Shown: in pieces, positions 1 through 64,000 of the stretch
Layout: every line of letters starts with the position of its first letter
Position numbering within the stretch: the stretch's first letter is position 1
Source: an uncultured Granulosicoccaceae bacterium
GTDB lineage: Bacteria; Pseudomonadota; Gammaproteobacteria; Granulosicoccales; Granulosicoccaceae
Assembly (NCBI GenBank): GCA_937922945.1
Contig: CAKZUP010000065.1
Location: 1 to 64,000 of the forward strand
Reading direction: 5' to 3'
DNA: 64,000 bases
The notes under the pieces: generated by a model
The model's database searches: none
The model's input: only the letters and a program-made list of their open reading frames with translations
What the model was told of the DNA's origin: nothing
Made by a program: the position numbers and the translations under genes

Positions 1-34
1 TCCTTGCCTGTCATTGGTTTCCAGCAAGTGTTTT

Positions 35-1468
35 TCACGATTTATCCTCTGCGGCTGGAAATAGCAATTTAACCGACAAGCCAGGTTCTGCATCTTCAAG
101 TAATAACTGAGCGCCATGTAAGTCAGATACGGCTTTTACAAGCGAAAGCCCCAGCCCATTTCCGCTCTTGCCACTTGTCGACGCTTCGTATCGATACAAC
201 CGTTGCAAAACACGCGGCCTTTCCTCTTCAGGTAGCCCCTTGCCGTTGTCTCTCACTATTAATGCTGGAGATGTCGAATCGCGAGAAACACAAACCCGGA
301 TTAAAGCCCCTTTTGGCGTGTAACGCATGGCGTTCTCAATAAGATTAACCAAAGCCTGTCTCAGTAGATCAGTATCGCCGCTAATAATCGATGTGCCTTC
401 GCCAAGAACTTCAAATTCAAGCGTACTCCCAATGTCTTCTACTACTGGCTGATAGATTTCGTACATACTCTCAGCAATCTCAAACAAATTAACATTCGTA
501 AATTTTGATCTGCGTTGTCCTGATTCTACCTGTGAAATACGCAACAATGCGTCAAAGACGCTTTGCGCATCCGATAACCCTTGCTTAACTGTTACCAGAG
601 ATTCAACGGCTGGTTGGCCTTCTTCGTTAGCCCTGAGAGCTTCTTCGAGCGGTATGGCTACACGATTTAAAGGAGATCTTAAATCGTGTGCAACAACTGA
701 GGTAAGTTGCTGTAGCGCATTGACTGATTCCTGGAGTCGGTCAAACGAGCGATTTGCAGAATTTCCCAGCCGGTCGATATCATCGTTTCCATTAACGGTA
801 ACTCTTGCACCAAAATTACCCATCGACACGGTTTTCACGACATTCTGCAAGTGAAGCAGGCGTCTTCGAAGTTTCCACGACTGCCGTAGGCTAATCAGCA
901 AAGCCGGAAAAAGACCCAAGGGCACAAGCCAAAGTAGCAACTCGAAAACACTTTGTTTTGTCGCATCGACTTCGTACATACTCCGTCCGAAAATGACACA
1001 TTGCTCGCCACGAGACTTGGCCAGAAAACGAAACCTGTCGTGGTCGGAAGAGACTACTTTATCTTCGGGAACGGGAAACAGCGGTCCATCTGTGGCGGAT
1101 TGTGTGATGTCCAACCAGTGGTCATAGAAGCCCTCACGACAATCCAACCCGGCTACGCTTCCCGATGTCGTATTGCCGTCTTTGTCCAACCAAGCGAACA
1201 CCCCTTCGTCTCTGACGGGCAGCGTTTTACGAAATTTTTGCACAGTGGCACGCTCAGTATCAGACAAAACAACCGTGTTGCTCAACGCAACTGCATGCCG
1301 ATTCGTGAGTGACTCTTCAACACGCCGCTCTAGTCGATTTATGAGAAACTGCCAAATGATGAGTGAGAGCAGTACAAGCGTGATGAGTGTTGTTAGAGCA
1401 GATATGATGGCCCCACGCAAAACCACATCTTGTCGGAGACGCTTTATTGCATTTTCGGCGAATTTCAT
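35..1468 (-). CDS. Sensor histidine kinase with HAMP domain
   Basis: Inner-membrane two-component sensor kinase, 477 aa from the ATG at 1468; the frame stays open to a TTG at 1513, which would add 15 residues. Numbered from that TTG, a first membrane segment lies at about 35-58, a periplasmic sensing region at about 60-185, a second membrane segment at about 188-208, then HAMP, and the H-box VVAHDLRSPL with phospho-acceptor His276. The N-box LVNLIENAMRYTP (about 388-400), DNGKGLP and GNGLGLS ATP-lid motifs are intact, so the kinase should be active. No response regulator is visible in the window; a partner could lie just left of position 1. The stimulus cannot be read from the sequence. Confidence 0.88.
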   Translation of the reverse strand: MKFAENAIKRLRQDVVLRGAIISALTTLITLVLLSLIIWQFLINRLERRVEESLTNRHAVALSNTVVLSDTERATVQKFRKTLPVRDEGVFAWLDKDGNTTSGSVAGLDCREGFYDHWLDITQSATDGPLFPVPEDKVVSSDHDRFRFLAKSRGEQCVIFGRSMYEVDATKQSVFELLLWLVPLGLFPALLISLRQSWKLRRRLLHLQNVVKTVSMGNFGARVTVNGNDDIDRLGNSANRSFDRLQESVNALQQLTSVVAHDLRSPLNRVAIPLEEALRANEEGQPAVESLVTVKQGLSDAQSVFDALLRISQVESGQRRSKFTNVNLFEIAESMYEIYQPVVEDIGSTLEFEVLGEGTSIISGDTDLLRQALVNLIENAMRYTPKGALIRVCVSRDSTSPALIVRDNGKGLPEEERPRVLQRLYRYEASTSGKSGNGLGLSLVKAVSDLHGAQLLLEDAEPGLSVKLLFPAAEDKS

Positions 1469-1652
1469 GGTCTTATTTGAAATGAGTTGCTGTTTAACTT
1501 TCTTGGGAACCAAGATAGTTTATACACTGCAACTGATAAGAACATTACGGTTGGAAGGTTCAGAGGACTCATGCAGCGGCTGGCACGAAAGGCTACCCTA
1601 ATTCAGGGTTAAGTTATGTTTAGGGTTAACTTATGTTCATGGCTAATTTACC

Positions 1653-2903
1653 TTACTCACCAGCAAGCGCTTGTTGTAACTCGGAAGCTGTTACGCCAAG
1701 CTGTTCAGCCGCTTTCTCTAGGTCAAGGGGTGGTCTGCCAAGAGCTTGAATAAGGACGTTTTCGCTCACGCCGAGTTTAATCGCTGCCGAAGAGAAATCA
1801 GGTCTATTCCCGCCACCGCCTGGTCCACGGCTGGATGCAGATGCATCACATACCTGACCCGGCTTCGATGAAACACAACCCGTTTCGGCTGTTAAACACC
1901 CTAGAATGGCATTGGATCCTGGATCGCCAGCATGGTAATGATAGCCAAGTGCTTCCGTGGTATGGCCTCCACACTGATCCAGGTTGTCGGGTATTGAGCC
2001 ATCGCTCAAGCGACGTGCAAGTATCCAGTAACCGTCCATAGCGAGCCCTATCGCGTTACCTTCATTTGTGTCAACGGATGTATCTGTCAAGCAATCTGTC
2101 GCTGCATGATAGTGATACCCTACATTCAAATTAATGTGACCACCACAATCATCGAATGGTGCCAATGTGTAATTGCCAAGAATCGCATCCACCGGCGCCG
2201 AACCGTCAAGCCGAATGCCGTTAAATGCTACACCTGCACCAGACGTATTAGTTCGGGACGTACTGGCCGTTCGGATTGGTGATAGTGGAATGGTGTATGT
2301 AATGCTGGCGTCCTCATTGAGATAGTCGTTCAAACATTCAACGCAGTGTTGTTGGTACTCCGGCTCTACATCAGGTTTTGCTGCGCCATCGCATTTTTCG
2401 AATGTATTTGTAACATTTATTTCCCCTGTCTCAGGGTTATACAACTGCCAATTTGAATCAGAATAAAACGTAGCAAGATTTTGAATAAACGCACCGTCAA
2501 CATCGTTGACTTCGCCATTTTCTAACCAAATGCCACCTGACTCAGCAGAATCCGACACAGACTCGGGACACCAAGGACCGAAGTCGTGAGATGAAGGACC
2601 GGCTTTTACCGTAATCTGAAAGCACGAACTTTTGCTGCCACCAGAAAGCGTGCAGTCGACAATGGTTGGCCCACTAATAATATTGGCCCTAGAGAAGTAA
2701 GCTTGAATGTTGTCTACTGTAAGCATTTGCGCATTTGATTGCGCATTTGATTGCGCATTGAGCGAAACAGGCATCATGAATGCGCTAAGGCTCACCACTA
2801 ACGAATATAGTGAATGCTGGCTGGGTATCAGACTGGCCAGCACGCTATTTGCGTCTGAATTTTTATTGCTGTTCACGGCTAGTACCAGTTTCTCATCGCT
2901 CAA
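1653..2903 (-). CDS. Secreted YHYH-domain protein
   Basis: Exported protein of unknown function, up to 416 aa. It carries two copies of the diagnostic YHYH motif (GYHYHAATDC and GYHYHAGDPG), each paired with a CGGH-type segment and cysteines, as in the YHYH family. A hydrophobic stretch ending in NAQS at about residues 32-51 looks like a Sec signal peptide. The C-terminus has two short helical modules with matching LGVS/LGVT cores (about residues 378-416). The frame begins at a TTG; the first in-frame ATGs fall inside the signal peptide, so the start is uncertain. A Ser-Asn-Ala-Gln repeat follows the signal region. Flanked by two sensor kinases; whether they are functionally linked is unknown. 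Confidence 0.75.
   Translation of the reverse strand: MSDEKLVLAVNSNKNSDANSVLASLIPSQHSLYSLVVSLSAFMMPVSLNAQSNAQSNAQMLTVDNIQAYFSRANIISGPTIVDCTLSGGSKSSCFQITVKAGPSSHDFGPWCPESVSDSAESGGIWLENGEVNDVDGAFIQNLATFYSDSNWQLYNPETGEINVTNTFEKCDGAAKPDVEPEYQQHCVECLNDYLNEDASITYTIPLSPIRTASTSRTNTSGAGVAFNGIRLDGSAPVDAILGNYTLAPFDDCGGHINLNVGYHYHAATDCLTDTSVDTNEGNAIGLAMDGYWILARRLSDGSIPDNLDQCGGHTTEALGYHYHAGDPGSNAILGCLTAETGCVSSKPGQVCDASASSRGPGGGGNRPDFSSAAIKLGVSENVLIQALGRPPLDLEKAAEQLGVTASELQQALAGE
2729..2761 (-). repeat. 12-bp tandem repeat (about 2.7 copies) in YHYH gene
   Basis: The unit GCGCATTTGATT occurs twice perfectly (2729-2740, 2741-2752), followed by a partial third copy. On the coding strand it adds Ser-Asn-Ala-Gln units right after the predicted signal peptide. 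In-frame copy-number changes would only lengthen or shorten this linker. Confidence 0.85.
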
Positions 2904-3079
2904 ATCAAGCAGTATATTGGCACAGGGTATGAGCGATGTCGAGTAATGATAGCCAGGAATGCTAGCGCATGTTTTGTAATGGAATTATCTGCAATAATGA
3001 TGTAAACATGGCAGTAAAACACTCATCGTAAATCCAACGCCACCAACGTGAAACTGGAACACCGTGAAGCTGATTTCTA

Positions 3080-4348
3080 CTAAGCAGCTTTTCTGTTCTG
3101 GCCCCACTGACATTGCGCAAGAGGAATCGTAAAGGTGAATTTACTGCCCGTACCAATGGTAGATGTAACCCATATTTCTCCACCTAATCCGTCAATGACC
3201 CGCTTAACCGTATTGAGTCCAAGGCCGGTTCCCGAATGGCCATCACGATCAACATTACTCGTTGTTCTAAATAGTTCGAAAATATCGTCTAGTTTACCAA
3301 GCGGTATTCCCATGCCATTATCAGTAACGGAGAAGCTAATATTGTCTCCCTTCTGCGCGCAATGTATTTTTATCTCGGTCTGTTCTTTGTCGCTGTATTT
3401 AATCGCGTTACACACCAGGTTAAGTAGTATTTGACAAATACTGGCTTTGTTTAAGGCTGCCGATTCACACTCTGTAGAGAAGCGGATTGAGGTTTGAGCA
3501 CGAGAACCACATAAGAGCTGTACTTCACGAAAGAGTTCACTGATGTCAGTCTGCTCAGTATGATCTCGATTGGCATCACCTGATAGATAATAGTCAAGCA
3601 ACTCGTCGGCATATTCTGCAAGGCACGTTGCTGAATTTTTAATTCGAACGAGTGAGTCAGAGAGTTGGCTTCCTTGAGTTGATTCAGCGTCTTCTATAAG
3701 CGCGTCAGTAAGGTAGAGTAGATTGGTTAAAGGTGACTTAATGTCGTGTGAAATTACACGTGCAAACTCTGAGAGTTCCTCATTATGATTTTCCAGTTGA
3801 TTTTTCGTAGAAAGCAGTAGCGAATTTTTTAAACGTAGGTCAAGTAGCTGCTCAATTTGTCTTGCCATCCTTAGCATGATTGAAACAGTTTGCTCGCTAA
3901 GTTGTCGAGGCTTATGATCGTAGATACATAATGTGCCAAGTTTGAACCCGTCTGGAGTTTGAAGCGGCACACCCGCATAGAATATCGCGTCGAATTCACT
4001 GACAAGTGGATTATCGTGAAACCGATCATCAAGACGCGCATCTTTAATAATCAATATCTCGTCGTCAGAGTTAATGGCATGGCCACAAAATGAGATGTTA
4101 CGGGGGGATTCGGAGAAGGGCACCCCGTGATGCGATTTTAAATAGTTACGGTCGCGATCAAGCATGGTGATAAGCGAAATTGGCGCACCTGAAATATCCG
4201 AGATTAGTGCGGTGATGTCGTCAAAACACGCCTCGGGCAGTGTGTCTAATATCTCGTAGCGTTCAACAGCAAGTTGCCTTTGCTGTTCATTCTCAGGCGT
4301 TTTTGGCTCAATCATTCCGGCTTGTCCATGTTCTCGCGCACTTTCCAT
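3080..4348 (-). CDS. GAF-domain sensor histidine kinase
   Basis: Cytoplasmic sensor kinase of 422 aa with no membrane segment. The N-terminal GAF domain (about residues 25-170) has the signature of redox/light-type GAF kinases: RYEILDTLPE, SFCGHAI, and YAGVPLQTPDGFKLGTLCIYD. A short coiled coil follows, then the H-box ISHDIKSPL with His201. The HATPase domain has LVCNAIKYSD, DNGMGIP and GTGLGLNTVK. The start is an ATG preceded by GTGAGG at good spacing. No receiver-domain partner is adjacent. The shared orientation with the YHYH and HAMP-kinase genes is compatible with co-expression, though the gaps of about 140-180 bp make one operon doubtful. Confidence 0.88.
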   Translation of the reverse strand: MESAREHGQAGMIEPKTPENEQQRQLAVERYEILDTLPEACFDDITALISDISGAPISLITMLDRDRNYLKSHHGVPFSESPRNISFCGHAINSDDEILIIKDARLDDRFHDNPLVSEFDAIFYAGVPLQTPDGFKLGTLCIYDHKPRQLSEQTVSIMLRMARQIEQLLDLRLKNSLLLSTKNQLENHNEELSEFARVISHDIKSPLTNLLYLTDALIEDAESTQGSQLSDSLVRIKNSATCLAEYADELLDYYLSGDANRDHTEQTDISELFREVQLLCGSRAQTSIRFSTECESAALNKASICQILLNLVCNAIKYSDKEQTEIKIHCAQKGDNISFSVTDNGMGIPLGKLDDIFELFRTTSNVDRDGHSGTGLGLNTVKRVIDGLGGEIWVTSTIGTGSKFTFTIPLAQCQWGQNRKAA

Positions 4349-4541
4349 GCCTCACGTTACTTCTGACGGCAGACGCTCGAAATGTTTAAGCCCCAATTGC
4401 TCATATAAGTAGTTATCGCACAATTTTTAAATTTGTCACATGCATCTCGCACTGCAAAAAATACGTATTGTTGGATATAGGCGGCTGTTTCAGCGAAAAC
4501 ACCGCTAGAAAACACAAATAAAGAATCTTTCAAGGATAAAC

Positions 4542-6122
4542 ATGACAATATTTCCCAAATCCGCAGTTGTTGGCTTGGCGACTTGTATCAGTCTTATACT
4601 GAGTGCGCCAGCCGCGCTTGCATCTTCTCACGCTGAAGCGCCTTTTATTAAAACTCGGCCTGCATTGGATGCGTCCGATTTCTACCTGTTCTCTAGCTAT
4701 GAACCAGGACGTGAGAACTACGTCAGTCTTATTGCCAACTACCAACCCTTGCAAGACGGCTACGGTGGGCCAAATTATTTCCCGCTAAATCCTGAAGCGC
4801 TCTATGAAATACATATCGACAACGACGGTGACGCAATTGAAGATATTACATTCCTCTTCAATTTTGACAATGGTTTGGGCAATAGTGATCAGGGATTCGC
4901 ACTTCAAATAGGCGAAAACTCCGTGCCGGTTCCGTTAAAAAATATTGGTCAACTCGGAAATAGAGATAATCAGGGTGTATTAAACGTAAACGAGACGTAT
5001 CGCGTTGGTGTCGTGAAAGGAGAAAGACGATCTGAATCTCCTGTATGGGGTATACGGCCTGATTCTGGTATAAGACGATTTTCTAAGCCTTATGATAACG
5101 TTGGCGCTAAAACGTTTCCGGGTGGATACGACAATTACGTAAAAAGCCTGAGTAACAGCGGCGAGATTTACTACGATGTAAAGTTCGATCAATGCCCGGA
5201 AGGTGCGCAGCATGGAAGGGTGTTTGTGGGGCAGCGGAAAGATAGTTTTTCAGTTGCATTAGCAGAAATATTCGATCTAGTTAACTTTGTGCCACTTGCC
5301 AACGCTTTACCAGATAGCCAAGATCGCAACGATTTAGCAGATAAGAACGTGACCACATTAGCGTTGGAAGTCCACAAGGACTGCTTGGTTGGCGAGGGGA
5401 ATGGTGTTATCGGCGCTTGGACAACGTCAAGCGTTCGAAACACACAAACAATTAGCACAGACCCCAGCTACCGTTTTCCTATCGAGTACGCTGGCGAGTA
5501 CACGCAAGTATCTCGATTAAGCAACCCGTTGGTTAATGAAGTCGTCATAGGTTTGCCTGATAAAAATAAGTTCAACGTGAGCGAGCCTGTCAACGATGCT
5601 CAATTCGCAAACTACGTAGTCACACCAACACTGCCGGCCATTCTCGATATATTGTTTCGTGATGCTGTTGGAGCAACTGAGAATATCGCACCATCAAATC
5701 TACCAAGATTGGATTTAGTTGCTGCTTTTCTAACTGGTTTTCCTGGGGTTAACCAAATGGCGACGGTAACCGCATCTGAGATGCTTCGATTGAACACCGG
5801 TATACCGGCAACGGCCAAAGATGAGCAATCCAATCTTGGGGTAGCCGCTGGTGATTTGGCAGGTTTCCCAAATGGACGTCGACCGGGTGATGATGTTACC
5901 GACCTTGCTCTACGTGTCGTTATGGGGGCTTTATGTCATCCTATAGCAGTCGATCTGAATAGTAACGGTGAAGCAGGCGATGCAGGGGATAACCTAGGGA
6001 TTTGTTCTCCCGAAGATGCACCCGTTGGCAATGCACCATTTACAGATGGCGCACCGCAAAACGCCGATCAGTTCAACAATGCGTTTCCTTACTTAACTAC
6101 ACCTGTAAGCTTTTCTAAGTAA
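4542..6122 (+). CDS. DUF4331 family exported protein (full length)
   Basis: Secreted or periplasmic protein of 526 aa of the DUF4331 family, function unknown. The signal peptide ends near ALA-SSHAEAP, and the mature start SSHAEAP...DASDFYLF is the hallmark N-terminus of the family. The middle carries the conserved YTQVSRLSNPLVNEVVI...PDKNKFN segment, and the end carries NGRRPGDDVTDLALR...NNAFPYL. SD AAGGA lies 5 nt before the ATG. It is probably the first gene of a small plus-strand set (lipoprotein, ECF sigma, anti-sigma). The same domain recurs as a split gene pair at 17.6-18.8 kb, which aligns with its N- and C-terminal halves. Confidence 0.9.
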   Translation: MTIFPKSAVVGLATCISLILSAPAALASSHAEAPFIKTRPALDASDFYLFSSYEPGRENYVSLIANYQPLQDGYGGPNYFPLNPEALYEIHIDNDGDAIEDITFLFNFDNGLGNSDQGFALQIGENSVPVPLKNIGQLGNRDNQGVLNVNETYRVGVVKGERRSESPVWGIRPDSGIRRFSKPYDNVGAKTFPGGYDNYVKSLSNSGEIYYDVKFDQCPEGAQHGRVFVGQRKDSFSVALAEIFDLVNFVPLANALPDSQDRNDLADKNVTTLALEVHKDCLVGEGNGVIGAWTTSSVRNTQTISTDPSYRFPIEYAGEYTQVSRLSNPLVNEVVIGLPDKNKFNVSEPVNDAQFANYVVTPTLPAILDILFRDAVGATENIAPSNLPRLDLVAAFLTGFPGVNQMATVTASEMLRLNTGIPATAKDEQSNLGVAAGDLAGFPNGRRPGDDVTDLALRVVMGALCHPIAVDLNSNGEAGDAGDNLGICSPEDAPVGNAPFTDGAPQNADQFNNAFPYLTTPVSFSK

Positions 6123-6165
6123 GATAACTGCAAAGTAAAACAACCGCAAAGTAAGATAACTGCCT

Positions 6166-6194
6166 AAGAATCGGGGCGATAAGCTCCGATTCTT
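6166..6194 (+). terminator. Hairpin after DUF4331 gene
   Basis: An 11-bp stem (AAGAATCGGGG paired with CTCCGATTCTT, one G-T pair) closes a 7-nt loop 43 nt after the DUF4331 stop. A pyrimidine-rich stretch (CTTCTCC) follows. It is probably a transcription attenuator or terminator, but there is no clean T-run, so some read-through to the lipoprotein gene is possible. Confidence 0.5.
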
Positions 6195-6227
6195 CTTCTC
6201 CAAAAACAGATACCCTGAGCGATCTCG

Positions 6228-7154
6228 ATGCTGTTAAAAACAAGTAGTTTCGTTCTAGTTACCAACGTGTTACTCGCTTTAGCCGGATGTAGCGGGTCGA
6301 GCGATAATAGCAGTAATGTAGGTAAAGCCAGTGAAGATGGTGGAAGCACCAGTGATTCAGACTCTTCAGCCAGTGCAAAACCTGACCTGCTAGGCGATAT
6401 ACCTGCTGGGAGCGTAACAGCGTACGGCGCGGTCACAGTTGGAGACGATGCGGGTATAGCAAGCGATTTAGTCGCGTCATTCTTCGAACTTGAAGAGGGA
6501 TTATCTGGCGATTACCTCAAAACAGTATTTTCATCCAGCAGCACATTGTGTACGGTTGATGATTATGACGTAATTGACTTTGAAGACTTCAGTGCAGGCT
6601 TCATTCCATCATTAAATGGCGTTGAAAAACAGGCCATCAGTGCTGGCGAATCTATCACGCTCACGAGCGATTCAGGTACATTTGCTAACATTCAACCCCA
6701 ATCGGTTGGTGCCTTTCTGTTTTATACGCTCCCCGACATGCAGATGCTTCCCAGTGCACCAGTACCACAATCACTACGGGTCGACTTTGCCGGTGACGTT
6801 TTCCCTGGCTATCAAGCCGCATCGCTTCCCTCTGTAGAGCCATTATCTGAAGTGGAATTCACCGGTGGCGATATGATTATCCCTACATCTACGTTCAGTT
6901 GGTCGCCACCTTCGAATCCCGGCTCAATGATCAGGATTTTTACAAGCACAAGAGGTGGTTTTTTCCTTGAAGATGGTAAGACAGTGACTTGCCTGGCACC
7001 CGATACGGGCTCGTTCACATTTCCGTTATCAGTTCAGACTGAGTTAGGGGCTAATTTCGAGGGCGGGATGCCGATCTTTTCGCGTGTATCGGTCAGAGCC
7101 GAGACAACTGAAAACTCAATTTTATTCCTGATTCGTGAAAGTTTTACAGATTAA
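6228..7154 (+). CDS. Predicted lipoprotein, function unknown
   Basis: 308-aa protein with a type II signal peptide: the lipobox LALAGC puts the lipidated cysteine at residue 21. A low-complexity Ser/Asp/Gly linker (about 22-50) then leads to a beta-rich domain I do not recognise. Two cysteines (in TLCTVDDYD and TVTCLAPD) could form a disulfide. It lies between the DUF4331 gene and the ECF sigma gene and may belong to the same envelope regulon. The ribosome-binding site is weak (CCTGAGCGATCTCG). Confidence 0.65.
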   Translation: MLLKTSSFVLVTNVLLALAGCSGSSDNSSNVGKASEDGGSTSDSDSSASAKPDLLGDIPAGSVTAYGAVTVGDDAGIASDLVASFFELEEGLSGDYLKTVFSSSSTLCTVDDYDVIDFEDFSAGFIPSLNGVEKQAISAGESITLTSDSGTFANIQPQSVGAFLFYTLPDMQMLPSAPVPQSLRVDFAGDVFPGYQAASLPSVEPLSEVEFTGGDMIIPTSTFSWSPPSNPGSMIRIFTSTRGGFFLEDGKTVTCLAPDTGSFTFPLSVQTELGANFEGGMPIFSRVSVRAETTENSILFLIRESFTD

Positions 7155-7304
7155 ACAGTATAGCCGAGAAAAACACCGTGTTCCGCGATAGGCTCACTCA
7201 ATCCCGTGACCGGTTGGTGGTTGAAAATTGACGCCGCTAGCGGGCAATACGCCCTGCCTACTTTGCTGCATAATAGCGGATGCTCTCCATTCGCTCAAGG
7301 AAAC

Positions 7305-7871
7305 ATGACTAACAAATCAACAACCGGTGACGAACTTGGTAGTCTGCTTGAACGATGTGTACTTCAAGATCAAATCGCGTTCAAAGCATTATACGATCTT
7401 ACCTCAAGCAGGCTCTATGCGACCCTGTTTAACATTTTGCGAATTGAGGCAGTCGCCGAAGAAGCATTGCAAGAAACGTATGTAAAAATATGGAGCAAAG
7501 CATCCGAATACAATTCGGAATTGGGTCAGCCAATTACGTGGATGACGAGTATCGCTCGCTACCAGGCTCTCGACATGTTACGCAAACGTCGTATCCGTGA
7601 AGACAGAGAAACCGACTGGGACGCAACATCGTTGGTCGATAGATTAATGGCTCAGCCGGACCCTTCGCAAATGGCTGAATACCAGGACGTTCTTGAAAAG
7701 TGTTTCGACAGGCTCTCTCAGAGTCAACGGTTGTGCATTATACGTGCGTATATAGAGGGCTTAACACACGATGAACTGAGCAAGTCCACCAAGACACCTG
7801 TGGGTACCGTAAAGAGTTGGATTAGACGTGGTCTAGTCTCTTTAAAGGAGTGTATCAATGAATACACCTGA
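7305..7871 (+). CDS. ECF-type RNA polymerase sigma factor
   Basis: 188-aa extracytoplasmic-function sigma factor. Region 2 is seen in AFKALYDLTSSRLYATLFNI...EEALQETYVKIWSKA and region 4 in DRLSQSQRLCIIRAYIEGLTHDELSK...GTVKSWIRRGL. The ATG at 7305 was chosen because it has AAGGA 4 nt upstream; the frame is open further (to 7206), but the extra residues are unlike the family. Its last 14 nt overlap the downstream anti-sigma gene, so translation is probably coupled. The pairing with an RskA-type anti-sigma factor suggests regulation by an envelope or redox signal. Likely targets, by proximity only, are the neighbouring secreted-protein genes. Confidence 0.93.
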   Translation: MTNKSTTGDELGSLLERCVLQDQIAFKALYDLTSSRLYATLFNILRIEAVAEEALQETYVKIWSKASEYNSELGQPITWMTSIARYQALDMLRKRRIREDRETDWDATSLVDRLMAQPDPSQMAEYQDVLEKCFDRLSQSQRLCIIRAYIEGLTHDELSKSTKTPVGTVKSWIRRGLVSLKECINEYT

Positions 7872-8628
7872 TAAAGAATGGTGGATTGAGCAGGCAGGGG
7901 AGTATGTACTTGGCACGTTAAACTATGCAGACTGGATAACTTTTCAGAAAACGATTGAGCACGATAAAGAGGCACGGCGACTGGTAGTTGAATGGGAACG
8001 TACCTTTCAGCCATTGGCCGATTCTTTAGCGCCTATGGAGCCTGGCAAGCATGTATGGGACGCCATCGACTCAAGATTATTCGATGATAAGTCTCATAGC
8101 GCGTCAGTTACACCATTGCACGGGCAAAAATCTTCAGAACAATCATTGCAAAGAAAAATTGATCGATGGCGTGGCTTTGCTGGTTTGGCAACTGCTGCGA
8201 GTTTGCTGCTTGCGTCACTTGCATGGGTAAACCATCTAAATGTTAGAGATCAAATACCAGCAAGACCAGAAATTTCAGTAACACAGTTTGACGCAATATC
8301 TATTGTTCGAGATGCCGACTCTTCACCTTTATGGGTGGTTGATGCAGCATTTGATAAGCAATTTATTCGTGTTACGGCTATTGCACCTCCAGCAATTGAC
8401 GATGATAAATCTTACGAACTGTGGATTGTGAAACCAAATGATGCCGGCGTACAATCCATGGGGCTTATTCCTCACGAGATCGATCAAAGCTATCTGCTCA
8501 ATGTGTCTGATGTGGAGGAAACACCTATTGCTTTTGCAGTCAGTTTGGAGCCTAAAGGCGGGTCTGCCGAAGATGTGCCTTCTGGTCCCGTACTTTACCA
8601 GGGCGCGTATCAAATCTTAAAACCCTAG
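7858..8628 (+). CDS. Anti-sigma factor, RskA type
   Basis: 256-aa single-pass membrane protein. The cytoplasmic N-terminal part (about 1-100; EYVLGTLNYADWITFQK...EWERTFQPLADSL) matches zinc-less anti-sigma domains of the RskA group. One membrane helix follows (about 102-123; FAGLATAASLLLASLAWV), then a periplasmic RskA domain (SPLWVVDAAFDKQFIRVTAI...SYELWIVKPN). SD AAAGGAG lies inside the sigma gene. It presumably sequesters the upstream ECF sigma factor at the membrane and releases it on proteolysis or a conformational signal. No dedicated protease is visible nearby. Confidence 0.9.
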   Translation: MNTPDKEWWIEQAGEYVLGTLNYADWITFQKTIEHDKEARRLVVEWERTFQPLADSLAPMEPGKHVWDAIDSRLFDDKSHSASVTPLHGQKSSEQSLQRKIDRWRGFAGLATAASLLLASLAWVNHLNVRDQIPARPEISVTQFDAISIVRDADSSPLWVVDAAFDKQFIRVTAIAPPAIDDDKSYELWIVKPNDAGVQSMGLIPHEIDQSYLLNVSDVEETPIAFAVSLEPKGGSAEDVPSGPVLYQGAYQILKP

Positions 8629-8715
8629 CCCGTTGGCTGTGCGACAACGTAAAGATTTATCAGTAATTACTCGCTTTATCGTCGCTTTTCTAGTGTCGGT
8701 CGCAGTTGCAAAGGG

Positions 8716-9915
8716 CTAAAAAAAAGCCCGTTGAACAAACCAGTAAAGGCCTACTAATCCAATAAGGCCAGAAGCGGGCCTTGTAATGAGTTTTTTATAG
8801 TAAGACTTCCTGCTGAACCAAAAACCTACGGTGAATAGGCAGATGGCGACTACTGTCAGCTGCCCTAGTTCTACACCAAGATTAAATCCCACTAGGGCGA
8901 TCAGAAAATTAGTGCTGTCATGGCCAACATCGTCTAATACGCTGGCAAAACCCAGCCCGTGTAGTAGACCAAAAACAAACACAATAGCGATACGCCACTT
9001 ACCTAAGCGACTAAAGAACAGGTTTTCGATGCAAATAACGACTATCGATAACGCGATTAAAGGTTCAACAACGGATGGAGATATTCTGAGTACCCCTGTT
9101 GCGCCCAAGGCCAACGTAATACTGTGGGCCAGCGTGAATACGGTTGCCTGCACAGCCAAAGATTGCCATTTTGTGGTTAACAGAAACAGGCCCACAATAA
9201 ACAAAATGTGGTCCAAACCCTTTGGAAGTATGTGTTCGAATCCAATCACGATATAGTTAGCCAAGTTATGCCATCGTGATTGTTTCGTTGGTTTAGTAAA
9301 CTGAATAAGATCCGTTTGTTGGCCCGGTGATAGCAGTATGGCGAAGTCCAAGGGGCCGGTTTCATTATTAGCTCGAACAATAACTTCACCGAATGCATCA
9401 CTCCACTGCCATCTCAACGCAGACGTACCGGGCTTCAATTCAGCATAAAGTTTGATGCGGGAATCTCGCGGTACATCGGTGTTGCCCACTGACGGAATAT
9501 CGATTGATTCAAACTTAAGTTCAACATTGTTTCCATTTGAGTCAGTTATTTGTATTGCTGAAACAAAGCGCTCGCGAAACAGCTCGAATTCTGAGCGCAA
9601 GCGATTTTCATCCAGTGATCTGAGCTGTTTATATACCCCCGCATTCTGCGACAAATCGGTGTTGTCATGCTCAGGTTCTATACCTGCAATTAGACTCTCC
9701 AAATTGACCAGAGCGTCAATACCAAGACCCTTGTCTTGCAACTCGGTCTGCGAAATGGAGTAAGTTAATTCCACGATTGCTGGTCGCAGTTCGTGCGCTT
9801 GTGTCGCGCTGGGTAGTGCTATCATCCAAAGGAAGAATAAGACGCAATAGGCCAACCGAAGAGTCAATCTGGACCGGGTGGTGAGTTTGGCGCGGTGGTG
9901 TTCTTTACCTAACAT
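8716..9915 (-). CDS. HupE/UreJ-family membrane protein
   Basis: 399-aa polytopic membrane protein with a HupE/UreJ-type C-terminal domain. A signal peptide ends at TQA-HELRPA, a periplasmic domain covers about 43-225, then six or seven membrane helices follow. The helices carry the family's histidine motifs: GFEHILPKGLDHILFI, TLAHSITL and LLHGLGFASVL. HupE and UreJ proteins are linked to nickel or cobalt handling in characterised cases, but the longer signal-peptide-bearing class found here is uncharacterised. The gene starts directly after the stop of the DUF4198 gene, implying one operon. No hydrogenase or urease genes are present in the window, so the metal is unknown. Confidence 0.82.
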   Translation of the reverse strand: MLGKEHHRAKLTTRSRLTLRLAYCVLFFLWMIALPSATQAHELRPAIVELTYSISQTELQDKGLGIDALVNLESLIAGIEPEHDNTDLSQNAGVYKQLRSLDENRLRSEFELFRERFVSAIQITDSNGNNVELKFESIDIPSVGNTDVPRDSRIKLYAELKPGTSALRWQWSDAFGEVIVRANNETGPLDFAILLSPGQQTDLIQFTKPTKQSRWHNLANYIVIGFEHILPKGLDHILFIVGLFLLTTKWQSLAVQATVFTLAHSITLALGATGVLRISPSVVEPLIALSIVVICIENLFFSRLGKWRIAIVFVFGLLHGLGFASVLDDVGHDSTNFLIALVGFNLGVELGQLTVVAICLFTVGFWFSRKSYYKKLITRPASGLIGLVGLYWFVQRAFF

Positions 9916-10743
9916 CTAACGCTCGAACGTAAACGATGCCCAGTAGCTTTGCCAGTGAGCTTCAGCACTCTCTGGCTCCACAACATGTACAGCGTTTAGC
10001 ATGTAGTCACCTTCGCCTAGTAGCTTGAAGCTAGCAATGCCCATGGGGTCGGTTAGAGTAGTTAGTCGAATGGATTGTGTCCCTTTCCAAAAAAACTCAA
10101 CCTGGCGTCCTTCTAGCGGTTTACCCTCGTACAACAACTTAGCGCTTATACTGCCCGCCGCACGAAACGGGTCCTCTAAAAGCACCAATTCAAACGTTGC
10201 CTTGGACGGCGCAAGAACAGAACCCGCTTCGGTTGCTTTTATTGGTGATGGTGCTTCTGCCTCAAGAACCACCTGTATCAATGTCTTTGCGGATCGCGTA
10301 TAGCTCTCCTCAATGCCTTGTTTCGGCAGTTTTCGAGCAGAATGACGATCAGCAACGTTCACTAAGCCGTGATAATCCAGAAAATCAGTAAAATCTTTCC
10401 AATCGTTATAGGTCAGATATTTCGGATTCGTGTCCACGCTAATAGCGTGGAGGCCAGCGGTATTGAAAGCGATGTTAATGGCAGGATAATCACCCAGTCG
10501 TCCATCATATTGCTCTGTTCCATGCGTGTTTGCAACTGAGATAGATTGATACTGGCTGCCATCGTAGGGGAACGATGCCCCTGAAAAGCGCTCCCCATTT
10601 CTAATGTCTACAATCGCTGATTCACCCAGCGTTATCGAAGAATCAATCGGGTCCAGCCAGTATTCATGAGCGTCCAGCGAAGAGGTAGCGAAAACCAGGG
10701 TTGTTACCAAAGCCCATCGAGTTTTGGTCATGCTTGAAATCAT
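9916..10743 (-). CDS. DUF4198 periplasmic protein
   Basis: 275-aa exported protein; the signal peptide ends at SLDA-HEYWLDP, so the mature protein begins with the His-Glu-Tyr-Trp typical of DUF4198, a family near NikM-type nickel-uptake components. Two beta-sandwich-like parts are suggested: an N-terminal substrate-like domain and a C-terminal Ig-like part (GKPLEGRQVEFFWKG...TDPMGIASFKLLGEGDYML). The ATG at 10743 has AGGA 5 nt upstream. It is directly followed by the HupE/UreJ-like gene; together they look like a two-gene metal-related envelope unit, which is inference from family relations only. Confidence 0.8.
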   Translation of the reverse strand: MISSMTKTRWALVTTLVFATSSLDAHEYWLDPIDSSITLGESAIVDIRNGERFSGASFPYDGSQYQSISVANTHGTEQYDGRLGDYPAINIAFNTAGLHAISVDTNPKYLTYNDWKDFTDFLDYHGLVNVADRHSARKLPKQGIEESYTRSAKTLIQVVLEAEAPSPIKATEAGSVLAPSKATFELVLLEDPFRAAGSISAKLLYEGKPLEGRQVEFFWKGTQSIRLTTLTDPMGIASFKLLGEGDYMLNAVHVVEPESAEAHWQSYWASFTFER

Positions 10744-10989
10744 TCATTTCCTGTTTAGCTTATCTGCTTGCCAGCCAAGCAGCGATAGCTGAAATTGTAC
10801 GGAAACCGACAAGTACGACAGATGGACAGGCGACCGTTTATGTGTGTTAGGCAGAGACTTCTGCTATTCCAACCTATTTACGTGAATAGTACACATTTGG
10901 ATGCGACCGCTAGCTGAAACGGTAACCGCACATTCACCAATAGCCGGTTTTTCCAGCTAAATATCGAAATATCACTGCATTAGAAAACG

Positions 10990-12636
10990 TTATTGATTAT
11001 GGATAGTTAGCTGTGGATACGGAATATCCCAGTTCTCTCTGGTGCAAGTATCAACACAAGCTTGTTGAATAATTCGACTAACTTTGAAATACGAGCGAAC
11101 AGCGGCGCTGGTCATGGTGACACACACCCAGTAGTCGAGTGATGAAGCGCCAGCCTCTTTGAGTTCGACTGCGACAGACACCACGTGCTCATTGAAATCG
11201 GTATTCGCTAGTGATTTGGCTACGGCTTCTTTCAATTTCATGGGAATGCTGTCGTTGCTTATGCTTTGGTGCGTGTATCCGACACCAAACGTGCCCGTTA
11301 TAGCGAAATTATCGCCTCTTGAGAGGTTGTCGAAGGTCATGCCGTAGAAATCTGCTGCTGGAACAGAGGTTTTGGTGCCGACCAGGTTTTGCAGTTGAAC
11401 CAGCTCTGTGGTCTGCTCCAGTACTTCCAGAAGTTTGCCATCCGAAAGCATAATATAGTCTCCCTTTGAAGCGGGGAACCAAACCTCTTTACCAGCCGGT
11501 CTCGATACCATACCCATCATGTTCTCAAGCGGTAAACGAATAACACCGGTCAATTCAGGATTTTTAAGTATCGTGTGCATGTTCAGTGCAGTGACGCGAA
11601 AGGGCAGTCCGTTGTAAACCACTCGTTCATCCTCACGAATAGAGCCAAGATTCAGGAGCAGCCTTGCCTCAGCGATAAACTTGGGTATAGCGTGCCTTAG
11701 TCCAAGCAAAGTAGCACCAGCAATCAGAAATGATGCGCCAAGCAATAGCACATCTCCTCGTACATAAAACACCACTATGACGGCAATCGCCATTAACAGA
11801 ACGGTAAAAATGCTGAATGCATATTGAACCAATCGTTGACGAGTCCGAAAGGTTTTTACCGCTTCACCACGCGATTTAGTCAGTAACAACTTAGTGAGAA
11901 ACTTCGATAAATACCAAACGGTCATGGCGGATATAACCGCTATAAGCAAAGTTAATCCTCTACCTGTTATAAAGCCAACAACCCCTGATTTAATCGATTG
12001 AAAAATATTACCGTCATTTTTTTGCAGGTTTTCAAGCCTTACTTTAGCAATATCAATACTTCTGCCAAATTCAAGTGCTGTGTCCTTCCATGTTGCTTGC
12101 AGTTCAGTGAGTGATTGCTTGGTGACGTCGTCGGTGGCGAGCGTCAGGCTCTCATCAATAGCTGCGACGGCTTCATTCGCGGCAAGCAGTTTTTCACTGT
12201 CTGTTTGGATTTGTGTTCTTAACGCCTCAATTTTGCGCGGTTTCTCAGTGAGTGCTTGCAAGTTGCGTATGATCGGCATCATTACTTGCGTCATCTCCGT
12301 GCGCCAATCGAACTCACTGGATGTAGTATTAAAAATGCCCAAATCGACAGACCCTACGGCCAGTTGCTCAAACGTCTCTCGAGCTTCGGAAATTTCGCTA
12401 TTTGTCTCTGCTAGCTCGGCTTCAAGTTCAGCAACATCATCTGGCCCTGCGACAAGAATTCTCTCTCGCAGCACTTTTCTCTCTGCCAATTTTGAATCCA
12501 GAACCGCTTGAATAATATTGAGTTGTTCAGATCGATTGCTATTTGATGCATCGACTGCGCTTTGGGCAAAGACTGGGCCGAAATAGAATGAAATTAGCAG
12601 GGTGACAAGAATTCGAATTGATATATTATTTTTCAT
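10990..12636 (-). CDS. MscS-family mechanosensitive channel with periplasmic coiled-coil domain
   Basis: 548-aa membrane protein. A signal peptide (ends FA-QSAVDA) is followed by a long charged, coiled-coil periplasmic region (about 30-215), three membrane helices (about 222-245, 268-290, 293-315) and an MscS-like beta and alpha/beta cytosolic part (VRGDVLLLGASFLIAGATLLGLRHAIPKFIAEARLLL onwards). The pore helix is less Gly/Ala-regular than in MscS of E. coli, so it may be a regulated or non-canonical channel. It stands alone on the minus strand between gaps of about 230-250 bp. Confidence 0.78.
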   Translation of the reverse strand: MKNNISIRILVTLLISFYFGPVFAQSAVDASNSNRSEQLNIIQAVLDSKLAERKVLRERILVAGPDDVAELEAELAETNSEISEARETFEQLAVGSVDLGIFNTTSSEFDWRTEMTQVMMPIIRNLQALTEKPRKIEALRTQIQTDSEKLLAANEAVAAIDESLTLATDDVTKQSLTELQATWKDTALEFGRSIDIAKVRLENLQKNDGNIFQSIKSGVVGFITGRGLTLLIAVISAMTVWYLSKFLTKLLLTKSRGEAVKTFRTRQRLVQYAFSIFTVLLMAIAVIVVFYVRGDVLLLGASFLIAGATLLGLRHAIPKFIAEARLLLNLGSIREDERVVYNGLPFRVTALNMHTILKNPELTGVIRLPLENMMGMVSRPAGKEVWFPASKGDYIMLSDGKLLEVLEQTTELVQLQNLVGTKTSVPAADFYGMTFDNLSRGDNFAITGTFGVGYTHQSISNDSIPMKLKEAVAKSLANTDFNEHVVSVAVELKEAGASSLDYWVCVTMTSAAVRSYFKVSRIIQQACVDTCTRENWDIPYPQLTIHNQ

Positions 12637-12805
12637 AATTTCACTGTTTTAAATTGGCCTTGCTCTAATCTGGCCTGATACGCGACTTCGAAATACTGTT
12701 GTCCACGGCGAGCTTATCAGATAGTTAGAAACAATTGCAAAACTGCAAAAACGGCGGGAAGTAGGGATCGATTGGCGGTTGCAGAATTTACTTACGCTTA
12801 AAAAG

Positions 12806-12828
12806 CAGGCTGGCAAAATGCCAGCCTG
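12806..12828 (-). terminator. Rho-independent terminator of the BON gene
   Basis: A perfect 9-bp stem (CAGGCTGGC / GCCAGCCTG) with a 5-nt loop lies about 35 nt past the BON gene stop. On the minus strand it is followed by CTTTTTAAG, a classic intrinsic terminator. Confidence 0.85.
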
Positions 12829-12862
12829 AATTTGGTGGAGGAGATTTTGTTGCGGGTTAAAC

Positions 12863-13135
12863 TTAGTTGGACAAAGTAGTCAGATCTACCACACGATCGA
12901 TACCAGTATTTGCCTTCGCTGCCTGTATGGCGCGAGTTTTGTCTGTAGCGGTCTCAAAGTATCCGGTAATCGTGGCAACGTCATTCTCTACATTGACAAA
13001 CACATTACTACCCGAACCGCCTGCTCGAAGCACGTCCTGAGTCACATTGCTTTTCGATACCATGGCAGCGGCGGGGCCCGCCAATAGAGCAGTTAATGCG
13101 ATCGTGGTGGTTATAGTCCTAATTGAGTTTTTCAT
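12863..13135 (-). CDS. Small periplasmic BON-domain protein
   Basis: 90-aa protein with a signal peptide (ends PAAA-MVSK). A single BON domain is seen in the pattern NVFVNVENDVATITGYFETATDKTRAIQAAKAN...VVDLTTL. BON domains are thought to bind phospholipid or support envelope integrity (OsmY-like). It is monocistronic, with its own terminator and a long upstream gap. An osmotic- or envelope-stress role is a family-level guess. Confidence 0.88.
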   Translation of the reverse strand: MKNSIRTITTTIALTALLAGPAAAMVSKSNVTQDVLRAGGSGSNVFVNVENDVATITGYFETATDKTRAIQAAKANTGIDRVVDLTTLSN

Positions 13136-13874
13136 AGTGTCTGGCTCTCCTGAAATAAGATCAATTGAAAAAGTTACAAAGTCGTTTCATTTTTCTGAGT
13201 GGTAGTAATGACCCGTTATGAAAACAGTATCGGGAACGTAGTTTTCCACACCATTGCTGAGTATTTACGTTTTTGTAAAGTAATTGCCATTGCCACTAAT
13301 AATATGGCCTAGCTCTCATTTTAGGATTGTGCAGACATAAAGGTCGCCGTGAATATCAATATCGCTCAGTCAATTTTGCTAGTGGGTCGTATTTGACGCA
13401 TAACGAGAATACTCAACCCAGTTATCATTCCGCGGCAGACTGTAGTCAAGGAATAGAAGCCCATAGTAAGCAAGAGGAAAATCGACATGTACACATGGCT
13501 TGTTCTTTGTGCGTGTGCTTATACGCAAGATGAGATTAGGTTAAAGTTTATTTAGCTCATTGCTTGCGTCTAGCCTATCTAGTGTTTGCTAAGTTAGTGG
13601 TGGGAAGCATTCTAGATATCCATGCAAACCGTCGACACACATTAAGTGCGCAAAATTTGGCGCTGCGATAGCCAAAGCGTGGTAGTACTGCGTATTCCAA
13701 TCGCCTGCATGTGCCGCATGCCGGATTTCCTAATGAAACGGCGCAAAGTGCCGACGAATAACCTATGTTTAATAGAACGGGTTATGGTAAACGCAGTTGT
13801 ACACAATACTCAATCCGCTCGTGGGTTGCTGCGAAAGGCGCCTTCATTAACGTATATGGTGCCATTAGATTCCT
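13136..13874. other. 739-bp intergenic stretch without a supported gene
   Basis: It lies between the divergent BON and allA genes and should contain both promoters. Short open frames exist, one running into allA from 13646, but none has family resemblance, a good ribosome-binding site or plausible composition. I see no tRNA, strong hairpin or operator of the TGT-N12-ACA type here. It could be decayed sequence. Confidence 0.5.
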
Positions 13875-14369
13875 ATGATAACGCTACAGTACGAATTGCT
13901 GACTGCCGAGGCGTTCAAGCCATACGGTGATGTTATTGAAACTAATGATGCCAAGCCAACCAGCATCAATGGCGGAAACTGTGACCGATACGACAACCTG
14001 GCGTCATTGGACATCGATAGTTCAGGAACTGCGGGAATCAGTATTTTCGATGCAAAACCCTACCGATCTCCACTTAAACTTTCCTATGTTGAGCGCCATC
14101 CATTAGGAACTCAGGCATTTATTCCGATGACCAAGGACCCATACTTTGTCATTGTCGCTGATGATATGGATGGCAAAGCACAACAGCCAACCGTATTTTT
14201 AACTAACGGCAAACAAGGTGTGAATTATGGCCGAAACATTTGGCATGGCGTCTTAACTCCAATCGTTAACCGAAGCTTGTTTACAGTCATTGATTATATC
14301 GGGAGTGAAAACAACCTTGAAGAGTATGAGTTTGAAACGCCTTACCTTATACAATCTTTTGACTCATAA
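13875..14369 (+). CDS. allA: Ureidoglycolate lyase
   Basis: 164-aa cytosolic enzyme that splits ureidoglycolate into glyoxylate and urea, a late step of allantoin/purine breakdown. Family signatures are clear: LTAEAFKPYGDVIE at the N-terminus, SPLKLSYVERHPLGTQAFIPM, and NYGRNIWHGVLTPI, which carries the metal/substrate-binding cupin residues. Length is normal for the family. It is followed after 12 nt by the ureidoglycine aminohydrolase gene, so the two form an operon covering consecutive reactions. No allantoinase, allantoate amidohydrolase, urease or purine transporter is in the window. Confidence 0.93.
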   Translation: MITLQYELLTAEAFKPYGDVIETNDAKPTSINGGNCDRYDNLASLDIDSSGTAGISIFDAKPYRSPLKLSYVERHPLGTQAFIPMTKDPYFVIVADDMDGKAQQPTVFLTNGKQGVNYGRNIWHGVLTPIVNRSLFTVIDYIGSENNLEEYEFETPYLIQSFDS

Positions 14370-14381
14370 TCGGGCTATAAG

Positions 14382-15209
14382 ATGATTGACCCAAACAGAC
14401 TGCCTGTTCGACATGGTGATGTTCCTCCGCAGCGCACTTTACTTGATGGTAGAGCAATAGTAACGGAGGCTTATACCGTCATTCCACGCGGCTCAATGAC
14501 AGATATTGTCAACAGCCGGTTACCATTTTGGGAAAACACACTCTTATGGATTCTTGCTTGCCCCATCCCGGGTTTCAGCAGTACTTTTTCGCACTATTTA
14601 GTTGAAATAGAAGCCGGTGGTGGGAGTAACACACCTGAAACCGAAGACGGCGTGGAATCCACACTTTTTGTCACCTCTGGCAACCTAACGCTTACTGTCA
14701 ATGGTGAATCTCACGAACTCGAATGCGGTAGTTTCGTCTATTTGCCACCAAGTGCTGACTGGTCACTCTTTAACACAGGCTCGCAACAAGCCGGGTTTCA
14801 TTGGTTCAGAAAGCCTTATCGGTATGTGAAAGGCTTGGATGAACCTGATGTTATTGTTCTGCAGGAAAGCGACGTTAAGCCTTATATCATGCCAGATAGC
14901 AATGGTTGGTCAACCAAGCGCTTCGTGGACAAAACCGACTTACGCCACGATATGCACATTACTATCGTCAGCTTTGAACCCGGCGCAGTAATCCCGTTTA
15001 TGGAATCACACGTGATGGAACATGGTTTGTATGTGCTGGAGGGGAAGGGTGTCTACAAGCTCAACCAAGACTGGATAGAGGTTGAAGCAGGCGATTACAT
15101 GTGGCTAAGAGCGTACTGTCCGCAGGCCTGCTATTCAGGCGGCGATGGTACCTTTCGATATCTTCTGTATAAGGATGTCAATCGACACCCATCATTTACT
15201 AGTAGCTAG
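14382..15209 (+). CDS. allE: (S)-ureidoglycine aminohydrolase (bicupin)
   Basis: 275-aa bicupin that releases ammonia from (S)-ureidoglycine to give (S)-ureidoglycolate, the substrate of the AllA encoded just upstream. The N-terminal cupin (about 60-135; STLFVTSGNLTLTVNGESHELECGSFVYLPP) is followed by the catalytic Mn-type cupin (about 195-265; FEPGAVIPFMESHVMEHGLYVLEGKG...LNQDW). The conserved glutamate, histidine and Asn-x-Asp-Trp stretch are present. The symbol follows E. coli AllE (YlbA). Confidence 0.9.
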   Translation: MIDPNRLPVRHGDVPPQRTLLDGRAIVTEAYTVIPRGSMTDIVNSRLPFWENTLLWILACPIPGFSSTFSHYLVEIEAGGGSNTPETEDGVESTLFVTSGNLTLTVNGESHELECGSFVYLPPSADWSLFNTGSQQAGFHWFRKPYRYVKGLDEPDVIVLQESDVKPYIMPDSNGWSTKRFVDKTDLRHDMHITIVSFEPGAVIPFMESHVMEHGLYVLEGKGVYKLNQDWIEVEAGDYMWLRAYCPQACYSGGDGTFRYLLYKDVNRHPSFTSS

Positions 15210-15391
15210 TCAGCCTTTTAGGCAATACAAACAAGAATTAGAAAGCGATCATTTGGACACCCATCTAACATACCGCTAATTCAATTACCACCTGCTCAGT
15301 TAACCCCGTTACCCATCGGTGCCCGATTCAGATTTAAGTCGATGTGACGATAAATGTGATCCATACCAGTAAGTAACAGTAGGGTTGACTC

Positions 15392-16573
15392 ATGTCATCA
15401 GCTGGAAAAAAGCCACTCATGCAGGGTTATCTGTTTTGCTGCGTCGCGGCAATCCTTGTACTGCTCAGTGCCAGCACGCACGCAGTCACGTTTTCAACCA
15501 AGCAAGATATCCGGATGCTTATCGACCAGAAAATGCGCATTGACGGCATCCCTGGTGTGTCATTTGCGGTTGTGCAGCATGGCCAGCTTGCCTGGGCTGA
15601 TGCCATAGGTCTTGCCAATGTAGAACACGCAACAGAGGCACATGTTGGCACCGTTTATCGTTCGGCCTCCATAGTTAAGCCACTCACGGCCACAGCGATA
15701 CTACAACTCCACCAGGCAAACAAGCTCGATCTTGATGCACCGGTTTGGCAATACTGCGCTGAATTTCCAGAAAAGCCTGAAGTGGTAACGGTTCGACAGC
15801 TTCTTACTCACACAGGCGGGGTGCGTTCTTACGCTATGCCTTGGTCAAGATATGAGGCCGAGCTATACAGTGCTAAACGGTATGAGAGCGTGACCGAGGC
15901 GTTGTCGATATTCGCCGGCGATTTGTTATTGCATGAGCCGGGCAGCACTTACAAGTACACATCTTATGGCTATAACGTTTTAGGCTGCATTATCGAATCG
16001 ATTACCGGGACTACTTACGAGAATCACCTTGAACAGTACATATTGAAACCTTCCACAATGACTTCGACATTGGCCGAGAGAACCGAGGACATTGTTCGTG
16101 ATCGCGCAGGCTTGTATAAACGAAATTCAAAAGGTCGTTTGGTCAATGAGAAAACGGTTGACCTGACAAATAAAATACCCAGCGGCGGCATGCTCACCAC
16201 AGCAACCGACTTGGCTCGGTTTGCAGCTTCGTATATGAGCGGTAGCTTGTTGTCAGATGAACTAATGGGGCAGGCCATAAAACCGGTAACCTTGTCCGAC
16301 GGCAGTCTCAGTTACTACGGCATGGGGTGGGATACCAATAGCGTGAAGCCAGAGAACAGGGCGCGTGAGATGTACCACGTTGGCGTCACACCTGGCGTTA
16401 CCGGCGTACTGTATTTGTATCCTGACGCCAAAGGTGCGGTGATCATTTTTGCCAATTTGTACAATGTGGGCGGTTTGGAAAAGCTGGCTCAGTCAATTGG
16501 AGCAACGGTTGGTTTCGACTCAACCGATGCAACCACTAATGCGCAGCTGCAAAACGCGGGTGGGACTCACTGA
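15392..16573 (+). CDS. Serine hydrolase, beta-lactamase class C family
   Basis: 393-aa exported hydrolase (signal peptide ends STHA-VTF). Catalytic motif 1 is S-x-x-K in YRSASIVKPLTA, motif 2 is the tyrosine in YTSYGYNVLG, and motif 3 is HVGVTPG, as in class C/DD-peptidase-like esterases. The natural substrate is unknown: peptidoglycan peptides, esters or D-amino acid peptides are all possible. Its 3' end overlaps the convergent TPR gene by 38 bp. Confidence 0.9.
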   Translation: MSSAGKKPLMQGYLFCCVAAILVLLSASTHAVTFSTKQDIRMLIDQKMRIDGIPGVSFAVVQHGQLAWADAIGLANVEHATEAHVGTVYRSASIVKPLTATAILQLHQANKLDLDAPVWQYCAEFPEKPEVVTVRQLLTHTGGVRSYAMPWSRYEAELYSAKRYESVTEALSIFAGDLLLHEPGSTYKYTSYGYNVLGCIIESITGTTYENHLEQYILKPSTMTSTLAERTEDIVRDRAGLYKRNSKGRLVNEKTVDLTNKIPSGGMLTTATDLARFAASYMSGSLLSDELMGQAIKPVTLSDGSLSYYGMGWDTNSVKPENRAREMYHVGVTPGVTGVLYLYPDAKGAVIIFANLYNVGGLEKLAQSIGATVGFDSTDATTNAQLQNAGGTH

Positions 16574-17585
16574 TTTGCGATAGTCGTGCGTTCGCTCGGT
16601 CTCGCAGTTGCGCAATCTCCGATTGGTTCTCTTCAGCGCCATTGGTTTCCAGTACGTCGGCTAGAGCGAGCATCATTTGCGGGTTATCCACGCGATCATT
16701 AATATCGCGATATCGACGCTCAGCCAGAGTCGTTCGCCCGGATAAAGCATCTACCTCAGCCAAATGTTCTTCAATCAGCCAATAGCCCGGAAACAGTCTA
16801 TCGGCCAAGGAGAATGCATCATATGCATCGTCGAGCTGACGCTGTTCAAGTGCTAAAATGCCATGCTGTAGGGCTAACCAAGCCTGAATATACTCAGAAT
16901 GACCAACAGTTCGCTGTTCAGCGCGCGTTAGCCATTGTGCAGCAAGGTTGTAGTCGCCGGCTTTTGCATAGGCATGTGCAACCCGCGCCGCATTTTCGAA
17001 CGATGGATTGCGACTGTTCAACGCCATTAAATGGACCAAAGCATTTTCCGTATCACCTGATTGCAATAACGCCTCACCGGTCAACTCCGCAACAAGCGTA
17101 GCGCTGTCCTTATCGATGAGCAGGTGTGATTTCATCTGTTGCAAGTCGCTGAGTGCCGCTTCTGTTCGATGTAGCGCAAGATGTATCTGCGCGCGAGACA
17201 GAAGAGGCCCTGAAGCCACTTCGCTCTTGGTAAATGCCAATGCTATGGTGTTGTCAGCACGTCGATAGTCTTCGAATTCACCCGTTAGTCGAGCTCGATC
17301 AAGGTGTGCCAAAGCAAGCCTTTCCAGATTGGGCCAGGAATTCGGAGTTTTCGCTACCAGTGCTTCTAACGACCGAATGGATTTGTTAACCCTTGCCAGT
17401 TCATGATCGAACTGTTTTCCGGATGCAGATAAATGCGATGCATTCTCGTTGAGTGCAAGCTCGCTTTTCGAGCCAACACCTGCTGCGTTCAGGCTTTTCT
17501 GACTGCCAGCGAAAAACACCATCGCGCAAACCGTAACCGCAATCAGCATCCCTGCTGTTGCGGATTTTTCTCGAAGCAGTTGCAT
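16536..17585 (-). CDS. TPR-repeat protein, exported or membrane-anchored
   Basis: 349-aa protein with an N-terminal hydrophobic segment (about 10-28) and tetratricopeptide-like helix pairs through about 55-325, for example WPNLERLALAHLDRARLTGE, ENAARVAHAYAKAGDYNLAAQWLTRAEQ and WLIEEHLAEVDALSGRTTLAERRYRDI. It starts 5 nt after the stop of the lipoprotein half of the split DUF4331 pair and is probably cotranscribed with it. TPR proteins scaffold other proteins; by position its partners would be the DUF4331 and CHRD proteins. Confidence 0.82.
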   Translation of the reverse strand: MQLLREKSATAGMLIAVTVCAMVFFAGSQKSLNAAGVGSKSELALNENASHLSASGKQFDHELARVNKSIRSLEALVAKTPNSWPNLERLALAHLDRARLTGEFEDYRRADNTIALAFTKSEVASGPLLSRAQIHLALHRTEAALSDLQQMKSHLLIDKDSATLVAELTGEALLQSGDTENALVHLMALNSRNPSFENAARVAHAYAKAGDYNLAAQWLTRAEQRTVGHSEYIQAWLALQHGILALEQRQLDDAYDAFSLADRLFPGYWLIEEHLAEVDALSGRTTLAERRYRDINDRVDNPQMMLALADVLETNGAEENQSEIAQLRDRANARLSQISESHPRFAAAH

Positions 17586-17590
17586 CGGTT

Positions 17591-18208
17591 CTAGTGAGGC
17601 GTAGCCAAAAATGGGAACGCGCCGTCGAACGATTTATCGTTTTCGGATGGATTCAATACGCCAACCAGCGCACCCGGAGCATGCGGTGCGGAGTCGCCTG
17701 TCAGTTCGAGCAGGGCAACAGCCAGAGTTACATCAATCACTGGATCGGTAAGCTGCCTGCCGTTTGGAAACCCACTGGCCTCTAACGTATTCAATTTCAA
17801 CGTATCTGGCAAGATCAACGGTACCGCAAACTCTGCGCATGTACCTGTGCCATCGCCGACGACCGTGCACGGCGTTAACCCAAGTCCCATCAGTTGCTCA
17901 TCCAGCGCACCGTGTAGGGTGGTTAGACTGGTGATGATTTCCGGTACAAACGTACCAGCAGAATCATCGGTAGGGTTCGCGTCGTTGTAATCATCTTTAC
18001 TGCTGATCAGCGCGGTCGCGATCGCTGGCATACCCATTCGATCAACGCGGGTATAGGCGGACACGTCGGTGGTATCAAAATTGAACGTGGCTACGCTGGG
18101 TACATCACCATTACCATCACTATCACTGTCATCGTCGCTACTGCACGCCGATAACATAAAAGCAGAGATCGCCACGATGCTTAAAGACTTAACTATTAAT
18201 GTTTTCAT
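17591..18208 (-). CDS. DUF4331 C-terminal-half lipoprotein
   Basis: 205-aa lipoprotein (lipobox LSAC, cysteine near residue 22, followed by an Asp/Ser-rich linker). The segment YTRVDRMGMPAIATALISSKDDYND corresponds to YTQVSRLSNPLVNEVVI...PDKNKFN of the full-length DUF4331 protein at 4542-6122. The end NGRQLTDPVIDVTLAVALL...DGAFPFLATPH likewise matches the full-length C-terminus. It is therefore the second half of a DUF4331 fold, separately exported and lipid-anchored. It begins 9 nt after the gene for the first half. Confidence 0.8.
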   Translation of the reverse strand: MKTLIVKSLSIVAISAFMLSACSSDDDSDSDGNGDVPSVATFNFDTTDVSAYTRVDRMGMPAIATALISSKDDYNDANPTDDSAGTFVPEIITSLTTLHGALDEQLMGLGLTPCTVVGDGTGTCAEFAVPLILPDTLKLNTLEASGFPNGRQLTDPVIDVTLAVALLELTGDSAPHAPGALVGVLNPSENDKSFDGAFPFLATPH

Positions 18209-18217
18209 GGTGTCTCC

Positions 18218-18832
18218 TTAAAGTGATGCCGTTGTGGCCCAGGTTTGTATCGAACCGCCACCGTTTTTGACGGTATCAATGGGTAGTTGGATTACTATGG
18301 CCGTGATGTTCAAACCCGCAACATCATCTCTAGTGGGGTCGAAAGAGAGTGTTCCAGTAGTAACGGTATTGACGAACCCGGTTTGATCGAAGAAAAATGG
18401 GTCATCTGCGAGTCCTGACCAGGCACTCAATTGATCGTTAGTCAGAATGGTCTCAACCGCACCCTGAATAAGCGTACTGTCTTGTGAATCTGACACACGC
18501 ATACCCCAATCGCCATCGTCATTTTGGGCAAACCGAACATAAAGCTCGAAATCGGATATACCATCCGCGACTTCGCTAGTATCGAAATGAAGTGTATAGA
18601 GAATAGTGGAGTCGTAATTGGCCGCCATACCAGGCGCACTGAACGTACCGAAAGTTAACGCAAGATTAAGCTCGTTAGTTTCATGCCACGCATAATAATC
18701 GCCGATGTCAGCTGCCAATTGCGCGGTAGCGCGAGGCGCTTCCTGATGATCGGCCGCCTGTGTATTTGCAGGGAGCAATGCCAGTAGAGTAACAGCTGCA
18801 AGCAGATGTCGTGAGTAGTGTCGTATTCGCAT
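18218..18832 (-). CDS. DUF4331 N-terminal-half exported protein
   Basis: 204-aa protein with a Sec signal peptide ending NTQA-ADHQEAP. The mature start ADHQEAPRATAQLAADIGDYYAW and the DSTILYTLHFDT...GISDFELYVRF segment match the first half of DUF4331 proteins. The open frame stops cleanly, and the next gene supplies the second half with its own signal, so this is a genuine split or dedicated two-subunit arrangement, not a single frameshift. Function unknown. Confidence 0.8.
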   Translation of the reverse strand: MRIRHYSRHLLAAVTLLALLPANTQAADHQEAPRATAQLAADIGDYYAWHETNELNLALTFGTFSAPGMAANYDSTILYTLHFDTSEVADGISDFELYVRFAQNDDGDWGMRVSDSQDSTLIQGAVETILTNDQLSAWSGLADDPFFFDQTGFVNTVTTGTLSFDPTRDDVAGLNITAIVIQLPIDTVKNGGGSIQTWATTASL

Positions 18833-18885
18833 TATATATAAGATGCCTGTTTAGTTAAGGAGATGTCCAAATTGCACAAAGGCAA

Positions 18886-19707
18886 TCAGAAGGTTGTCGC
18901 ATCGATCGCGGTTGAACGTTCTGAAGGCTGATTGTCGTCGTCGATCGCCACAACTTCATAGCTATAAGTAGTTCCACTCGATAAGCTGTCATCGAAATAA
19001 CTATTGCCTTGAACGTTGGCGATAAGAAGGTTGTCACGGTAAACTTCGTACATCAGCACCTGACCATCATCGGTGGAGCGGTCCCAGAACAATTCAAGAG
19101 CGGAACGAGAATAGACACTGGCTGACAGATTCATCGGTGCGCTTGGCTCGCCTGCCGCTGCTGCTGTATCGTGAGTGTGCTCGTGATCATCGTTCATAAG
19201 CGTATTTGACAAGTTCGCTCGTATCGCACCAGCTGGAAACTCAGGATTGTGGATATTGATGTAGAAGTCGCTAGGGTTATTCAAGATTCGCTGCACGATT
19301 CCCACTTCTTCGGTCGGGAATTTGCCGGTCTCGCCTTCAGTCAAACAATCGGCCGCATTGCCATCCTCAGGACCTGCCAGCACGGCAACAACGGGACCGT
19401 TGGCATCTCGTTGCCCCTCATGTATGTGCGCCATCATTCCTTCACCCACTGGGACAAGCTGAATATTATTGACGATCAAGGAGTAGCAAAGTGTTGTCTC
19501 ATCGCCGTCAACGCCAAAAACATAGCCGATGCCTTTACCGTTCGGGTCTCCAACCAGGCGCTTTGTCGGATCATCACCAACTTCCTCTCGACCATCCATT
19601 TCAGCGATTAGCAGCGCATTTGTGTGCCCAGCATGAAGCTCTGCGGATAGCGTCAAGCAAACAGCAGCAGCGACACAGGCAAGGGTTACTTTGTGTTTTA
19701 TTGTCAT
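18886..19707 (-). CDS. CHRD domain plus fibronectin type III protein
   Basis: 273-aa exported protein. The signal peptide ends LHA-GHTNALL. A CHRD domain (about 30-168) shows AHIHEGQRDANGPVVAVL and FYINIHNPEFPAGAIRANL. A His/Asp-rich linker (NDDHEHTHD, about 172-180) could bind metal. An FN3-like domain follows (about 188-273; SAPMNLSASVYSRSALELFWDRS...YEVYRDN). CHRD occurs in bacterial secreted proteins of unknown function. It is first in a probable minus-strand unit with the split DUF4331 pair and the TPR gene. Confidence 0.85.
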   Translation of the reverse strand: MTIKHKVTLACVAAAVCLTLSAELHAGHTNALLIAEMDGREEVGDDPTKRLVGDPNGKGIGYVFGVDGDETTLCYSLIVNNIQLVPVGEGMMAHIHEGQRDANGPVVAVLAGPEDGNAADCLTEGETGKFPTEEVGIVQRILNNPSDFYINIHNPEFPAGAIRANLSNTLMNDDHEHTHDTAAAAGEPSAPMNLSASVYSRSALELFWDRSTDDGQVLMYEVYRDNLLIANVQGNSYFDDSLSSGTTYSYEVVAIDDDNQPSERSTAIDATTF

Positions 19708-20169
19708 TTGGTGTCTCTCAATTTATTCATCGGTATGTACCAAATTCCATTTTGCTCATCGAATTGGCACGAAAGTACGCTTATACGGCAGACGGTTTAC
19801 CCACCACGCAAGCACTTACGGCTGCAGTAACGAAAAAGATGCAACGCACACGAATTTTCCACAACATTTTTTCGAGCGGGTGCATAACACATTCGAGAAG
19901 AAGTTCTTCCGCTTCACTTCACAGATGGTACAAAATTTAACCACATCGTTCGTCCAGCCTAGAAACAAGCACTGCCTCAAAAGTTATCGGCACAGTGGCT
20001 TGGCGTCGATGCTACCTGTTCTACGACTGGGATGCAGCTGCGCATTACCAATAAATCAACTATTTGTAAAATTTACAGTTAGAACGAAAAAGCTTTTGTT
20101 TGGTCTGTAGATGTAGCCGTGTTAGATCGCGCAACCATACACTAATAAACGAGACGAGAGAGAAACTAA
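19708..20169. promoter_or_regulatory. 462-bp divergent intergenic region (CHRD / DM13) with a palindrome
   Basis: No gene is supported here; both flanking genes are read outward from it. A perfect 13-bp palindrome TGTAAAATTTACA sits at 20065-20077, about 93 bp before the DM13 start codon. It resembles an operator, but the half-site spacing (7 nt) is not that of PpsR (12 nt). Confidence 0.45.
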
Positions 20170-20604
20170 ATGATCAAACTAATAAGCATTCCTTCTACGC
20201 TACTACGTACACTGTGCATATTCACCGTTGTGAGCCTGTTCGCTTTTTCATCCAATTTGCTTGCAACACAGAACGCATCGGGCAGCTGGGTAGACAAGAA
20301 GTACTCGATAAACGGCAACTGGGAAGTCATGCAACGTGAAGATGGCAACTGGATAATCAAATTCGATGAAAACTTCAAGACCAAGTCAGGTCCTGATTTA
20401 AAAGTGTTTTTGTCTCCCCAATCCATTGACGAGGTTACAGGAAAAACAGCGACGCAAGGTGCCGTATTGCTAGCTAAGCTAACTAACAATAAAGGCGCAC
20501 AGGAATATGTTTTGCCATCCAATATTGATATTAACGACTTTAAATCACTACTGATACATTGTGAGGCGTACAGCGTGCTGTGGGGGGGTGCTAATTTTTC
20601 GTAA
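20170..20604 (+). CDS. DM13-domain exported protein
   Basis: 144-aa protein with a signal peptide (ends LLA-TQNASG) followed by one DM13 domain (about 38-142): NGNWEVMQREDGNWIIKFDENFKTKSGPDLKVFLSP, and near the end CEAYSVLWGGANF with the single conserved cysteine. DM13 has been proposed to be an electron-transfer domain because of its company with redox domains; this is not proven for such stand-alone proteins. Its stop codon overlaps the end of convergent crtB by 14 bp, so it abuts the photosynthesis cluster. Confidence 0.85.
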   Translation: MIKLISIPSTLLRTLCIFTVVSLFAFSSNLLATQNASGSWVDKKYSINGNWEVMQREDGNWIIKFDENFKTKSGPDLKVFLSPQSIDEVTGKTATQGAVLLAKLTNNKGAQEYVLPSNIDINDFKSLLIHCEAYSVLWGGANFS

Positions 20605-21637
20605 CGTCAGTTCTTCGATCCAGCGATTGGAACAATGCGAATAGCCACTCAATTCGGTCAAATTTGGCTCCAGATTTTATATCGTTCAATAAAAATCGAG
20701 TTTCCCGTAATGGGGGCCACGAAAGTAATTCTTTATTCGTCGATGATAGTCTCATCGGTATACTAACCGGTGCCCATACCAATAAAGATAGTTTTCGCCA
20801 CAGAGGCACAGTAGCCCTATTGTCAATTGACTGAAAATTTTTCTTTTCTAATTCATGACCTATATCAGCGTATATAAGCCTGGCAGCGCGTATACCCGGT
20901 CGGCATGATAACGGTAGAATCGCTATGCCTGCGTCGGCTCGGCTATACAGTGTGTCGGCGTAGTCAAGCAATCGTTTGCACATGTGGCCGATGCGTTCGT
21001 CGTCTTTTGGGTTCGCCAACCATGCATCTGCGTCAATGTCATATTCATTGAACCACTGCCTTGGCAGGTAAAGTCTGCCCATACGTGCATCTTCGCCTAT
21101 GTCCCTTGCAATGTTGGTGAGTTGCATAGCCACACCAAGATCACACGCTCGTGCAACAGCGTGTTTATCGTTGGTACCCATTATCAAGGCCATCATCGAA
21201 CCCACACAGCCAGCCACGCGAGCAGCATACTGGTACAAATCTGATAACGTGTTATATTCCCGCGGACGTACGTCCCAAGAAAGTCCCTCGATTAATGCAT
21301 CGGGCATCGATCGCGGGATATCATATTGCAACACAACTTCAGACATGGCCCGGTCTTCTGGAAATGCCAAAGGTTTGCCGGCGTAAATTGCATCCAGTCG
21401 AGTGGATAATGCTTGTATGGCTTCGTCGCCCAGGTGTTCGTCGTCTATCAGATCGTCGGCGATTCTGCAAAATGCATACAAAGCCGTTGCAGGTATCGCA
21501 ACCCGTCCAGGTAAAGCCAATGATGCAAGAAAGAACGAATGTGAACCGTGTCGAATTAGTTTCTTGCACGCAGCTAAATCTGCCTTAGTAGTTTTGCTGC
21601 GCGATTGGAGCATAGCCTGACTAATAGTTTGACTCAT
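20591..21637 (-). CDS. crtB: 15-cis-phytoene synthase
   Basis: 348-aa head-to-head prenyl synthase condensing two geranylgeranyl diphosphates to phytoene, the first committed carotenoid step. Both Asp-rich Mg-diphosphate sites are present: ADDLIDD (60-66) and NIARDIGEDARMGRLYLP (about 175-192). The start ATG overlaps the bchO stop (ATGA). It is the last gene of bchI-bchD-bchO-crtB, away from the other crt genes. Confidence 0.95.
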   Translation of the reverse strand: MSQTISQAMLQSRSKTTKADLAACKKLIRHGSHSFFLASLALPGRVAIPATALYAFCRIADDLIDDEHLGDEAIQALSTRLDAIYAGKPLAFPEDRAMSEVVLQYDIPRSMPDALIEGLSWDVRPREYNTLSDLYQYAARVAGCVGSMMALIMGTNDKHAVARACDLGVAMQLTNIARDIGEDARMGRLYLPRQWFNEYDIDADAWLANPKDDERIGHMCKRLLDYADTLYSRADAGIAILPLSCRPGIRAARLIYADIGHELEKKNFQSIDNRATVPLWRKLSLLVWAPVSIPMRLSSTNKELLSWPPLRETRFLLNDIKSGAKFDRIEWLFALFQSLDRRTDVTKN

Positions 21638-22521
21638 ACATCTCCTTTTAAAATTAATTCAGCGATAATCTCGGGTGCTTCTTCGTGTGCCAAATGTCCG
21701 AGATTGGGCAGCATTGTCAGCTCACTGTTTGGAAATAGCCGATTTAGTCGGTATGCGTCTCTGGCAGGAATCATGGCATCGTTGGCGCCGGCAATAAGTT
21801 GTACCGGTACGTGTATTGTTGAGAGCATCTGAAACAGCGGTTCCAAGCGCCAGCTAGCCATCATTTGCAAGGCACCGCTAACGTGGTCGGTATTTTTGCA
21901 CAACGCGCGGTATTGATTTGTAGACTCTTGACTGATGTTCGAGCCCGTGTTTTTAAGGAGTTTGTCAACCGCTTTGGGGTCGCGCAATCTACTACCGAAT
22001 AGATCGGTCAAAAAAGGTAAGTTTGCGCTAATTTTTGCGATAGGTGAGAAAACCAAACCAGGTAGGCCACCCAGCGGAACCAGTGCGCCGTTGATTGACA
22101 CGAGGCGCTGATAACTATCCGGCTTATCAATAAGCATTTGAGCGCCTATCGCAGCACCGGCTGAATGGCCGATGATGCTGTGCGTGTTGAGTTTCATGTG
22201 CTGCAGCAGACCGGTCACAGCACTCGCGATACCACGCAAAGATAAGTCTGGCCTGTTTTCACACGATGTGTTGGCATGGCCGGGTAAGTCCAGTGCAACG
22301 ACGGTAAAGCGTTCGGCCAGCGGTTGCATTAAATCATGCCATGAATGCGACGATGAACCGGTTCCATGTAAGAGTACGCAGGCTATCGGTGCGTTACCCA
22401 TGCTGGTCACATTCCATGAATAGCTTCCAGCTACGATATTGCGCGTGTAAAACTCTCGTGGATCTGCGTCACGTCTGGCATGATCGGTTATATCATTTAC
22501 CGTCATAGCTTCTGAGCTCAT
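21634..22521 (-). CDS. bchO: Magnesium chelatase-associated alpha/beta hydrolase
   Basis: 295-aa alpha/beta hydrolase. The nucleophile elbow GHSAGAAIG places Ser120; the oxyanion region LLHGTGSSSHSWHDLM and the late HLAHEEAPE histidine complete the triad pattern. BchO is routinely encoded with bchD/bchI and is thought to assist Mg chelation into protoporphyrin IX, but its reaction is not established. The ATG overlaps the bchD stop by 4 nt. Confidence 0.93.
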   Translation of the reverse strand: MSSEAMTVNDITDHARRDADPREFYTRNIVAGSYSWNVTSMGNAPIACVLLHGTGSSSHSWHDLMQPLAERFTVVALDLPGHANTSCENRPDLSLRGIASAVTGLLQHMKLNTHSIIGHSAGAAIGAQMLIDKPDSYQRLVSINGALVPLGGLPGLVFSPIAKISANLPFLTDLFGSRLRDPKAVDKLLKNTGSNISQESTNQYRALCKNTDHVSGALQMMASWRLEPLFQMLSTIHVPVQLIAGANDAMIPARDAYRLNRLFPNSELTMLPNLGHLAHEEAPEIIAELILKGDV

Positions 22522-24392
22522 TGCGCATACCTCGAAATGATATTCGATAGGTTATGCGCGTTGCTACGTGGCAGCGCCAAATAGTGTGCACCCATACTGG
22601 CGGCTAGCTTTTGCGCCTGAGCACTCTGGCGACTTGCGGTATCGACAAACAGCAAACGTGCTTTCGTGGTCCTGAGTAACTGTGATTGATGTTCAGCGTC
22701 TTTTGCTGCCAATTCACGAGATGCCGTACCGTTTAATGCAATATTGGCCTTTGCGTCTGTCATCAATACGCCAATGGGTGCTTGACCATCGTGTGTCAGA
22801 GAGCAGAGCAGGCTATACGCTAGCTTTAATCCAGACGCCAAAGGCGTGCCTCCGCCGCCTGGTAAATTTTGTAATGCCCGTTTGGCGCGTGTTAGAGATC
22901 TGGTGGGAGGTAGATCCAATGTAGCTTGTGTTCCGCGAAAAGTAATCAAAGCCACTCTATCTCGACGCACATAACATTCAGCCAGCAATAATTCCACTGC
23001 ACCCTTGGCTTCTGCGAGTCTATGCATTGCAGACGACCCGGAAGCGTCGACTATAAATACGGTGGTGGTTCGAGATGACTGTCGATACTTTGTTACGCGT
23101 AAATCACTTTTATGCAGCTGAATTGCAGGCAATCTACCAGCAGCGACTTTCTTTTTTTCGGAGCGCCTTAAACGCTGCATGGGTATAGCCACCTTTAAGG
23201 TTTCTATAACGTTTATTCTCTGACCGTTCAAGCCTCCTTTCGGCCGCAATATACCAATAGGTCGACCATGTCCGGTTATTGCTGTCGTTTGCTTGTCACG
23301 ACCAACTTCTGTACGTTGTGCTTGTGTTGAAGTCAGGCTTGCGAGCAAATGTTGAGGCAATGTAGCTTGAGCGGCTTGAATTAGTTGTTCTTGCATGCCT
23401 GCTTCAGGAATTTGTTCTGACTGGTTCTCGTTCGGCTCTTGTGGGTTAGAGTCAATTTGCTGATCATCAGTAGTACTTGAGTCTGTATCCTGCGGAACCG
23501 TTTGTTCTTGCGCTTGCTCGGGCGATTCTTCGGGTATATTTTCTTCTGCAGAATTCATAGCATGAGCAGCCAATGCCAACTGCACAGCAAGCAATGCATC
23601 CTGTTCAATTGCAGCATCTCGGTTATTCAGTGCTGCCAATGTGCGTGCGACTCGGCAAGTCTGTATCAGCGGTAACATGGAGCTGATACCGAGTTTTAGT
23701 GCCACACAGGTCAGTTCTTTAAGTATTTTATCCGTCAGAATTACACTTGAGGGCTTTATTGATAGTTCCGGCTTGGCGTTGAAATGAAACAGCTTATTCG
23801 CATTGTCTAAAAGATCATTAGTGTTGGCAAATAAATCCAACACGGTAATGTCTGGTATCGCAATATGTAGAGCAAGACGTTCAGCCAGACCTGACGCGTG
23901 TATACCGGGTTCTTGCGCAAGGCTATCGTCAAAAGCAATAATCACTTTCGGCACCGATTTCCTTGTACCGTTGGTATCATTGTTTGTACTGCTCGTATTT
24001 TCTTTAATACCTTTCGCATCCAATGATGCACAAAGTTCAGCATTTATGTAGGCGGGCAGGCGTTGCACAGACGATATAATCAAGCCAGAATGTTCAGATC
24101 GCTGTAACAGGCCGATGTGCTTGACCAAGCGCCCTTCAGCCAGGCTCGACGTGGAGTCTAGCCCACCGTGCAAGTCAGCAAACCCAACGTTGTGAGGTAG
24201 TTGCAAAGGATGAAAGAGCTTGCATAACGATTTTTTCAAGGCATCTCGTAGCGGGCTTTGCTGACCGTAAATAACAATGCCATGTAATTCTGTGGGGTTG
24301 GCGCTTAGCAATTCAAGTGCCGTTTCTATAAGCGCAATACTTGCGTGTTTTGTGCTTGCGGTCGCAAGCGTAGCGCTGTTGTCTAAGCGCAT
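22518..24392 (-). CDS. bchD: Magnesium chelatase subunit D
   Basis: 624 aa from the ATG at 24392; a GTG at 24407 in the same frame is an alternative. BchD forms the AAA+ double-ring platform with BchI that drives Mg2+ insertion by BchH. An AAA-like N-terminal region without a canonical P-loop leads to an acidic Pro/Gln/Glu-rich linker (about 285-340) and a von Willebrand A domain with a MIDAS motif (VDASGSSAMHRL near residue 447; DAKANIA further on). It overlaps bchI by 10 nt (25 with the GTG). Confidence 0.95.
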   Translation of the reverse strand: MRLDNSATLATASTKHASIALIETALELLSANPTELHGIVIYGQQSPLRDALKKSLCKLFHPLQLPHNVGFADLHGGLDSTSSLAEGRLVKHIGLLQRSEHSGLIISSVQRLPAYINAELCASLDAKGIKENTSSTNNDTNGTRKSVPKVIIAFDDSLAQEPGIHASGLAERLALHIAIPDITVLDLFANTNDLLDNANKLFHFNAKPELSIKPSSVILTDKILKELTCVALKLGISSMLPLIQTCRVARTLAALNNRDAAIEQDALLAVQLALAAHAMNSAEENIPEESPEQAQEQTVPQDTDSSTTDDQQIDSNPQEPNENQSEQIPEAGMQEQLIQAAQATLPQHLLASLTSTQAQRTEVGRDKQTTAITGHGRPIGILRPKGGLNGQRINVIETLKVAIPMQRLRRSEKKKVAAGRLPAIQLHKSDLRVTKYRQSSRTTTVFIVDASGSSAMHRLAEAKGAVELLLAECYVRRDRVALITFRGTQATLDLPPTRSLTRAKRALQNLPGGGGTPLASGLKLAYSLLCSLTHDGQAPIGVLMTDAKANIALNGTASRELAAKDAEHQSQLLRTTKARLLFVDTASRQSAQAQKLAASMGAHYLALPRSNAHNLSNIISRYAQ

Positions 24393-25417
24393 GCGGCCAG
24401 GCCGCACGAGTCTAACGCTCGTTTTACACGAGTAAGAGAGCCACTTTCATCGAGGGGGTCGCGACGCAAGCGATGCGCCAATGCGAGTGGGGCAACTCTG
24501 GCAATGTGCTCTCGATTGACACTCTTACTGCCTTCAAACGCCGCATAAGCTCGGCAAGCGCGTATAAGAGTTAGTTCCCCACGCAAGCCGTCTGTACCGA
24601 GTTCAACACACAGTGTCGACATAATACGCAGGGTGTCATCGTCAACTTTGATGCTGCCAAGCGTATTTCGAGCGTTGACAATTTTGTCTCTGATGGCCTT
24701 ATCTTTCAACAGATATTGCTTTTGAAATTTCTCTGGATGACATTCGAATTCGTCGCGTAGCCTAACAATAGCCATGCGTTCTTCTATTACAGTTGGCGTT
24801 GAAACAGTGACTGATAGTCCAAAGCGGTCCAGTAGCTGTGGCCTCAATTCGCCTTCCTCTGGGTTGCCGCTGCCGACAAGAATAAATCGAGAGGCGTGTT
24901 TTATGCTTAATCCATCTCGCTCAATAACATTAACTCCGGATACGGCAACATCGAGCAATACGTCAACCAAGTGATCTTCTAAAAGGTTAACTTCATCGAT
25001 GTACAGGAAGCCACGATTAGCCGCCGCTAAAAGCCCAGGCTCGAAAGCTTTCACACCTTGAGACAATGCCTTTTCAATATCTAATGCACCAACTACCCGA
25101 TCCTCTGTAGCGCCAAGTGGCAGATCGATTACTGGTGTTGGTTTAATAGCATCGGTAAGAGTACCGTTGTTGACTCGCTCTACGCATTGGTCACAAAGTT
25201 GTTCGTGATTATCTGGATTGCAGGCGTATTGGCAATGCTCCACGGTCTTAATAGGTGGTAGCAGGGCAGCAAGCGCTCGCATCGCTGTTGTTTTACCAGT
25301 ACCACGGTCGCCGAAAACAAGAACACCGTTGATGGACGGATCGATGGCGGCCATTTGCAAAGCCATTTTCATGTCTTGTTGCCCTACAATGGCAGAAAAT
25401 GGAAAAACGGCACTCAA
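24383..25417 (-). CDS. bchI: Magnesium chelatase ATPase subunit I
   Basis: 344-aa AAA+ ATPase. Walker A is GDRGTGKTT (36-44), Walker B FLYIDEVNLL (137-146), and sensor/arginine motifs follow (GSGNPEEGELRPQLLDRFG). The N-terminus FPFSAIVGQQDMKMAL is typical. The start is a TTG: no in-frame ATG precedes the conserved core, and GGAG lies 7 nt upstream of the TTG. It is first in bchI-bchD-bchO-crtB, separated by 98 bp from puhE, so it may have its own promoter or be reached by read-through from the puh operon. Confidence 0.95.
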   Translation of the reverse strand: MSAVFPFSAIVGQQDMKMALQMAAIDPSINGVLVFGDRGTGKTTAMRALAALLPPIKTVEHCQYACNPDNHEQLCDQCVERVNNGTLTDAIKPTPVIDLPLGATEDRVVGALDIEKALSQGVKAFEPGLLAAANRGFLYIDEVNLLEDHLVDVLLDVAVSGVNVIERDGLSIKHASRFILVGSGNPEEGELRPQLLDRFGLSVTVSTPTVIEERMAIVRLRDEFECHPEKFQKQYLLKDKAIRDKIVNARNTLGSIKVDDDTLRIMSTLCVELGTDGLRGELTLIRACRAYAAFEGSKSVNREHIARVAPLALAHRLRRDPLDESGSLTRVKRALDSCGLAACA

Positions 25418-25515
25418 ACCAGCTCTCCAGATTTGAACTGCTGTGCACTGTACTGATGTTGTACGATCATTTTATTTTGTATTTCAGTCTGTTTACTTGG
25501 ATTATTTGTTCGCAT

Positions 25516-26271
25516 TTACAATTTCGAATTAAACACACGGTTCCACATTTTCAACTCCTGAAACGGTACCAACATAAACAGGTGTTCCACAATCGCTAAG
25601 ATGAGCAGTACCGCTGGCACTGCATAAATCATTGGATGAGTAGCACTCACATGCACCGACATGGAAAGAAGTTGATAGACCATCAGTGCAGCACATGCCA
25701 CAGATATAAAAAAGAACGGCGTTAGAGTACCGGTTTTGATATAACTGGAGATATACGACAGCCGATCTGGAATCCACGAAGTACTGAAATTCGGTACACC
25801 CAAAAACAAATTCAATTTAGCGCTCCAGCGCATAAGCCACAAGACAAGATAGGTGTACAAGCCTGCGCTGTTATTAGAGTCAAACTGCGTAAACACCAGA
25901 TACAGGCCTATACCCAACACAAGCAGTTCGTGCCAGATGCTTGCGCCTAATGCCATGTTGAATTTATCCCAACCTAAAGTTTTAGGAGGGCATGGATTTT
26001 TATGCCTTCCAGAAATTAGCCCCAGATAATAGCTAAGTTCAACACAGCCCCATAAGACAACAGCACTGAAAAACGAAAGGAAAATGTTCAGCTCGTTTGC
26101 CTGATTGCTGGTTAACTGAAGCGTAAATAGGCTGATACACGCACAACCTGCGATGCCAAACTTTGTAATAATCGCGTTCGGATTAAGGCCTTGTTGCAGC
26201 CTGAGTACAACACCCGTTCCAAGCCACCACACGAGGATGACTATGAATACAGTTGTAGGGTAGCTGCTCAA
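25516..26271 (-). CDS. puhE: Photosynthetic complex assembly protein PuhE
   Basis: 251-aa polytopic membrane protein with about seven hydrophobic segments. It is recognised by position after acsF and by the pattern VWWLGTGVVL near the N-terminus, GRHKNPCPPKTLGWDKFNMALGASIWHELLVL, and RWSAKLNLFLGVPNFSTSW. PuhE modulates reaction-centre and bacteriochlorophyll levels in Rhodobacter. The start is TTG, 9 nt past the acsF stop in the same frame, and no ATG or GTG is available nearby. Confidence 0.9.
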   Translation of the reverse strand: MSSYPTTVFIVILVWWLGTGVVLRLQQGLNPNAIITKFGIAGCACISLFTLQLTSNQANELNIFLSFFSAVVLWGCVELSYYLGLISGRHKNPCPPKTLGWDKFNMALGASIWHELLVLGIGLYLVFTQFDSNNSAGLYTYLVLWLMRWSAKLNLFLGVPNFSTSWIPDRLSYISSYIKTGTLTPFFFISVACAALMVYQLLSMSVHVSATHPMIYAVPAVLLILAIVEHLFMLVPFQELKMWNRVFNSKL

Positions 26272-26280
26272 AGTAATGAA

Positions 26281-27330
26281 CTACCAAGCCGGGGTCAGGC
26301 GAACTTTCGCCGGTATATGGTTTTGCACAGCTGGGATACAGTACAGTCTGGTGAATATAAAGCCTGAAGCTGCCAAATGGCGTCCTCGGCTTAACAAGCC
26401 AATAACACCACCACGTGCTTTTGCTTTAACTATGCCGTTGGCATGACTGTTCAATGATTCCAATAACGGTAAGAACTTTGGATGCTCAATGGGTAGTGTA
26501 AATGGATACACTTGTTTTGTAATTTCCGAACAAATGGTAAACACCCGCATGTCGTAATCTGTTGGATCTATGCCGAGTGCTTTGTGAAATTCCGGCCTTG
26601 CGTGGTCACGAACAAACATGGTTGCGTACACTGCCAATAAAAAGAATTTGATCCAATACTTGTTACCGCCTTGCAGTAACTTCGGGTTTGCACGCATAAT
26701 CAATGCAAAAGCATCGCCGTGACGAAATTCATCATTACACCAGTTTTCGAACCAATTGAAAATCGGGTGAAACATGCGATCGGGATGTTGTTGCAAGTGA
26801 CGATAGATAGTAATGTACCGAGCGTATCCAATTTTTTCAGAAAGATAGGTTGCGTAGAAGATAAATTTCGGTTTAAAGAATGTATATTTTTTAGTTTTGG
26901 TTAGAAAACCAAGATCAACGCCAATGCCATAGTCTTTAAGTGTTTCGTTAATAAAACCCGCATGTCTGGCCTCATCACGAGTCATCAGACTAAACAGCTC
27001 TTTGACATCCGGATTGTTTATACGTTTCTTGATTTCTGAATATAAAATTGCACCCGAGAATTCAGCTGTTAGTGAACTTACCAGAAAGTCGACAAATTCT
27101 TGTCTTAGACCTTCGGGCAGCTCAGAGAGTTTTTCTTGAAAATGCTCATCTCGACGAAAATGTTTTTTATTAACATCGGCTTGCATCTCTTTTATAAGCG
27201 CATCCCATTCCTCACGAACAGGCTCAATATTGAGCTTGTCCATTTCATCGAAATCGGTGGTGTAGAAACGCGGACTCAGTACTGTATCTTCAGCTGCGAT
27301 CTTATTCGTGTCATGTACTGCTGAACTCAT
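26281..27330 (-). CDS. acsF: Aerobic Mg-protoporphyrin IX monomethyl ester oxidative cyclase
   Basis: 349-aa diiron monooxygenase that forms the fifth ring of protochlorophyllide using O2. The ferritin-like four-helix iron ligands appear as [13 protein letters not shown]...DEARHAGFI and NEFRHGDAF-type segments ([15 protein letters not shown]). The ATG at 27330 was chosen: it has GGAG 7 nt upstream and overlaps the orf95 stop as ATGA, while the longer frame begins only with TTG. Its presence without a visible bchE implies bacteriochlorophyll synthesis under oxygen. Confidence 0.96.
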
Positions 27331-27614
27331 ATTTTTCTCCAATCAGAGAAACTGGTTTCAATTAGCTCTGTTAGTTCCAGTCGCGCAACAAGTCGAGTCC
27401 ATTTATCTTCCAGCCAGCCAGCGCGACGAACAGTGGCGCGCCTGCGTAGCGTGAGAATTTCACCAAATTCCGGCTTAACTTCATCACCATGAATAGTGAC
27501 CTCGTCTCCCGGGCGAATTTCAATACCGTCGTCAAGCGTGACGTGGGCGTGTAAGCTCGAAGCCGTATGTTCGATCTCAATGCTACAGTCGACCTCAAAA
27601 ACTCGATTTTTCAT
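27327..27614 (-). CDS. Conserved PGC protein between puhC and acsF
   Basis: 95-aa soluble, acidic protein, all-beta in appearance ([38 protein letters not shown]...). Small unnamed genes occupy this exact place in many purple bacterial clusters (puhC-orf-acsF). Translationally coupled on both sides by 4-nt overlaps, so it is probably needed stoichiometrically with PuhC or AcsF. An accessory role to the cyclase is a reasonable guess, not shown. Confidence 0.85.
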
Positions 27615-28069
27615 GAATTGTCTCTCGTGCCAGGAAGCAGCTGGGTGAATGCCATCACATTATCAGGGCCGAATGCAGAGAGTTCAATAGTTCTGTTAGT
27701 AACCGGATCGATGAGTGATACTAACCCAGTTTGCCAAACAGCAAGCTTGAAAGGAACCTCCGGCCCTTCGCCGGCTGCGCGCCGCTCCCGTGCAAGACCT
27801 CTGACCACACTTCGCATAAATCCCCCTTCACCAATGGTTAATCGGTGGATTTCGAGATTATTGCTCGCGTCCACCACGGCCACATCGCCATTGGGCTGGT
27901 CGATAAAGTACAAGGTTATTTGCTCTAATAAATCCCCACGATGGAGCGCAGTGTCGTTTGACGCTGATTCGGATTTGTTGGTCGTAGTGCTAGCCACCGC
28001 AATGGATGCCAAAACCATTACGACCAAGCCGGATTTAAACCAAAGCGGGAAGATAGGCGCAGGTGTCAT
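27611..28069 (-). CDS. puhC: Photosynthetic complex assembly protein PuhC
   Basis: 152-aa protein with one N-terminal membrane helix (about 10-27) and a periplasmic domain. Family pattern: GDVAVVDASNNLEIHRLTIGEGGFMRSVVRGLARERR and FKLAVWQTGLVSLIDPVTNRTIELSAFGPDN. PuhC is needed for optimal assembly of the RC-LH1 complex. The start overlaps puhB, and the stop overlaps orf95. Confidence 0.93.
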   Translation of the reverse strand: MTPAPIFPLWFKSGLVVMVLASIAVASTTTNKSESASNDTALHRGDLLEQITLYFIDQPNGDVAVVDASNNLEIHRLTIGEGGFMRSVVRGLARERRAAGEGPEVPFKLAVWQTGLVSLIDPVTNRTIELSAFGPDNVMAFTQLLPGTRDNS

Positions 28070-28770
28070 GAGGCCCCCAATTCTTTGTTCAGCTCTGTTT
28101 TCAAAGCGTTAGGCGTATGGTGCATTGGTAAAACCGCATTATTGGTAAATTGAGGCTCTGACGGGGTTTGCGATTCTGACAAATCGAGCTCTTTCGCCGC
28201 GACTTTGCCGAGTTGTAGCGCAACCGATTCCACATTGGGTATAGAGCGTAACATCGGTTGTGGGTGGCCAAAGCGCCAAGGGCGAACGTGAGGCCACAGC
28301 ACAAAATAGCTGGTGCGTTTCTTCTTTACAAGGGTTAGCGCGATATCCCCGTGCCCACGACGTTTCTGCGTCATGTCGGCAGAAACTATCTGACTCAAAG
28401 GAATGTCTAATGTCAGTTGAATGGCGATGCCAAAACGAATTAATATGCGCTTGTTAGTCAGCGTGTAAATTGTAACGGTCGATGTCAACCAGGCAAGCCC
28501 AATAAGAATAGACAATGCAGCAATTGACAATAGCAACGTAAGGGCAGGGCCTGACATCACTGCGTCTGCTGTAATACCTGTTTTATAAACGCTGAAAAAA
28601 TCTAAAAATACCATGATGGCGAAGTACAGCGCGATTTTATTCACATGAAACGCATGCTGTGCTAGTTGCCACCAATGTGGTGAACCTTGCCAAACAATAT
28701 TTTCACCAAGAGGCAAGCGTGCAGGTAGGCCGGGTGTTGGCTCCCAATCGAATTCGTCATGATTACTCAT
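28066..28770 (-). CDS. puhB: Photosynthetic complex assembly protein PuhB
   Basis: 234-aa membrane protein with a PH-like domain. Characteristic N-terminus EPTPGLPARLPLGENIVWQGSPHWWQLAQHAFHVNKIALYF, two helices (about 50-70 and 80-100), and IPLSQIVSADMTQKRRGHGDIAL. PuhB assists reaction-centre assembly in Rhodobacter. The stop overlaps puhC by 4 nt. 60 nt separate it from puhA. Confidence 0.94.
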   Translation of the reverse strand: MSNHDEFDWEPTPGLPARLPLGENIVWQGSPHWWQLAQHAFHVNKIALYFAIMVFLDFFSVYKTGITADAVMSGPALTLLLSIAALSILIGLAWLTSTVTIYTLTNKRILIRFGIAIQLTLDIPLSQIVSADMTQKRRGHGDIALTLVKKKRTSYFVLWPHVRPWRFGHPQPMLRSIPNVESVALQLGKVAAKELDLSESQTPSEPQFTNNAVLPMHHTPNALKTELNKELGAS

Positions 28771-28830
28771 CGTCGTATTAGTCCCGTCGCAGCATGTCTG
28801 TCATTTGATTTTTTACGCCAGTCGCATTGG

Positions 28831-29655
28831 TTATAGAAAGGGTTCAGCACGATCTGGTGATGCGTAGAGATGCCCGCCACCGTAGTAGGCACAGATCTTA
28901 TCTTCTTCAAGTAATGTCACCTGAGCATCACTGGCTGTCGTTGGCACGGCATGGAATTGATGGGAGTAAATAGATACCACCCTGACCAACTTTTCTTTGC
29001 GTCCCAATCGCTCAGCAAGACTGCCTGTGGCAGAGGAATTTTTACTGGATACTATTTTTGACAGCATAACCGGCAGCAGCACACTTTTGCCTGAATTCAG
29101 ATCAACTTGATAATAGCGAGGCATGTATTCCATGATATCGAGCCAGATATCGCTAACCTTACCAACAACCTCCTCATCTGCAGCTATAACCCGAAGACCT
29201 CGCGGGTCAATAGATTTGGCTGCCAATTGATACTTTTCCGGTGACAGTTTTTTCATTGGAACGATGCGTGGCTCACCTTCCAAATTTTGATCTGGTACGT
29301 CGGCTCTATCAGCCCATGCTGCTGGACCCAGTCCGTCAATCATTGGATTGCCGGTGGGGATTATTGGATCGCCTTGAGCTCGACCATCAATTGCGGCCAA
29401 AATACGAGCGTCATCATTGCGGTTGTTTGGTAACTGCGTTTCGCCCCCATGAAATAATTTGTAGGTTTTAGCTTCAGGCACAGCCGGGTAACCTTGCACT
29501 TTTATGTGGTCTGATCGATCTGAGCGTAACGGATAGCCTTCACGCTTGCTTTCTCTATGCAGGTACAAAACCAGCAACAAGAAGAAAAACAAAAACACAT
29601 AAAGCACAACTTGTGTTAGGTCTATGTACTGAGTAAAAGCGCCAATTTCTTTCAT
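28831..29655 (-). CDS. puhA: Photosynthetic reaction center H subunit
   Basis: 274-aa H subunit that caps the cytoplasmic face of the L/M dimer and channels protons to QB. One membrane helix (about 14-30) is followed by HRESKREGYPLRSDRSD and a PRC-barrel domain (GDPIIPTGNPMIDGLGPAAWADRADVPD; DPRGLRVIAADEEVVGKVSDIWLDIMEYMPRYYQVDL). Length is slightly above the usual about 255-260. It lies 14 nt after lhaA, so it is cotranscribed, and may have its own promoter inside lhaA. Confidence 0.97.
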   Translation of the reverse strand: MKEIGAFTQYIDLTQVVLYVFLFFFLLLVLYLHRESKREGYPLRSDRSDHIKVQGYPAVPEAKTYKLFHGGETQLPNNRNDDARILAAIDGRAQGDPIIPTGNPMIDGLGPAAWADRADVPDQNLEGEPRIVPMKKLSPEKYQLAAKSIDPRGLRVIAADEEVVGKVSDIWLDIMEYMPRYYQVDLNSGKSVLLPVMLSKIVSSKNSSATGSLAERLGRKEKLVRVVSIYSHQFHAVPTTASDAQVTLLEEDKICAYYGGGHLYASPDRAEPFL

Positions 29656-29669
29656 TAGTTAGTGCTCCA

Positions 29670-31100
29670 TTAAATATTTGGAAACTCTGATAGTTCAAAG
29701 GATTGAGAGGGCGATGGTCTTACAGCTCCACGGCGACATAGAGGACCAATAGCGATTAAGGCTGCAAACAATAGAGCAATTTCAAAATGATATACAACCG
29801 TGTAACCGGCTTCAGCGCCTGACATGGCCTCGCCCAGTACACCTTGTGCAGATAAGCCATTGATAACGTCTCGCATAAAACCACCAACTGCAACACCGAC
29901 ACCCGCGGCGGTTGCTTGCGCAGCACCCCATGCGCCCAATGAAAGCCCACGATGCTCTTTGGTTACATTGGTCATTGCAAATATGAGAGTGCTAACGCCG
30001 AAAAGACCGCTACCGAAACCAATCAAAATTGTGCCAACGCGAAACAAGTTTGTGGAGTTTAATGGTTCGGCGAATATTACGATTGAAAACGCCAATATGC
30101 CAACTAAAAGGCCGCTTGCTGCAACGCGTGTCGGGTCGGAGTGTCTTTTTAGTTTAAATGCGGCATAAGCAAAAGCGGCCAGACTCCCGCCAGCGAGTAG
30201 CGCCGTTAGCGCGGTTGTACCGCTGACGGATAGATTTAGAATTTCTCCACCATACGGTTCCAGCAAAATATCCTGCATGGTGAAGCCTGCGGTACCAAGG
30301 ACTGTTGCCACCAGAAAACGGTATCCATTTGCCGCCTTTATATAGCTGCTCCATGCTTCTTTAAACGGTGGGCGTTTTACCCCCCAGTTAACATTAGGCT
30401 GTCGCGCTTCCTGTTTCCAGAGCGCAACACTGTTTAAAACTATAGTAACAACCGCAGCACCTTGAATTGCACCGATTAACTTGATTTGGGTGAAATCGGT
30501 CAGGATTAAGCTAAACACAATGGCACTGAAGACCATACCCAACAACAACGTTACGTACAAAACGGCAACCACTTGTGCACGTGTGTCTTCGGGGGCGATA
30601 TCTGTGGCTAACGCCAGCCCCGCAGTCTGGGTTGTGTGCAGACCAACGCCAACCAATAAAAAAGCCAACGCAGCAGCGGCCTGTGCAACCCAAACAGGGG
30701 CATTGCCGTCACCTGACAACAGTAGCAATGCGAATGGCATGATGCATAAGCCACCGAACTGCAATAACGATCCCATCCAGATGTACGGAACGCGTCTCCA
30801 ACCAATGGCAGACTTGTGATGGTCTGATCTGAAGCCAATAATCGCCCTTAGTGGCGCAAACAACAATGGAAGGGCGACCATTAATGCTACCAACCATGCA
30901 GGCACACCCAGTTCGACAATCATGACACGATTTAGCGTGCCACTCAGCAACACCATTGCCATACCACAGCTAACTTGAAATAACGATAGCCGTAGTAAAC
31001 GACTTGGCGGTAGCTCATCACTAACAGCCTCGCTGAAGGGCATGGCTTTGTATAGCAACGCTTTCCATGCTTCGCGATTTTGTTGGATTTTATCTTGCAC
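29670..31100 (-). CDS. lhaA: LH1 assembly protein LhaA (PucC-family MFS)
   Basis: 476-aa, 12-helix membrane protein of the bacteriochlorophyll delivery (PucC/LhaA) branch of the major facilitator superfamily. Diagnostic stretches are RLSLFQVSCGMAMVLLSGTLNRVMIVEL, HKSAIGWRRVPYIWMGSLLQFGG and MQDILLEPYGGEIL. LhaA helps insert pigment into LH1. The start is GTG, 2 nt after bchM. A second, related protein is encoded at 43582-44970. Confidence 0.94.
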   Translation of the reverse strand: MQDKIQQNREAWKALLYKAMPFSEAVSDELPPSRLLRLSLFQVSCGMAMVLLSGTLNRVMIVELGVPAWLVALMVALPLLFAPLRAIIGFRSDHHKSAIGWRRVPYIWMGSLLQFGGLCIMPFALLLLSGDGNAPVWVAQAAAALAFLLVGVGLHTTQTAGLALATDIAPEDTRAQVVAVLYVTLLLGMVFSAIVFSLILTDFTQIKLIGAIQGAAVVTIVLNSVALWKQEARQPNVNWGVKRPPFKEAWSSYIKAANGYRFLVATVLGTAGFTMQDILLEPYGGEILNLSVSGTTALTALLAGGSLAAFAYAAFKLKRHSDPTRVAASGLLVGILAFSIVIFAEPLNSTNLFRVGTILIGFGSGLFGVSTLIFAMTNVTKEHRGLSLGAWGAAQATAAGVGVAVGGFMRDVINGLSAQGVLGEAMSGAEAGYTVVYHFEIALLFAALIAIGPLCRRGAVRPSPSQSFELSEFPNI

Positions 31101-31102
31101 TG

Positions 31103-31807
31103 CTAAACCGTCAGCTCAAGTGCTTGTGATTTATAGAACGCCGTTGAAACCAGGTGGGTTCTCGCGATGGATGCCGCCGTGCACTTCTTACTATTACTGA
31201 TTAATTGCTTAAGATTTTTTTCTGCAACCGGTTCGATCGCCGGCGAGCGATCTCCCTGCGGAAAATACGCCCCCACTTTTTTCATTAACATGAGCATTGG
31301 CGTGCGTGGCGCAAACGTGAACAATACTGATGCATCCGAAGTTTTTGCTCGAGAGAGCAGGGATTCAATACCACGCAACATATCTTCGGCTTGATAGTGA
31401 ATTAGAGAATCCATCGCGACAACATAGTCAAACGATGCGGCATCGGCGCTGAGCATATCGCCAGCACGATACTCAATTAGCGGTAATAGCGATTTTGGTG
31501 TGCGGGAACGTGCTACTTCGATTAGTGAGGGACTTATATCGATTGCGCAAACATCTGCTCCGCGATGCGCCGCTTCAACAGCGAACGAGCCTGTGCCGCA
31601 ACCAGCATCCAATACACGCTTGCCCTGTAAGTCTTCTGGCATCCATGATAACAATGTGTCTCGCATACTATTACGACCATCACGTACTGTTTGCCGGATG
31701 CGAGAAACGGGTGCATCAGAGGTCAGTTGTTCCCAGGCTTTATTCGCTGACTTATCAAAATAAAGCTGTAACTTTTCTCTCTTGTCGATATACGAGTTGT
31801 TTTGCAT
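31103..31807 (-). CDS. bchM: Mg-protoporphyrin IX O-methyltransferase
   Basis: 234-aa SAM-dependent methyltransferase that esterifies the C13 propionate of Mg-protoporphyrin. The SAM motif VLDAGCGTGSFAVEAAHRGADVCAIDIS lies at about 64-92. C-terminal SRIARTHLVSTAFYKSQALEL-like residues (SIARTHLVSTAFYKSQ) are the usual BchM ending. It sits between bchL and lhaA in the standard bchFNBHLM order. Confidence 0.96.
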   Translation of the reverse strand: MQNNSYIDKREKLQLYFDKSANKAWEQLTSDAPVSRIRQTVRDGRNSMRDTLLSWMPEDLQGKRVLDAGCGTGSFAVEAAHRGADVCAIDISPSLIEVARSRTPKSLLPLIEYRAGDMLSADAASFDYVVAMDSLIHYQAEDMLRGIESLLSRAKTSDASVLFTFAPRTPMLMLMKKVGAYFPQGDRSPAIEPVAEKNLKQLISNSKKCTAASIARTHLVSTAFYKSQALELTV

Positions 31808-31833
31808 GTTATGTCGCTAATCAAGCTGAATAA

Positions 31834-36480
<4,647 letters not shown>

Positions 36481-36491
<11 letters not shown>

Positions 36492-38154
36492 AGTGAGCCT
36501 TTGCGTCGTAGAGGGTCTCGATGCTGATTTCTGATTGACCCAGGCTTTGGGCATACGCCTCAGTGTTTCGACGAGCCTTGCCGCGCACAAAAAACGGAAT
36601 TTTCTTTAATTCGTTTTCGGCGTCTTTGGTCCAGCTTGTGGGTATCGGTTGATCTTGCAGCATTGCATCGGAATTATGCGCGACCAACGGCTGTGCGTAA
36701 TCAGTATCAACGTGTGTCGTGTCTTGACGTGCCTGCGTACCACGTTGTTTGCCGCCATGATCGGCAGCATGTTTACCGCCATGTTCACCACCATGTAAGT
36801 GAGAGGGTGCCACACTGTCATTGAACTCAAAGTCATCGCGAAACATATGCAACAAATGCTCTTCCAACCCCATAAGCAATGGGTGCACCCACGTGTCAAA
36901 AATTACATTGGCTCCTTCAAAACCCATCTGCGGAGAATAGCGAGCAGGAAAATCCTGCACGTGCACGGGAGCTGATATAACAGCGCACGGTATGCCAAGC
37001 CGTTTGGCTATGTGGCGTTCCATTTGTGTACCCAACACCAATTCAGGGTGCAATTCTTCGATATGCTGTTCAACGGTCAGGTAGTCATCGCAGATTAACG
37101 CTTCCAACCCAAATTCGGCAGCTGCAGCTCGAACATCTCGGGCCATTTCGCGGCTAAATGTACCGAGGCCAACAACGTTAAAACCAAGCTCGTCTCGAGC
37201 AATGCGAGCTGCAGCTATAGCATGTGATCCATCAGCAAAAACAAATACGCGTTTACCATTCAAGTAGGTTGAATCAACCGAACGCGCGTACCAGGGAAGT
37301 CGGCTTCGATCAATCTGTTTCACAGAGCTAGCATCTATACCCGTTATCGCTTCAATTTCTTCGATGAACCTTACAGTTGCACCAACGCCAATAGGAACTG
37401 TTTTAACAAACGGTTGTTGGTAGGTTTTTTCAAGCCACACACATAACGTTCTGGCAATTTCCGGGTATAGGCAGATATTAAAATCAGCATCCGGAATACG
37501 ATGGAGTTGCGGGGTGGTGGCGTTTAGAGGTGCTACCACATTAACTTCGATACCTACTTGGTCCAGCAACTGGCAAATCTCTACGACATCGTCTCGACAT
37601 CTAAACCCCAGACTGCTTGGACCAAGTATGTTTGCTTTGGGCCGAGGTTTAGCGTTGATTAGCGTTTCTTCTTTACTATGGGGACTACTATTAGCGCTGA
37701 TGTTTGCTGTAGCGCTGGCCAGTACATATCGAACCAAATAATAGAACGATTCGCTGGCGCCCCAATTTTCCTTTTTGGAATACGCTGGCAGCTCAAGTGG
37801 AATCACGGGTACAGGCAAGCCCATTCCTCTAGCCAATGAGCCTGGCTGATCTTGAATGAGTTCGGCGGTGCATGATTCGCCAACCATTAGCACATTCGGT
37901 TGGTATCGATCGTAGGCTTTTTTAATTGTCTCTTTCAGCATGTTTGCGGTATCTTCACCAAGATCACGAGCCTGAAAGGTGCTGTAGGTTACGGGAGGCC
38001 GACGCTGTTGTCGCTCGATCATGGTGAATAACAGATCGGCATATGTGTCACCCTGAGGTGCATGTATAACGTAATGCACATCTTGCATTGATGTTGCAAT
38101 GCGCATAGCCCCCACATGCGGTGGGCCCTCGTATGTCCATAAGGCCAATTCCAT
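36481..38154 (-). CDS. bchB: Light-independent protochlorophyllide reductase subunit B
   Basis: 557-aa NifK-like subunit. Asp36 in [13 protein letters not shown] is the unusual aspartate ligand of the NB cluster known from R. capsulatus. [16 protein letters not shown] supplies a further ligand. The C-terminal PCP_red domain (about 505-557; [23 protein letters not shown]) is present. Between them a His/Gly/Lys-rich linker (about 452-482) contains seven histidines in 30 residues. This makes the protein longer than the about 510-540 aa usual for the family. Confidence 0.97.
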
Positions 38155-38156
38155 TG

Positions 38157-39880
<1,724 letters not shown>

Positions 39881-39925
39881 CGAATATCGTTCTCTTAGCG
39901 CTGCTTGAGTTAGTTTTCATCGTTG

Positions 39926-39954
39926 AGTGTATGTTGGAGGAAAAAAAGTGTCAA
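39926..39954 (-). promoter_or_regulatory. bchF operon promoter (sigma70-like)
   Basis: On the minus strand TTGACA (39949-39954) and TACACT (39926-39931) are spaced by 17 bp. Transcription would start near 39919, about 40 nt before the bchF GTG. The -35 hexamer is the outer half of the PpsR operator at 39949-39966, so bound repressor would occlude polymerase. Confidence 0.7.
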
Positions 39955-39966
39955 CTAAAATAGACA
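39949..39966. promoter_or_regulatory. PpsR/CrtJ operator TGT-N12-ACA (bchF side)
   Basis: TGTCAACTAAAATAGACA matches the PpsR/CrtJ consensus exactly, extended by GTGTC...GACAC-like flanks (AGTGTC and GACACT). It contains the -35 of the bchF promoter. Confidence 0.82.
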
Positions 39967-39978
39967 CTCTCTTTTGTT

Positions 39979-39995
39979 CTATGTAAATTACATAG
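39979..39995. promoter_or_regulatory. Perfect 17-bp palindrome between the two PpsR boxes
   Basis: CTATGTAAATTACATAG is an 8+1+8 perfect inverted repeat located between the divergent bchF and aerR promoters. Its TGT-N5-ACA core does not fit PpsR spacing, so it is either another regulator's operator or part of a looped PpsR complex. Confidence 0.6.
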
Positions 39996-40023
39996 GTCAA
40001 ATTGATGCAGTTTTTTATACGTG

Positions 40024-40041
40024 TGTCTAGTTTGTTTGACA
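40024..40041. promoter_or_regulatory. PpsR/CrtJ operator TGT-N12-ACA (aerR side)
   Basis: TGTCTAGTTTGTTTGACA with matching outer bases (GTGTC...GACAC) is an exact consensus box. It contains the TTGACA of the aerR promoter. Confidence 0.8.
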
Positions 40042-40064
40042 CGCAAACCCATTTCACATAGGTT
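40036..40064 (+). promoter_or_regulatory. aerR promoter (sigma70-like)
   Basis: TTGACA (40036-40041), 17-bp spacer, TAGGTT (40059-40064). It is divergent from the bchF promoter, and its -35 is likewise inside a PpsR box. The leader to the aerR ATG would be about 115 nt. Confidence 0.55.
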
Positions 40065-40184
40065 GGAAACAGGCCAGACAATCTCAGACCAAGTCGGCTC
40101 TCGGTGTACCTGCAACACAACCACACGACGTAAAGGAAGGTGAGCTCTGGTGGCATGTAATCGTAAAAGGCAATCAGCGAATTA

Positions 40185-41039
40185 ATGAGTGAATTAACTG
40201 ACCCTATTGAAAAAAAGCTTCTCCAAGCAAAAGAAGAAGCCAATATTCCTATCGATAAGCTTCTAAAGGCGGTAGAGGGGGAGTTAATACCGCGCTTAAT
40301 GATGTCCCACCTTGTCGACGTGCCCGATAGTATTCTGGGCCGTGAGGAAGTTGAGCGATTTTCAAATAATCACTGGACGGGAGCGGCTAGCATTGAACAC
40401 TTCGCGCAACTGTGTGTCGATGGTGAAAGTTCAAGAATGCGCAACAATGTTGACGAACTGATTGAAAATGGCGTCTCCATTGAAACGATATACATGCTTT
40501 TGCTCGCACCAACAGCTCATCATCTGGGTGATCGATGGTTAAACGACACATTGAGCTTTATCGATGTGCATATGAGCCTGCTGCGTCTTCATCAACTTAT
40601 CCACAGTCTTGAACTGGTTGGTCCAGTTGCGGATTCATCAGACACTAAAAGTATTTTGATAGCAGCCACCCCAGGCGATCAGCATACATTCAGCGCTACA
40701 TTGGTTTGCGATATTTTCAGGCGTGCCGGGTGGACTGTTGCCAACCAGAGTGGTCAGTCGGAAGAACTGTTGCTGCAAAAAATCATGTCCACCGACTATG
40801 CTTGGATTGGCTTCTCCCTACACAACAGTGAGTCTTACGGAGTACTGAAAAATCTCATAGCGCGTGTCCGCAAATCTATCAGCCAAGACGGGCCTTCGAT
40901 CGTGGTAGGGGGAGACTATTTAAAACGGCACCCTGAGCACATGGATGCATTGGGTGCTGATTTATGCGTACTGGATGGTGCATCCGCTGTCGAAGAAGTC
41001 ACACAATACATGGAGAAACACCATCGTTTAGTACGATGA
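40185..41039 (+). CDS. aerR: B12-binding antirepressor AerR/PpaA
   Basis: 284-aa regulator that, in Rhodobacter, binds cobalamin in the light and blocks CrtJ/PpsR. A helical N-terminal part contains a Trp-x9-Val-His capping segment (Trp118 to His129; GDRWLNDTLSFIDVHM). The B12-binding Rossmann part has PGDQHTFSATL (Asp165, His167), IGFSLHNSE and VVGGDYLKRHPE. An in-frame TAA 24 nt upstream rules out the extended N-terminal isoform described for R. capsulatus. The SD is weak and 14 nt away. It sits next to ppsR, as usual. Confidence 0.92.
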   Translation: MSELTDPIEKKLLQAKEEANIPIDKLLKAVEGELIPRLMMSHLVDVPDSILGREEVERFSNNHWTGAASIEHFAQLCVDGESSRMRNNVDELIENGVSIETIYMLLLAPTAHHLGDRWLNDTLSFIDVHMSLLRLHQLIHSLELVGPVADSSDTKSILIAATPGDQHTFSATLVCDIFRRAGWTVANQSGQSEELLLQKIMSTDYAWIGFSLHNSESYGVLKNLIARVRKSISQDGPSIVVGGDYLKRHPEHMDALGADLCVLDGASAVEEVTQYMEKHHRLVR

Positions 41040-41083
41040 AGACCTTGATCGGCTGAAAATGGCATATACTATACGTCAATGCA

Positions 41084-41137
41084 AATGGTGCAACATGCCT
41101 GTCAGTTAGCGCAGACACTATTTAATGTTGCACCATT
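41084..41137. promoter_or_regulatory. 13-bp perfect inverted repeat around the ppsR operator
   Basis: AATGGTGCAACAT (41084-41096) and ATGTTGCACCATT (41125-41137) are exact reverse complements separated by 28 nt. The spacer holds the TGT-N12-ACA box. The arms could form an RNA stem in the ppsR leader or be bound as DNA. Confidence 0.75.
41100..41117. promoter_or_regulatory. PpsR/CrtJ operator upstream of ppsR
   Basis: TGTCAGTTAGCGCAGACA matches the consensus and lies 48 bp before the ppsR start, so ppsR is probably autoregulated. The box is nearly concentric (within 2 bp) with the 13-bp inverted repeat. Confidence 0.72.
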
Positions 41138-41164
41138 CGTATTCACCCCCCAAAGGCCCTAGAG

Positions 41165-42577
41165 ATGCATTCATTTAAAGCTCCATCGGAAAACATTGGC
41201 ACGATTGAGGGCCATACTGCCGCGCAATTGCTCAGCGCAGCTGCCGATGTTGCCCTTGTTATAGATCAGCGTGGAGTTATCCGCGATGTATCGTTTGGAA
41301 GTAGCGACTTGCTCAAGCGTGGCTTTCAACAGTGGATAGGTACCAAATGGATTGATACGGTTGCACGCGACAGCCGGCACAAAATAACCGAATTCCTTTC
41401 TGCAACTAAAGAAGAAAGCAGAGAACCGAGGCAGGTTAATCATCGTCTGGAGGATGGTACAAATTTAATGGTCATGTACAGCGTTGTACCGCTAGAGGAG
41501 CGTGGGCACATTATCGCTGTAGGGAAAGATCTGAGCTCGCTTGAAAAAATGCAGCAAAAACTGGTTAACGTGCAGTGCGCCATGGAACGTGACTTTGCCC
41601 GCTTGAGCCAGTATGAAACGCGCTACCGAGTATTGTTTCAAACTTCTGCCGAAGCTATTTTGATCGCTAATGCAGACAACTTCAAAGTGCTGGAAGCGAA
41701 TCCGGTTGCGTGCGAACTACTCGATTTGGATGAACGTAAGCTGGTTTCGCATAGTTTATTGCGTCATTTCAAAGGCGATCAGAAATCTGAAATCGAAAAA
41801 GCGCTGAATCGGTTGGCTGATTCTGGAAAGTCTTCTGAATTAGAATTAACACCAGATGGTGACCGAGTTGGATTAACCGTAGGAATGTCTTTATTCAAGA
41901 TAGAAGGCATCGCTCATATATTAGTTCGATTGCAAAAAGTTGCAGCCGAAGGTGATTCTCCAAAATTTGCGCAAGCGGAATCTGAGCAGTTTGAACGTTT
42001 GTCTGCACTGGTTGAGAATGCGCCCGATGCGCTTGTGGTTACCGATAAGAATGGCGTTATTCTGACGGCGAATTCTGAATTTCTCGATCTTGCTCAATTG
42101 GCAGGAGCAGAAATGGCGAACGGATCGTCATTGGCGAATTGGCTGGGTCACGGTACTGTCGACTTTTCTGTCATAACCAGTAGTTTGCGTGAGCATGGCA
42201 CCGTTAGATTGTATAGAACGGAATTGCGTGGAGAATTTGGTTCCAGAGTAGACGTTGAAGTGTCGGCGGTGAACGTGTCCGATGGAGGTGTGAATTGCCT
42301 GGGATTCTCGATCAGAAATATCAGCCGGCGTTTTAGCGCGGCAAACGACGAGTCAGACGTACGACCTCGCACTAACGACCAACTTACCGAGCTTATTGGT
42401 CGTGTACCGCTAAAAGAACTGGTGAGAGAATCTACCGAACTTATCGAACAGCTATGCATTCAGGCCGCATTAAAACGTACTGGTAACAACCGAGCGTCAG
42501 CAGCGGAGCTTCTGGGTCTGAGCCGGCAAAGCTTATACGTTAAGCTCCGTTTATACTCGATGGAATCGGACGAGTAA
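41165..42577 (+). CDS. ppsR: Transcriptional repressor PpsR/CrtJ
   Basis: 470-aa PAS-HTH repressor of photosynthesis genes. The N-terminal PAS region (about 17-125), a linker, PAS1 (about 150-258; RYRVLFQTSAEAILIANADN) and PAS2 (about 275-390; LSALVENAPDALVVTDKNG) are followed by a Fis-type HTH (about 420-465; NNRASAAELLGLSRQSLYVKLR). Cys431, just before the HTH (LCIQAALKRTG), corresponds to the redox-sensitive cysteine of the family. Cys137, Cys183 and Cys378 are also present. It should bind the eight TGT-N12-ACA boxes found in this window. Confidence 0.96.
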   Translation: MHSFKAPSENIGTIEGHTAAQLLSAAADVALVIDQRGVIRDVSFGSSDLLKRGFQQWIGTKWIDTVARDSRHKITEFLSATKEESREPRQVNHRLEDGTNLMVMYSVVPLEERGHIIAVGKDLSSLEKMQQKLVNVQCAMERDFARLSQYETRYRVLFQTSAEAILIANADNFKVLEANPVACELLDLDERKLVSHSLLRHFKGDQKSEIEKALNRLADSGKSSELELTPDGDRVGLTVGMSLFKIEGIAHILVRLQKVAAEGDSPKFAQAESEQFERLSALVENAPDALVVTDKNGVILTANSEFLDLAQLAGAEMANGSSLANWLGHGTVDFSVITSSLREHGTVRLYRTELRGEFGSRVDVEVSAVNVSDGGVNCLGFSIRNISRRFSAANDESDVRPRTNDQLTELIGRVPLKELVRESTELIEQLCIQAALKRTGNNRASAAELLGLSRQSLYVKLRLYSMESDE

Positions 42578-42580
42578 AAG

Positions 42581-42598
42581 TGTAAATTAAACTTGACA
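42581..42598. promoter_or_regulatory. PpsR/CrtJ operator 1 of bchG
   Basis: TGTAAATTAAACTTGACA, exact TGT-N12-ACA, 3 nt past the ppsR stop. Its right end is also the TTGACA -35 hexamer of the bchG promoter. Confidence 0.82.
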
Positions 42599-42622
42599 CA
42601 TAGTGACTGTAGCATGTAGCTT
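42593..42622 (+). promoter_or_regulatory. bchG operon promoter, possibly leaderless
   Basis: TTGACA (42593-42598), 18-bp spacer, TAGCTT (42617-42622). The expected start point falls at about 42628-42630, which is the bchG ATG itself. Both hexamers lie within PpsR boxes. Confidence 0.55.
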
Positions 42623-42625
42623 ACA
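42608..42625. promoter_or_regulatory. PpsR/CrtJ operator 2 of bchG
   Basis: TGTAGCATGTAGCTTACA, extended to GACTGTA...TACAGTC. It is separated by 9 nt from operator 1 and ends 3 nt before the bchG ATG. Confidence 0.8.
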
Positions 42626-42628
42626 GTC

Positions 42629-43537
42629 ATGCCGCTATCGACCCCTCTAGATTCTCCCAACCGCTCGCTTTCACCCTCGGCAGTGCTCGAGCTGCTAAAA
42701 CCAATAACCTGGTTCCCACCGATGTGGGCGTTCATGTGTGGTGTTGTGTCTGTCAGCCAACCTGCATCTAGCCACCTATGGACGATCTTTCTAGGTGTGT
42801 TGTTAACAGGCCCGTTGGTTTGTGCAACCAGTCAAGCTGTTAACGACTGGTTTGATCGAGAAGTGGATGCGATCAATGAGCCTCACAGGCCAATTCCCAG
42901 TGGTCGAATTCCCGGTAAATGGGGTTTGTACATCGGCATTATCTGGACCGTTCTTTCTCTGTGTGTTGCTGCGCTGCTGGGTAAAGTGGTTGTTGTAGCA
43001 ACTATTGTCGGGCTAAGCCTGGCCTGGGCTTATAGTGCACCACCGTTTCGTTTGAAACAGAATGGCTGGTTGGGTAATACGGCGGTTGGTGCCTGTTACG
43101 AGGGCCTGCCTTGGATAACCGGCGCAGCAGTTTTAAGTGCCGGCCAGATGCCGGATAATCAAATTATCCTAATGGCTGCTCTGTACAGTGCCGGGGCTAT
43201 TGGCATCATGATTTTGAACGATTTTAAATCCATCAATGGCGATACAACACTGGGACTGAAATCGATACCAGTGCAGCTCGGCGCAGACAACGCTGCACGC
43301 TTTGCCTGTGTCGTCATGGCTTTGGCGCAGGTCATCGTCGTCGGCTTGTTGTTCCTGTGGGGGCAGACTGTTTTTGCATGCATTGTTGGACTCTTCTTGC
43401 TGATTCAGGTTTGGCTGATGCGTCGCTTTCTGAGCGATCCTGAAGGATTCGCTCCCTGGTACAACAAAACCGGTATTTCTCTATATGTGCTTGGTATGTT
43501 GGCCACGGCGATTGCACTGCGCACGCTTAGTACCTAG
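42629..43537 (+). CDS. bchG: Bacteriochlorophyll synthase
   Basis: 302-aa UbiA-type prenyltransferase that esterifies bacteriochlorophyllide a with geranylgeranyl diphosphate. The prenyl-PP motif is NDWFDREVDAINEPHRPIPSG (about 73-93); the second motif is NDFKSINGDTTLGLKSIPV. About eight membrane helices. There is no Shine-Dalgarno before the ATG, consistent with a leaderless transcript. First gene of bchG-bch2-bchP-tspO-bciB. Confidence 0.97.
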   Translation: MPLSTPLDSPNRSLSPSAVLELLKPITWFPPMWAFMCGVVSVSQPASSHLWTIFLGVLLTGPLVCATSQAVNDWFDREVDAINEPHRPIPSGRIPGKWGLYIGIIWTVLSLCVAALLGKVVVVATIVGLSLAWAYSAPPFRLKQNGWLGNTAVGACYEGLPWITGAAVLSAGQMPDNQIILMAALYSAGAIGIMILNDFKSINGDTTLGLKSIPVQLGADNAARFACVVMALAQVIVVGLLFLWGQTVFACIVGLFLLIQVWLMRRFLSDPEGFAPWYNKTGISLYVLGMLATAIALRTLST

Positions 43538-43581
43538 TCGTTATTAAACACTATTCACTGATCACTGAAGGAATACTGACC

Positions 43582-44970
43582 ATGTCAAAGAATCAGGCGT
43601 TAGGCATCTTTGGGATTCTTCGCTTTGGGCTAGTGCAAACAGCACTGGGTGCGATTGTAGTGTTAACCACAACAACCATCAATCGCGTTATGGCAGTAGA
43701 GCTTGCGTTGCCAGCGTTGCTGCCGGGTCTATTGGTGGGGCTGCATTACGCGATACAAATCACCAGACCAAAACTAGGTTATAACTCCGATCTTGGTGGT
43801 AAGCGCACCCCTTGGATCATTGGCGGCATGGCCGTGTTAGCTATTGGCGGGGTATTAGCTGCGGTTTCCACTTTACTGGCATCGACCAATACCGTAGCGG
43901 GAATAGCTTTAGCATTCGTCGCTTTTATTATGGTGGGTATAGGCGTTGGTTGTTCCGGAACCGCCTTGCTGGTCTTGTTATCAAAATGTGTCACTCCCAA
44001 ACAACGCGGTGGAGCGGCCACCACAGTTTGGATCATGATGATTATAGGCTTTATCTTTACTACCGTGCTCGCAGGAAAGTATCTCGACCCATTCTCATAT
44101 GAGCGATTGGTGCTTGTCACCTCAGTCGTGTCTTTGATTGCCTTTAGCGTGGCGACCTTGTCGATTTGGGGAATTGAGAAAAAACATATTCAAACACCTG
44201 ACGCATCAGACATTAATTCGCTCCAGAAGGCAGATCCTTCAGCTGATGCTGAACCGCCTTTTAGGCAAGCATTGCAAGCAGTTTGGCGAGAGGCTGAGTC
44301 AAGAAAATTTAGCATATTCGTGTTTGTTTCCATGTTGGCCTACAGTGCTCAGGATCTCATACTTGAACCATTTGCCGGTGCGGTGTTTTCTATGACACCA
44401 GGCGAATCTACGCAACTCTCTGGTACGCAGCATGGTGGCGTACTCATGGGTATGTTACTGGTAGCGCTGTTTTGTAGCGTAATAGGCGGTAAGCGTCTGG
44501 GTTCATTGCGCCTATGGACCATGGGTGGGTGCATCGCATCGGCTGCTGCGCTTTTTACGATCGGCATGGGCGGCTTACTGAGCCCTCAGTTTTTTCCTTT
44601 GAGTATCGCGGTATTCTTTTTAGGCTTAGCCAATGGTGCATTTGCAGTAGCTGCCATAGGCTCAATGATGGATCTCGTTGGCAAGGGTATGAAGAAACGC
44701 GAAGGCTTGCGAATGGGGCTTTGGGGTGCCGCACAGGCTATTGCATTTGGTATAGCAGGCGTAGGCGCTACGGCATTGGTTGATATTGCAAAATGGTTTA
44801 GTGGTGAGGTTTATATTGCCTATGCAATTGTTTTTGTGCTGCAAGCATTGCTATTTTTAGTTGCAGCACGGTTAGCCAATGATGTTTACCAGCCAGCCCC
44901 CGAATCGGCAGTAAAAACACAAGCTCATCTCAATGACATTGGTAGCTTTGCACTGGATCAAGAGCGATGA
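43582..44970 (+). CDS. PucC/BCD-family MFS protein (bch2 position)
   Basis: 462-aa, 12-helix protein of the bacteriochlorophyll delivery branch of the MFS, related to LhaA encoded in this window. FGLVQTALGAIVVLTTTTINRVMAVELALPALLPG and QDLILEPFAGAVFSMTPGESTQLSG are typical. It occupies the bchG-bch2-bchP slot (orf428 in R. capsulatus) and is assumed to assist antenna assembly or pigment handling. Its stop overlaps the bchP start (ATGA). Confidence 0.92.
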   Translation: MSKNQALGIFGILRFGLVQTALGAIVVLTTTTINRVMAVELALPALLPGLLVGLHYAIQITRPKLGYNSDLGGKRTPWIIGGMAVLAIGGVLAAVSTLLASTNTVAGIALAFVAFIMVGIGVGCSGTALLVLLSKCVTPKQRGGAATTVWIMMIIGFIFTTVLAGKYLDPFSYERLVLVTSVVSLIAFSVATLSIWGIEKKHIQTPDASDINSLQKADPSADAEPPFRQALQAVWREAESRKFSIFVFVSMLAYSAQDLILEPFAGAVFSMTPGESTQLSGTQHGGVLMGMLLVALFCSVIGGKRLGSLRLWTMGGCIASAAALFTIGMGGLLSPQFFPLSIAVFFLGLANGAFAVAAIGSMMDLVGKGMKKREGLRMGLWGAAQAIAFGIAGVGATALVDIAKWFSGEVYIAYAIVFVLQALLFLVAARLANDVYQPAPESAVKTQAHLNDIGSFALDQER

Positions 44971-46190
44971 ATAGCGTTACATACGATGTTGTTGTTGTCG
45001 GAGGTGGACCAGCAGGAGCAACAGCTGCTAATGATCTTGCACAAGCCGGCGCTAGCGTGTTGCTACTTGATAGAGCAGGGAGAGTAAAGCCATGCGGAGG
45101 TGCTGTTCCACCGCAATTGTTGCGTGATTTCGATGTGCCCGAAACTGTATTGGAAGCTAAAGTTGGCTCGGCGAGAATGGTGTCTCCAACGCAACGTACC
45201 GTCGAAATGCCCATAAAGAAGGGCTTCGTCGGCATGGTTGATCGTGCAAGCTTTGATGAATGGTTGCGCTGTCGCGCAGCTGAGTCGGGTGCTACGCGTA
45301 TTGAAGGTACGTTCGAAACATTAGGCCCATCAAAAGACGGTTACATTGAACTGACTTATCGAGAAGGTGCAAAGTCAACATTGTCACGCCGCGCTAATAT
45401 GACAGGAATCAAGACCATCCGCACCCGTTATGTCATTGGCGCCGACGGTGCCAATTCTAAAGTAGGCAAGCAAGCGATTGGCGGTGCCGACAAACTAGCG
45501 TCTGTGTTTGCCTATCATGAGATTATCAAAACACCAACAGCAATGACACCACGGGCTCGTGCACGGTGTGATGTGATTTACGATGGTAGTCTTTCCCCGG
45601 ATTTTTATAGCTGGGTCTTTCCACACGGCGATACAATCAGTGTGGGTACTGGAACGGCGGAACAAGGCTATGGAATACGTGGGTCGGTAACGGAGCTTCG
45701 AACGCGCATCGGTTTGGATGAGGCAGAGACTATCCGTAAAGAAGGAGCCCCCATACCATTAAAGCCCTTGAAGCGTTGGGACGATGGCAAGCATGTGCTC
45801 TTGGCGGGCGATGCTGCCGGTGTAGTTGCCCCTGCATCAGGAGAAGGTATTTTTTATGCTATGACGTCTGGGCGCATCGCAGCACAAGTTATTGAAGAAG
45901 TATTGCAAACGGGCAACGCAAAAACGCTGCGACTTGCTCGTAAACGATTTCTTCGTGCCCACGGAAAAGTATTCATGGTGTTAGGCGCTATGCAATATTT
46001 CTGGTACTCCACCGATAAACGGCGCGAACGCTTTGTCACCATGTGTGCTGATGAGGATGTTCAACGACTAACGTGGGAATCTTACTTGAACAAGCGCCTG
46101 GTGCGACATGATTACTTTGCGCATATTAAAATCTTCTTCAAAGATATGGCGCATCTTGTTGGTATTGGCGCAGCGGATGGTCGGCGCTAA
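44967..46190 (+). CDS. bchP: Geranylgeranyl reductase
   Basis: 407-aa FAD-dependent reductase that converts the geranylgeranyl tail of BChl to phytyl. The Rossmann motif VVVGGGPAGATAANDLAQAGASVLLLDR is at the N-terminus; KPCGGAVPP and the second FAD motif VLLAGDAAGVVAPASGEGI (about 276-294) follow. It is coupled to the preceding gene by ATGA overlap. Confidence 0.97.
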   Translation: MNSVTYDVVVVGGGPAGATAANDLAQAGASVLLLDRAGRVKPCGGAVPPQLLRDFDVPETVLEAKVGSARMVSPTQRTVEMPIKKGFVGMVDRASFDEWLRCRAAESGATRIEGTFETLGPSKDGYIELTYREGAKSTLSRRANMTGIKTIRTRYVIGADGANSKVGKQAIGGADKLASVFAYHEIIKTPTAMTPRARARCDVIYDGSLSPDFYSWVFPHGDTISVGTGTAEQGYGIRGSVTELRTRIGLDEAETIRKEGAPIPLKPLKRWDDGKHVLLAGDAAGVVAPASGEGIFYAMTSGRIAAQVIEEVLQTGNAKTLRLARKRFLRAHGKVFMVLGAMQYFWYSTDKRRERFVTMCADEDVQRLTWESYLNKRLVRHDYFAHIKIFFKDMAHLVGIGAADGRR

Positions 46191-46233
46191 AGTGTCGTGA
46201 GACCATCGCTTTTATTAGTGTTATGCTCGAAGA

Positions 46234-46707
46234 ATGTGGATTCCATACGCAGTAACAACAATTGCCATGGTCATCGTGGCCACCGCGGGTATATTTGCAA
46301 CCGATATCGGTCCATGGTATCGGGAGCTTACTAAACCATCGTGGCAGCCACCCGATTGGCTGTTTGGTCCCGCCTGGACCTCAATTTATATTTGCATCAT
46401 CTTCTCGGTCGGTATGGTGTGGAATCGTGCTGCCGAGGAAGCGCAAACCACCATTATTATTTTACTGCTTATCAACTTTGTGTTGAACATACTTTGGAGT
46501 TTTTTATTCTTCAAATTGCGCAGACCAGACCTCGCCTTGTTAGAAGTGGTGTTCCTTTGGCTTTCAATCGTTTCGCTTATCGTCTACTTTAAGGATATCC
46601 ACGTTTTATCCAGTTGGTTATTGGTGCCTTACCTCGTTTGGGTAAGCTTTGCATCATTCCTAACACTGACTATAGTGCGGTTGAACGCTCCTTTTGGTAA
46701 AGCATGA
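46234..46707 (+). CDS. tspO: Tryptophan-rich sensory protein TspO
   Basis: 157-aa, five-helix membrane protein. Family signature WYRELTKPSWQPPDWLFGPAWTSIYICI. TspO (CrtK) binds porphyrins and in Rhodobacter tunes photosynthesis-gene expression in response to oxygen. Its TGA overlaps the bciB ATG. The gene is regularly found in purple bacterial PGCs. Confidence 0.95.
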   Translation: MWIPYAVTTIAMVIVATAGIFATDIGPWYRELTKPSWQPPDWLFGPAWTSIYICIIFSVGMVWNRAAEEAQTTIIILLLINFVLNILWSFLFFKLRRPDLALLEVVFLWLSIVSLIVYFKDIHVLSSWLLVPYLVWVSFASFLTLTIVRLNAPFGKA

Positions 46708-47990
46708 ACACCTCGCAGACTTTGCTCTGGTCACCGTCAGTTGCTCATGCGGCCTCAAGATCATTGTGCACCGACTGCGGCATTTCAAGAAGTTCAAACC
46801 CGAATTTCTGTGGTAAGGCTTGTCAATTTATCATGCCTGACTATCCCGCTGCTGAGCTAAGAATCCATGGTAGGCCACGCATTGAAAGTCGACTGGATGA
46901 GCTTTATTTTGGACATTACAAGTCAATGTACACAGCGCAATTGAAGACGCCGCTTGCCAACGCTCAATGGACAGGAATTACAACCCGTCTGGCAGAGCGA
47001 TTGTTGGAGGAGCAATTAGTTGATGCTGTTATCACTGTTGCGCCCCACCCGGATGATTCCTGGCGACCACAGCCAGTTATTGTTACTGATGCAAAGGCTT
47101 TGAATCATTGCAGGGGTATGCGCATGGGATACGCCCCCACGCTGGCAATGGTAGAGCCTGCATTAAAACAGGGTTATCGGCGCTTAGCTGTTATTGGCAT
47201 TCCCTGCCAGGTGTACGCGTTGCGAGCACTGGAAGTCGAGCTAAAGCAACAGGGCAAACTTGACGAGTTATTTGTCATTGGCACGCCATGTTCTGATAAT
47301 ACGACAACAGATAATTTTCATTTATTTCTATCCAAGCTGACGGATGCACCAGAGACAGTGACCTACCTGGAGTTTTGTACCGATTATCATGTTGAATTAC
47401 GCTTTACAAACGGCACAACGCAGCGTATTCCGTTTTTAAAACTGCCATTATCAGAACTGCCTGCCGATTTTTTCCAAACGACGTGTAAAACCTGCGTTGA
47501 TTACACGAATTGTTTGTCTGATATTACGATTGGTTATATGGGGGGAGATGGCAAGCAATGGCTCATCTGTCGCAACCAGCGCGGAGAGGAAATGCTGAGC
47601 TTGATCAGCTCGGAATTGACGTTATCGCAACCTGTATCAAAAGGCTCTCGAACCGGTAGTGTGAAGGGATTTATAACCAACACACGATTGGCAGCTGGTG
47701 GTTTGCCGCTCAGGCGCATGCCTCATTTTATGCGCTCCATCATGGCGTGGCTAATGCCACGGGTCGGGCCACGTGGTTTGGAATTCGCGCGAACGCGCGT
47801 TGAAATGAAAGCGGCAGAGAGTATCTTGCATTTGCGTCAATTGCACCCAAAAAAAATGCGCTATATGGTGCCGGATTTTATCTGGTCACAAATCGCTGAA
47901 TACCATTTGAAACCAGAGGCAGGAGAGATTGATGGCGACGGCCTAAGTCGTTTCAATCCAGCGTTAACGACGGTGTCAGATGAGCGGTAA
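46704..47990 (+). CDS. bciB: Ferredoxin-dependent divinyl (proto)chlorophyllide 8-vinyl reductase
   Basis: 428-aa flavoprotein of the FrhB family with Fe-S cluster cysteines: LCTDCGISRSSNPNFCGKACQF at about 22-43, GIPCQVYALR and TTCKTCVDYTNCLSDITIGYMG (about 262-283). BciB reduces the 8-vinyl group of divinyl chlorophyllide. It replaces bciA/bchJ-type alternatives, which are absent here. The 3' end overlaps orf52 by 11 nt. Confidence 0.93.
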   Translation: MNTSQTLLWSPSVAHAASRSLCTDCGISRSSNPNFCGKACQFIMPDYPAAELRIHGRPRIESRLDELYFGHYKSMYTAQLKTPLANAQWTGITTRLAERLLEEQLVDAVITVAPHPDDSWRPQPVIVTDAKALNHCRGMRMGYAPTLAMVEPALKQGYRRLAVIGIPCQVYALRALEVELKQQGKLDELFVIGTPCSDNTTTDNFHLFLSKLTDAPETVTYLEFCTDYHVELRFTNGTTQRIPFLKLPLSELPADFFQTTCKTCVDYTNCLSDITIGYMGGDGKQWLICRNQRGEEMLSLISSELTLSQPVSKGSRTGSVKGFITNTRLAAGGLPLRRMPHFMRSIMAWLMPRVGPRGLEFARTRVEMKAAESILHLRQLHPKKMRYMVPDFIWSQIAEYHLKPEAGEIDGDGLSRFNPALTTVSDER

Positions 47991-48138
47991 CTGGATGGCT
48001 CTACTGGAAATGTCACTGACGTTTGGCATTGTGTTCGCATTTGGATTCTACGAACTTTGGAAGCTTAAAAAATATCAGCACAATAAGAATGAGAACAATT
48101 CACAGAGTAACGATATAAGCTCAAATATCGAAAAATGA
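47980..48138 (+). CDS. Orf52, small single-pass membrane protein
   Basis: 52-residue open frame overlapping the end of bciB by 11 nt. One hydrophobic helix (about 5-26; WMALLEMSLTFGIVFAFGFYELW) is followed by a short basic stretch (KLKKY) and a polar Asn/Ser-rich tail, so the tail should be cytoplasmic. I do not recognise the family. Tight packing between bciB and orf93, together with a typical membrane-protein profile, argues it is expressed. It is shorter than most annotation cut-offs. Confidence 0.6.
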   Translation: MSGNWMALLEMSLTFGIVFAFGFYELWKLKKYQHNKNENNSQSNDISSNIEK

Positions 48139-48160
48139 AGCCGAATAAAGAAGCCAAACA

Positions 48161-48442
48161 ATGACATTTTTAAATGATGCATTTAATAGTGGCCGTATTA
48201 TCGAGATCTTATTGGTCATTGTGCTTGTTGAGGCTGTGGCTCTGCTCGTTTACTGGAAAAACACAGGGCGAGGCGTTTCACCGGTATCTTTGATTGGTAT
48301 GCTTGGAGCGGGAATTTTTTTAATGCTTGCTATTCGTTCTGCAATACAAAACTCAGCAACTGAATTGCTCGCTATGTGGCTTCTGCTGTCATTGGTATTT
48401 CACGTGATTGATCTTTGTCATCGTTGGAAACGGGACGCATGA
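48161..48442 (+). CDS. Orf93, small three-helix membrane protein
   Basis: 93-aa hydrophobic protein with three predicted helices (about 13-32, 40-62, 67-86) and a positively charged end (HRWKRDA). No motif I know. It lies between orf52 and crtI in the bchG-to-crtI plus-strand unit, 22 nt before and after its neighbours. By location it could assist carotenoid or BChl enzymes at the membrane; that is inference only. Confidence 0.75.
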   Translation: MTFLNDAFNSGRIIEILLVIVLVEAVALLVYWKNTGRGVSPVSLIGMLGAGIFLMLAIRSAIQNSATELLAMWLLLSLVFHVIDLCHRWKRDA

Positions 48443-48464
48443 TGCACTATCGACAAATGCAACC

Positions 48465-49946
48465 ATGACTCAGCTATCACACGCAATTGTTATAGGAAGC
48501 GGTTTTGGTGGTTTAGCAGCAGCGATTCGTCTAGGCGCGCGAGGGTACAGGGTTACTGTTCTGGAAAAACTCGATGCACCCGGTGGTCGTGGATATGTTC
48601 ATGAGCAAGACGGCTTTGTGTTTGATGCGGGCCCTACCATTATCACAGCTCCATTTTTACTAGAAGAGTTGTGGGAGTTATGTGGCAAGCAAATGGGGGA
48701 TTATATCGATCTACGCGCCATTACTCCATTTTATCGAATCAGGTTTGATGACGGAGATTACTTCGACTACAGTGGCGACAGTGACGAAATGAAACGCCAA
48801 ATAGCGCGTTTTAGTGAAGATGATATTCAGGGGTACGAGCGATTTATCAACATAAGCGAACGCGTATATAAAGTTGGTTTTGACAAGCTGCTGCATTTTT
48901 CGTTTGATTCTGTTTGGAAAATGCTCAAAGTAGTACCCGAGCTACTGTTCGTACAATTCCATCGGTCGGTTTATGGATTGGTCTCGCGCTATATTACCCA
49001 CCCAAAACTGCGGCAAGTATTCAGCTTCCACCCGTTGCTCGTGGGCGGTAACCCATTTTCCACCACAGCGGTTTATACCCTTATCGCCCATCTCGAACGG
49101 CGTCATGGTGTGCATTTCGCTATGGGTGGAACAGGCGAGATTATCAATGGTCTTGTCGCATTAATTGAGGCCCAGGGGAATCAATTAAGACTAAATGAAA
49201 CCGTTAAGGAAATTCGAGTGGAAGATGGCTGCGCCACAGGTGTTACGCTCACCAGTGGAGAGACAATCAGCGCTAATATCGTTGTATCAAATGCAGATAG
49301 TGCATTTACCTACAGACACTTGGTGCCGTCACAATACCGCCGTCGCTGGACTGATAAAAAAATTGCCCGGACAAAATACTCGATGAGCTTGTTTGTTTGG
49401 TATTTTGGTACCGACAAGCAATACCATGATGTGCCTCATCATATGATTATGTTGGGCAAGCGGTATAAGGCGTTATTGCACGATATTTTTAACAAAAAAT
49501 TATTAGCTGACGACTTTAGCTTGTATTTACACAGGCCTACCGCAACCGACCCATCATTAGCACCGGACGGGTGTGATACGTTCTACGTTCTCTCGCCAGT
49601 TCCTCACCTTGATGCCAATGTCAATTGGGAGACTGAAACTGAAAAGTATCGTGCGGTCATCGAGCAGTTTCTTAGTGATACCGTGCTACCAAATTTAGGT
49701 TCTCATGTGATCAGTTCTCGCGTACTAACCCCCATCGATTTTAAAGAACGCTTATCGTCGGTAAAAGGAGCAGCCTTTGGCATGCAGCCTATCTTGTTAC
49801 AAACTGGCTGGTTCCGACCACATAATAGAAGTGAAGATATTAAGAACCTGTTTCTGGTTGGCGCGGGCACACACCCTGGTGCGGGAATACCTGGCGTTGT
49901 GTCTTCCGCCAAAGTGCTCGATGAAGTGGTGCCGGACCCAGCATAG
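48465..49946 (+). CDS. crtI: Phytoene desaturase
   Basis: 493-aa FAD-dependent desaturase converting phytoene to neurosporene or lycopene. The ATG at 48465 was chosen because the FAD motif AIVIGSGFGGLAAAIRLGARGYRVTVLEK follows at once. The C-terminal signature FLVGAGTHPGAGIPGVVSSAKV is intact. It ends 28 bp from the convergent crtD end, with no obvious terminator between them. Confidence 0.97.
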   Translation: MTQLSHAIVIGSGFGGLAAAIRLGARGYRVTVLEKLDAPGGRGYVHEQDGFVFDAGPTIITAPFLLEELWELCGKQMGDYIDLRAITPFYRIRFDDGDYFDYSGDSDEMKRQIARFSEDDIQGYERFINISERVYKVGFDKLLHFSFDSVWKMLKVVPELLFVQFHRSVYGLVSRYITHPKLRQVFSFHPLLVGGNPFSTTAVYTLIAHLERRHGVHFAMGGTGEIINGLVALIEAQGNQLRLNETVKEIRVEDGCATGVTLTSGETISANIVVSNADSAFTYRHLVPSQYRRRWTDKKIARTKYSMSLFVWYFGTDKQYHDVPHHMIMLGKRYKALLHDIFNKKLLADDFSLYLHRPTATDPSLAPDGCDTFYVLSPVPHLDANVNWETETEKYRAVIEQFLSDTVLPNLGSHVISSRVLTPIDFKERLSSVKGAAFGMQPILLQTGWFRPHNRSEDIKNLFLVGAGTHPGAGIPGVVSSAKVLDEVVPDPA

Positions 49947-49974
49947 CTTCGGTTTTTTTGATTTCACAAAAACA

Positions 49975-51504
49975 CTACAGGTCGCGCAAACCGCTTCGAT
50001 CCTTGAGCAGTTGTTTGGCTGCCAGCTGACCGGACAATGACACCATTGGAACACCAGCTCCCGGGTGCACAGTACCACCTGCCAAATACAGACCATTTAT
50101 GTTTGTTTGCGCACTTGGCCTACTAAACGACCCCATCCAACCGTGTGTGGGTCGACCGTAAAGCGCGCCTTTGCTGGCTGGGAACAGCTGAGCAAACGAA
50201 TTGGGCGTGTCAATGTGGGAGGTGCCCTGATGACCGGTTAGCGTTAAGCCGTGTGCCTGTAGGCGTGCTGTCATTGTATTACAGGCGTTATCGATGTCAC
50301 AGTCGCTCAGATCTTTTGCCGGTGCATTCATCAGGCTAAAAAGGCGCTCACACTGCAACTGGGTTCCATCTGAATTAGTATCTGATACACGTTGGGTATC
50401 ATTTCTGTCTTGGGCGCAGACATAAATTGTAGGGTCCTCGTGTAGAGTCTGTTTTCCAAAAATCGCCTTGAATTCAGCTGCGTAGTTGTCTCCAAAGAAA
50501 ACATTATGATGTGCCAGATTGAAGCCGTGACTTTGCGCAACTTCTGCGCGCGCTATGGCCGACAGCGCAGGTGCGTTAACCGTTCTGGCGGCATTTGAAC
50601 AAGCTGCCCCCACTGACCCATTCGAAAGTGCGAGTACATCCCCGTTGAAAATAACAGCGCTTGCATCTAATTTGACACCATCTTCCAGCGAAACACCGAC
50701 AACACCCGATGTGTCAGTTCGTATTTTTTCCACCGAACAACCAACGTGTACCTCACACCCAAATGACTTGGCAGCACTTAGCAACGCCTCGGCTAACGCC
50801 TGCATGCCGCCATCGATTACCCAGACACCCGCTCTTTCAACATGCGCAATTAGCATCAAGGTTGCTGGCGCCTGAAAAGGCGATGAGCCACAATAGGTTG
50901 CATAACGAGCAAACAGCTGAATGAGACGAGGGTCAGAAAATGATTTGCTCAACGATTTCCACAAGGAGATAAAAGGTTGTATCTGAGCCATTTTGCCAAT
51001 GCCACCAATCCCATTCGAGAACGCAAGACCAACGGGGCTAGGGCGCAAAGATTGCATGAACGAGGTGTTCAGTGTATTGAATACGTCTTCTGATTTTTTG
51101 GCAAAATCTCGATATGCCTGCGCATCTTTGGCTCCTGACATAGCCTCGATACACTGTGCTGATCGCTCTACGCTGGAATGCAGATCAAGATGATCACTGC
51201 CCACCCAAGAGTGGCGGGCTAGAACTGAGTTCTGACGCAGGTTAATGCACTCATCGAGTGACAATCCGGCATCAGCAAATAGTTGTTCGAACACCCAACG
51301 CATGGTAAATACCGTTGGGCCAACATCGATGTATTTATTCGCAACTCTGACTCTTCGAGCTTTCCCACCCACGCTGTTGTGTTGTTCAATAACGGTAACC
51401 GGTACACCTTTGCTAGCCAAAACCACTGCAGCCGAGAGGCCACCAATCCCAGCACCCACAATGACAACGCGGTGTTTTTTATCGGCCAACAGACACAATT
51501 GCAA
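49975..51504 (-). CDS. crtD: Hydroxyneurosporene/methoxyneurosporene desaturase CrtD
   Basis: Up to 509-aa CrtI-like desaturase that introduces the C3,4 double bond in the spirilloxanthin route. FAD motif VVIVGAGIGGLSAAVVLASKGVPVTVIEQ and C-terminal LYLAGGTVHPGAGVPMVSLSG. No ATG or GTG is available before the FAD motif: only TTGs at 51504, 51498 and 51489 are in frame, and an in-frame stop lies 24 nt upstream of the first. The TTG at 51489 gives a normal CrtD N-terminus. Last gene of crtC-idi-orf255-crtD. Confidence 0.93.
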   Translation of the reverse strand: MQLCLLADKKHRVVIVGAGIGGLSAAVVLASKGVPVTVIEQHNSVGGKARRVRVANKYIDVGPTVFTMRWVFEQLFADAGLSLDECINLRQNSVLARHSWVGSDHLDLHSSVERSAQCIEAMSGAKDAQAYRDFAKKSEDVFNTLNTSFMQSLRPSPVGLAFSNGIGGIGKMAQIQPFISLWKSLSKSFSDPRLIQLFARYATYCGSSPFQAPATLMLIAHVERAGVWVIDGGMQALAEALLSAAKSFGCEVHVGCSVEKIRTDTSGVVGVSLEDGVKLDASAVIFNGDVLALSNGSVGAACSNAARTVNAPALSAIARAEVAQSHGFNLAHHNVFFGDNYAAEFKAIFGKQTLHEDPTIYVCAQDRNDTQRVSDTNSDGTQLQCERLFSLMNAPAKDLSDCDIDNACNTMTARLQAHGLTLTGHQGTSHIDTPNSFAQLFPASKGALYGRPTHGWMGSFSRPSAQTNINGLYLAGGTVHPGAGVPMVSLSGQLAAKQLLKDRSGLRDL

Positions 51505-51531
51505 TGTAAAGGACGGAATAGTGCGCCATTA

Positions 51532-52299
51532 TCATTTTGAGCTATTACCATATTTGCGCGTTGCATCGATAATTTTATCGTCTGCACTATTGACACGATC
51601 GCCAATATTACCGGCAACACGTGAAAAGAAATCTTCATTGCTGCTAAGTGCTTCAACATCTTGTGATGCTGATCTGGATGCTTCCAATTTTTTATCGAGA
51701 CGCTTGTCTACAGAATCCAGTTTCGAAGAAACACCACTTACCATACGAGCAAACAACCCACCTTCGTCAGCGAATTTTCCTGTCTCTAATTGAGTTGTGC
51801 GATCAATTTTCGATTGCAGTTTGTCCTCCGCTTTCTTCATTTTATTGGTTACTTTTTTGACCATACGACCCACTGCCGAGTCGTCATCCGCAACAGATGC
51901 GCCAATGGACTTCGAAACAGAGGCATCCACCTTCCGGCTTAATTTGTTATCGACACTTTCAGACAGTGCAGTCACTTTTGCCAATGAACGATCAAATAAG
52001 GTGTCGGGCGGGTTATCCAGCGACGCAGCGATTTTTCGTTCAATTCGCTCGCTGCTGCTGATGGTTTTTCTCTGTACGCTCTGCACGGCTTTAGCAAATT
52101 TTGAGTCTTCCTCTGCGATGGTCATATCTGCCTCATCGCCGATAAAGTCCGGGTTAATTTTATGACTGATTTGCATAAACAAGCCCTTGTCTGGGTCATT
52201 TTCGTCTGCATTGTCTTTTATCAGATCGCGTTCTGCCAAGCCTTGCATGGTGAGGTAGCATGCGACTGTTACCAAAAACAAAGTAATTAGCCAAATCAT
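51532..52299 (-). CDS. Orf255, membrane-anchored repeat protein in the carotenoid operon
   Basis: 255-aa protein not recognised. An N-terminal helix (about 2-20) anchors a long, charged, mostly helical tail. The tail contains five degenerate repeats of about 32 residues at about 65-96, 99-131, 140-172, 178-210 and 220-249. Each opens with a D/E-x-x-[FL] segment and a V-x-x-V or equivalent, and most end in a [SA]-x-[DE]-[KR]-[IL]-x-x-K-[ILV] helix (SVDNKLSRKVDAS, AEDKLQSKIDRT, SVDKRLDKKLEAS). A scaffold or coiled-coil role beside carotenoid enzymes is possible. It lies 27 nt before crtD and 66 nt after idi. Confidence 0.82.
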   Translation of the reverse strand: MIWLITLFLVTVACYLTMQGLAERDLIKDNADENDPDKGLFMQISHKINPDFIGDEADMTIAEEDSKFAKAVQSVQRKTISSSERIERKIAASLDNPPDTLFDRSLAKVTALSESVDNKLSRKVDASVSKSIGASVADDDSAVGRMVKKVTNKMKKAEDKLQSKIDRTTQLETGKFADEGGLFARMVSGVSSKLDSVDKRLDKKLEASRSASQDVEALSSNEDFFSRVAGNIGDRVNSADDKIIDATRKYGNSSK

Positions 52300-52365
52300 T
52301 TTTTGTCCTCTCGTATTGGATGTTCAACAAACTGTGCGAAGCACAGCTATTGGAAAATCTGAAGC

Positions 52366-52932
52366 TTACGGCTGCTGCATAAGCATTGGCTCACCAATTT
52401 GACAGGCCGCTTGTTGCAGCAAGTCGAAATGCTTAAGCACATAAATTCTTATCCACTTAGTATAGCGTTGAGGCTTATCCATGACCTCTTTTCTTAAACT
52501 CTCAAGGTCAATCCAGCTAACGGCCCTCACTTCATTTTTGTTAAAGTTTTCGACCGAAGTTTTGTCTGGTAATCTACCAACGTAGCAAAACACGGATTCA
52601 TTTTCGAACAGCTCTTGCCCAACATCGGCCGCATATTTTATCTTTCCAAAGAATTTAACCTCAGCGCTAAACCCGAGTTCTTCAAATACTCTTCTAGTTG
52701 CACAATTGTCTGGCGACTCTTGCCAGCGGGGGTGTGAGCAGCAAGTATTAGCCCATAAATCACCCGAATGATACTTATGCGAGGCACGTTGTTGCAATAG
52801 CAGCTTGCCGCGATGAAACAAAAATATTGAAACAGCCAAATGGGGTGTGTTTTTTACATGCGCATCCATTTTATCGATCGGATAGAGACCACCGTGTTTG
52901 TCGATAGCGGTAATCATCTCGCTTCTGTCCAT
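52366..52932 (-). CDS. idi: Isopentenyl-diphosphate delta-isomerase, type I
   Basis: 188-aa Nudix-type isomerase interconverting IPP and DMAPP, feeding CrtE. The catalytic Cys is in ANTCCSHPRW, with metal ligands in the HKYHSGDLWANTCCSHP stretch; the Nudix helix is RRVFEELGF. The ATG at 52932 was chosen because it gives the usual N-terminus; the longer frame runs back through the crtC 3' repeat. Four nt separate it from the crtC stop. Confidence 0.95.
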   Translation of the reverse strand: MDRSEMITAIDKHGGLYPIDKMDAHVKNTPHLAVSIFLFHRGKLLLQQRASHKYHSGDLWANTCCSHPRWQESPDNCATRRVFEELGFSAEVKFFGKIKYAADVGQELFENESVFCYVGRLPDKTSVENFNKNEVRAVSWIDLESLRKEVMDKPQRYTKWIRIYVLKHFDLLQQAACQIGEPMLMQQP

Positions 52933-52936
52933 GGTA

Positions 52937-53953
52937 TTACTTCTCAATGTTCGCAGTCGATATGTTCGCAGTCGATATGTTCGCAGTCGATTCAAAGTGG
53001 GATTTAGCATTGTTCGGGCTACTCCTTCGGGGCATGCGGAACGGTAATAAGCATTGAACCCAGCGTTTGTTCAAACGATCAAAATCAATGCTTTCATGAA
53101 TACAGACTGCGTGTTTCCCGTCGATTTTTGTGGTGAAGCGATTTCTTGAATAAAATGGGGTGTCCTCTAATACCGCCAAATTAGTGATATCTTCACCGGA
53201 CTGCAGGCGCGTGTTTTGTTTAATCCGCCAGTAGCGAGTCTTCGGTAATGCCTTGTGACGAGTTAATCCTGGTAGCTCCACACAATCGTTATGAGCGAAA
53301 CTAAGGGTTTTTAAGTCGTGCGTACCATCGCGCCGCTTAACGTCATACTGCACTACGGTATCGCTGTTTTCTAAATGCGCCCTAGACCAATTCCATGATT
53401 TAAATGCTTGTCCCATGGGTTCATAACCAAAGTTGGTGTCGACGTAGGCGTTACCACTCCAGTGTATTTCGGGTTTTTTGAACCCAACAGTAATGCGTGT
53501 ATTGGGTGCCAGTACCCGCCAAAAATGCAGATTGTTGGAATCCAATGCCAAAGTGCTATCAGTAAGCCCATGTAGATTGACGCGGATTTGCCCGACAACC
53601 TTGCGAGGCAACGGTACGGACACTTCATCAATATTACAAACAAGTTCATTGTTGATTAGAGTAACGTCGCTAGGGCCGATTCGATACCGAGTGGCTGTTC
53701 TTTCAATGCTGTTGGCAGATCTTTCCGTCATGGTCCATCGATTCACTGTTCCATAGAGCGCCACATTAATAGCGCAGTGATGCTCGGCACTGGTTGGGCT
53801 TCTATTGCGAGACCAAGCGTAATAAGGCGAGAAGACACTACCGACGAAAACAATAATCGTCAAACTATTCTGGCCATCATCGCTGATTGCATCGATGTAC
53901 CACCAGCGATACCCGTTCTCACAAACCGGTGAATCAAATTCAGGAAAAGACAT
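52937..53953 (-). CDS. crtC: Carotenoid 1,2-hydratase (hydroxyneurosporene synthase)
   Basis: 338-aa hydratase adding water across the psi-end of neurosporene/lycopene. The ATG at 53953 precedes the family start (GYRWWYIDAISDDGQNSLTIIVFVGSVFSPYYAWSR). Further signatures: INVALYG, DTNFGYEPMGQAFKSWNWSRA, and LPFRMPRRS. The C-terminus ends in three copies of STANI, encoded by a perfect 15-bp tandem repeat. Divergent from crtE, sharing the operator at 53987-54004. Confidence 0.95.
   Translation of the reverse strand: MSFPEFDSPVCENGYRWWYIDAISDDGQNSLTIIVFVGSVFSPYYAWSRNRSPTSAEHHCAINVALYGTVNRWTMTERSANSIERTATRYRIGPSDVTLINNELVCNIDEVSVPLPRKVVGQIRVNLHGLTDSTLALDSNNLHFWRVLAPNTRITVGFKKPEIHWSGNAYVDTNFGYEPMGQAFKSWNWSRAHLENSDTVVQYDVKRRDGTHDLKTLSFAHNDCVELPGLTRHKALPKTRYWRIKQNTRLQSGEDITNLAVLEDTPFYSRNRFTTKIDGKHAVCIHESIDFDRLNKRWVQCLLPFRMPRRSSPNNAKSHFESTANISTANISTANIEK
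52947..52991 (-). repeat. Three perfect 15-bp tandem repeats at the end of crtC
   Basis: The unit ATGTTCGCAGTCGAT is repeated three times without a mismatch, encoding STANI-STANI-STANI at the CrtC C-terminus. It is in frame, so copy-number change would only alter the tail. Confidence 0.95.
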
Positions 53954-53971
53954 GTTAGCAGTATTGCATAG

Positions 53972-54000
53972 TTGACATATGATATGTGTCAGAATATTCT
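53972..54000 (+). promoter_or_regulatory. crtE promoter (sigma70-like)
   Basis: TTGACA (53972-53977), exact 17-bp spacer, TATTCT (53995-54000). The start point would be near 54007, about 20 nt before the crtE ATG, which has GAGAGT as a moderate SD. The -10 lies in the centre of the PpsR operator. Confidence 0.72.
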
Positions 54001-54004
54001 GACA
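53987..54004. promoter_or_regulatory. PpsR/CrtJ operator of crtC/crtE
   Basis: TGTCAGAATATTCTGACA is an exact TGT-N12-ACA box and also a perfect palindrome, extended to GTGTCAGAATATTCTGACAC (20 bp). It lies between divergent crtC and crtE and covers the crtE -10. Confidence 0.88.
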
Positions 54005-54026
54005 CTTTGAAGCCTGAGAGTAACCC

Positions 54027-54902
54027 ATGCAAGCACATGTGCGAATTGAGCAGTTACTTGTCGAGCTTAGCGCTAGATTGTCGAATTCAACGACACCACC
54101 CAAACTTACTCAAAGCATTGATTACGCTCTCTTTCCCGGAGGTGCAAGAATACGCCCCAGGCTGGTAATCGCCGTTAGTGAGGCATATTCAACCGATAAG
54201 AGGCAATCTCGAACAGCAATAAATGCCTCAGCGGCGGCAGTTGAAATGATGCACTGCGCATCCTTGATTCAGGATGATTTGAAGTGTTTCGACGATGCCG
54301 ATTCGCGGCGGGGTAAACCGGCTTTGCACACAGTCTGGGGCGCAGGCAACGCGATTCTCACCGCAGATGCTTTAATTGTTGGCTGTTTCCAAATTTTAGC
54401 AGACGAGGGAATTGATAGCGCCACTAGTGCGGCGCTCATTCGTAAGCTGACTCGGCATACAGGTTCATGCGGTGGCATAACAGCGGGGCAAGCATGGGAG
54501 GCTGAAACCACAATCGACCTGGATGCCTATCATGCGTCCAAAACAGGTTCGCTCTTCGCCGCCGCGACAGAGCTTGCCGCTATATCAGTCGGTGCTAATC
54601 CGGATGATTGGTCAAGGCTAGGGCTGCTTATCGGTAGTGCCTATCAAATTGCCGACGATATCCGTGACACTATCGGAAATACCAACGATCTGGGAAAGCC
54701 CGTTGGCAAGGATGTCGAACTACACCGGCCAAATATCGTACTGCAGGTCGGTATGAATAAAGCCGTGGCCCGCCTAAAGAGGCTGGTTGAGGATGTGGTT
54801 GAAAGCGTTCCAAATTGCGATAATCGATTCGAGTTTCAAAAGACGGTACATCAAGAAGCCAATCGATTTATTCCAAAAGAAATCGATCGCTATGCCGCCT
54901 GA
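54027..54902 (+). CDS. crtE: Geranylgeranyl diphosphate synthase
   Basis: 291-aa trans-prenyltransferase making GGPP for carotenoids and the BChl tail. First Asp-rich motif DDLKCFDD with downstream RRG (83-95); second motif QIADDIRD (about 210-217). YALFPGGARIRPRL supplies the IPP-binding residues. Overlaps crtF by 11 nt. Confidence 0.95.
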   Translation: MQAHVRIEQLLVELSARLSNSTTPPKLTQSIDYALFPGGARIRPRLVIAVSEAYSTDKRQSRTAINASAAAVEMMHCASLIQDDLKCFDDADSRRGKPALHTVWGAGNAILTADALIVGCFQILADEGIDSATSAALIRKLTRHTGSCGGITAGQAWEAETTIDLDAYHASKTGSLFAAATELAAISVGANPDDWSRLGLLIGSAYQIADDIRDTIGNTNDLGKPVGKDVELHRPNIVLQVGMNKAVARLKRLVEDVVESVPNCDNRFEFQKTVHQEANRFIPKEIDRYAA

Positions 54903-56064
54903 TTCACACTATGTATCGCCTGTGTCTTCCAAGACAACAGAGACTAAATTAAACCAACCGTTGCAAGAACGTTGGTTGAATTGGCGCAATAAGCTGCTTT
55001 CAGACGCAAAGTTTCATCGCTGGGCGAGACGTAACCTTGTCGCCCGATACGTCGCCCGAAAAAGGGCAAGAAGCCTTTTCGACATCTGTGCAGGCTTTGT
55101 CTATTCACAGACGCTTAGCGCATGCGTTGAGCTGGGCCTGTTTCAATTACTCGCTAATGGCCCATTGCACAGGAATAAAATAGCCGTTTTCTGCTCTCTG
55201 GACCCGGGGGCCTGTGATGTACTGTTGCGTTCGGCTGTGTCTCTGAAACTGCTTCAGGCAATTGACAATGATCGATTTGCTCTTGGTGTTCACGGTGCTG
55301 CGCTGTTGGCGAATCCAGGTGTTCTACAGATGATCGAGCACCATGCATTTTTCTATCGTGATTTGAAAAACCCGGTTGCATTGCTTAGGGGTGAGCAACC
55401 TGAATCCATGCTGTCACTGTTTTGGAACTATGGCAAACATGACGACACAGTCGATGGACAGACCTATACCGACTTAATGAGTGCATCACAAACGATGCTT
55501 GCCGAACAAATTCTGGATTGCTACCCAATAAGCGCGCATCAAGTTGTGTTGGATGTGGGTGGCAGTGACGGAACCTTTCTTCGCATGGTGGGATCCGCAG
55601 CGCCAGACACAGGCTTAATGCTTTTTGATCTGGCACCAGTAATCGAACAAGCTGAAGTGAAATTTAAAGCGGCTAAGTTACCCAATGAGGTTCAGTGCCA
55701 CGCAGGCAATATGTTTGAAGACTCGTTACCCGAAGGTGCTGACCTCATCTCCTTGATCCGAGTTGTTCATGATCACAACGATGATGAGGTTCTGGCATTG
55801 CTTAAACGTTGTCATAAGGCATTGCCCGATGGTGGAACGTTGTTGCTCGCTGAGCCTATGGGGGTCGAACGCGTTGGTGACCCCGCAACCGATGCGTACT
55901 TTGGTTTGTATTTGCATGCAATGGGTCAAGGCAGGCCGAGAACACCTCAAGAGTTAAGCGAGCTTCTGATTCGTGCCGGATTTGCACGACCTAAGGAGAT
56001 TCGCACCCAATTACCTATGCTGGTGCGTGTATTAACCGCGAAAGCCACGGTTAATTTCAAATAA
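54892..56064 (+). CDS. crtF: Demethylspheroidene/hydroxycarotenoid O-methyltransferase
   Basis: 390-aa SAM-dependent methyltransferase that methylates the 1-hydroxyl groups of carotenoids in the spirilloxanthin pathway. An N-terminal dimerisation domain (ARKRARSLFDICAGFVYSQTLSACVELGLFQLL) precedes the SAM motif VVLDVGGSDGTFLRMV and LISLIRVVHDHNDDEVLALL. The ATG at 54892 was chosen; a longer frame runs back inside crtE and is unlike the family. Confidence 0.94.
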   Translation: MPPDSHYVSPVSSKTTETKLNQPLQERWLNWRNKLLSDAKFHRWARRNLVARYVARKRARSLFDICAGFVYSQTLSACVELGLFQLLANGPLHRNKIAVFCSLDPGACDVLLRSAVSLKLLQAIDNDRFALGVHGAALLANPGVLQMIEHHAFFYRDLKNPVALLRGEQPESMLSLFWNYGKHDDTVDGQTYTDLMSASQTMLAEQILDCYPISAHQVVLDVGGSDGTFLRMVGSAAPDTGLMLFDLAPVIEQAEVKFKAAKLPNEVQCHAGNMFEDSLPEGADLISLIRVVHDHNDDEVLALLKRCHKALPDGGTLLLAEPMGVERVGDPATDAYFGLYLHAMGQGRPRTPQELSELLIRAGFARPKEIRTQLPMLVRVLTAKATVNFK

Positions 56065-56067
56065 GCC

Positions 56068-56085
56068 TGTTAACTTTAATGTACA
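56068..56085. promoter_or_regulatory. PpsR/CrtJ operator 1 of bchC
   Basis: TGTTAACTTTAATGTACA, exact consensus, 3 nt after the crtF stop. It is paired with operator 2 at the 8-bp spacing known for cooperative CrtJ binding. Confidence 0.85.
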
Positions 56086-56093
56086 CATGCTAA

Positions 56094-56111
56094 TGTAAAC
56101 TCTGATTTACA
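56094..56111. promoter_or_regulatory. PpsR/CrtJ operator 2 of bchC
   Basis: TGTAAACTCTGATTTACA, exact consensus with symmetric TGTAAA/TTTACA ends. It begins 8 bp after operator 1 and lies 30 bp before the bchC ATG. Confidence 0.87.
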
Positions 56112-56141
56112 CCTTTGCCCAAATTCTTAAACCTATCAGTC

Positions 56142-57167
56142 ATGCCGCAAGGTCTAAAAAGCACAGCGATAGTTATGGATTCTCCTGGAGCGATAGCGCA
56201 CCGGTTGGTCGAGCTGACAGACCCCACAGATAACGATCTGGTCGTTGACATTGCGCTGTCCGGCATCAGCACAGGTACTGAAAAACTGCTTTGGGAAGGA
56301 ACAATGCCCGCATTTCCGGGGCTCAAGTATCCTTTAATCCCTGGGTATGAGGCTGTGGGCACAGTAGTGCGTAATAGCGATACAAGCTCAGTAGAAATAG
56401 GTACCCGGGTCTTTGTGCCTGGCTCCACAGGATTCAGCGGAGACGTCAGAGGCTTGTTTGGCGCCTCAGCTTCCAAGCTGGTTGTTCCGGAAAAACGGGT
56501 ACATGCCATTGGTGAGCTAGCCTCCGATCAAGCCGTGCTGTTGGCATTGGCGGCAACAGCTATGCATATCGTTACTCATCAACTAAGACAAACCAACACA
56601 CGCACGCTGACGACAAATCAGGCACCGAACCCAATCACCGTTGATCAACTCATCGCTGCAGCACCAGAACTAATTGTAGGGCATGGAACACTTGGCCGAT
56701 TGTTGGCAAGAATTTGCGTCGCTATCGGGGCGAGCGCGCCTACTGTATGGGAAACAAACCCAGCGCGTATAGCAGGCGCGCAAGGCTACAACGTGACAAA
56801 GCAAGAGGATGATGATCGCCGAGACTACCGATGCATCTGTGATGTCAGTGGTGCAGGTGGTGATCTTTTCGACACGCTGATAGCAAGATTAACCCGTGGT
56901 GGCCGGCTGGTTTTAGGTGGTTTCTATTCCGATAAAGTGGCGTTTACCTTTCCACCTGCATTTATGCGTGAGGCAAACATCAGTATCGCCGCAGAGTGGG
57001 TCGCAGACGATCTGCAACTGGTGCAAACATTAGTCGAGCAGGGCAGTTTGTCGTTAGACGGATTAGTCACTCATAAAGCATCTGCTGCACATGCTGCTAC
57101 AGCCTATCCACAAGCATTCAATGATTCAGACTGTTTAAAAATGGTTTTGGATTGGAGTAAGTCATGA
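56142..57167 (+). CDS. bchC: Bacteriochlorophyllide a dehydrogenase
   Basis: 341-aa zinc-less MDR-type dehydrogenase oxidising the 3-hydroxyethyl group, a late step to BChl a. ISTGTEKLLWEGTMPAFPGLKYPLIPGYEAVGTVV, PELIVGHGTLGRLLARI and GRLVLGGFYSDKV are typical. The ATG at 56142 has no clear SD; a TTG at 56115 is the alternative. Overlaps bchX by 4 nt (ATGA). First gene of bchCXYZ-puf. Confidence 0.95.
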   Translation: MPQGLKSTAIVMDSPGAIAHRLVELTDPTDNDLVVDIALSGISTGTEKLLWEGTMPAFPGLKYPLIPGYEAVGTVVRNSDTSSVEIGTRVFVPGSTGFSGDVRGLFGASASKLVVPEKRVHAIGELASDQAVLLALAATAMHIVTHQLRQTNTRTLTTNQAPNPITVDQLIAAAPELIVGHGTLGRLLARICVAIGASAPTVWETNPARIAGAQGYNVTKQEDDDRRDYRCICDVSGAGGDLFDTLIARLTRGGRLVLGGFYSDKVAFTFPPAFMREANISIAAEWVADDLQLVQTLVEQGSLSLDGLVTHKASAAHAATAYPQAFNDSDCLKMVLDWSKS

Positions 57168-58174
57168 GTACACATTCAGTGTCGATCGATTCAATTTCTA
57201 AGATGACAGAGCAGCTCAGAATGGAAGCGGAGGCCGAGCCCGACGCGGTACCAACTGGTGAAGCAACCAAAGAAACCCAAATCATTGCAATTTATGGAAA
57301 AGGCGGTATCGGCAAGAGTTTTACGTTGGCTAACCTTTCGTACTCGATGGCACAGCAAGGTAAAAAAGTGCTGTTGATCGGGTGCGACCCGAAGAGCGAT
57401 ACCACATCACTGTTGTTTGGTGGCAGGGCTTGTCCGACCATCATCGAAACATCATCCAAGAAAAAGCAATCAGGCGAGCAGGTCAAAATCGGTGATGTGT
57501 GCTTCATTCGCGATGGTGTGTACGCGATGGAACTTGGTGGTCCAGAGGTTGGCAGAGGGTGCGGCGGGCGCGGCATTATTCATGGCTTCGAGCTGATGGA
57601 AAAGCTCGGTTTTCATGATTGGGATTTCGACTATGTGTTGCTTGATTTCCTCGGTGACGTGGTCTGCGGTGGTTTTGGCTTGCCGATAGCGCGCGATATG
57701 TGTCAGAAGGTCATTGTGGTTGCATCGAACGATATGCAGTCTCTGTACGTAGCGAACAATGTCTGCTCAGCGGTTGAATACTTTCGCAAACTCGGCGGCA
57801 ATGTTGGTGTTGCTGGCATGGTTGTCAACAAAGACGATGGCACGGGTGAAGCGCAAGCCTTTGCAGAGCAAGTTGGAATTCCTGTGTTGTCTTCCATACC
57901 AGCAGACGATGATATTCGTAAAAAAAGTGCATCGTATGAAATTATTGGCCATCCGGATAACAGCTGGGGCCCAATGTTCAGCACACTTGCAAAAAACATC
58001 ACTGACTCGAAACCGGAACATCCAACACCGTTAACGCAGGATGGATTGCTGGGATTGTTCGACAAAGAAAATGAAGAGCAAAAAATACCCATGACGCCAG
58101 CTACGATTGCTGACTTATGTGGTCAGAAGTTATTCGAAACGCCTTCACTCGAAGTCATCTACGACGAAGTTTAA
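57164..58174 (+). CDS. bchX: Chlorophyllide a reductase Fe protein subunit X
   Basis: 336-aa NifH-like ATPase for ring-B reduction. P-loop [15 protein letters not shown] (44-58); cluster cysteines Cys133 (GRGCGGRGII) and Cys168 ([14 protein letters not shown]). The longer C-terminus and KSFTLANLSY motif separate it from BchL. Two nt before bchY. Confidence 0.97.
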   Translation: MSTHSVSIDSISKMTEQLRMEAEAEPDAVPTGEATKETQIIAIYGKGGIGKSFTLANLSYSMAQQGKKVLLIGCDPKSDTTSLLFGGRACPTIIETSSKKKQSGEQVKIGDVCFIRDGVYAMELGGPEVGRGCGGRGIIHGFELMEKLGFHDWDFDYVLLDFLGDVVCGGFGLPIARDMCQKVIVVASNDMQSLYVANNVCSAVEYFRKLGGNVGVAGMVVNKDDGTGEAQAFAEQVGIPVLSSIPADDDIRKKSASYEIIGHPDNSWGPMFSTLAKNITDSKPEHPTPLTQDGLLGLFDKENEEQKIPMTPATIADLCGQKLFETPSLEVIYDEV

Positions 58175-58175
58175 G

Positions 58176-59705
58176 ATGAGTTTAAATGACATAGAAGCGG
58201 TTCCGGTGAATTTTACCGATCCTTCCAGAGAGGGTGCAGGCTGTCACGCCGGAAAAGATGTTTTGTTGGATGCGGCAAAAGCCGCTGGTAAATCAGACAT
58301 TCTCGACAAATACGCACAAACATATCCTGCTGGTCCTCATGATCAACCGCAAAGCATGTGTCCAGCTTTTGGATCGCTGCGCGTTGGATTGCGTATGGAA
58401 CGCACCGCTACGATTTTATCTGGCAGTGCCTGTTGCGTCTACGGACTCACCTTTACATCGCATTTTTACGGCGCCAGGCGCACGGTGGGCTATGTTCCAT
58501 TCGATTCTGAAACACTGGTTACGGGAAAGTTGTTTGAAGATATTCGTGAAGCTACCTATAAGCTAGCTGACCCAGATAAATACGACACCATTATTATAAC
58601 TAACTTGTGTGTACCGACCGCATCGGGTGTCCCGTTAGATTTATTGCCTGATCAAATAAATGGTGTACGAATAATCGGTATAGACGTACCTGGCTTTGGC
58701 GTACCCACACACGCAGAAGCTAAAGATGTGCTTGCCGGTGCCATGCTTAAATACGCTCGAACTGAAGTTGAGCAAGGCCCTGTGTCTGCGCCGGCGAATC
58801 GACGTAAAGATCTTCCAGCGATAACGATATTAGGTGAGCTTTTTCCAGCCGATCCAATGAGCTTGGGTATGTTGCTGGAGCCTTTAGATCTAGCCTGCGG
58901 CACAGTCGTTCCCACACGACAGTGGAGGGAACTCTACAGTGCACTCGACGGCGCAGCAGTCGCCGCTATTCATCCTTTTTATTCGGCCTCTGTGTGTGAA
59001 TTTCAAAAAGCCGGCCGAACTATCGTTGGCTCCGCACCCGTTGGGTCTGACGGTACGGCGGATTGGTTAGACTCAATAGGCGAAGCTTGTGGAATTGCCA
59101 GCAGCAAAATAGCCGCTGCAAAAAATCAGTTTTTACCGATGATTAAAGAGACGCTAACCAGCGCGCCAATCGATGCCCGATTGATCATTTCCGGGTATGA
59201 AGGCTCTGAGTTATTAGTAGCGCGTCTCGCAGTTGAAAGCGGTGCTCACGTACATTACGTTGGCACTGCCTGTCCAGCCACACCATGGTCAGCGAGTGAT
59301 GCACAATGGCTCGAGAACAAAGGCGTTGTTGTTAAGTTTCGCGCATCTCTTGAAGATGATCTTGCGGCACTCAATGAATACAAACCTGACTTAGCGATCG
59401 GTACAACGCCACTGGTTCAGGAAGCCAAAAGTCGTGCAATACCCGCCTTGTATTTTACAAATTTAATCTCAGCCAGACCGCTTATGGGTGTCATCGGAGC
59501 TGGCTCAATAGCCCAAGTCATCAATGCTGCTTTAAAAAACCGGGACCGGTTTGCACAGATGAAAGAGTTTTTTGACGGAGTTGGAGAAGGCGATACCGCT
59601 GGTATTTGGGAACAAAAACCAGTCGCGCGCCCTGAGTTCAGCGCGCAGTACGCCAAAAAGCTTGCTAAACAAGCCGATCAACGCAAAAGTACGGCGACAC
59701 AATAA
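58176..59705 (+). CDS. bchY: Chlorophyllide a reductase subunit Y
   Basis: 509-aa NifD-like subunit that, with BchZ, reduces the C7=C8 bond of chlorophyllide a. The ATG at 58176 gives the family N-terminus with Cys23 ([11 protein letters not shown]); further ligands are in [18 protein letters not shown] and [11 protein letters not shown]. The stop shares one base with the bchZ start (TAATG). Confidence 0.96.
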
Positions 59706-61150
59706 TGCTAGTACTCGACCATGACAGAGCAGGCGGGTATTGGGGTGCGGTATACGCTTTCACCGCCATCAAGGGATTGCAGGTAATCGTCGACGGTCCA
59801 GTCGGATGTGAAAACCTGCCAGTGACATCGGTTTTACATTACACCGATGGATTACCACCGCATGAATTACCGGTTGTTGTAACGGGGCTTGGCGAGGAAC
59901 AACTCGGACAGGAAGGCACTGAAAAATCCATGAGTCGTGCGCATAAAGCACTTAACCCCGATCTGCCGTCTGTTGTGGTTACCGGCTCGATAGCGGAAAT
60001 GATAGGTGGTGGTGTCACACCGGAAGGTACAGGTATTCTACGTTTCTTACCTCGCACTATTGATGAAGATCAATGGCAATGCGCCGATCGTGCAATGTTC
60101 TGGTTATGGAGTGAGTTCGGCCCCAAGCGTGTGCCAAAACGACGTAGAAAAGACGGTGAAAAGCCTCGCGTTAACATTATTGGACCTATGTATGGTCAAT
60201 TCAACATGGTATCTGATCTACACGAGATTCGACGCCTGGTTGAAGGTATAGGCTGTGACGTCAATATGGTGTTTCCACTGGGTTCGCACTTGGCCGATAT
60301 CCATAAATTAGCAGAAGCGGACATAAACATTTGTATGTTTCGCGAGTACGGTCGTATGTTGTGTGAAGCAATGGAGCGACCCTATTTGCAAGCACCGATA
60401 GGTCTTCATAGTACAACCCGATTTCTCAGAAAACTTGGGGAACTAACAGGAATAGACCCTGAACCATTTATTGAGAACGAAAAACACACAACAATAAAAC
60501 CCCTTTGGGACTTATGGAGATCAGTCACCCAAGACTTCTTTGGCACCGCAAACTTTGCAGTAGTGGCACACGAGACCTATGCCAAAGGAGTTCGTCAGTT
60601 TCTCGAAGCGGAAATGGGTTTGCCATGTGCTTTTGCTATTTCAAGAAAGCCTGGACTCAAAACCGACAATGAACATGTTCGTAAGCAAGTGCAAACCAAT
60701 ACACCGCTAATGGTATTTGGAAGCTATAACGAGCGAATGTATCTTGCCGAGATAAACTCCAAAGCAGTTTATATTGCGGCCTCATTACCCGGTACAGCAA
60801 TTCGTAGACATGTTGGCACACCGTTCATGGGTTACTCCGGAGCCACATATTTAGTTCAAGAAGTCTGCAATGCTTTGTTCGATATGTTGTTCAACATACT
60901 GCCGCTAGGCACTGAAATCGACAAAGAGAAAGACACAACGCCAAGTCGCTTGTTTGATTCAGTTACGTGGAGCGCTGACGCCCGAGAATTGCTCGAGCAG
61001 TTAGTTGAGGAGCAACCTGTACTGGTTAGAATTTCATTTGCAAAAAAATTACGTGATGATAGCGAGCGCATTGCGCGTAGTCACGGTGAAAAGCAAGTAA
61101 CGATCGATCATGTGATGAATAACGCTGTATCTAAAGAAGTTACCCATTAA
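59705..61150 (+). CDS. bchZ: Chlorophyllide a reductase subunit Z
   Basis: 481-aa NifK-like partner of BchY. Signatures: [60 protein letters not shown], with a cluster Cys in PVGCENLP; C-terminal PCP_red-like domain [37 protein letters not shown]. Followed after 77 nt by pufQ. Confidence 0.96.
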
Positions 61151-61227
61151 GGGCCAGGTAATTAGTCAATAGAGATTAAAGCCTGATTTAATGCACTTTG
61201 CTGATAGTGAATTAGCTGGAGAAGATT

Positions 61228-61473
61228 ATGGCAACTGCCAACCAAGCAGAAAGAGCGAATTCGGAATTAAGCGCTTCAAAACACAGCTCGATTGAGTACA
61301 AGACAATTTTCTTTCTTGTGCTCAGCAGCTTCTTGGTAGTTCTGTGCTTGAGTTGGCTAATCCGAAAGCTAGCGCACCCTCTAACGAATTCAGCGGATCA
61401 ATATCGCGAGTCGCCTATTGCTGAAGCCAGGAGTGCAGCGCACAGTTCCGTTCCTTATATTTATAGTCGATAA
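61228..61473 (+). CDS. pufQ: PufQ, puf-operon bacteriochlorophyll-related protein
   Basis: 81-aa protein with a single hydrophobic helix (about 27-47; YKTIFFLVLSSFLVVLCLSWLI) and the C-terminal EARSAA...VPYIYSR pattern characteristic of PufQ (EAR-x-x-x-P-x-I-x-S). PufQ raises BChl production in Rhodobacter, perhaps as a carrier of late intermediates. GGAG precedes the ATG. Position between bchZ and pufB is diagnostic. Confidence 0.88.
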   Translation: MATANQAERANSELSASKHSSIEYKTIFFLVLSSFLVVLCLSWLIRKLAHPLTNSADQYRESPIAEARSAAHSSVPYIYSR

Positions 61474-61484
61474 GGAATTACCGA

Positions 61485-61534
61485 TTTTCCGAACCACTGT
61501 GAGTTCGGAGAATAGTGCCGTTTGCAAGAACGGC
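61485..61534 (+). promoter_or_regulatory. Two hairpins between pufQ and pufB
   Basis: A 7-bp stem (TCCGAAC / GTTCGGA, 61488-61509) and a 6-bp stem (GCCGTT / AACGGC, 61517-61534) lie in the 120-bp leader before pufB. No T-run follows, so they more likely act as processing or stability elements than terminators. Confidence 0.55.
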
Positions 61535-61593
61535 GATTCCAGGCGCTTAATGCGTCACCGGCCTATGGCCAGTAATATAAAGGAGGTTCACTC

Positions 61594-61818
61594 ATGAGTG
61601 AAAACCAACCAGGTGGGACGCCGTCTGGGTTAAATCAGGAAGAGGCACGTGAATTTCACGCTATCTTCATAACGAGCTTTCTATTCTTCACGGGGATTGC
61701 TGTTGTTGCACATTTTTTAGTGTGGCTATGGCGACCGTGGTTCCCCGGAATCGATGGCTATTCCATGATGAACGATGCAACTGAAAAGCTTGCAACTGTC
61801 GTTCAATACCTAGCATAA
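61594..61818 (+). CDS. pufB: LH1 antenna beta polypeptide
   Basis: 74-aa antenna apoprotein with one helix. The core [37 protein letters not shown] has the two BChl-related histidines (FHAIF, and axial AHFLVW) and the WRPW end. About 20 extra residues ([12 protein letters not shown]...) follow the usual terminus. Perfect SD AAGGAGG 7 nt upstream, fitting very high expression. Confidence 0.97.
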
Positions 61819-61833
61819 CGAAGGAGAAATATT

Positions 61834-62034
61834 ATGTGGCGTATATGGCTACTTTTTGATCCTCGCCGAGCTTTGGTGGGATTAGCTGCGTTCTTATTCA
61901 TACTTGCAATAGTGATTCATTTTATTTTGTTAAGTACGGATAGATTCAATTGGATAGAAGGTCCCAAAGCGGCAGCGGTAATTAGTCTTGATGAAGTGCA
62001 AAGCAATAATACTGCTAGGTCACTGTTGGGCTGA
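61834..62034 (+). CDS. pufA: LH1 antenna alpha polypeptide
   Basis: 66-aa antenna apoprotein: [22 protein letters not shown] is the classic LH1-alpha start, with the BChl-ligating His in [22 protein letters not shown] precedes it. Its stop is followed by a strong hairpin. Confidence 0.97.
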
Positions 62035-62052
62035 TATCCAGCTACGCAAGCT

Positions 62053-62080
62053 ATCGGCAGGTGCACTAGTACCTGCCGAT
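62053..62080 (+). promoter_or_regulatory. Strong hairpin after pufA
   Basis: A perfect 10-bp stem (ATCGGCAGGT / ACCTGCCGAT) closes an 8-nt loop, 18 nt past the pufA stop. In Rhodobacter such hairpins between pufA and pufL stabilise pufBA mRNA and set the excess of antenna over reaction centre. The same role is likely here. Confidence 0.82.
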
Positions 62081-62089
62081 TTGCTCAAA

Positions 62090-62153
62090 CTTGTTTATCT
62101 AATAAGACATTTTTAGTTAACCATTTTCGGTTAACCAGTTTTAGATAAACAAG
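62090..62153 (+). promoter_or_regulatory. Nested inverted repeats between pufA and pufL
   Basis: Outer arms CTTGTTTATCTAA (62090-62102) and TTAGATAAACAAG (62141-62153) are exact complements. Inside is a second perfect 7-bp hairpin, GTTAACC / GGTTAAC with a 6-nt loop (62116-62135). Together they could form a cruciform-like or multi-branched RNA structure. Confidence 0.75.
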
Positions 62154-62169
62154 CTTAAAGAAAGCCGGC

Positions 62170-62214
62170 GTTTTCTGGCGATTCGTTTTCTGGCGATTCG
62201 TTTTCTGACGATTC
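62170..62214 (+). repeat. Three 15-bp tandem repeats upstream of pufL
   Basis: The unit GTTTTCTGGCGATTC occurs three times in direct tandem; the third copy has one change (GAC for GGC). It is non-coding and ends 64 nt before the pufL ATG. Confidence 0.93.
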
Positions 62215-62278
62215 TAAGATCGGCCGGTGAGTCTATTAAAATAATCAGTACAAGTGCTTGGGACGGAGAAACCGAACT

Positions 62279-63103
62279 ATGGCTATGTTGAATTTCGAAA
62301 AAAAATATCGCGTGAGAGGTGGAACACTCGTTGGAGGTGATCTATTCGATTTTTGGATAGGCTCCTTTTATGTTGGGTTCTTTGGTGTGACGACGATATT
62401 TTTCGCAACAGTTGGCACACTGCTCATAATCTATGGGGCATCTCTAGGCGACACATGGAACGTTTGGCGAATCAGTATCGCCCCTCCTGACCTGAGCTAC
62501 GGATTGTCCTTTGCGCCACTGAAGGAGGGTGGGCTTTGGCAAATTATTACCATCTGCGCTATCGGCGCATTCTCCTCCTGGGCGCTAAGGCAGGTTGAGA
62601 TTGCGCGCAAGCTTGGCATGGGTTATCACATTCCCATTGCGTTCGGCTTTGCGATCTTCGCGTACGTAGCCTTGGTTGTAATCAGGCCTGTTTTACTTGG
62701 AGCATGGGGACATGGTTTTCCGTACGGTATTCTCAGCCATTTGGACTGGGTATCGAATGTGGGTTATCAATTCCTGCATTTTCACTACAACCCGGCGCAC
62801 ATGCTTGCGGTGAGCTTTTTCTTTGCCAATGTACTTGCTCTGTCACTGCATGGTGGTCTTGTTTTATCAGCTACCAATCCGCCTCAAGGTGAAACCGTTA
62901 AAACACCAGACCATGAGGATACCTATTTTAGAGACATCATTGGCTATTCAATTGGTACGTTAGGTATCCATCGGCTGGGTATGTTTTTAGCGGTAAGTGC
63001 AGCATTCTGGAGTGCCATCTGCATCATTATCAGTGGGCCTTTTTGGAGTAAGGGCTGGCCGGAATGGTGGAACTGGTGGCTTGAATTACCGGTATGGAAC
63101 TGA
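62279..63103 (+). CDS. pufL: Photosynthetic reaction center L subunit
   Basis: 274-aa five-helix core subunit holding half of the special pair and the active pigment branch. N-terminus [34 protein letters not shown]; BChl/iron histidines in [27 protein letters not shown]. The ATG at 62279 follows GGAG by 10 nt; an upstream TTG in frame is discarded. Confidence 0.97.
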
Positions 63104-63114
63104 GGGGATAACAC

Positions 63115-64000
63115 GTGGCTGAATATCAAAACATTTTTAACCAAGTGCAAGTGCGTGGAAATGGCGAGATGGGAGTGCCCGTCCCGCGTGGAGAGCGCGA
63201 ACGTCTCGGCAAACCACGTTTTAGTCGATGGCTCGGGATGATTGGTAATGCCCAGATAGGACCGTTTTATTTAGGTTTTACCGGTCTAATGGCCATAGTA
63301 TGTGGCGTCGTTGCGTTCGAAATAATCGGCCTCAACATGCTCGCTTCGGTTAACTGGGATGTCGTGGAATTTATTCGTCAATTGTTTTGGTTAGCGCTTG
63401 AACCGCCATCACCTGAATATGGCTTAAGTTTTCCACCCATGGCCGAAGGTGGCTGGTGGTTGTTGGCCGGTTTTTTTCTAACACTGTCAATAATGCTGTG
63501 GTGGACAAGAATCTACTTACGCGCAAGAGCATTGAAAATGGGTTATCACATACCTTGGGCTTTTGCTGCGGCGATCTGGCTATTCCTGGTGCTAGGCTTC
63601 TTTCGCCCATTGCTCATGGGGTCATGGAGTGAAGCAGTGCCATTCGGTATTTTTCCGCATCTTGATTGGACCGCAGCATTTTCTATTCGATATGGCAATT
63701 TGTTTTATAACCCATTCCATATGTTGTCGATTACTTTCCTCTATGGGTCAGCGGTTTTATTCGCAATGCACGGCGCAACCATATTGGCGGTTGGTCGTTA
63801 CGGTGGTGAAAGAGAAATTGAACAGATAACAGACAGGGGTACGGCCACTGAACGTGCCGCGCTGTTCTGGCGTTGGACGATGGGCTTTAATGCAACGATG
63901 GAATCTATACACCGTTGGGCATGGTGGTTTGCTGTGTTGTGTCCAATCACAGGTGGCATCGGCATATTGTTAACGGGCACAGTAGTCGACAACTGGTACT
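63115..64000 (+). CDS. pufM: Photosynthetic reaction center M subunit (partial, cut by window end)
   Basis: Starts at a GTG (63115) with GAGGGG 6 nt upstream, 11 nt after the pufL stop. It runs without a stop to the window end (295 codons seen of about 320). [15 protein letters not shown] is the typical M-subunit start; [27 protein letters not shown] and [25 protein letters not shown] follow, with the BChl and iron histidines. Whether a tetrahaem pufC follows cannot be seen. Confidence 0.97.

Follow-up and report, generated by a model that had tools for sequence, protein, structure and literature searches.

A two-gene DUF4331 locus

The stretch of DNA analysed here, 64,000 nucleotides long and referred to as the window, carries two adjacent minus-strand genes that each match part of the Pfam family DUF4331 (PF14224), and a single-chain member of the same family elsewhere on the plus strand. 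Both halves are intact open reading frames at the coordinates given in the initial annotation. The features are as follows.

4542..6122, plus strand: single-chain DUF4331 protein, 526 aa, predicted mature start SSH
16536..17585, minus strand: TPR protein, conserved partner, with weak matches to TPR models
17591..18208, minus strand: C half of DUF4331, predicted lipoprotein, 205 aa, PF14224 match
17594..17818, minus strand: C-half segment B (PLILPDTLK ... GFPNGR ... FPFLATPH), residues 131-205
17837..17869, minus strand: C-half loop Cys114-Cys124, the cut site in permuted relatives
17867..18055, minus strand: C-half segment A (YTRVDRMGMPA ... LTPC), residues 52-114
18143..18154, minus strand: C-half lipobox Leu-Ser-Ala-Cys, with Cys22 followed by Ser-Ser (signal ends LSA, then CSSDDD)
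18209..18219, minus strand: N/C junction, where the N-half TAA overlaps the Shine-Dalgarno sequence AAGGAG (18219-18214), with a 9-base gap to the C-half ATG
18218..18832, minus strand: N half of DUF4331, 204 aa, Sec signal, no lipobox, PF14224 match
18746..18754, minus strand: predicted mature start of the N half, Ala-Asp-His (X-X-His; signal ends NTQA, then ADHQEAP)
18755..18832, minus strand: predicted N-half signal peptide, 26 aa, ending NTQA by the -3/-1 rule
18886..19707, minus strand: exported protein with CHRD and fn3 domains, first gene of the likely operon

Reading along the minus strand, the order is CHRD-fn3, N half, C half and TPR, with gaps of 53, 9 and 5 bases, the last being the distance from the C-half stop codon to the ATG of the TPR gene. 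The two halves share one reading frame with a single TAA between them; despite the shared frame, the C half has its own Shine-Dalgarno sequence, start codon and lipoprotein signal. Translation of the two halves is probably coupled. At the far end of this group, a beta-lactamase-family gene (15392-16573) converges on the TPR gene, the 3' ends overlapping by 38 bases. Upstream of the CHRD gene, window positions 20591-31100 hold photosynthesis-type genes (phytoene synthase, Mg-chelatase-like subunits, DUF3623 and others).

The halves are complementary parts of the DUF4331 profile

Both halves score above the PF14224 gathering score of 27 bits, the N half at 56.1 bits (E 5e-15) and the C half at 52.5 bits (E 6e-14). 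The N half matches profile positions 2-84 and 148-235 and the C half 247-421; since these are separate stretches, the halves are complementary, as the initial annotation had claimed, and the full profile is covered by the pair together and by neither half alone. The single chain at 4542-6122 spans positions 1-421 with 431 bits, so that one-chain and two-chain versions of one Pfam family do occur in the same window, again as had been proposed. By BLASTP, the halves match that single chain over short stretches at about 25-32% identity, with E-values of 0.003 and 4e-6; matches this weak make the halves remote relatives of the neighbouring protein, not pieces of it.

The two-gene form is widespread

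With profiles grown from the window halves, we read 56 split DUF4331 loci, and the N and C genes are adjacent in all of them. The window's family contributes 11, counting the window itself; another 37 come from the phylum to which a Kofleriaceae genome belongs, a phylum that we take to be Myxococcota, and 8 come from a family, f64, that is probably alphaproteobacterial, judging from its relative Croceicoccus. Relatives titled Granulosicoccaceae or Granulosicoccus have the same gene pair. These 56 loci were opened on half-matches, and so show a wide spread, not a frequency; six had first been listed with an N match only, and a C partner was found in each on opening. The spacing between N and C genes is mostly -8 to +20 bases, with start codons chosen by script. 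Counts below use 56 N halves; L143, a single chain in the 57-row set, was left out.

Counted by genome, split pairs occur in 7 of the 59 family f64 genomes, with single chains in 2 of the 59. Of the 235 genomes sampled from the Kofleriaceae phylum (that of genome G503), 61 have a match of any kind and at least 35 have a split pair; of 385 genomes from the class of G184, 9 have a match and 1 has a split pair. The sample of the window's phylum has a DUF4331 match in 22 of 398 genomes, mostly long single chains. We conclude that the two-gene form is intact, old and widespread, and is the rule within its own branch. Among the loci at which a single half was seen, L188 has a C half with no N half found near it; L184, L190 and L191 end at contig ends; and the N open reading frame of L186 is short. 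A further layout, C-N-C, is seen at L093 (4868-7256), where one N half lies between two C halves of the permuted type described below.

One half is predicted to be free and the other lipid-anchored

Each half has its own export signal, which agrees with the initial annotation: a Sec signal on the N half and a lipobox on the C half. How often split forms carry a lipobox, a survey suggested in that annotation, can be answered for the set read here: every one of the 57 C halves has a lipobox (a loose script picked out 56, and L161 was recognised by eye; 34 fit a strict pattern), and a lipobox-like motif occurs in the signal of 4 of 56 N halves (L025, L026, L041 and L092), the window N half having none. 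A fifth N-half match, at L094, was not counted, as the open reading frame there is over-extended and the motif sits well ahead of the domain. Given that lipoboxes are so nearly exclusive to the C halves, a predicted arrangement of one free and one anchored half is the rule in this split set. In E. coli, a Ser at position +2 favours the outer membrane. The halves are likely to meet outside the cytoplasm, which the initial annotation had put as a necessity.

The window pair is on a separate branch from the neighbouring single chain

For phylogenetic analysis, the domain segments were joined in an identical order for every row. A 114-row tree groups the long single chains together (56 rows, SH-aLRT 99) and places the window pair in a clade made up of split rows only (38 rows, SH-aLRT 98). 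In a 76-row tree, from which long-branch rows were dropped and to which new alphaproteobacterial rows were added, the window pair is again in a clade of split rows only (39 rows, SH-aLRT 99), apart from the 18-row clade of long single chains to which 4542-6122 belongs (SH-aLRT 100); this tree excludes L142, L179, L180, L183, L122, L123 and most long single chains. L046, whose C half is cut by a contig end, was excluded from both trees. Because the clades are separate and supported, the window pair is not derived from the single chain at 4542-6122; it was not split off its neighbour and is a separate old branch. The initial annotation, which matched the two genes to the halves of that protein, was correct as to complementary parts and needs correction as to descent.

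A second, divergent split clade (clade II; 13 rows, SH-aLRT 97, also counted as 15 rows) includes L040-L042 of the window's own family. In that family, L040, L041 and L042 are a second, divergent split pair, lying beside ferredoxin/cytochrome-type, HbpS-like or DUF4198 genes. Three compact single-chain DUF4331 proteins of about 400-434 aa, L056 (5550-6758), L219 and L220, are nested within clade II in the 76-row tree, and are possibly natural re-fusions.

The existence of two separate split clades, and the nesting of these compact single chains within one of them, would fit a history in which two chains came first and the long single chains arose by fusion. We consider this quite possible, if somewhat doubtful; the tree is midpoint-rooted without an outside root and does not fix the direction of change between fission and fusion, the AU test does not reject a tree that keeps all split rows together, as expected had the split state arisen once (p 0.112), and another compact single chain, L218, falls among the long ones with a support of 80. 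This history is compatible with our preferred reading of the pair, a conserved two-chain unit, which is set out in the Discussion.

The C half is circularly permuted in one lineage

A scan of segment order found A before B in 64 sequences, single chains included, and B before A in nine C halves, all from family f64, with E-values for A and B of about 1e-20 to 1e-31; three further sequences were without one of the segments. The C half from Croceicoccus marinus (Sphingomonadales) also has the order B-A. The window C half has the order A-B and is not permuted. Permuted C halves are located as follows.

L054 (5134-5898), L089 (2885-3592), L090, L091, L092, L093 (two copies), L094, L097 and L194 (6037-6783): permuted C halves in f64 genomes and on a Croceicoccus marinus plasmid

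In the permuted C halves, the Pfam match runs through positions 362-421 before 246-316, the former ends are linked by 22-39 residues, and the lipid-anchor signal precedes B rather than A. The new ends fall between two conserved cysteines, a pair that is present in 9 of 9 permuted C halves and, within that clade, in 29 of 31 C halves with the ordinary order (one of the 31, L145, does not belong to a split pair). The two cysteines may form a disulfide; if they do, the cut made by the permutation opens a loop that was already stapled shut.

The permuted rows form a single clade of nine rows (support 100, 76-row tree), suggesting that the permutation most likely happened once. An assembly artefact is an unlikely cause, since the nine permuted C halves come from 8 loci in 7 genomes, some of the loci are on contigs of 3.0-3.2 Mb (G184, G481 and G492), and there are two Croceicoccus marinus plasmid records besides, in one of which the order was checked. 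The permutation of the C half in f64 and Croceicoccus is a new finding of this analysis. There is a precedent in TpMglB-2 (Tp0684), a tethered lipoprotein with a circularly permuted fold, for which anchoring has likewise been put forward as one potential cause (PMC4990184); the permuted C half resembles it in being a tethered, circularly permuted lipoprotein, and we claim no relation between them.

Neighbouring genes and the predicted mature start

The TPR gene lies directly downstream of the pair at 39 of the 56 split loci. With group labels taken from the tree, the main group (39 loci) accounts for 33 of these and the divergent group (17 loci) for 6; the TPR model used in the count was built from these same loci. 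CHRD was found in 3 of the 56 by the same neighbour search. Near the single-chain copy in the window are the following genes.

7206-7871, plus strand: ECF sigma factor, downstream of the single-chain copy
7858-8628, plus strand: RskA-type anti-sigma factor, downstream of the single-chain copy
8716-9915, minus strand: HupE/UreJ-2 protein, mature start His predicted by eye
9916-10743, minus strand: DUF4198 protein, mature start His predicted by eye

The HupE/UreJ-2 and DUF4198 genes (8716-10743) adjoin each other and have the ECF sigma, anti-sigma and single-chain DUF4331 genes as neighbours. ECF sigma factors were found in 10 of 56 split versus 10 of 20 single-chain loci, anti-sigma factors in 4 of 56 versus 10 of 20, HupE/UreJ-2 in 6 of 56 versus 12 of 20, and DUF4198 in 3 of 56 versus 5 of 20, the split-locus counts being low bounds because some of those loci are short. 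HupE and DUF4198 are missing from most split loci as read, some of them short, which weighs against a metal link. The Croceicoccus locus has N half, C half, TPR, HupE/UreJ, ECF sigma and anti-sigma genes in a row; on plasmid pCME4A9I of Croceicoccus marinus, as in the window, an adjacent pair annotated in RefSeq as 'DUF4331 family protein' is followed by a TPR-like protein, and there by HupE/UreJ, but unlike in the window the C half is permuted, with B before A. Judged by eye, the Croceicoccus HupE has a His start after a signal-peptidase-like site, as do the window HupE and DUF4198.

The ATCUN motif, an N-terminal site for Cu(II) or Ni(II), needs an unblocked N-terminus, His as the third residue and anything but Pro as the second. 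The window N half, with its predicted start Ala-Asp-His, would place His at position 3, the cleavage site being a prediction. Of the 56 split N halves, 51 have X-[DSG]-His at the predicted mature start, and 49 of these meet the -3/-1 rule there; L179, anchored on an earlier His, is scored as failing it. The His is missing from the start in 5 of 56 (L039, L171, L177, L182 and L183). For single chains (SSH), the X-X-His register fits 55 of 59, and a start at His-1 also fits 53 of 59; a few rows in this count were anchored on the wrong His, and the split set was recounted.

DUF4198 is reported to be a secreted, nickel-binding protein that begins with His, and the HupE/UreJ-2 proteins to have metal domains with His at the N-terminus (PMC12537917). 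The 'anglerase' metalloproteins of DUF4198 and HupE/UreJ-2 resemble DUF4331 in being exported and in having a conserved His at the processed N-terminus, and they also lie beside DUF4331 in the window and in relatives; the 'anglerase' His is residue 1, as opposed to predicted residue 3 in split DUF4331, and we claim no homology. Shared metal-linked neighbours, together with the X-X-His start, suggest that DUF4331 may handle nickel or copper at the envelope, a reading that we hold tentatively, as possible and short of likely.

Some neighbours point instead to a module serving haem or redox stress: an HbpS-like haem-binding gene lies beside L041, and L042 and L094 have genes from its cluster; the variant-B pairs are accompanied by ferredoxin and cytochrome b561-type genes; and RskA/SigK-type regulation adjoins the single chain. 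We regard this as unlikely, since HbpS-type neighbours are found at only 3 of 56 loci, whereas HupE/UreJ-2 and DUF4198 turn up repeatedly near split and single-chain forms alike.

Structure prediction

In an AlphaFold2 model of a read-through fusion of the two halves (pTM 0.50), the N half is predicted as a beta-sandwich with a core pLDDT of about 80-88, and most of the C half is below 50 pLDDT; residues 221-230 of the fusion (VATFNFDTTD) are the sole C-half block with a mean pLDDT of 80, no more than a hint that this block may dock on the N half. The C half modelled alone has a mean pLDDT of 38 and gave no usable model. Foldseek returned no structural match at E <= 0.001, the best VIA match (Z 7.2) was to antibody domains and is within the range of common arrangements, sequence searches of the PDB returned no solved relative, and a search of viral contigs for further relatives to use as modelling rows found none.

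Discussion

The best reading of these data is that a known, uncharacterised Pfam family has a two-chain form with one lipid-anchored half, and that the anchored half is permuted in one lineage. We consider it likely that the window pair is a conserved two-chain DUF4331 unit of this kind. The N half would be secreted by Sec and would probably fold as a beta-sandwich, and the C half would be a lipoprotein that tethers the pair, the Ser at +2 favouring the outer membrane. The halves would most likely pair 1:1 in the envelope, rebuilding a unit made elsewhere as one chain, and the pair and the TPR protein would most likely belong to an ECF-sigma-linked envelope module; that this module serves a transition metal, nickel or copper being the probable candidates, is the less certain part and short of likely. 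The sequences themselves show that the domains are complementary, that each half has its own signal, that the pair and its gene order are conserved and that some neighbour families are common to it and the single-chain form; physical pairing, lipidation, the choice of membrane and metal binding are what we infer from them. One-chain versions of the same domains do exist as natural fusions, the compact ones within split clade II included.

An alternative is that the halves match one Pfam model only because that model spans two domains joined in some lineages, and that they act in one pathway without forming a complex. The signals, which would put one half on the membrane and leave the other free, could be read in this way, as could the low confidence of the joint AlphaFold fold and the lack of a co-structure, but the two genes are strictly side by side in a set order, the short gap between them is similar from group to group, and fused versions have been long-lived, all of which makes this rather unlikely. 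It is extremely improbable that a single-chain gene was recently broken to give the pair, with the in-frame TAA as the lesion, a reading suggested by the shared frame and single stop codon but ruled out by the conserved two-gene clade: the two-gene form recurs in 56 loci, mostly out of frame, and both halves have complete, differing export signals and the C half its own Shine-Dalgarno sequence, which also upholds the initial view that this is no simple frameshift.

The conserved two-chain unit can be compared with the single-chain form, as at 4542-6122, which has the same two regions in the same order, export, an X-X-His start and an overlapping set of neighbours, and differs in being one chain of about 450-560 aa with inserts, in having no convincing lipobox and in forming a separate clade. 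A fuller joint reading, doubtful as a whole, would make DUF4331 an envelope metal-binding unit in three topologies: one chain, N-A-B; N plus lipid-A-B; and N plus lipid-B-A, permuted by a cut between two disulfide-forming cysteines. The metal site would be the free, processed X-X-His of the secreted half, held at the membrane by the anchored half beside HupE/UreJ-2 and DUF4198.

A literature search under DUF4331 and PF14224 found no paper. The three forms (one chain; two chains, one of them anchored; and two chains with the anchored one permuted) allow anchoring and assembly to be compared within one family, and the one-chain and two-chain forms can be compared even within one genome. With its shared neighbours and X-X-His start, this uncharacterised family becomes testable, nickel or copper binding being the first assay. 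The anchored halves also vary in another way: many C halves of the Kofleriaceae phylum have a long Cys/His-repeat region (for example CRIYH ... HCPHA) between the lipobox and the DUF4331 part, as at L150, L151, L155, L160 and L165.

Follow-up and report, generated by a model that had tools for sequence, protein, structure and literature searches.

A membrane-anchored amphipathic-repeat protein in the photosynthesis gene cluster of a Granulosicoccaceae bacterium, from a family found throughout Granulosicoccus

The gene ORF255 is located on the reverse strand of the window (the whole stretch of DNA that was analysed, 64,000 nucleotides) at positions 51532..52299. It codes for 255 amino acids from an ATG start, with a Shine–Dalgarno-like site, GAGAGGAC (52305..52312, reverse strand), 5 nt ahead of the ATG. 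Upstream on the same strand are idi, encoding IPP isomerase (52366..52935), and crtC, encoding carotenoid 1,2-hydratase (52937..54103 as the longest reading frame; the true start is probably lower, near 53851). Downstream lies crtD, encoding 1-hydroxycarotenoid 3,4-desaturase (49975..51504, reverse strand), which matches NF045637 above its cut-off. The gene order is crtC-idi-ORF255-crtD, ORF255 being separated by 66 nt from idi and by 27 nt from crtD. A preliminary description of this DNA, made from the letters alone, had placed a 255-residue frame between idi and crtD and pointed to its close packing with crtC, idi and crtD; the boundaries proved exact and the genes are co-directional.

The surroundings of ORF255 constitute a photosynthesis gene cluster (PGC). 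The neighbouring crtD, crtI, crtC, crtE and idi genes match the models for CrtD, CrtI, carotenoid hydratase, prenyl synthase and IPP isomerase, respectively, the curated cut-offs being passed by CrtD and CrtI only. No intergenic promoter or terminator signals above chance were detected around ORF255. A membrane ORF of 93 aa is located ahead of crtI (window 48161-48442) and is also kept in the PGCs of genomes G017 and G066. Kelp-associated Granulosicoccus are described as aerobic anoxygenic phototrophs (PMC9238374); ORF255 is not mentioned in the available text of that report.

The protein is composed of an N-terminal anchor and five degenerate repeats. A transmembrane helix is predicted at residues 1-20 (52240..52299, reverse strand), where AlphaFold2 gives a helix at residues 2-33 and the family has its N-terminal module. 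The repeats, defined by alignment as ungapped 25-mers, occupy residues 68-92 (52024..52098), 102-126 (51922..51996), 143-167 (51799..51873), 183-207 (51679..51753) and 225-249 (51553..51627), all on the reverse strand. Their sum-of-pairs BLOSUM62 score of 283 was reached by none of 200 plain shuffles of ORF255 (55 ± 16, maximum 116) and by none of 200 shuffles in which the hydrophobic/charge pattern was preserved (186 ± 27, maximum 264), and no Pfam or NCBIfam model recognises the protein at its cut-off. The original observation of an unrecognised, membrane-anchored helical protein with five repeats is thereby confirmed, as is the repeat periodicity, with some corrections of detail. The repeat starts, first given as 65, 99, 140, 178 and 220, move to 68, 102, 143, 183 and 225, and the spacing is 34, 41, 40 and 42 residues rather than a constant of about 32. 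The motif [SA]-x-[DE]-[KR]-[IL]-x-x-K-[ILV], said to end most of the repeats, fits only repeats 1 and 3 when read strictly; the consensus is approximately F-x-R-x-V-x-x-V-x-x-K-x-x-x-x-D-x-K-L-x-x-K-[ILV]. Positions 1, 5, 8, 12, 15, 19 and 23 are apolar, and this is conserved in every repeat.

AlphaFold2 predicts, after the N-terminal helix, one helix per repeat (residues 61-93, 101-131, 142-171, 182-211 and 221-253), as separate helices devoid of tertiary packing or a globular fold, in a model of low confidence (pLDDT 45, pTM 0.18); a Foldseek search with this low-confidence model returned no match at E ≤ 0.001. Hydrophobic residues recur with a period of 3.67 residues per turn in ORF255 and 3.6-3.75 in the long-tailed members of its family, at a resolution too poor to separate the 3.67 peak from the heptad value of 3.5. 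The helical moment of the repeats is 0.41-0.58. The mean hydrophobicity of the helices is near zero (-0.11 to 0.15), less than a protein that binds lipid strongly would show; the lipid-binding discriminant D is low in two repeats (0.38 and 0.45). The tail has 18% basic and 17% acidic residues, and the family tails in general are rich in Lys, Arg, Asp, Glu, Ser and Ala and contain no Cys or Trp. According to the positive-inside rule, the basic flank of a membrane helix marks its cytoplasmic side. In ORF255, Lys and Arg flank the anchor on its C-terminal side only and no positive charge precedes it. A cytoplasmic tail is the most likely topology predicted from this charge distribution.

A search with the single ORF255 sequence found homologues confined to Granulosicoccus, and a 13-row profile found family members in 26 of 27 genomes of this genus, the exception being G011, a genome 63% complete. 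In a named contig collection, a first search with the ORF255 protein gave no match; a profile of the closer members matched 12 contigs, all titled Granulosicoccus or Granulosicoccaceae. Nothing convincing was found outside Granulosicoccaceae among 272 other genomes of the class. ORF255 belongs to a new family that is narrow in distribution but recognisable in kind, that of membrane-anchored amphipathic repeats. Most of the Granulosicoccus genomes that carry the family have no reaction-centre genes.

Besides ORF255, the genome of the window carries a second, chromosomal copy (G000:C13:27135-27548) at a locus that is syntenic across the genus. In nearly all genomes the chromosomal copies have on one, convergent side genes that we take to be a dipeptide epimerase, DUF1611 and sometimes ndh2, and on the other side presumed hemC, pntAB, putA or other genes; these names come from similarity between the loci and recognition of the sequences, not from curated models. 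ORF255 itself lies within the PGC and not at this pntA/hemC-epimerase location, and it matches the N-terminal anchor module of the family (E = 2.9e-8 with profile A4 and 3.0e-5 with profile A5, both built without ORF255). The tails were compared by length, because the repeat HMM is too short for a clean count of copies per homologue. PGC-adjacent copies (215-295 aa) are longer than chromosomal ones (141-255 aa; Mann–Whitney p = 4e-4, relatedness not corrected). Four chromosomal members (L065 9512-10234, L077 9879-10427, L069 6668-7153 and L075 9643-10086) have tails built from 17-residue units (GALGKAKQKAQDAMKDD, GALGKAK type) in almost perfect tandem repetition, unlike the repeats of ORF255, which suggests that the tail of the family is quickly replaced or re-expanded.

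The anchor is also found in related genera. At the pntA-side locus of g2 (G027, G032 and G035) and g3 (G028) there are single-span ORFs of 35-38 aa with Shine–Dalgarno sites, divergent from pntA (L122 6908-7021, L123 4671-4784, L124 7453-7569 and L083 9454-9561). They can be aligned to the family anchor and have no tail; profile A4, built without g2 members, recovers all three g2 microproteins at E values of 2e-5 to 3e-3. None was found in genera g4-g6 or in the rest of the class sample. This distribution suggests that the anchor probably came first and that the tail was added in Granulosicoccus.

A reaction-centre family was matched in nine Granulosicoccus genomes, eight of which have a true PGC. 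The ninth, G009, was rejected as a phototroph: its match is an orphan PufM-like protein, and crtC, bchZ and other reaction-centre genes were not found in this genome. This protein of 282 aa (L108 1917-2765, equivalent to G009:C18:21917-22765, forward strand) is encoded by a gene that immediately follows aerR-like and ppsR genes and precedes sox-like genes. The four His positions used by PufM to bind bacteriochlorophyll and iron are all replaced (PHLDW to PQLEW, NPFHMLS to NPFIILS, also AMHGAT, and a last one whose replaced form is TIYRGAWW). A cytoplasmic loop has been lost as well, but the reading frame is open. It is probably a chlorophyll-free relative of the reaction centre placed beside photosynthesis regulators.

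In all eight true PGC genomes of Granulosicoccus a family member adjoins crtC or idi, which bears out the operon linkage first described. Four of these genomes (G000, G002, G003 and G017) have a PGC-adjacent copy in addition to the chromosomal one. ORF255 groups with the cluster copies of G002, G003 and G017 (support 96/97), apart from the chromosomal copies including that of its own genome; long branches meet in this clade and the tree program warns of it. Two homologue matches (G005:C18 and G016:C163) were kept out of the trees, as the common stretch is only about 25-40 anchor residues. The link to the PGC therefore stands in a weaker form than proposed: homologues of the family lie mainly outside phototrophs, and a distinct paralogue clade is restricted to phototrophs (4/8 against 0/19 of the other genomes in the genus).

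In the four remaining phototrophs (G007, G008, G019 and G026) the single copy is both adjacent to crtC-idi or idi and chromosomal, ending against ndh2 or the epimerase. A separate contig of G026 joins pufC to hemC, which in non-phototrophic relatives is the neighbour of the ORF. In the non-phototroph G023, the idi gene beside the ORF nests in the PGC idi clade. This PGC-type idi (L024 10636-11223), present together with a second, ordinary idi elsewhere in the genome, is a probable footprint of the loss of a photosynthesis cluster. The pufC-hemC junction of G026 and the idi of G023 suggest that the PGC was probably once located in the ORF-hemC gap of this group and was later lost from some members. 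The tree discriminates poorly (support 43/64) between an origin of the cluster copy from this ORF-hemC contact and its origin in an older duplication, and trees of the PGC genes and of the neighbouring genes conflict only weakly.

The ORF is absent from the one PGC found in a sister genus, that of G066 (genus g4), which has crtD, crtI, idi, crtC, crtE and puf genes; present in 8/8 PGCs of Granulosicoccus and missing from that of another genus, it does not behave as a PGC core gene. The G066 cluster (L109 and L110, G066:C18:30431-47945) differs from that of the window in gene order: crtD, crtI, orf93, idi, pufC, pufM, pufL, pufA, pufB, bchZ, bchY, bchX, bchC, crtE, crtC. The presence of the family throughout the genus (26/27), mostly in non-phototrophs and at a conserved chromosomal locus, together with its absence from the G066 PGC, leaves the carotenoid-specific part of the initial interpretation unsupported. 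That interpretation is partly supported as a whole, and ORF255 is not a carotenoid-specific component by descent.

Close homologues compared in pairs give dN/dS values of about 0.04-0.22 (dS being high or saturated), and these low ratios indicate that the frame codes for a constrained protein. In G003 and G017, where idi is missing from the operon, the ORF is still flanked by crtC and crtD; it shares 4 nt with crtD in G003 and lies 8 nt from it in G017. This tight packing despite the loss of idi suggests a kept, co-expressed function, though not a specific one.

A period of 3.67 residues per turn in a charged tail is typical of amphipathic helices lying on a surface, and we tentatively favour, as plausible rather than probable, a model in which an anchor microprotein bearing an amphipathic tail, with one copy captured by the PGC, forms a tethered helix array that organises the inner membrane face. 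The starting unit would be a microprotein of about 36 residues, encoded beside pntA and crossing the inner membrane once, whose ancestral status is suggested by the distribution. In Granulosicoccus this anchor carries a fast-evolving tail of amphipathic helices, probably on the cytoplasmic side, and one copy has become part of the PGC between crtC-(idi) and crtD, where purifying selection keeps it. The anchor would pin five amphipathic helices of about 30 residues to the cytoplasmic face of the inner membrane. There they may rest on the lipids or associate loosely, apolipoprotein-like, the array acting as a putative non-enzymatic organiser or stabiliser of the membrane surface. The PGC paralogue could then supply this membrane-surface activity during the insertion of carotenoid and photosystem components. 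It is doubtful that it goes as far as a dedicated paralogue, derived stepwise from the pntAB-linked microprotein, that shapes or stabilises the membrane domain of carotenoid making and insertion.

The main rival, and a quite possible one, is that the gene is a passenger. Its product would be a membrane or stress protein of general function, carried along from a chromosomal gene adjacent to the cluster, that still performs this general function and has no carotenoid-specific role. This is what the four single-copy phototrophs suggest, since their idi-adjacent gene is the chromosomal one, as do the cluster piece of G026 that ends at hemC and the probable relic idi of G023. Such a passenger would hardly explain why four lineages retain an extra, divergent PGC copy under purifying selection, or why the copy of G003 and G017 is still tightly packed with crtD. 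A coiled-coil scaffold, whose repeats would oligomerise or bind CrtC and CrtD directly and so keep a complex of carotenoid enzymes membrane-bound, would suit the tight operon linkage with crtC and crtD, and the apolar positions are compatible with a 3-4 heptad spacing. We consider it unlikely, given that the family is mostly found in non-phototrophs (crtC was not found in 7/7 true non-phototrophs tested), that the G066 PGC has no such ORF, and that the peak period is nearer 3.67 than 3.5, even at poor resolution. Somewhat less credible still is a protectant of the LEA/hydrophilin type, in which tethered charged helices would guard membranes during drying, suiting life on seaweed surfaces; the composition of the tails and the 17-residue tandem units agree with it, but there is no LEA or CsbD Pfam match and the apolar positions are conserved in each repeat, unlike in typical hydrophilins. 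A phasin-like coat on polyhydroxyalkanoate or pigment granules, also envisaged in the preliminary description, is highly improbable, as the amphipathic helices match Pfam Phasin only at E = 1.6, a score below any meaningful level, and a transmembrane anchor is foreign to phasins.

ORF255 shows how a PGC can acquire and retain an accessory protein peculiar to one genus, and a route can be traced from an unannotated membrane microprotein of 36 residues to a repeat protein of 255. The occurrence of the same family in non-phototrophs makes operon position alone a poor guide to carotenoid function. If the PGC copy does matter for the organisation of pigment or membrane, it would be a phototrophy accessory factor overlooked by annotation.

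A literature search found no paper on a carotenoid-cluster amphipathic anchor or a pntA-linked microprotein, and the known families resemble ORF255 only in part. Its top raw Pfam match is DUF445 (PF04286; E = 6e-4 over residues 68-228), at 20.2 bits against a required 33.8, and ten homologues scanned gave no match to it. Apolipoprotein A1/A4/E (PF01442) shares the arrays of long amphipathic helices, with a periodicity near 3.67 residues per turn, and a weak profile similarity to the family (E 7e-4 for the G003 copy); two homologues score 15.5-19.7 bits against a gathering score of 90, ORF255 is not listed at E ≤ 10, and a profile search of PDB sequences gave only weak helical-bundle and apolipoprotein matches (ApoA-IV, E 0.04). 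Composition alone may cause this similarity. The apolipoprotein unit is an 11/22-mer, whereas that of ORF255 is a core of about 25 residues at a spacing of 34-42, and ORF255 is bacterial and membrane-anchored. Stress proteins of the LEA group 3 and CsbD types also have charged, repeated helices, but ORF255 is anchored by a transmembrane helix and conserves its apolar positions, and LEA_4 and CsbD gave no match at E ≤ 10 for ORF255 or ≤ 1 for ten homologues. Phasins (PF05597) have a similar amphipathic helical surface-protein shape; ORF255, with 9.2 bits against the 28.8 required, differs in having a membrane anchor. The tailless anchor of g2 and g3, a one-span microprotein of 35-38 aa, recalls the CydX/FixS-type microproteins found beside enzyme complexes, and one member of the anchor module is similar to FixS (E = 1.3e-3). 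It differs from them in giving no CydX match, in adjoining pntAB rather than an oxidase, and in carrying a long tail in Granulosicoccus.
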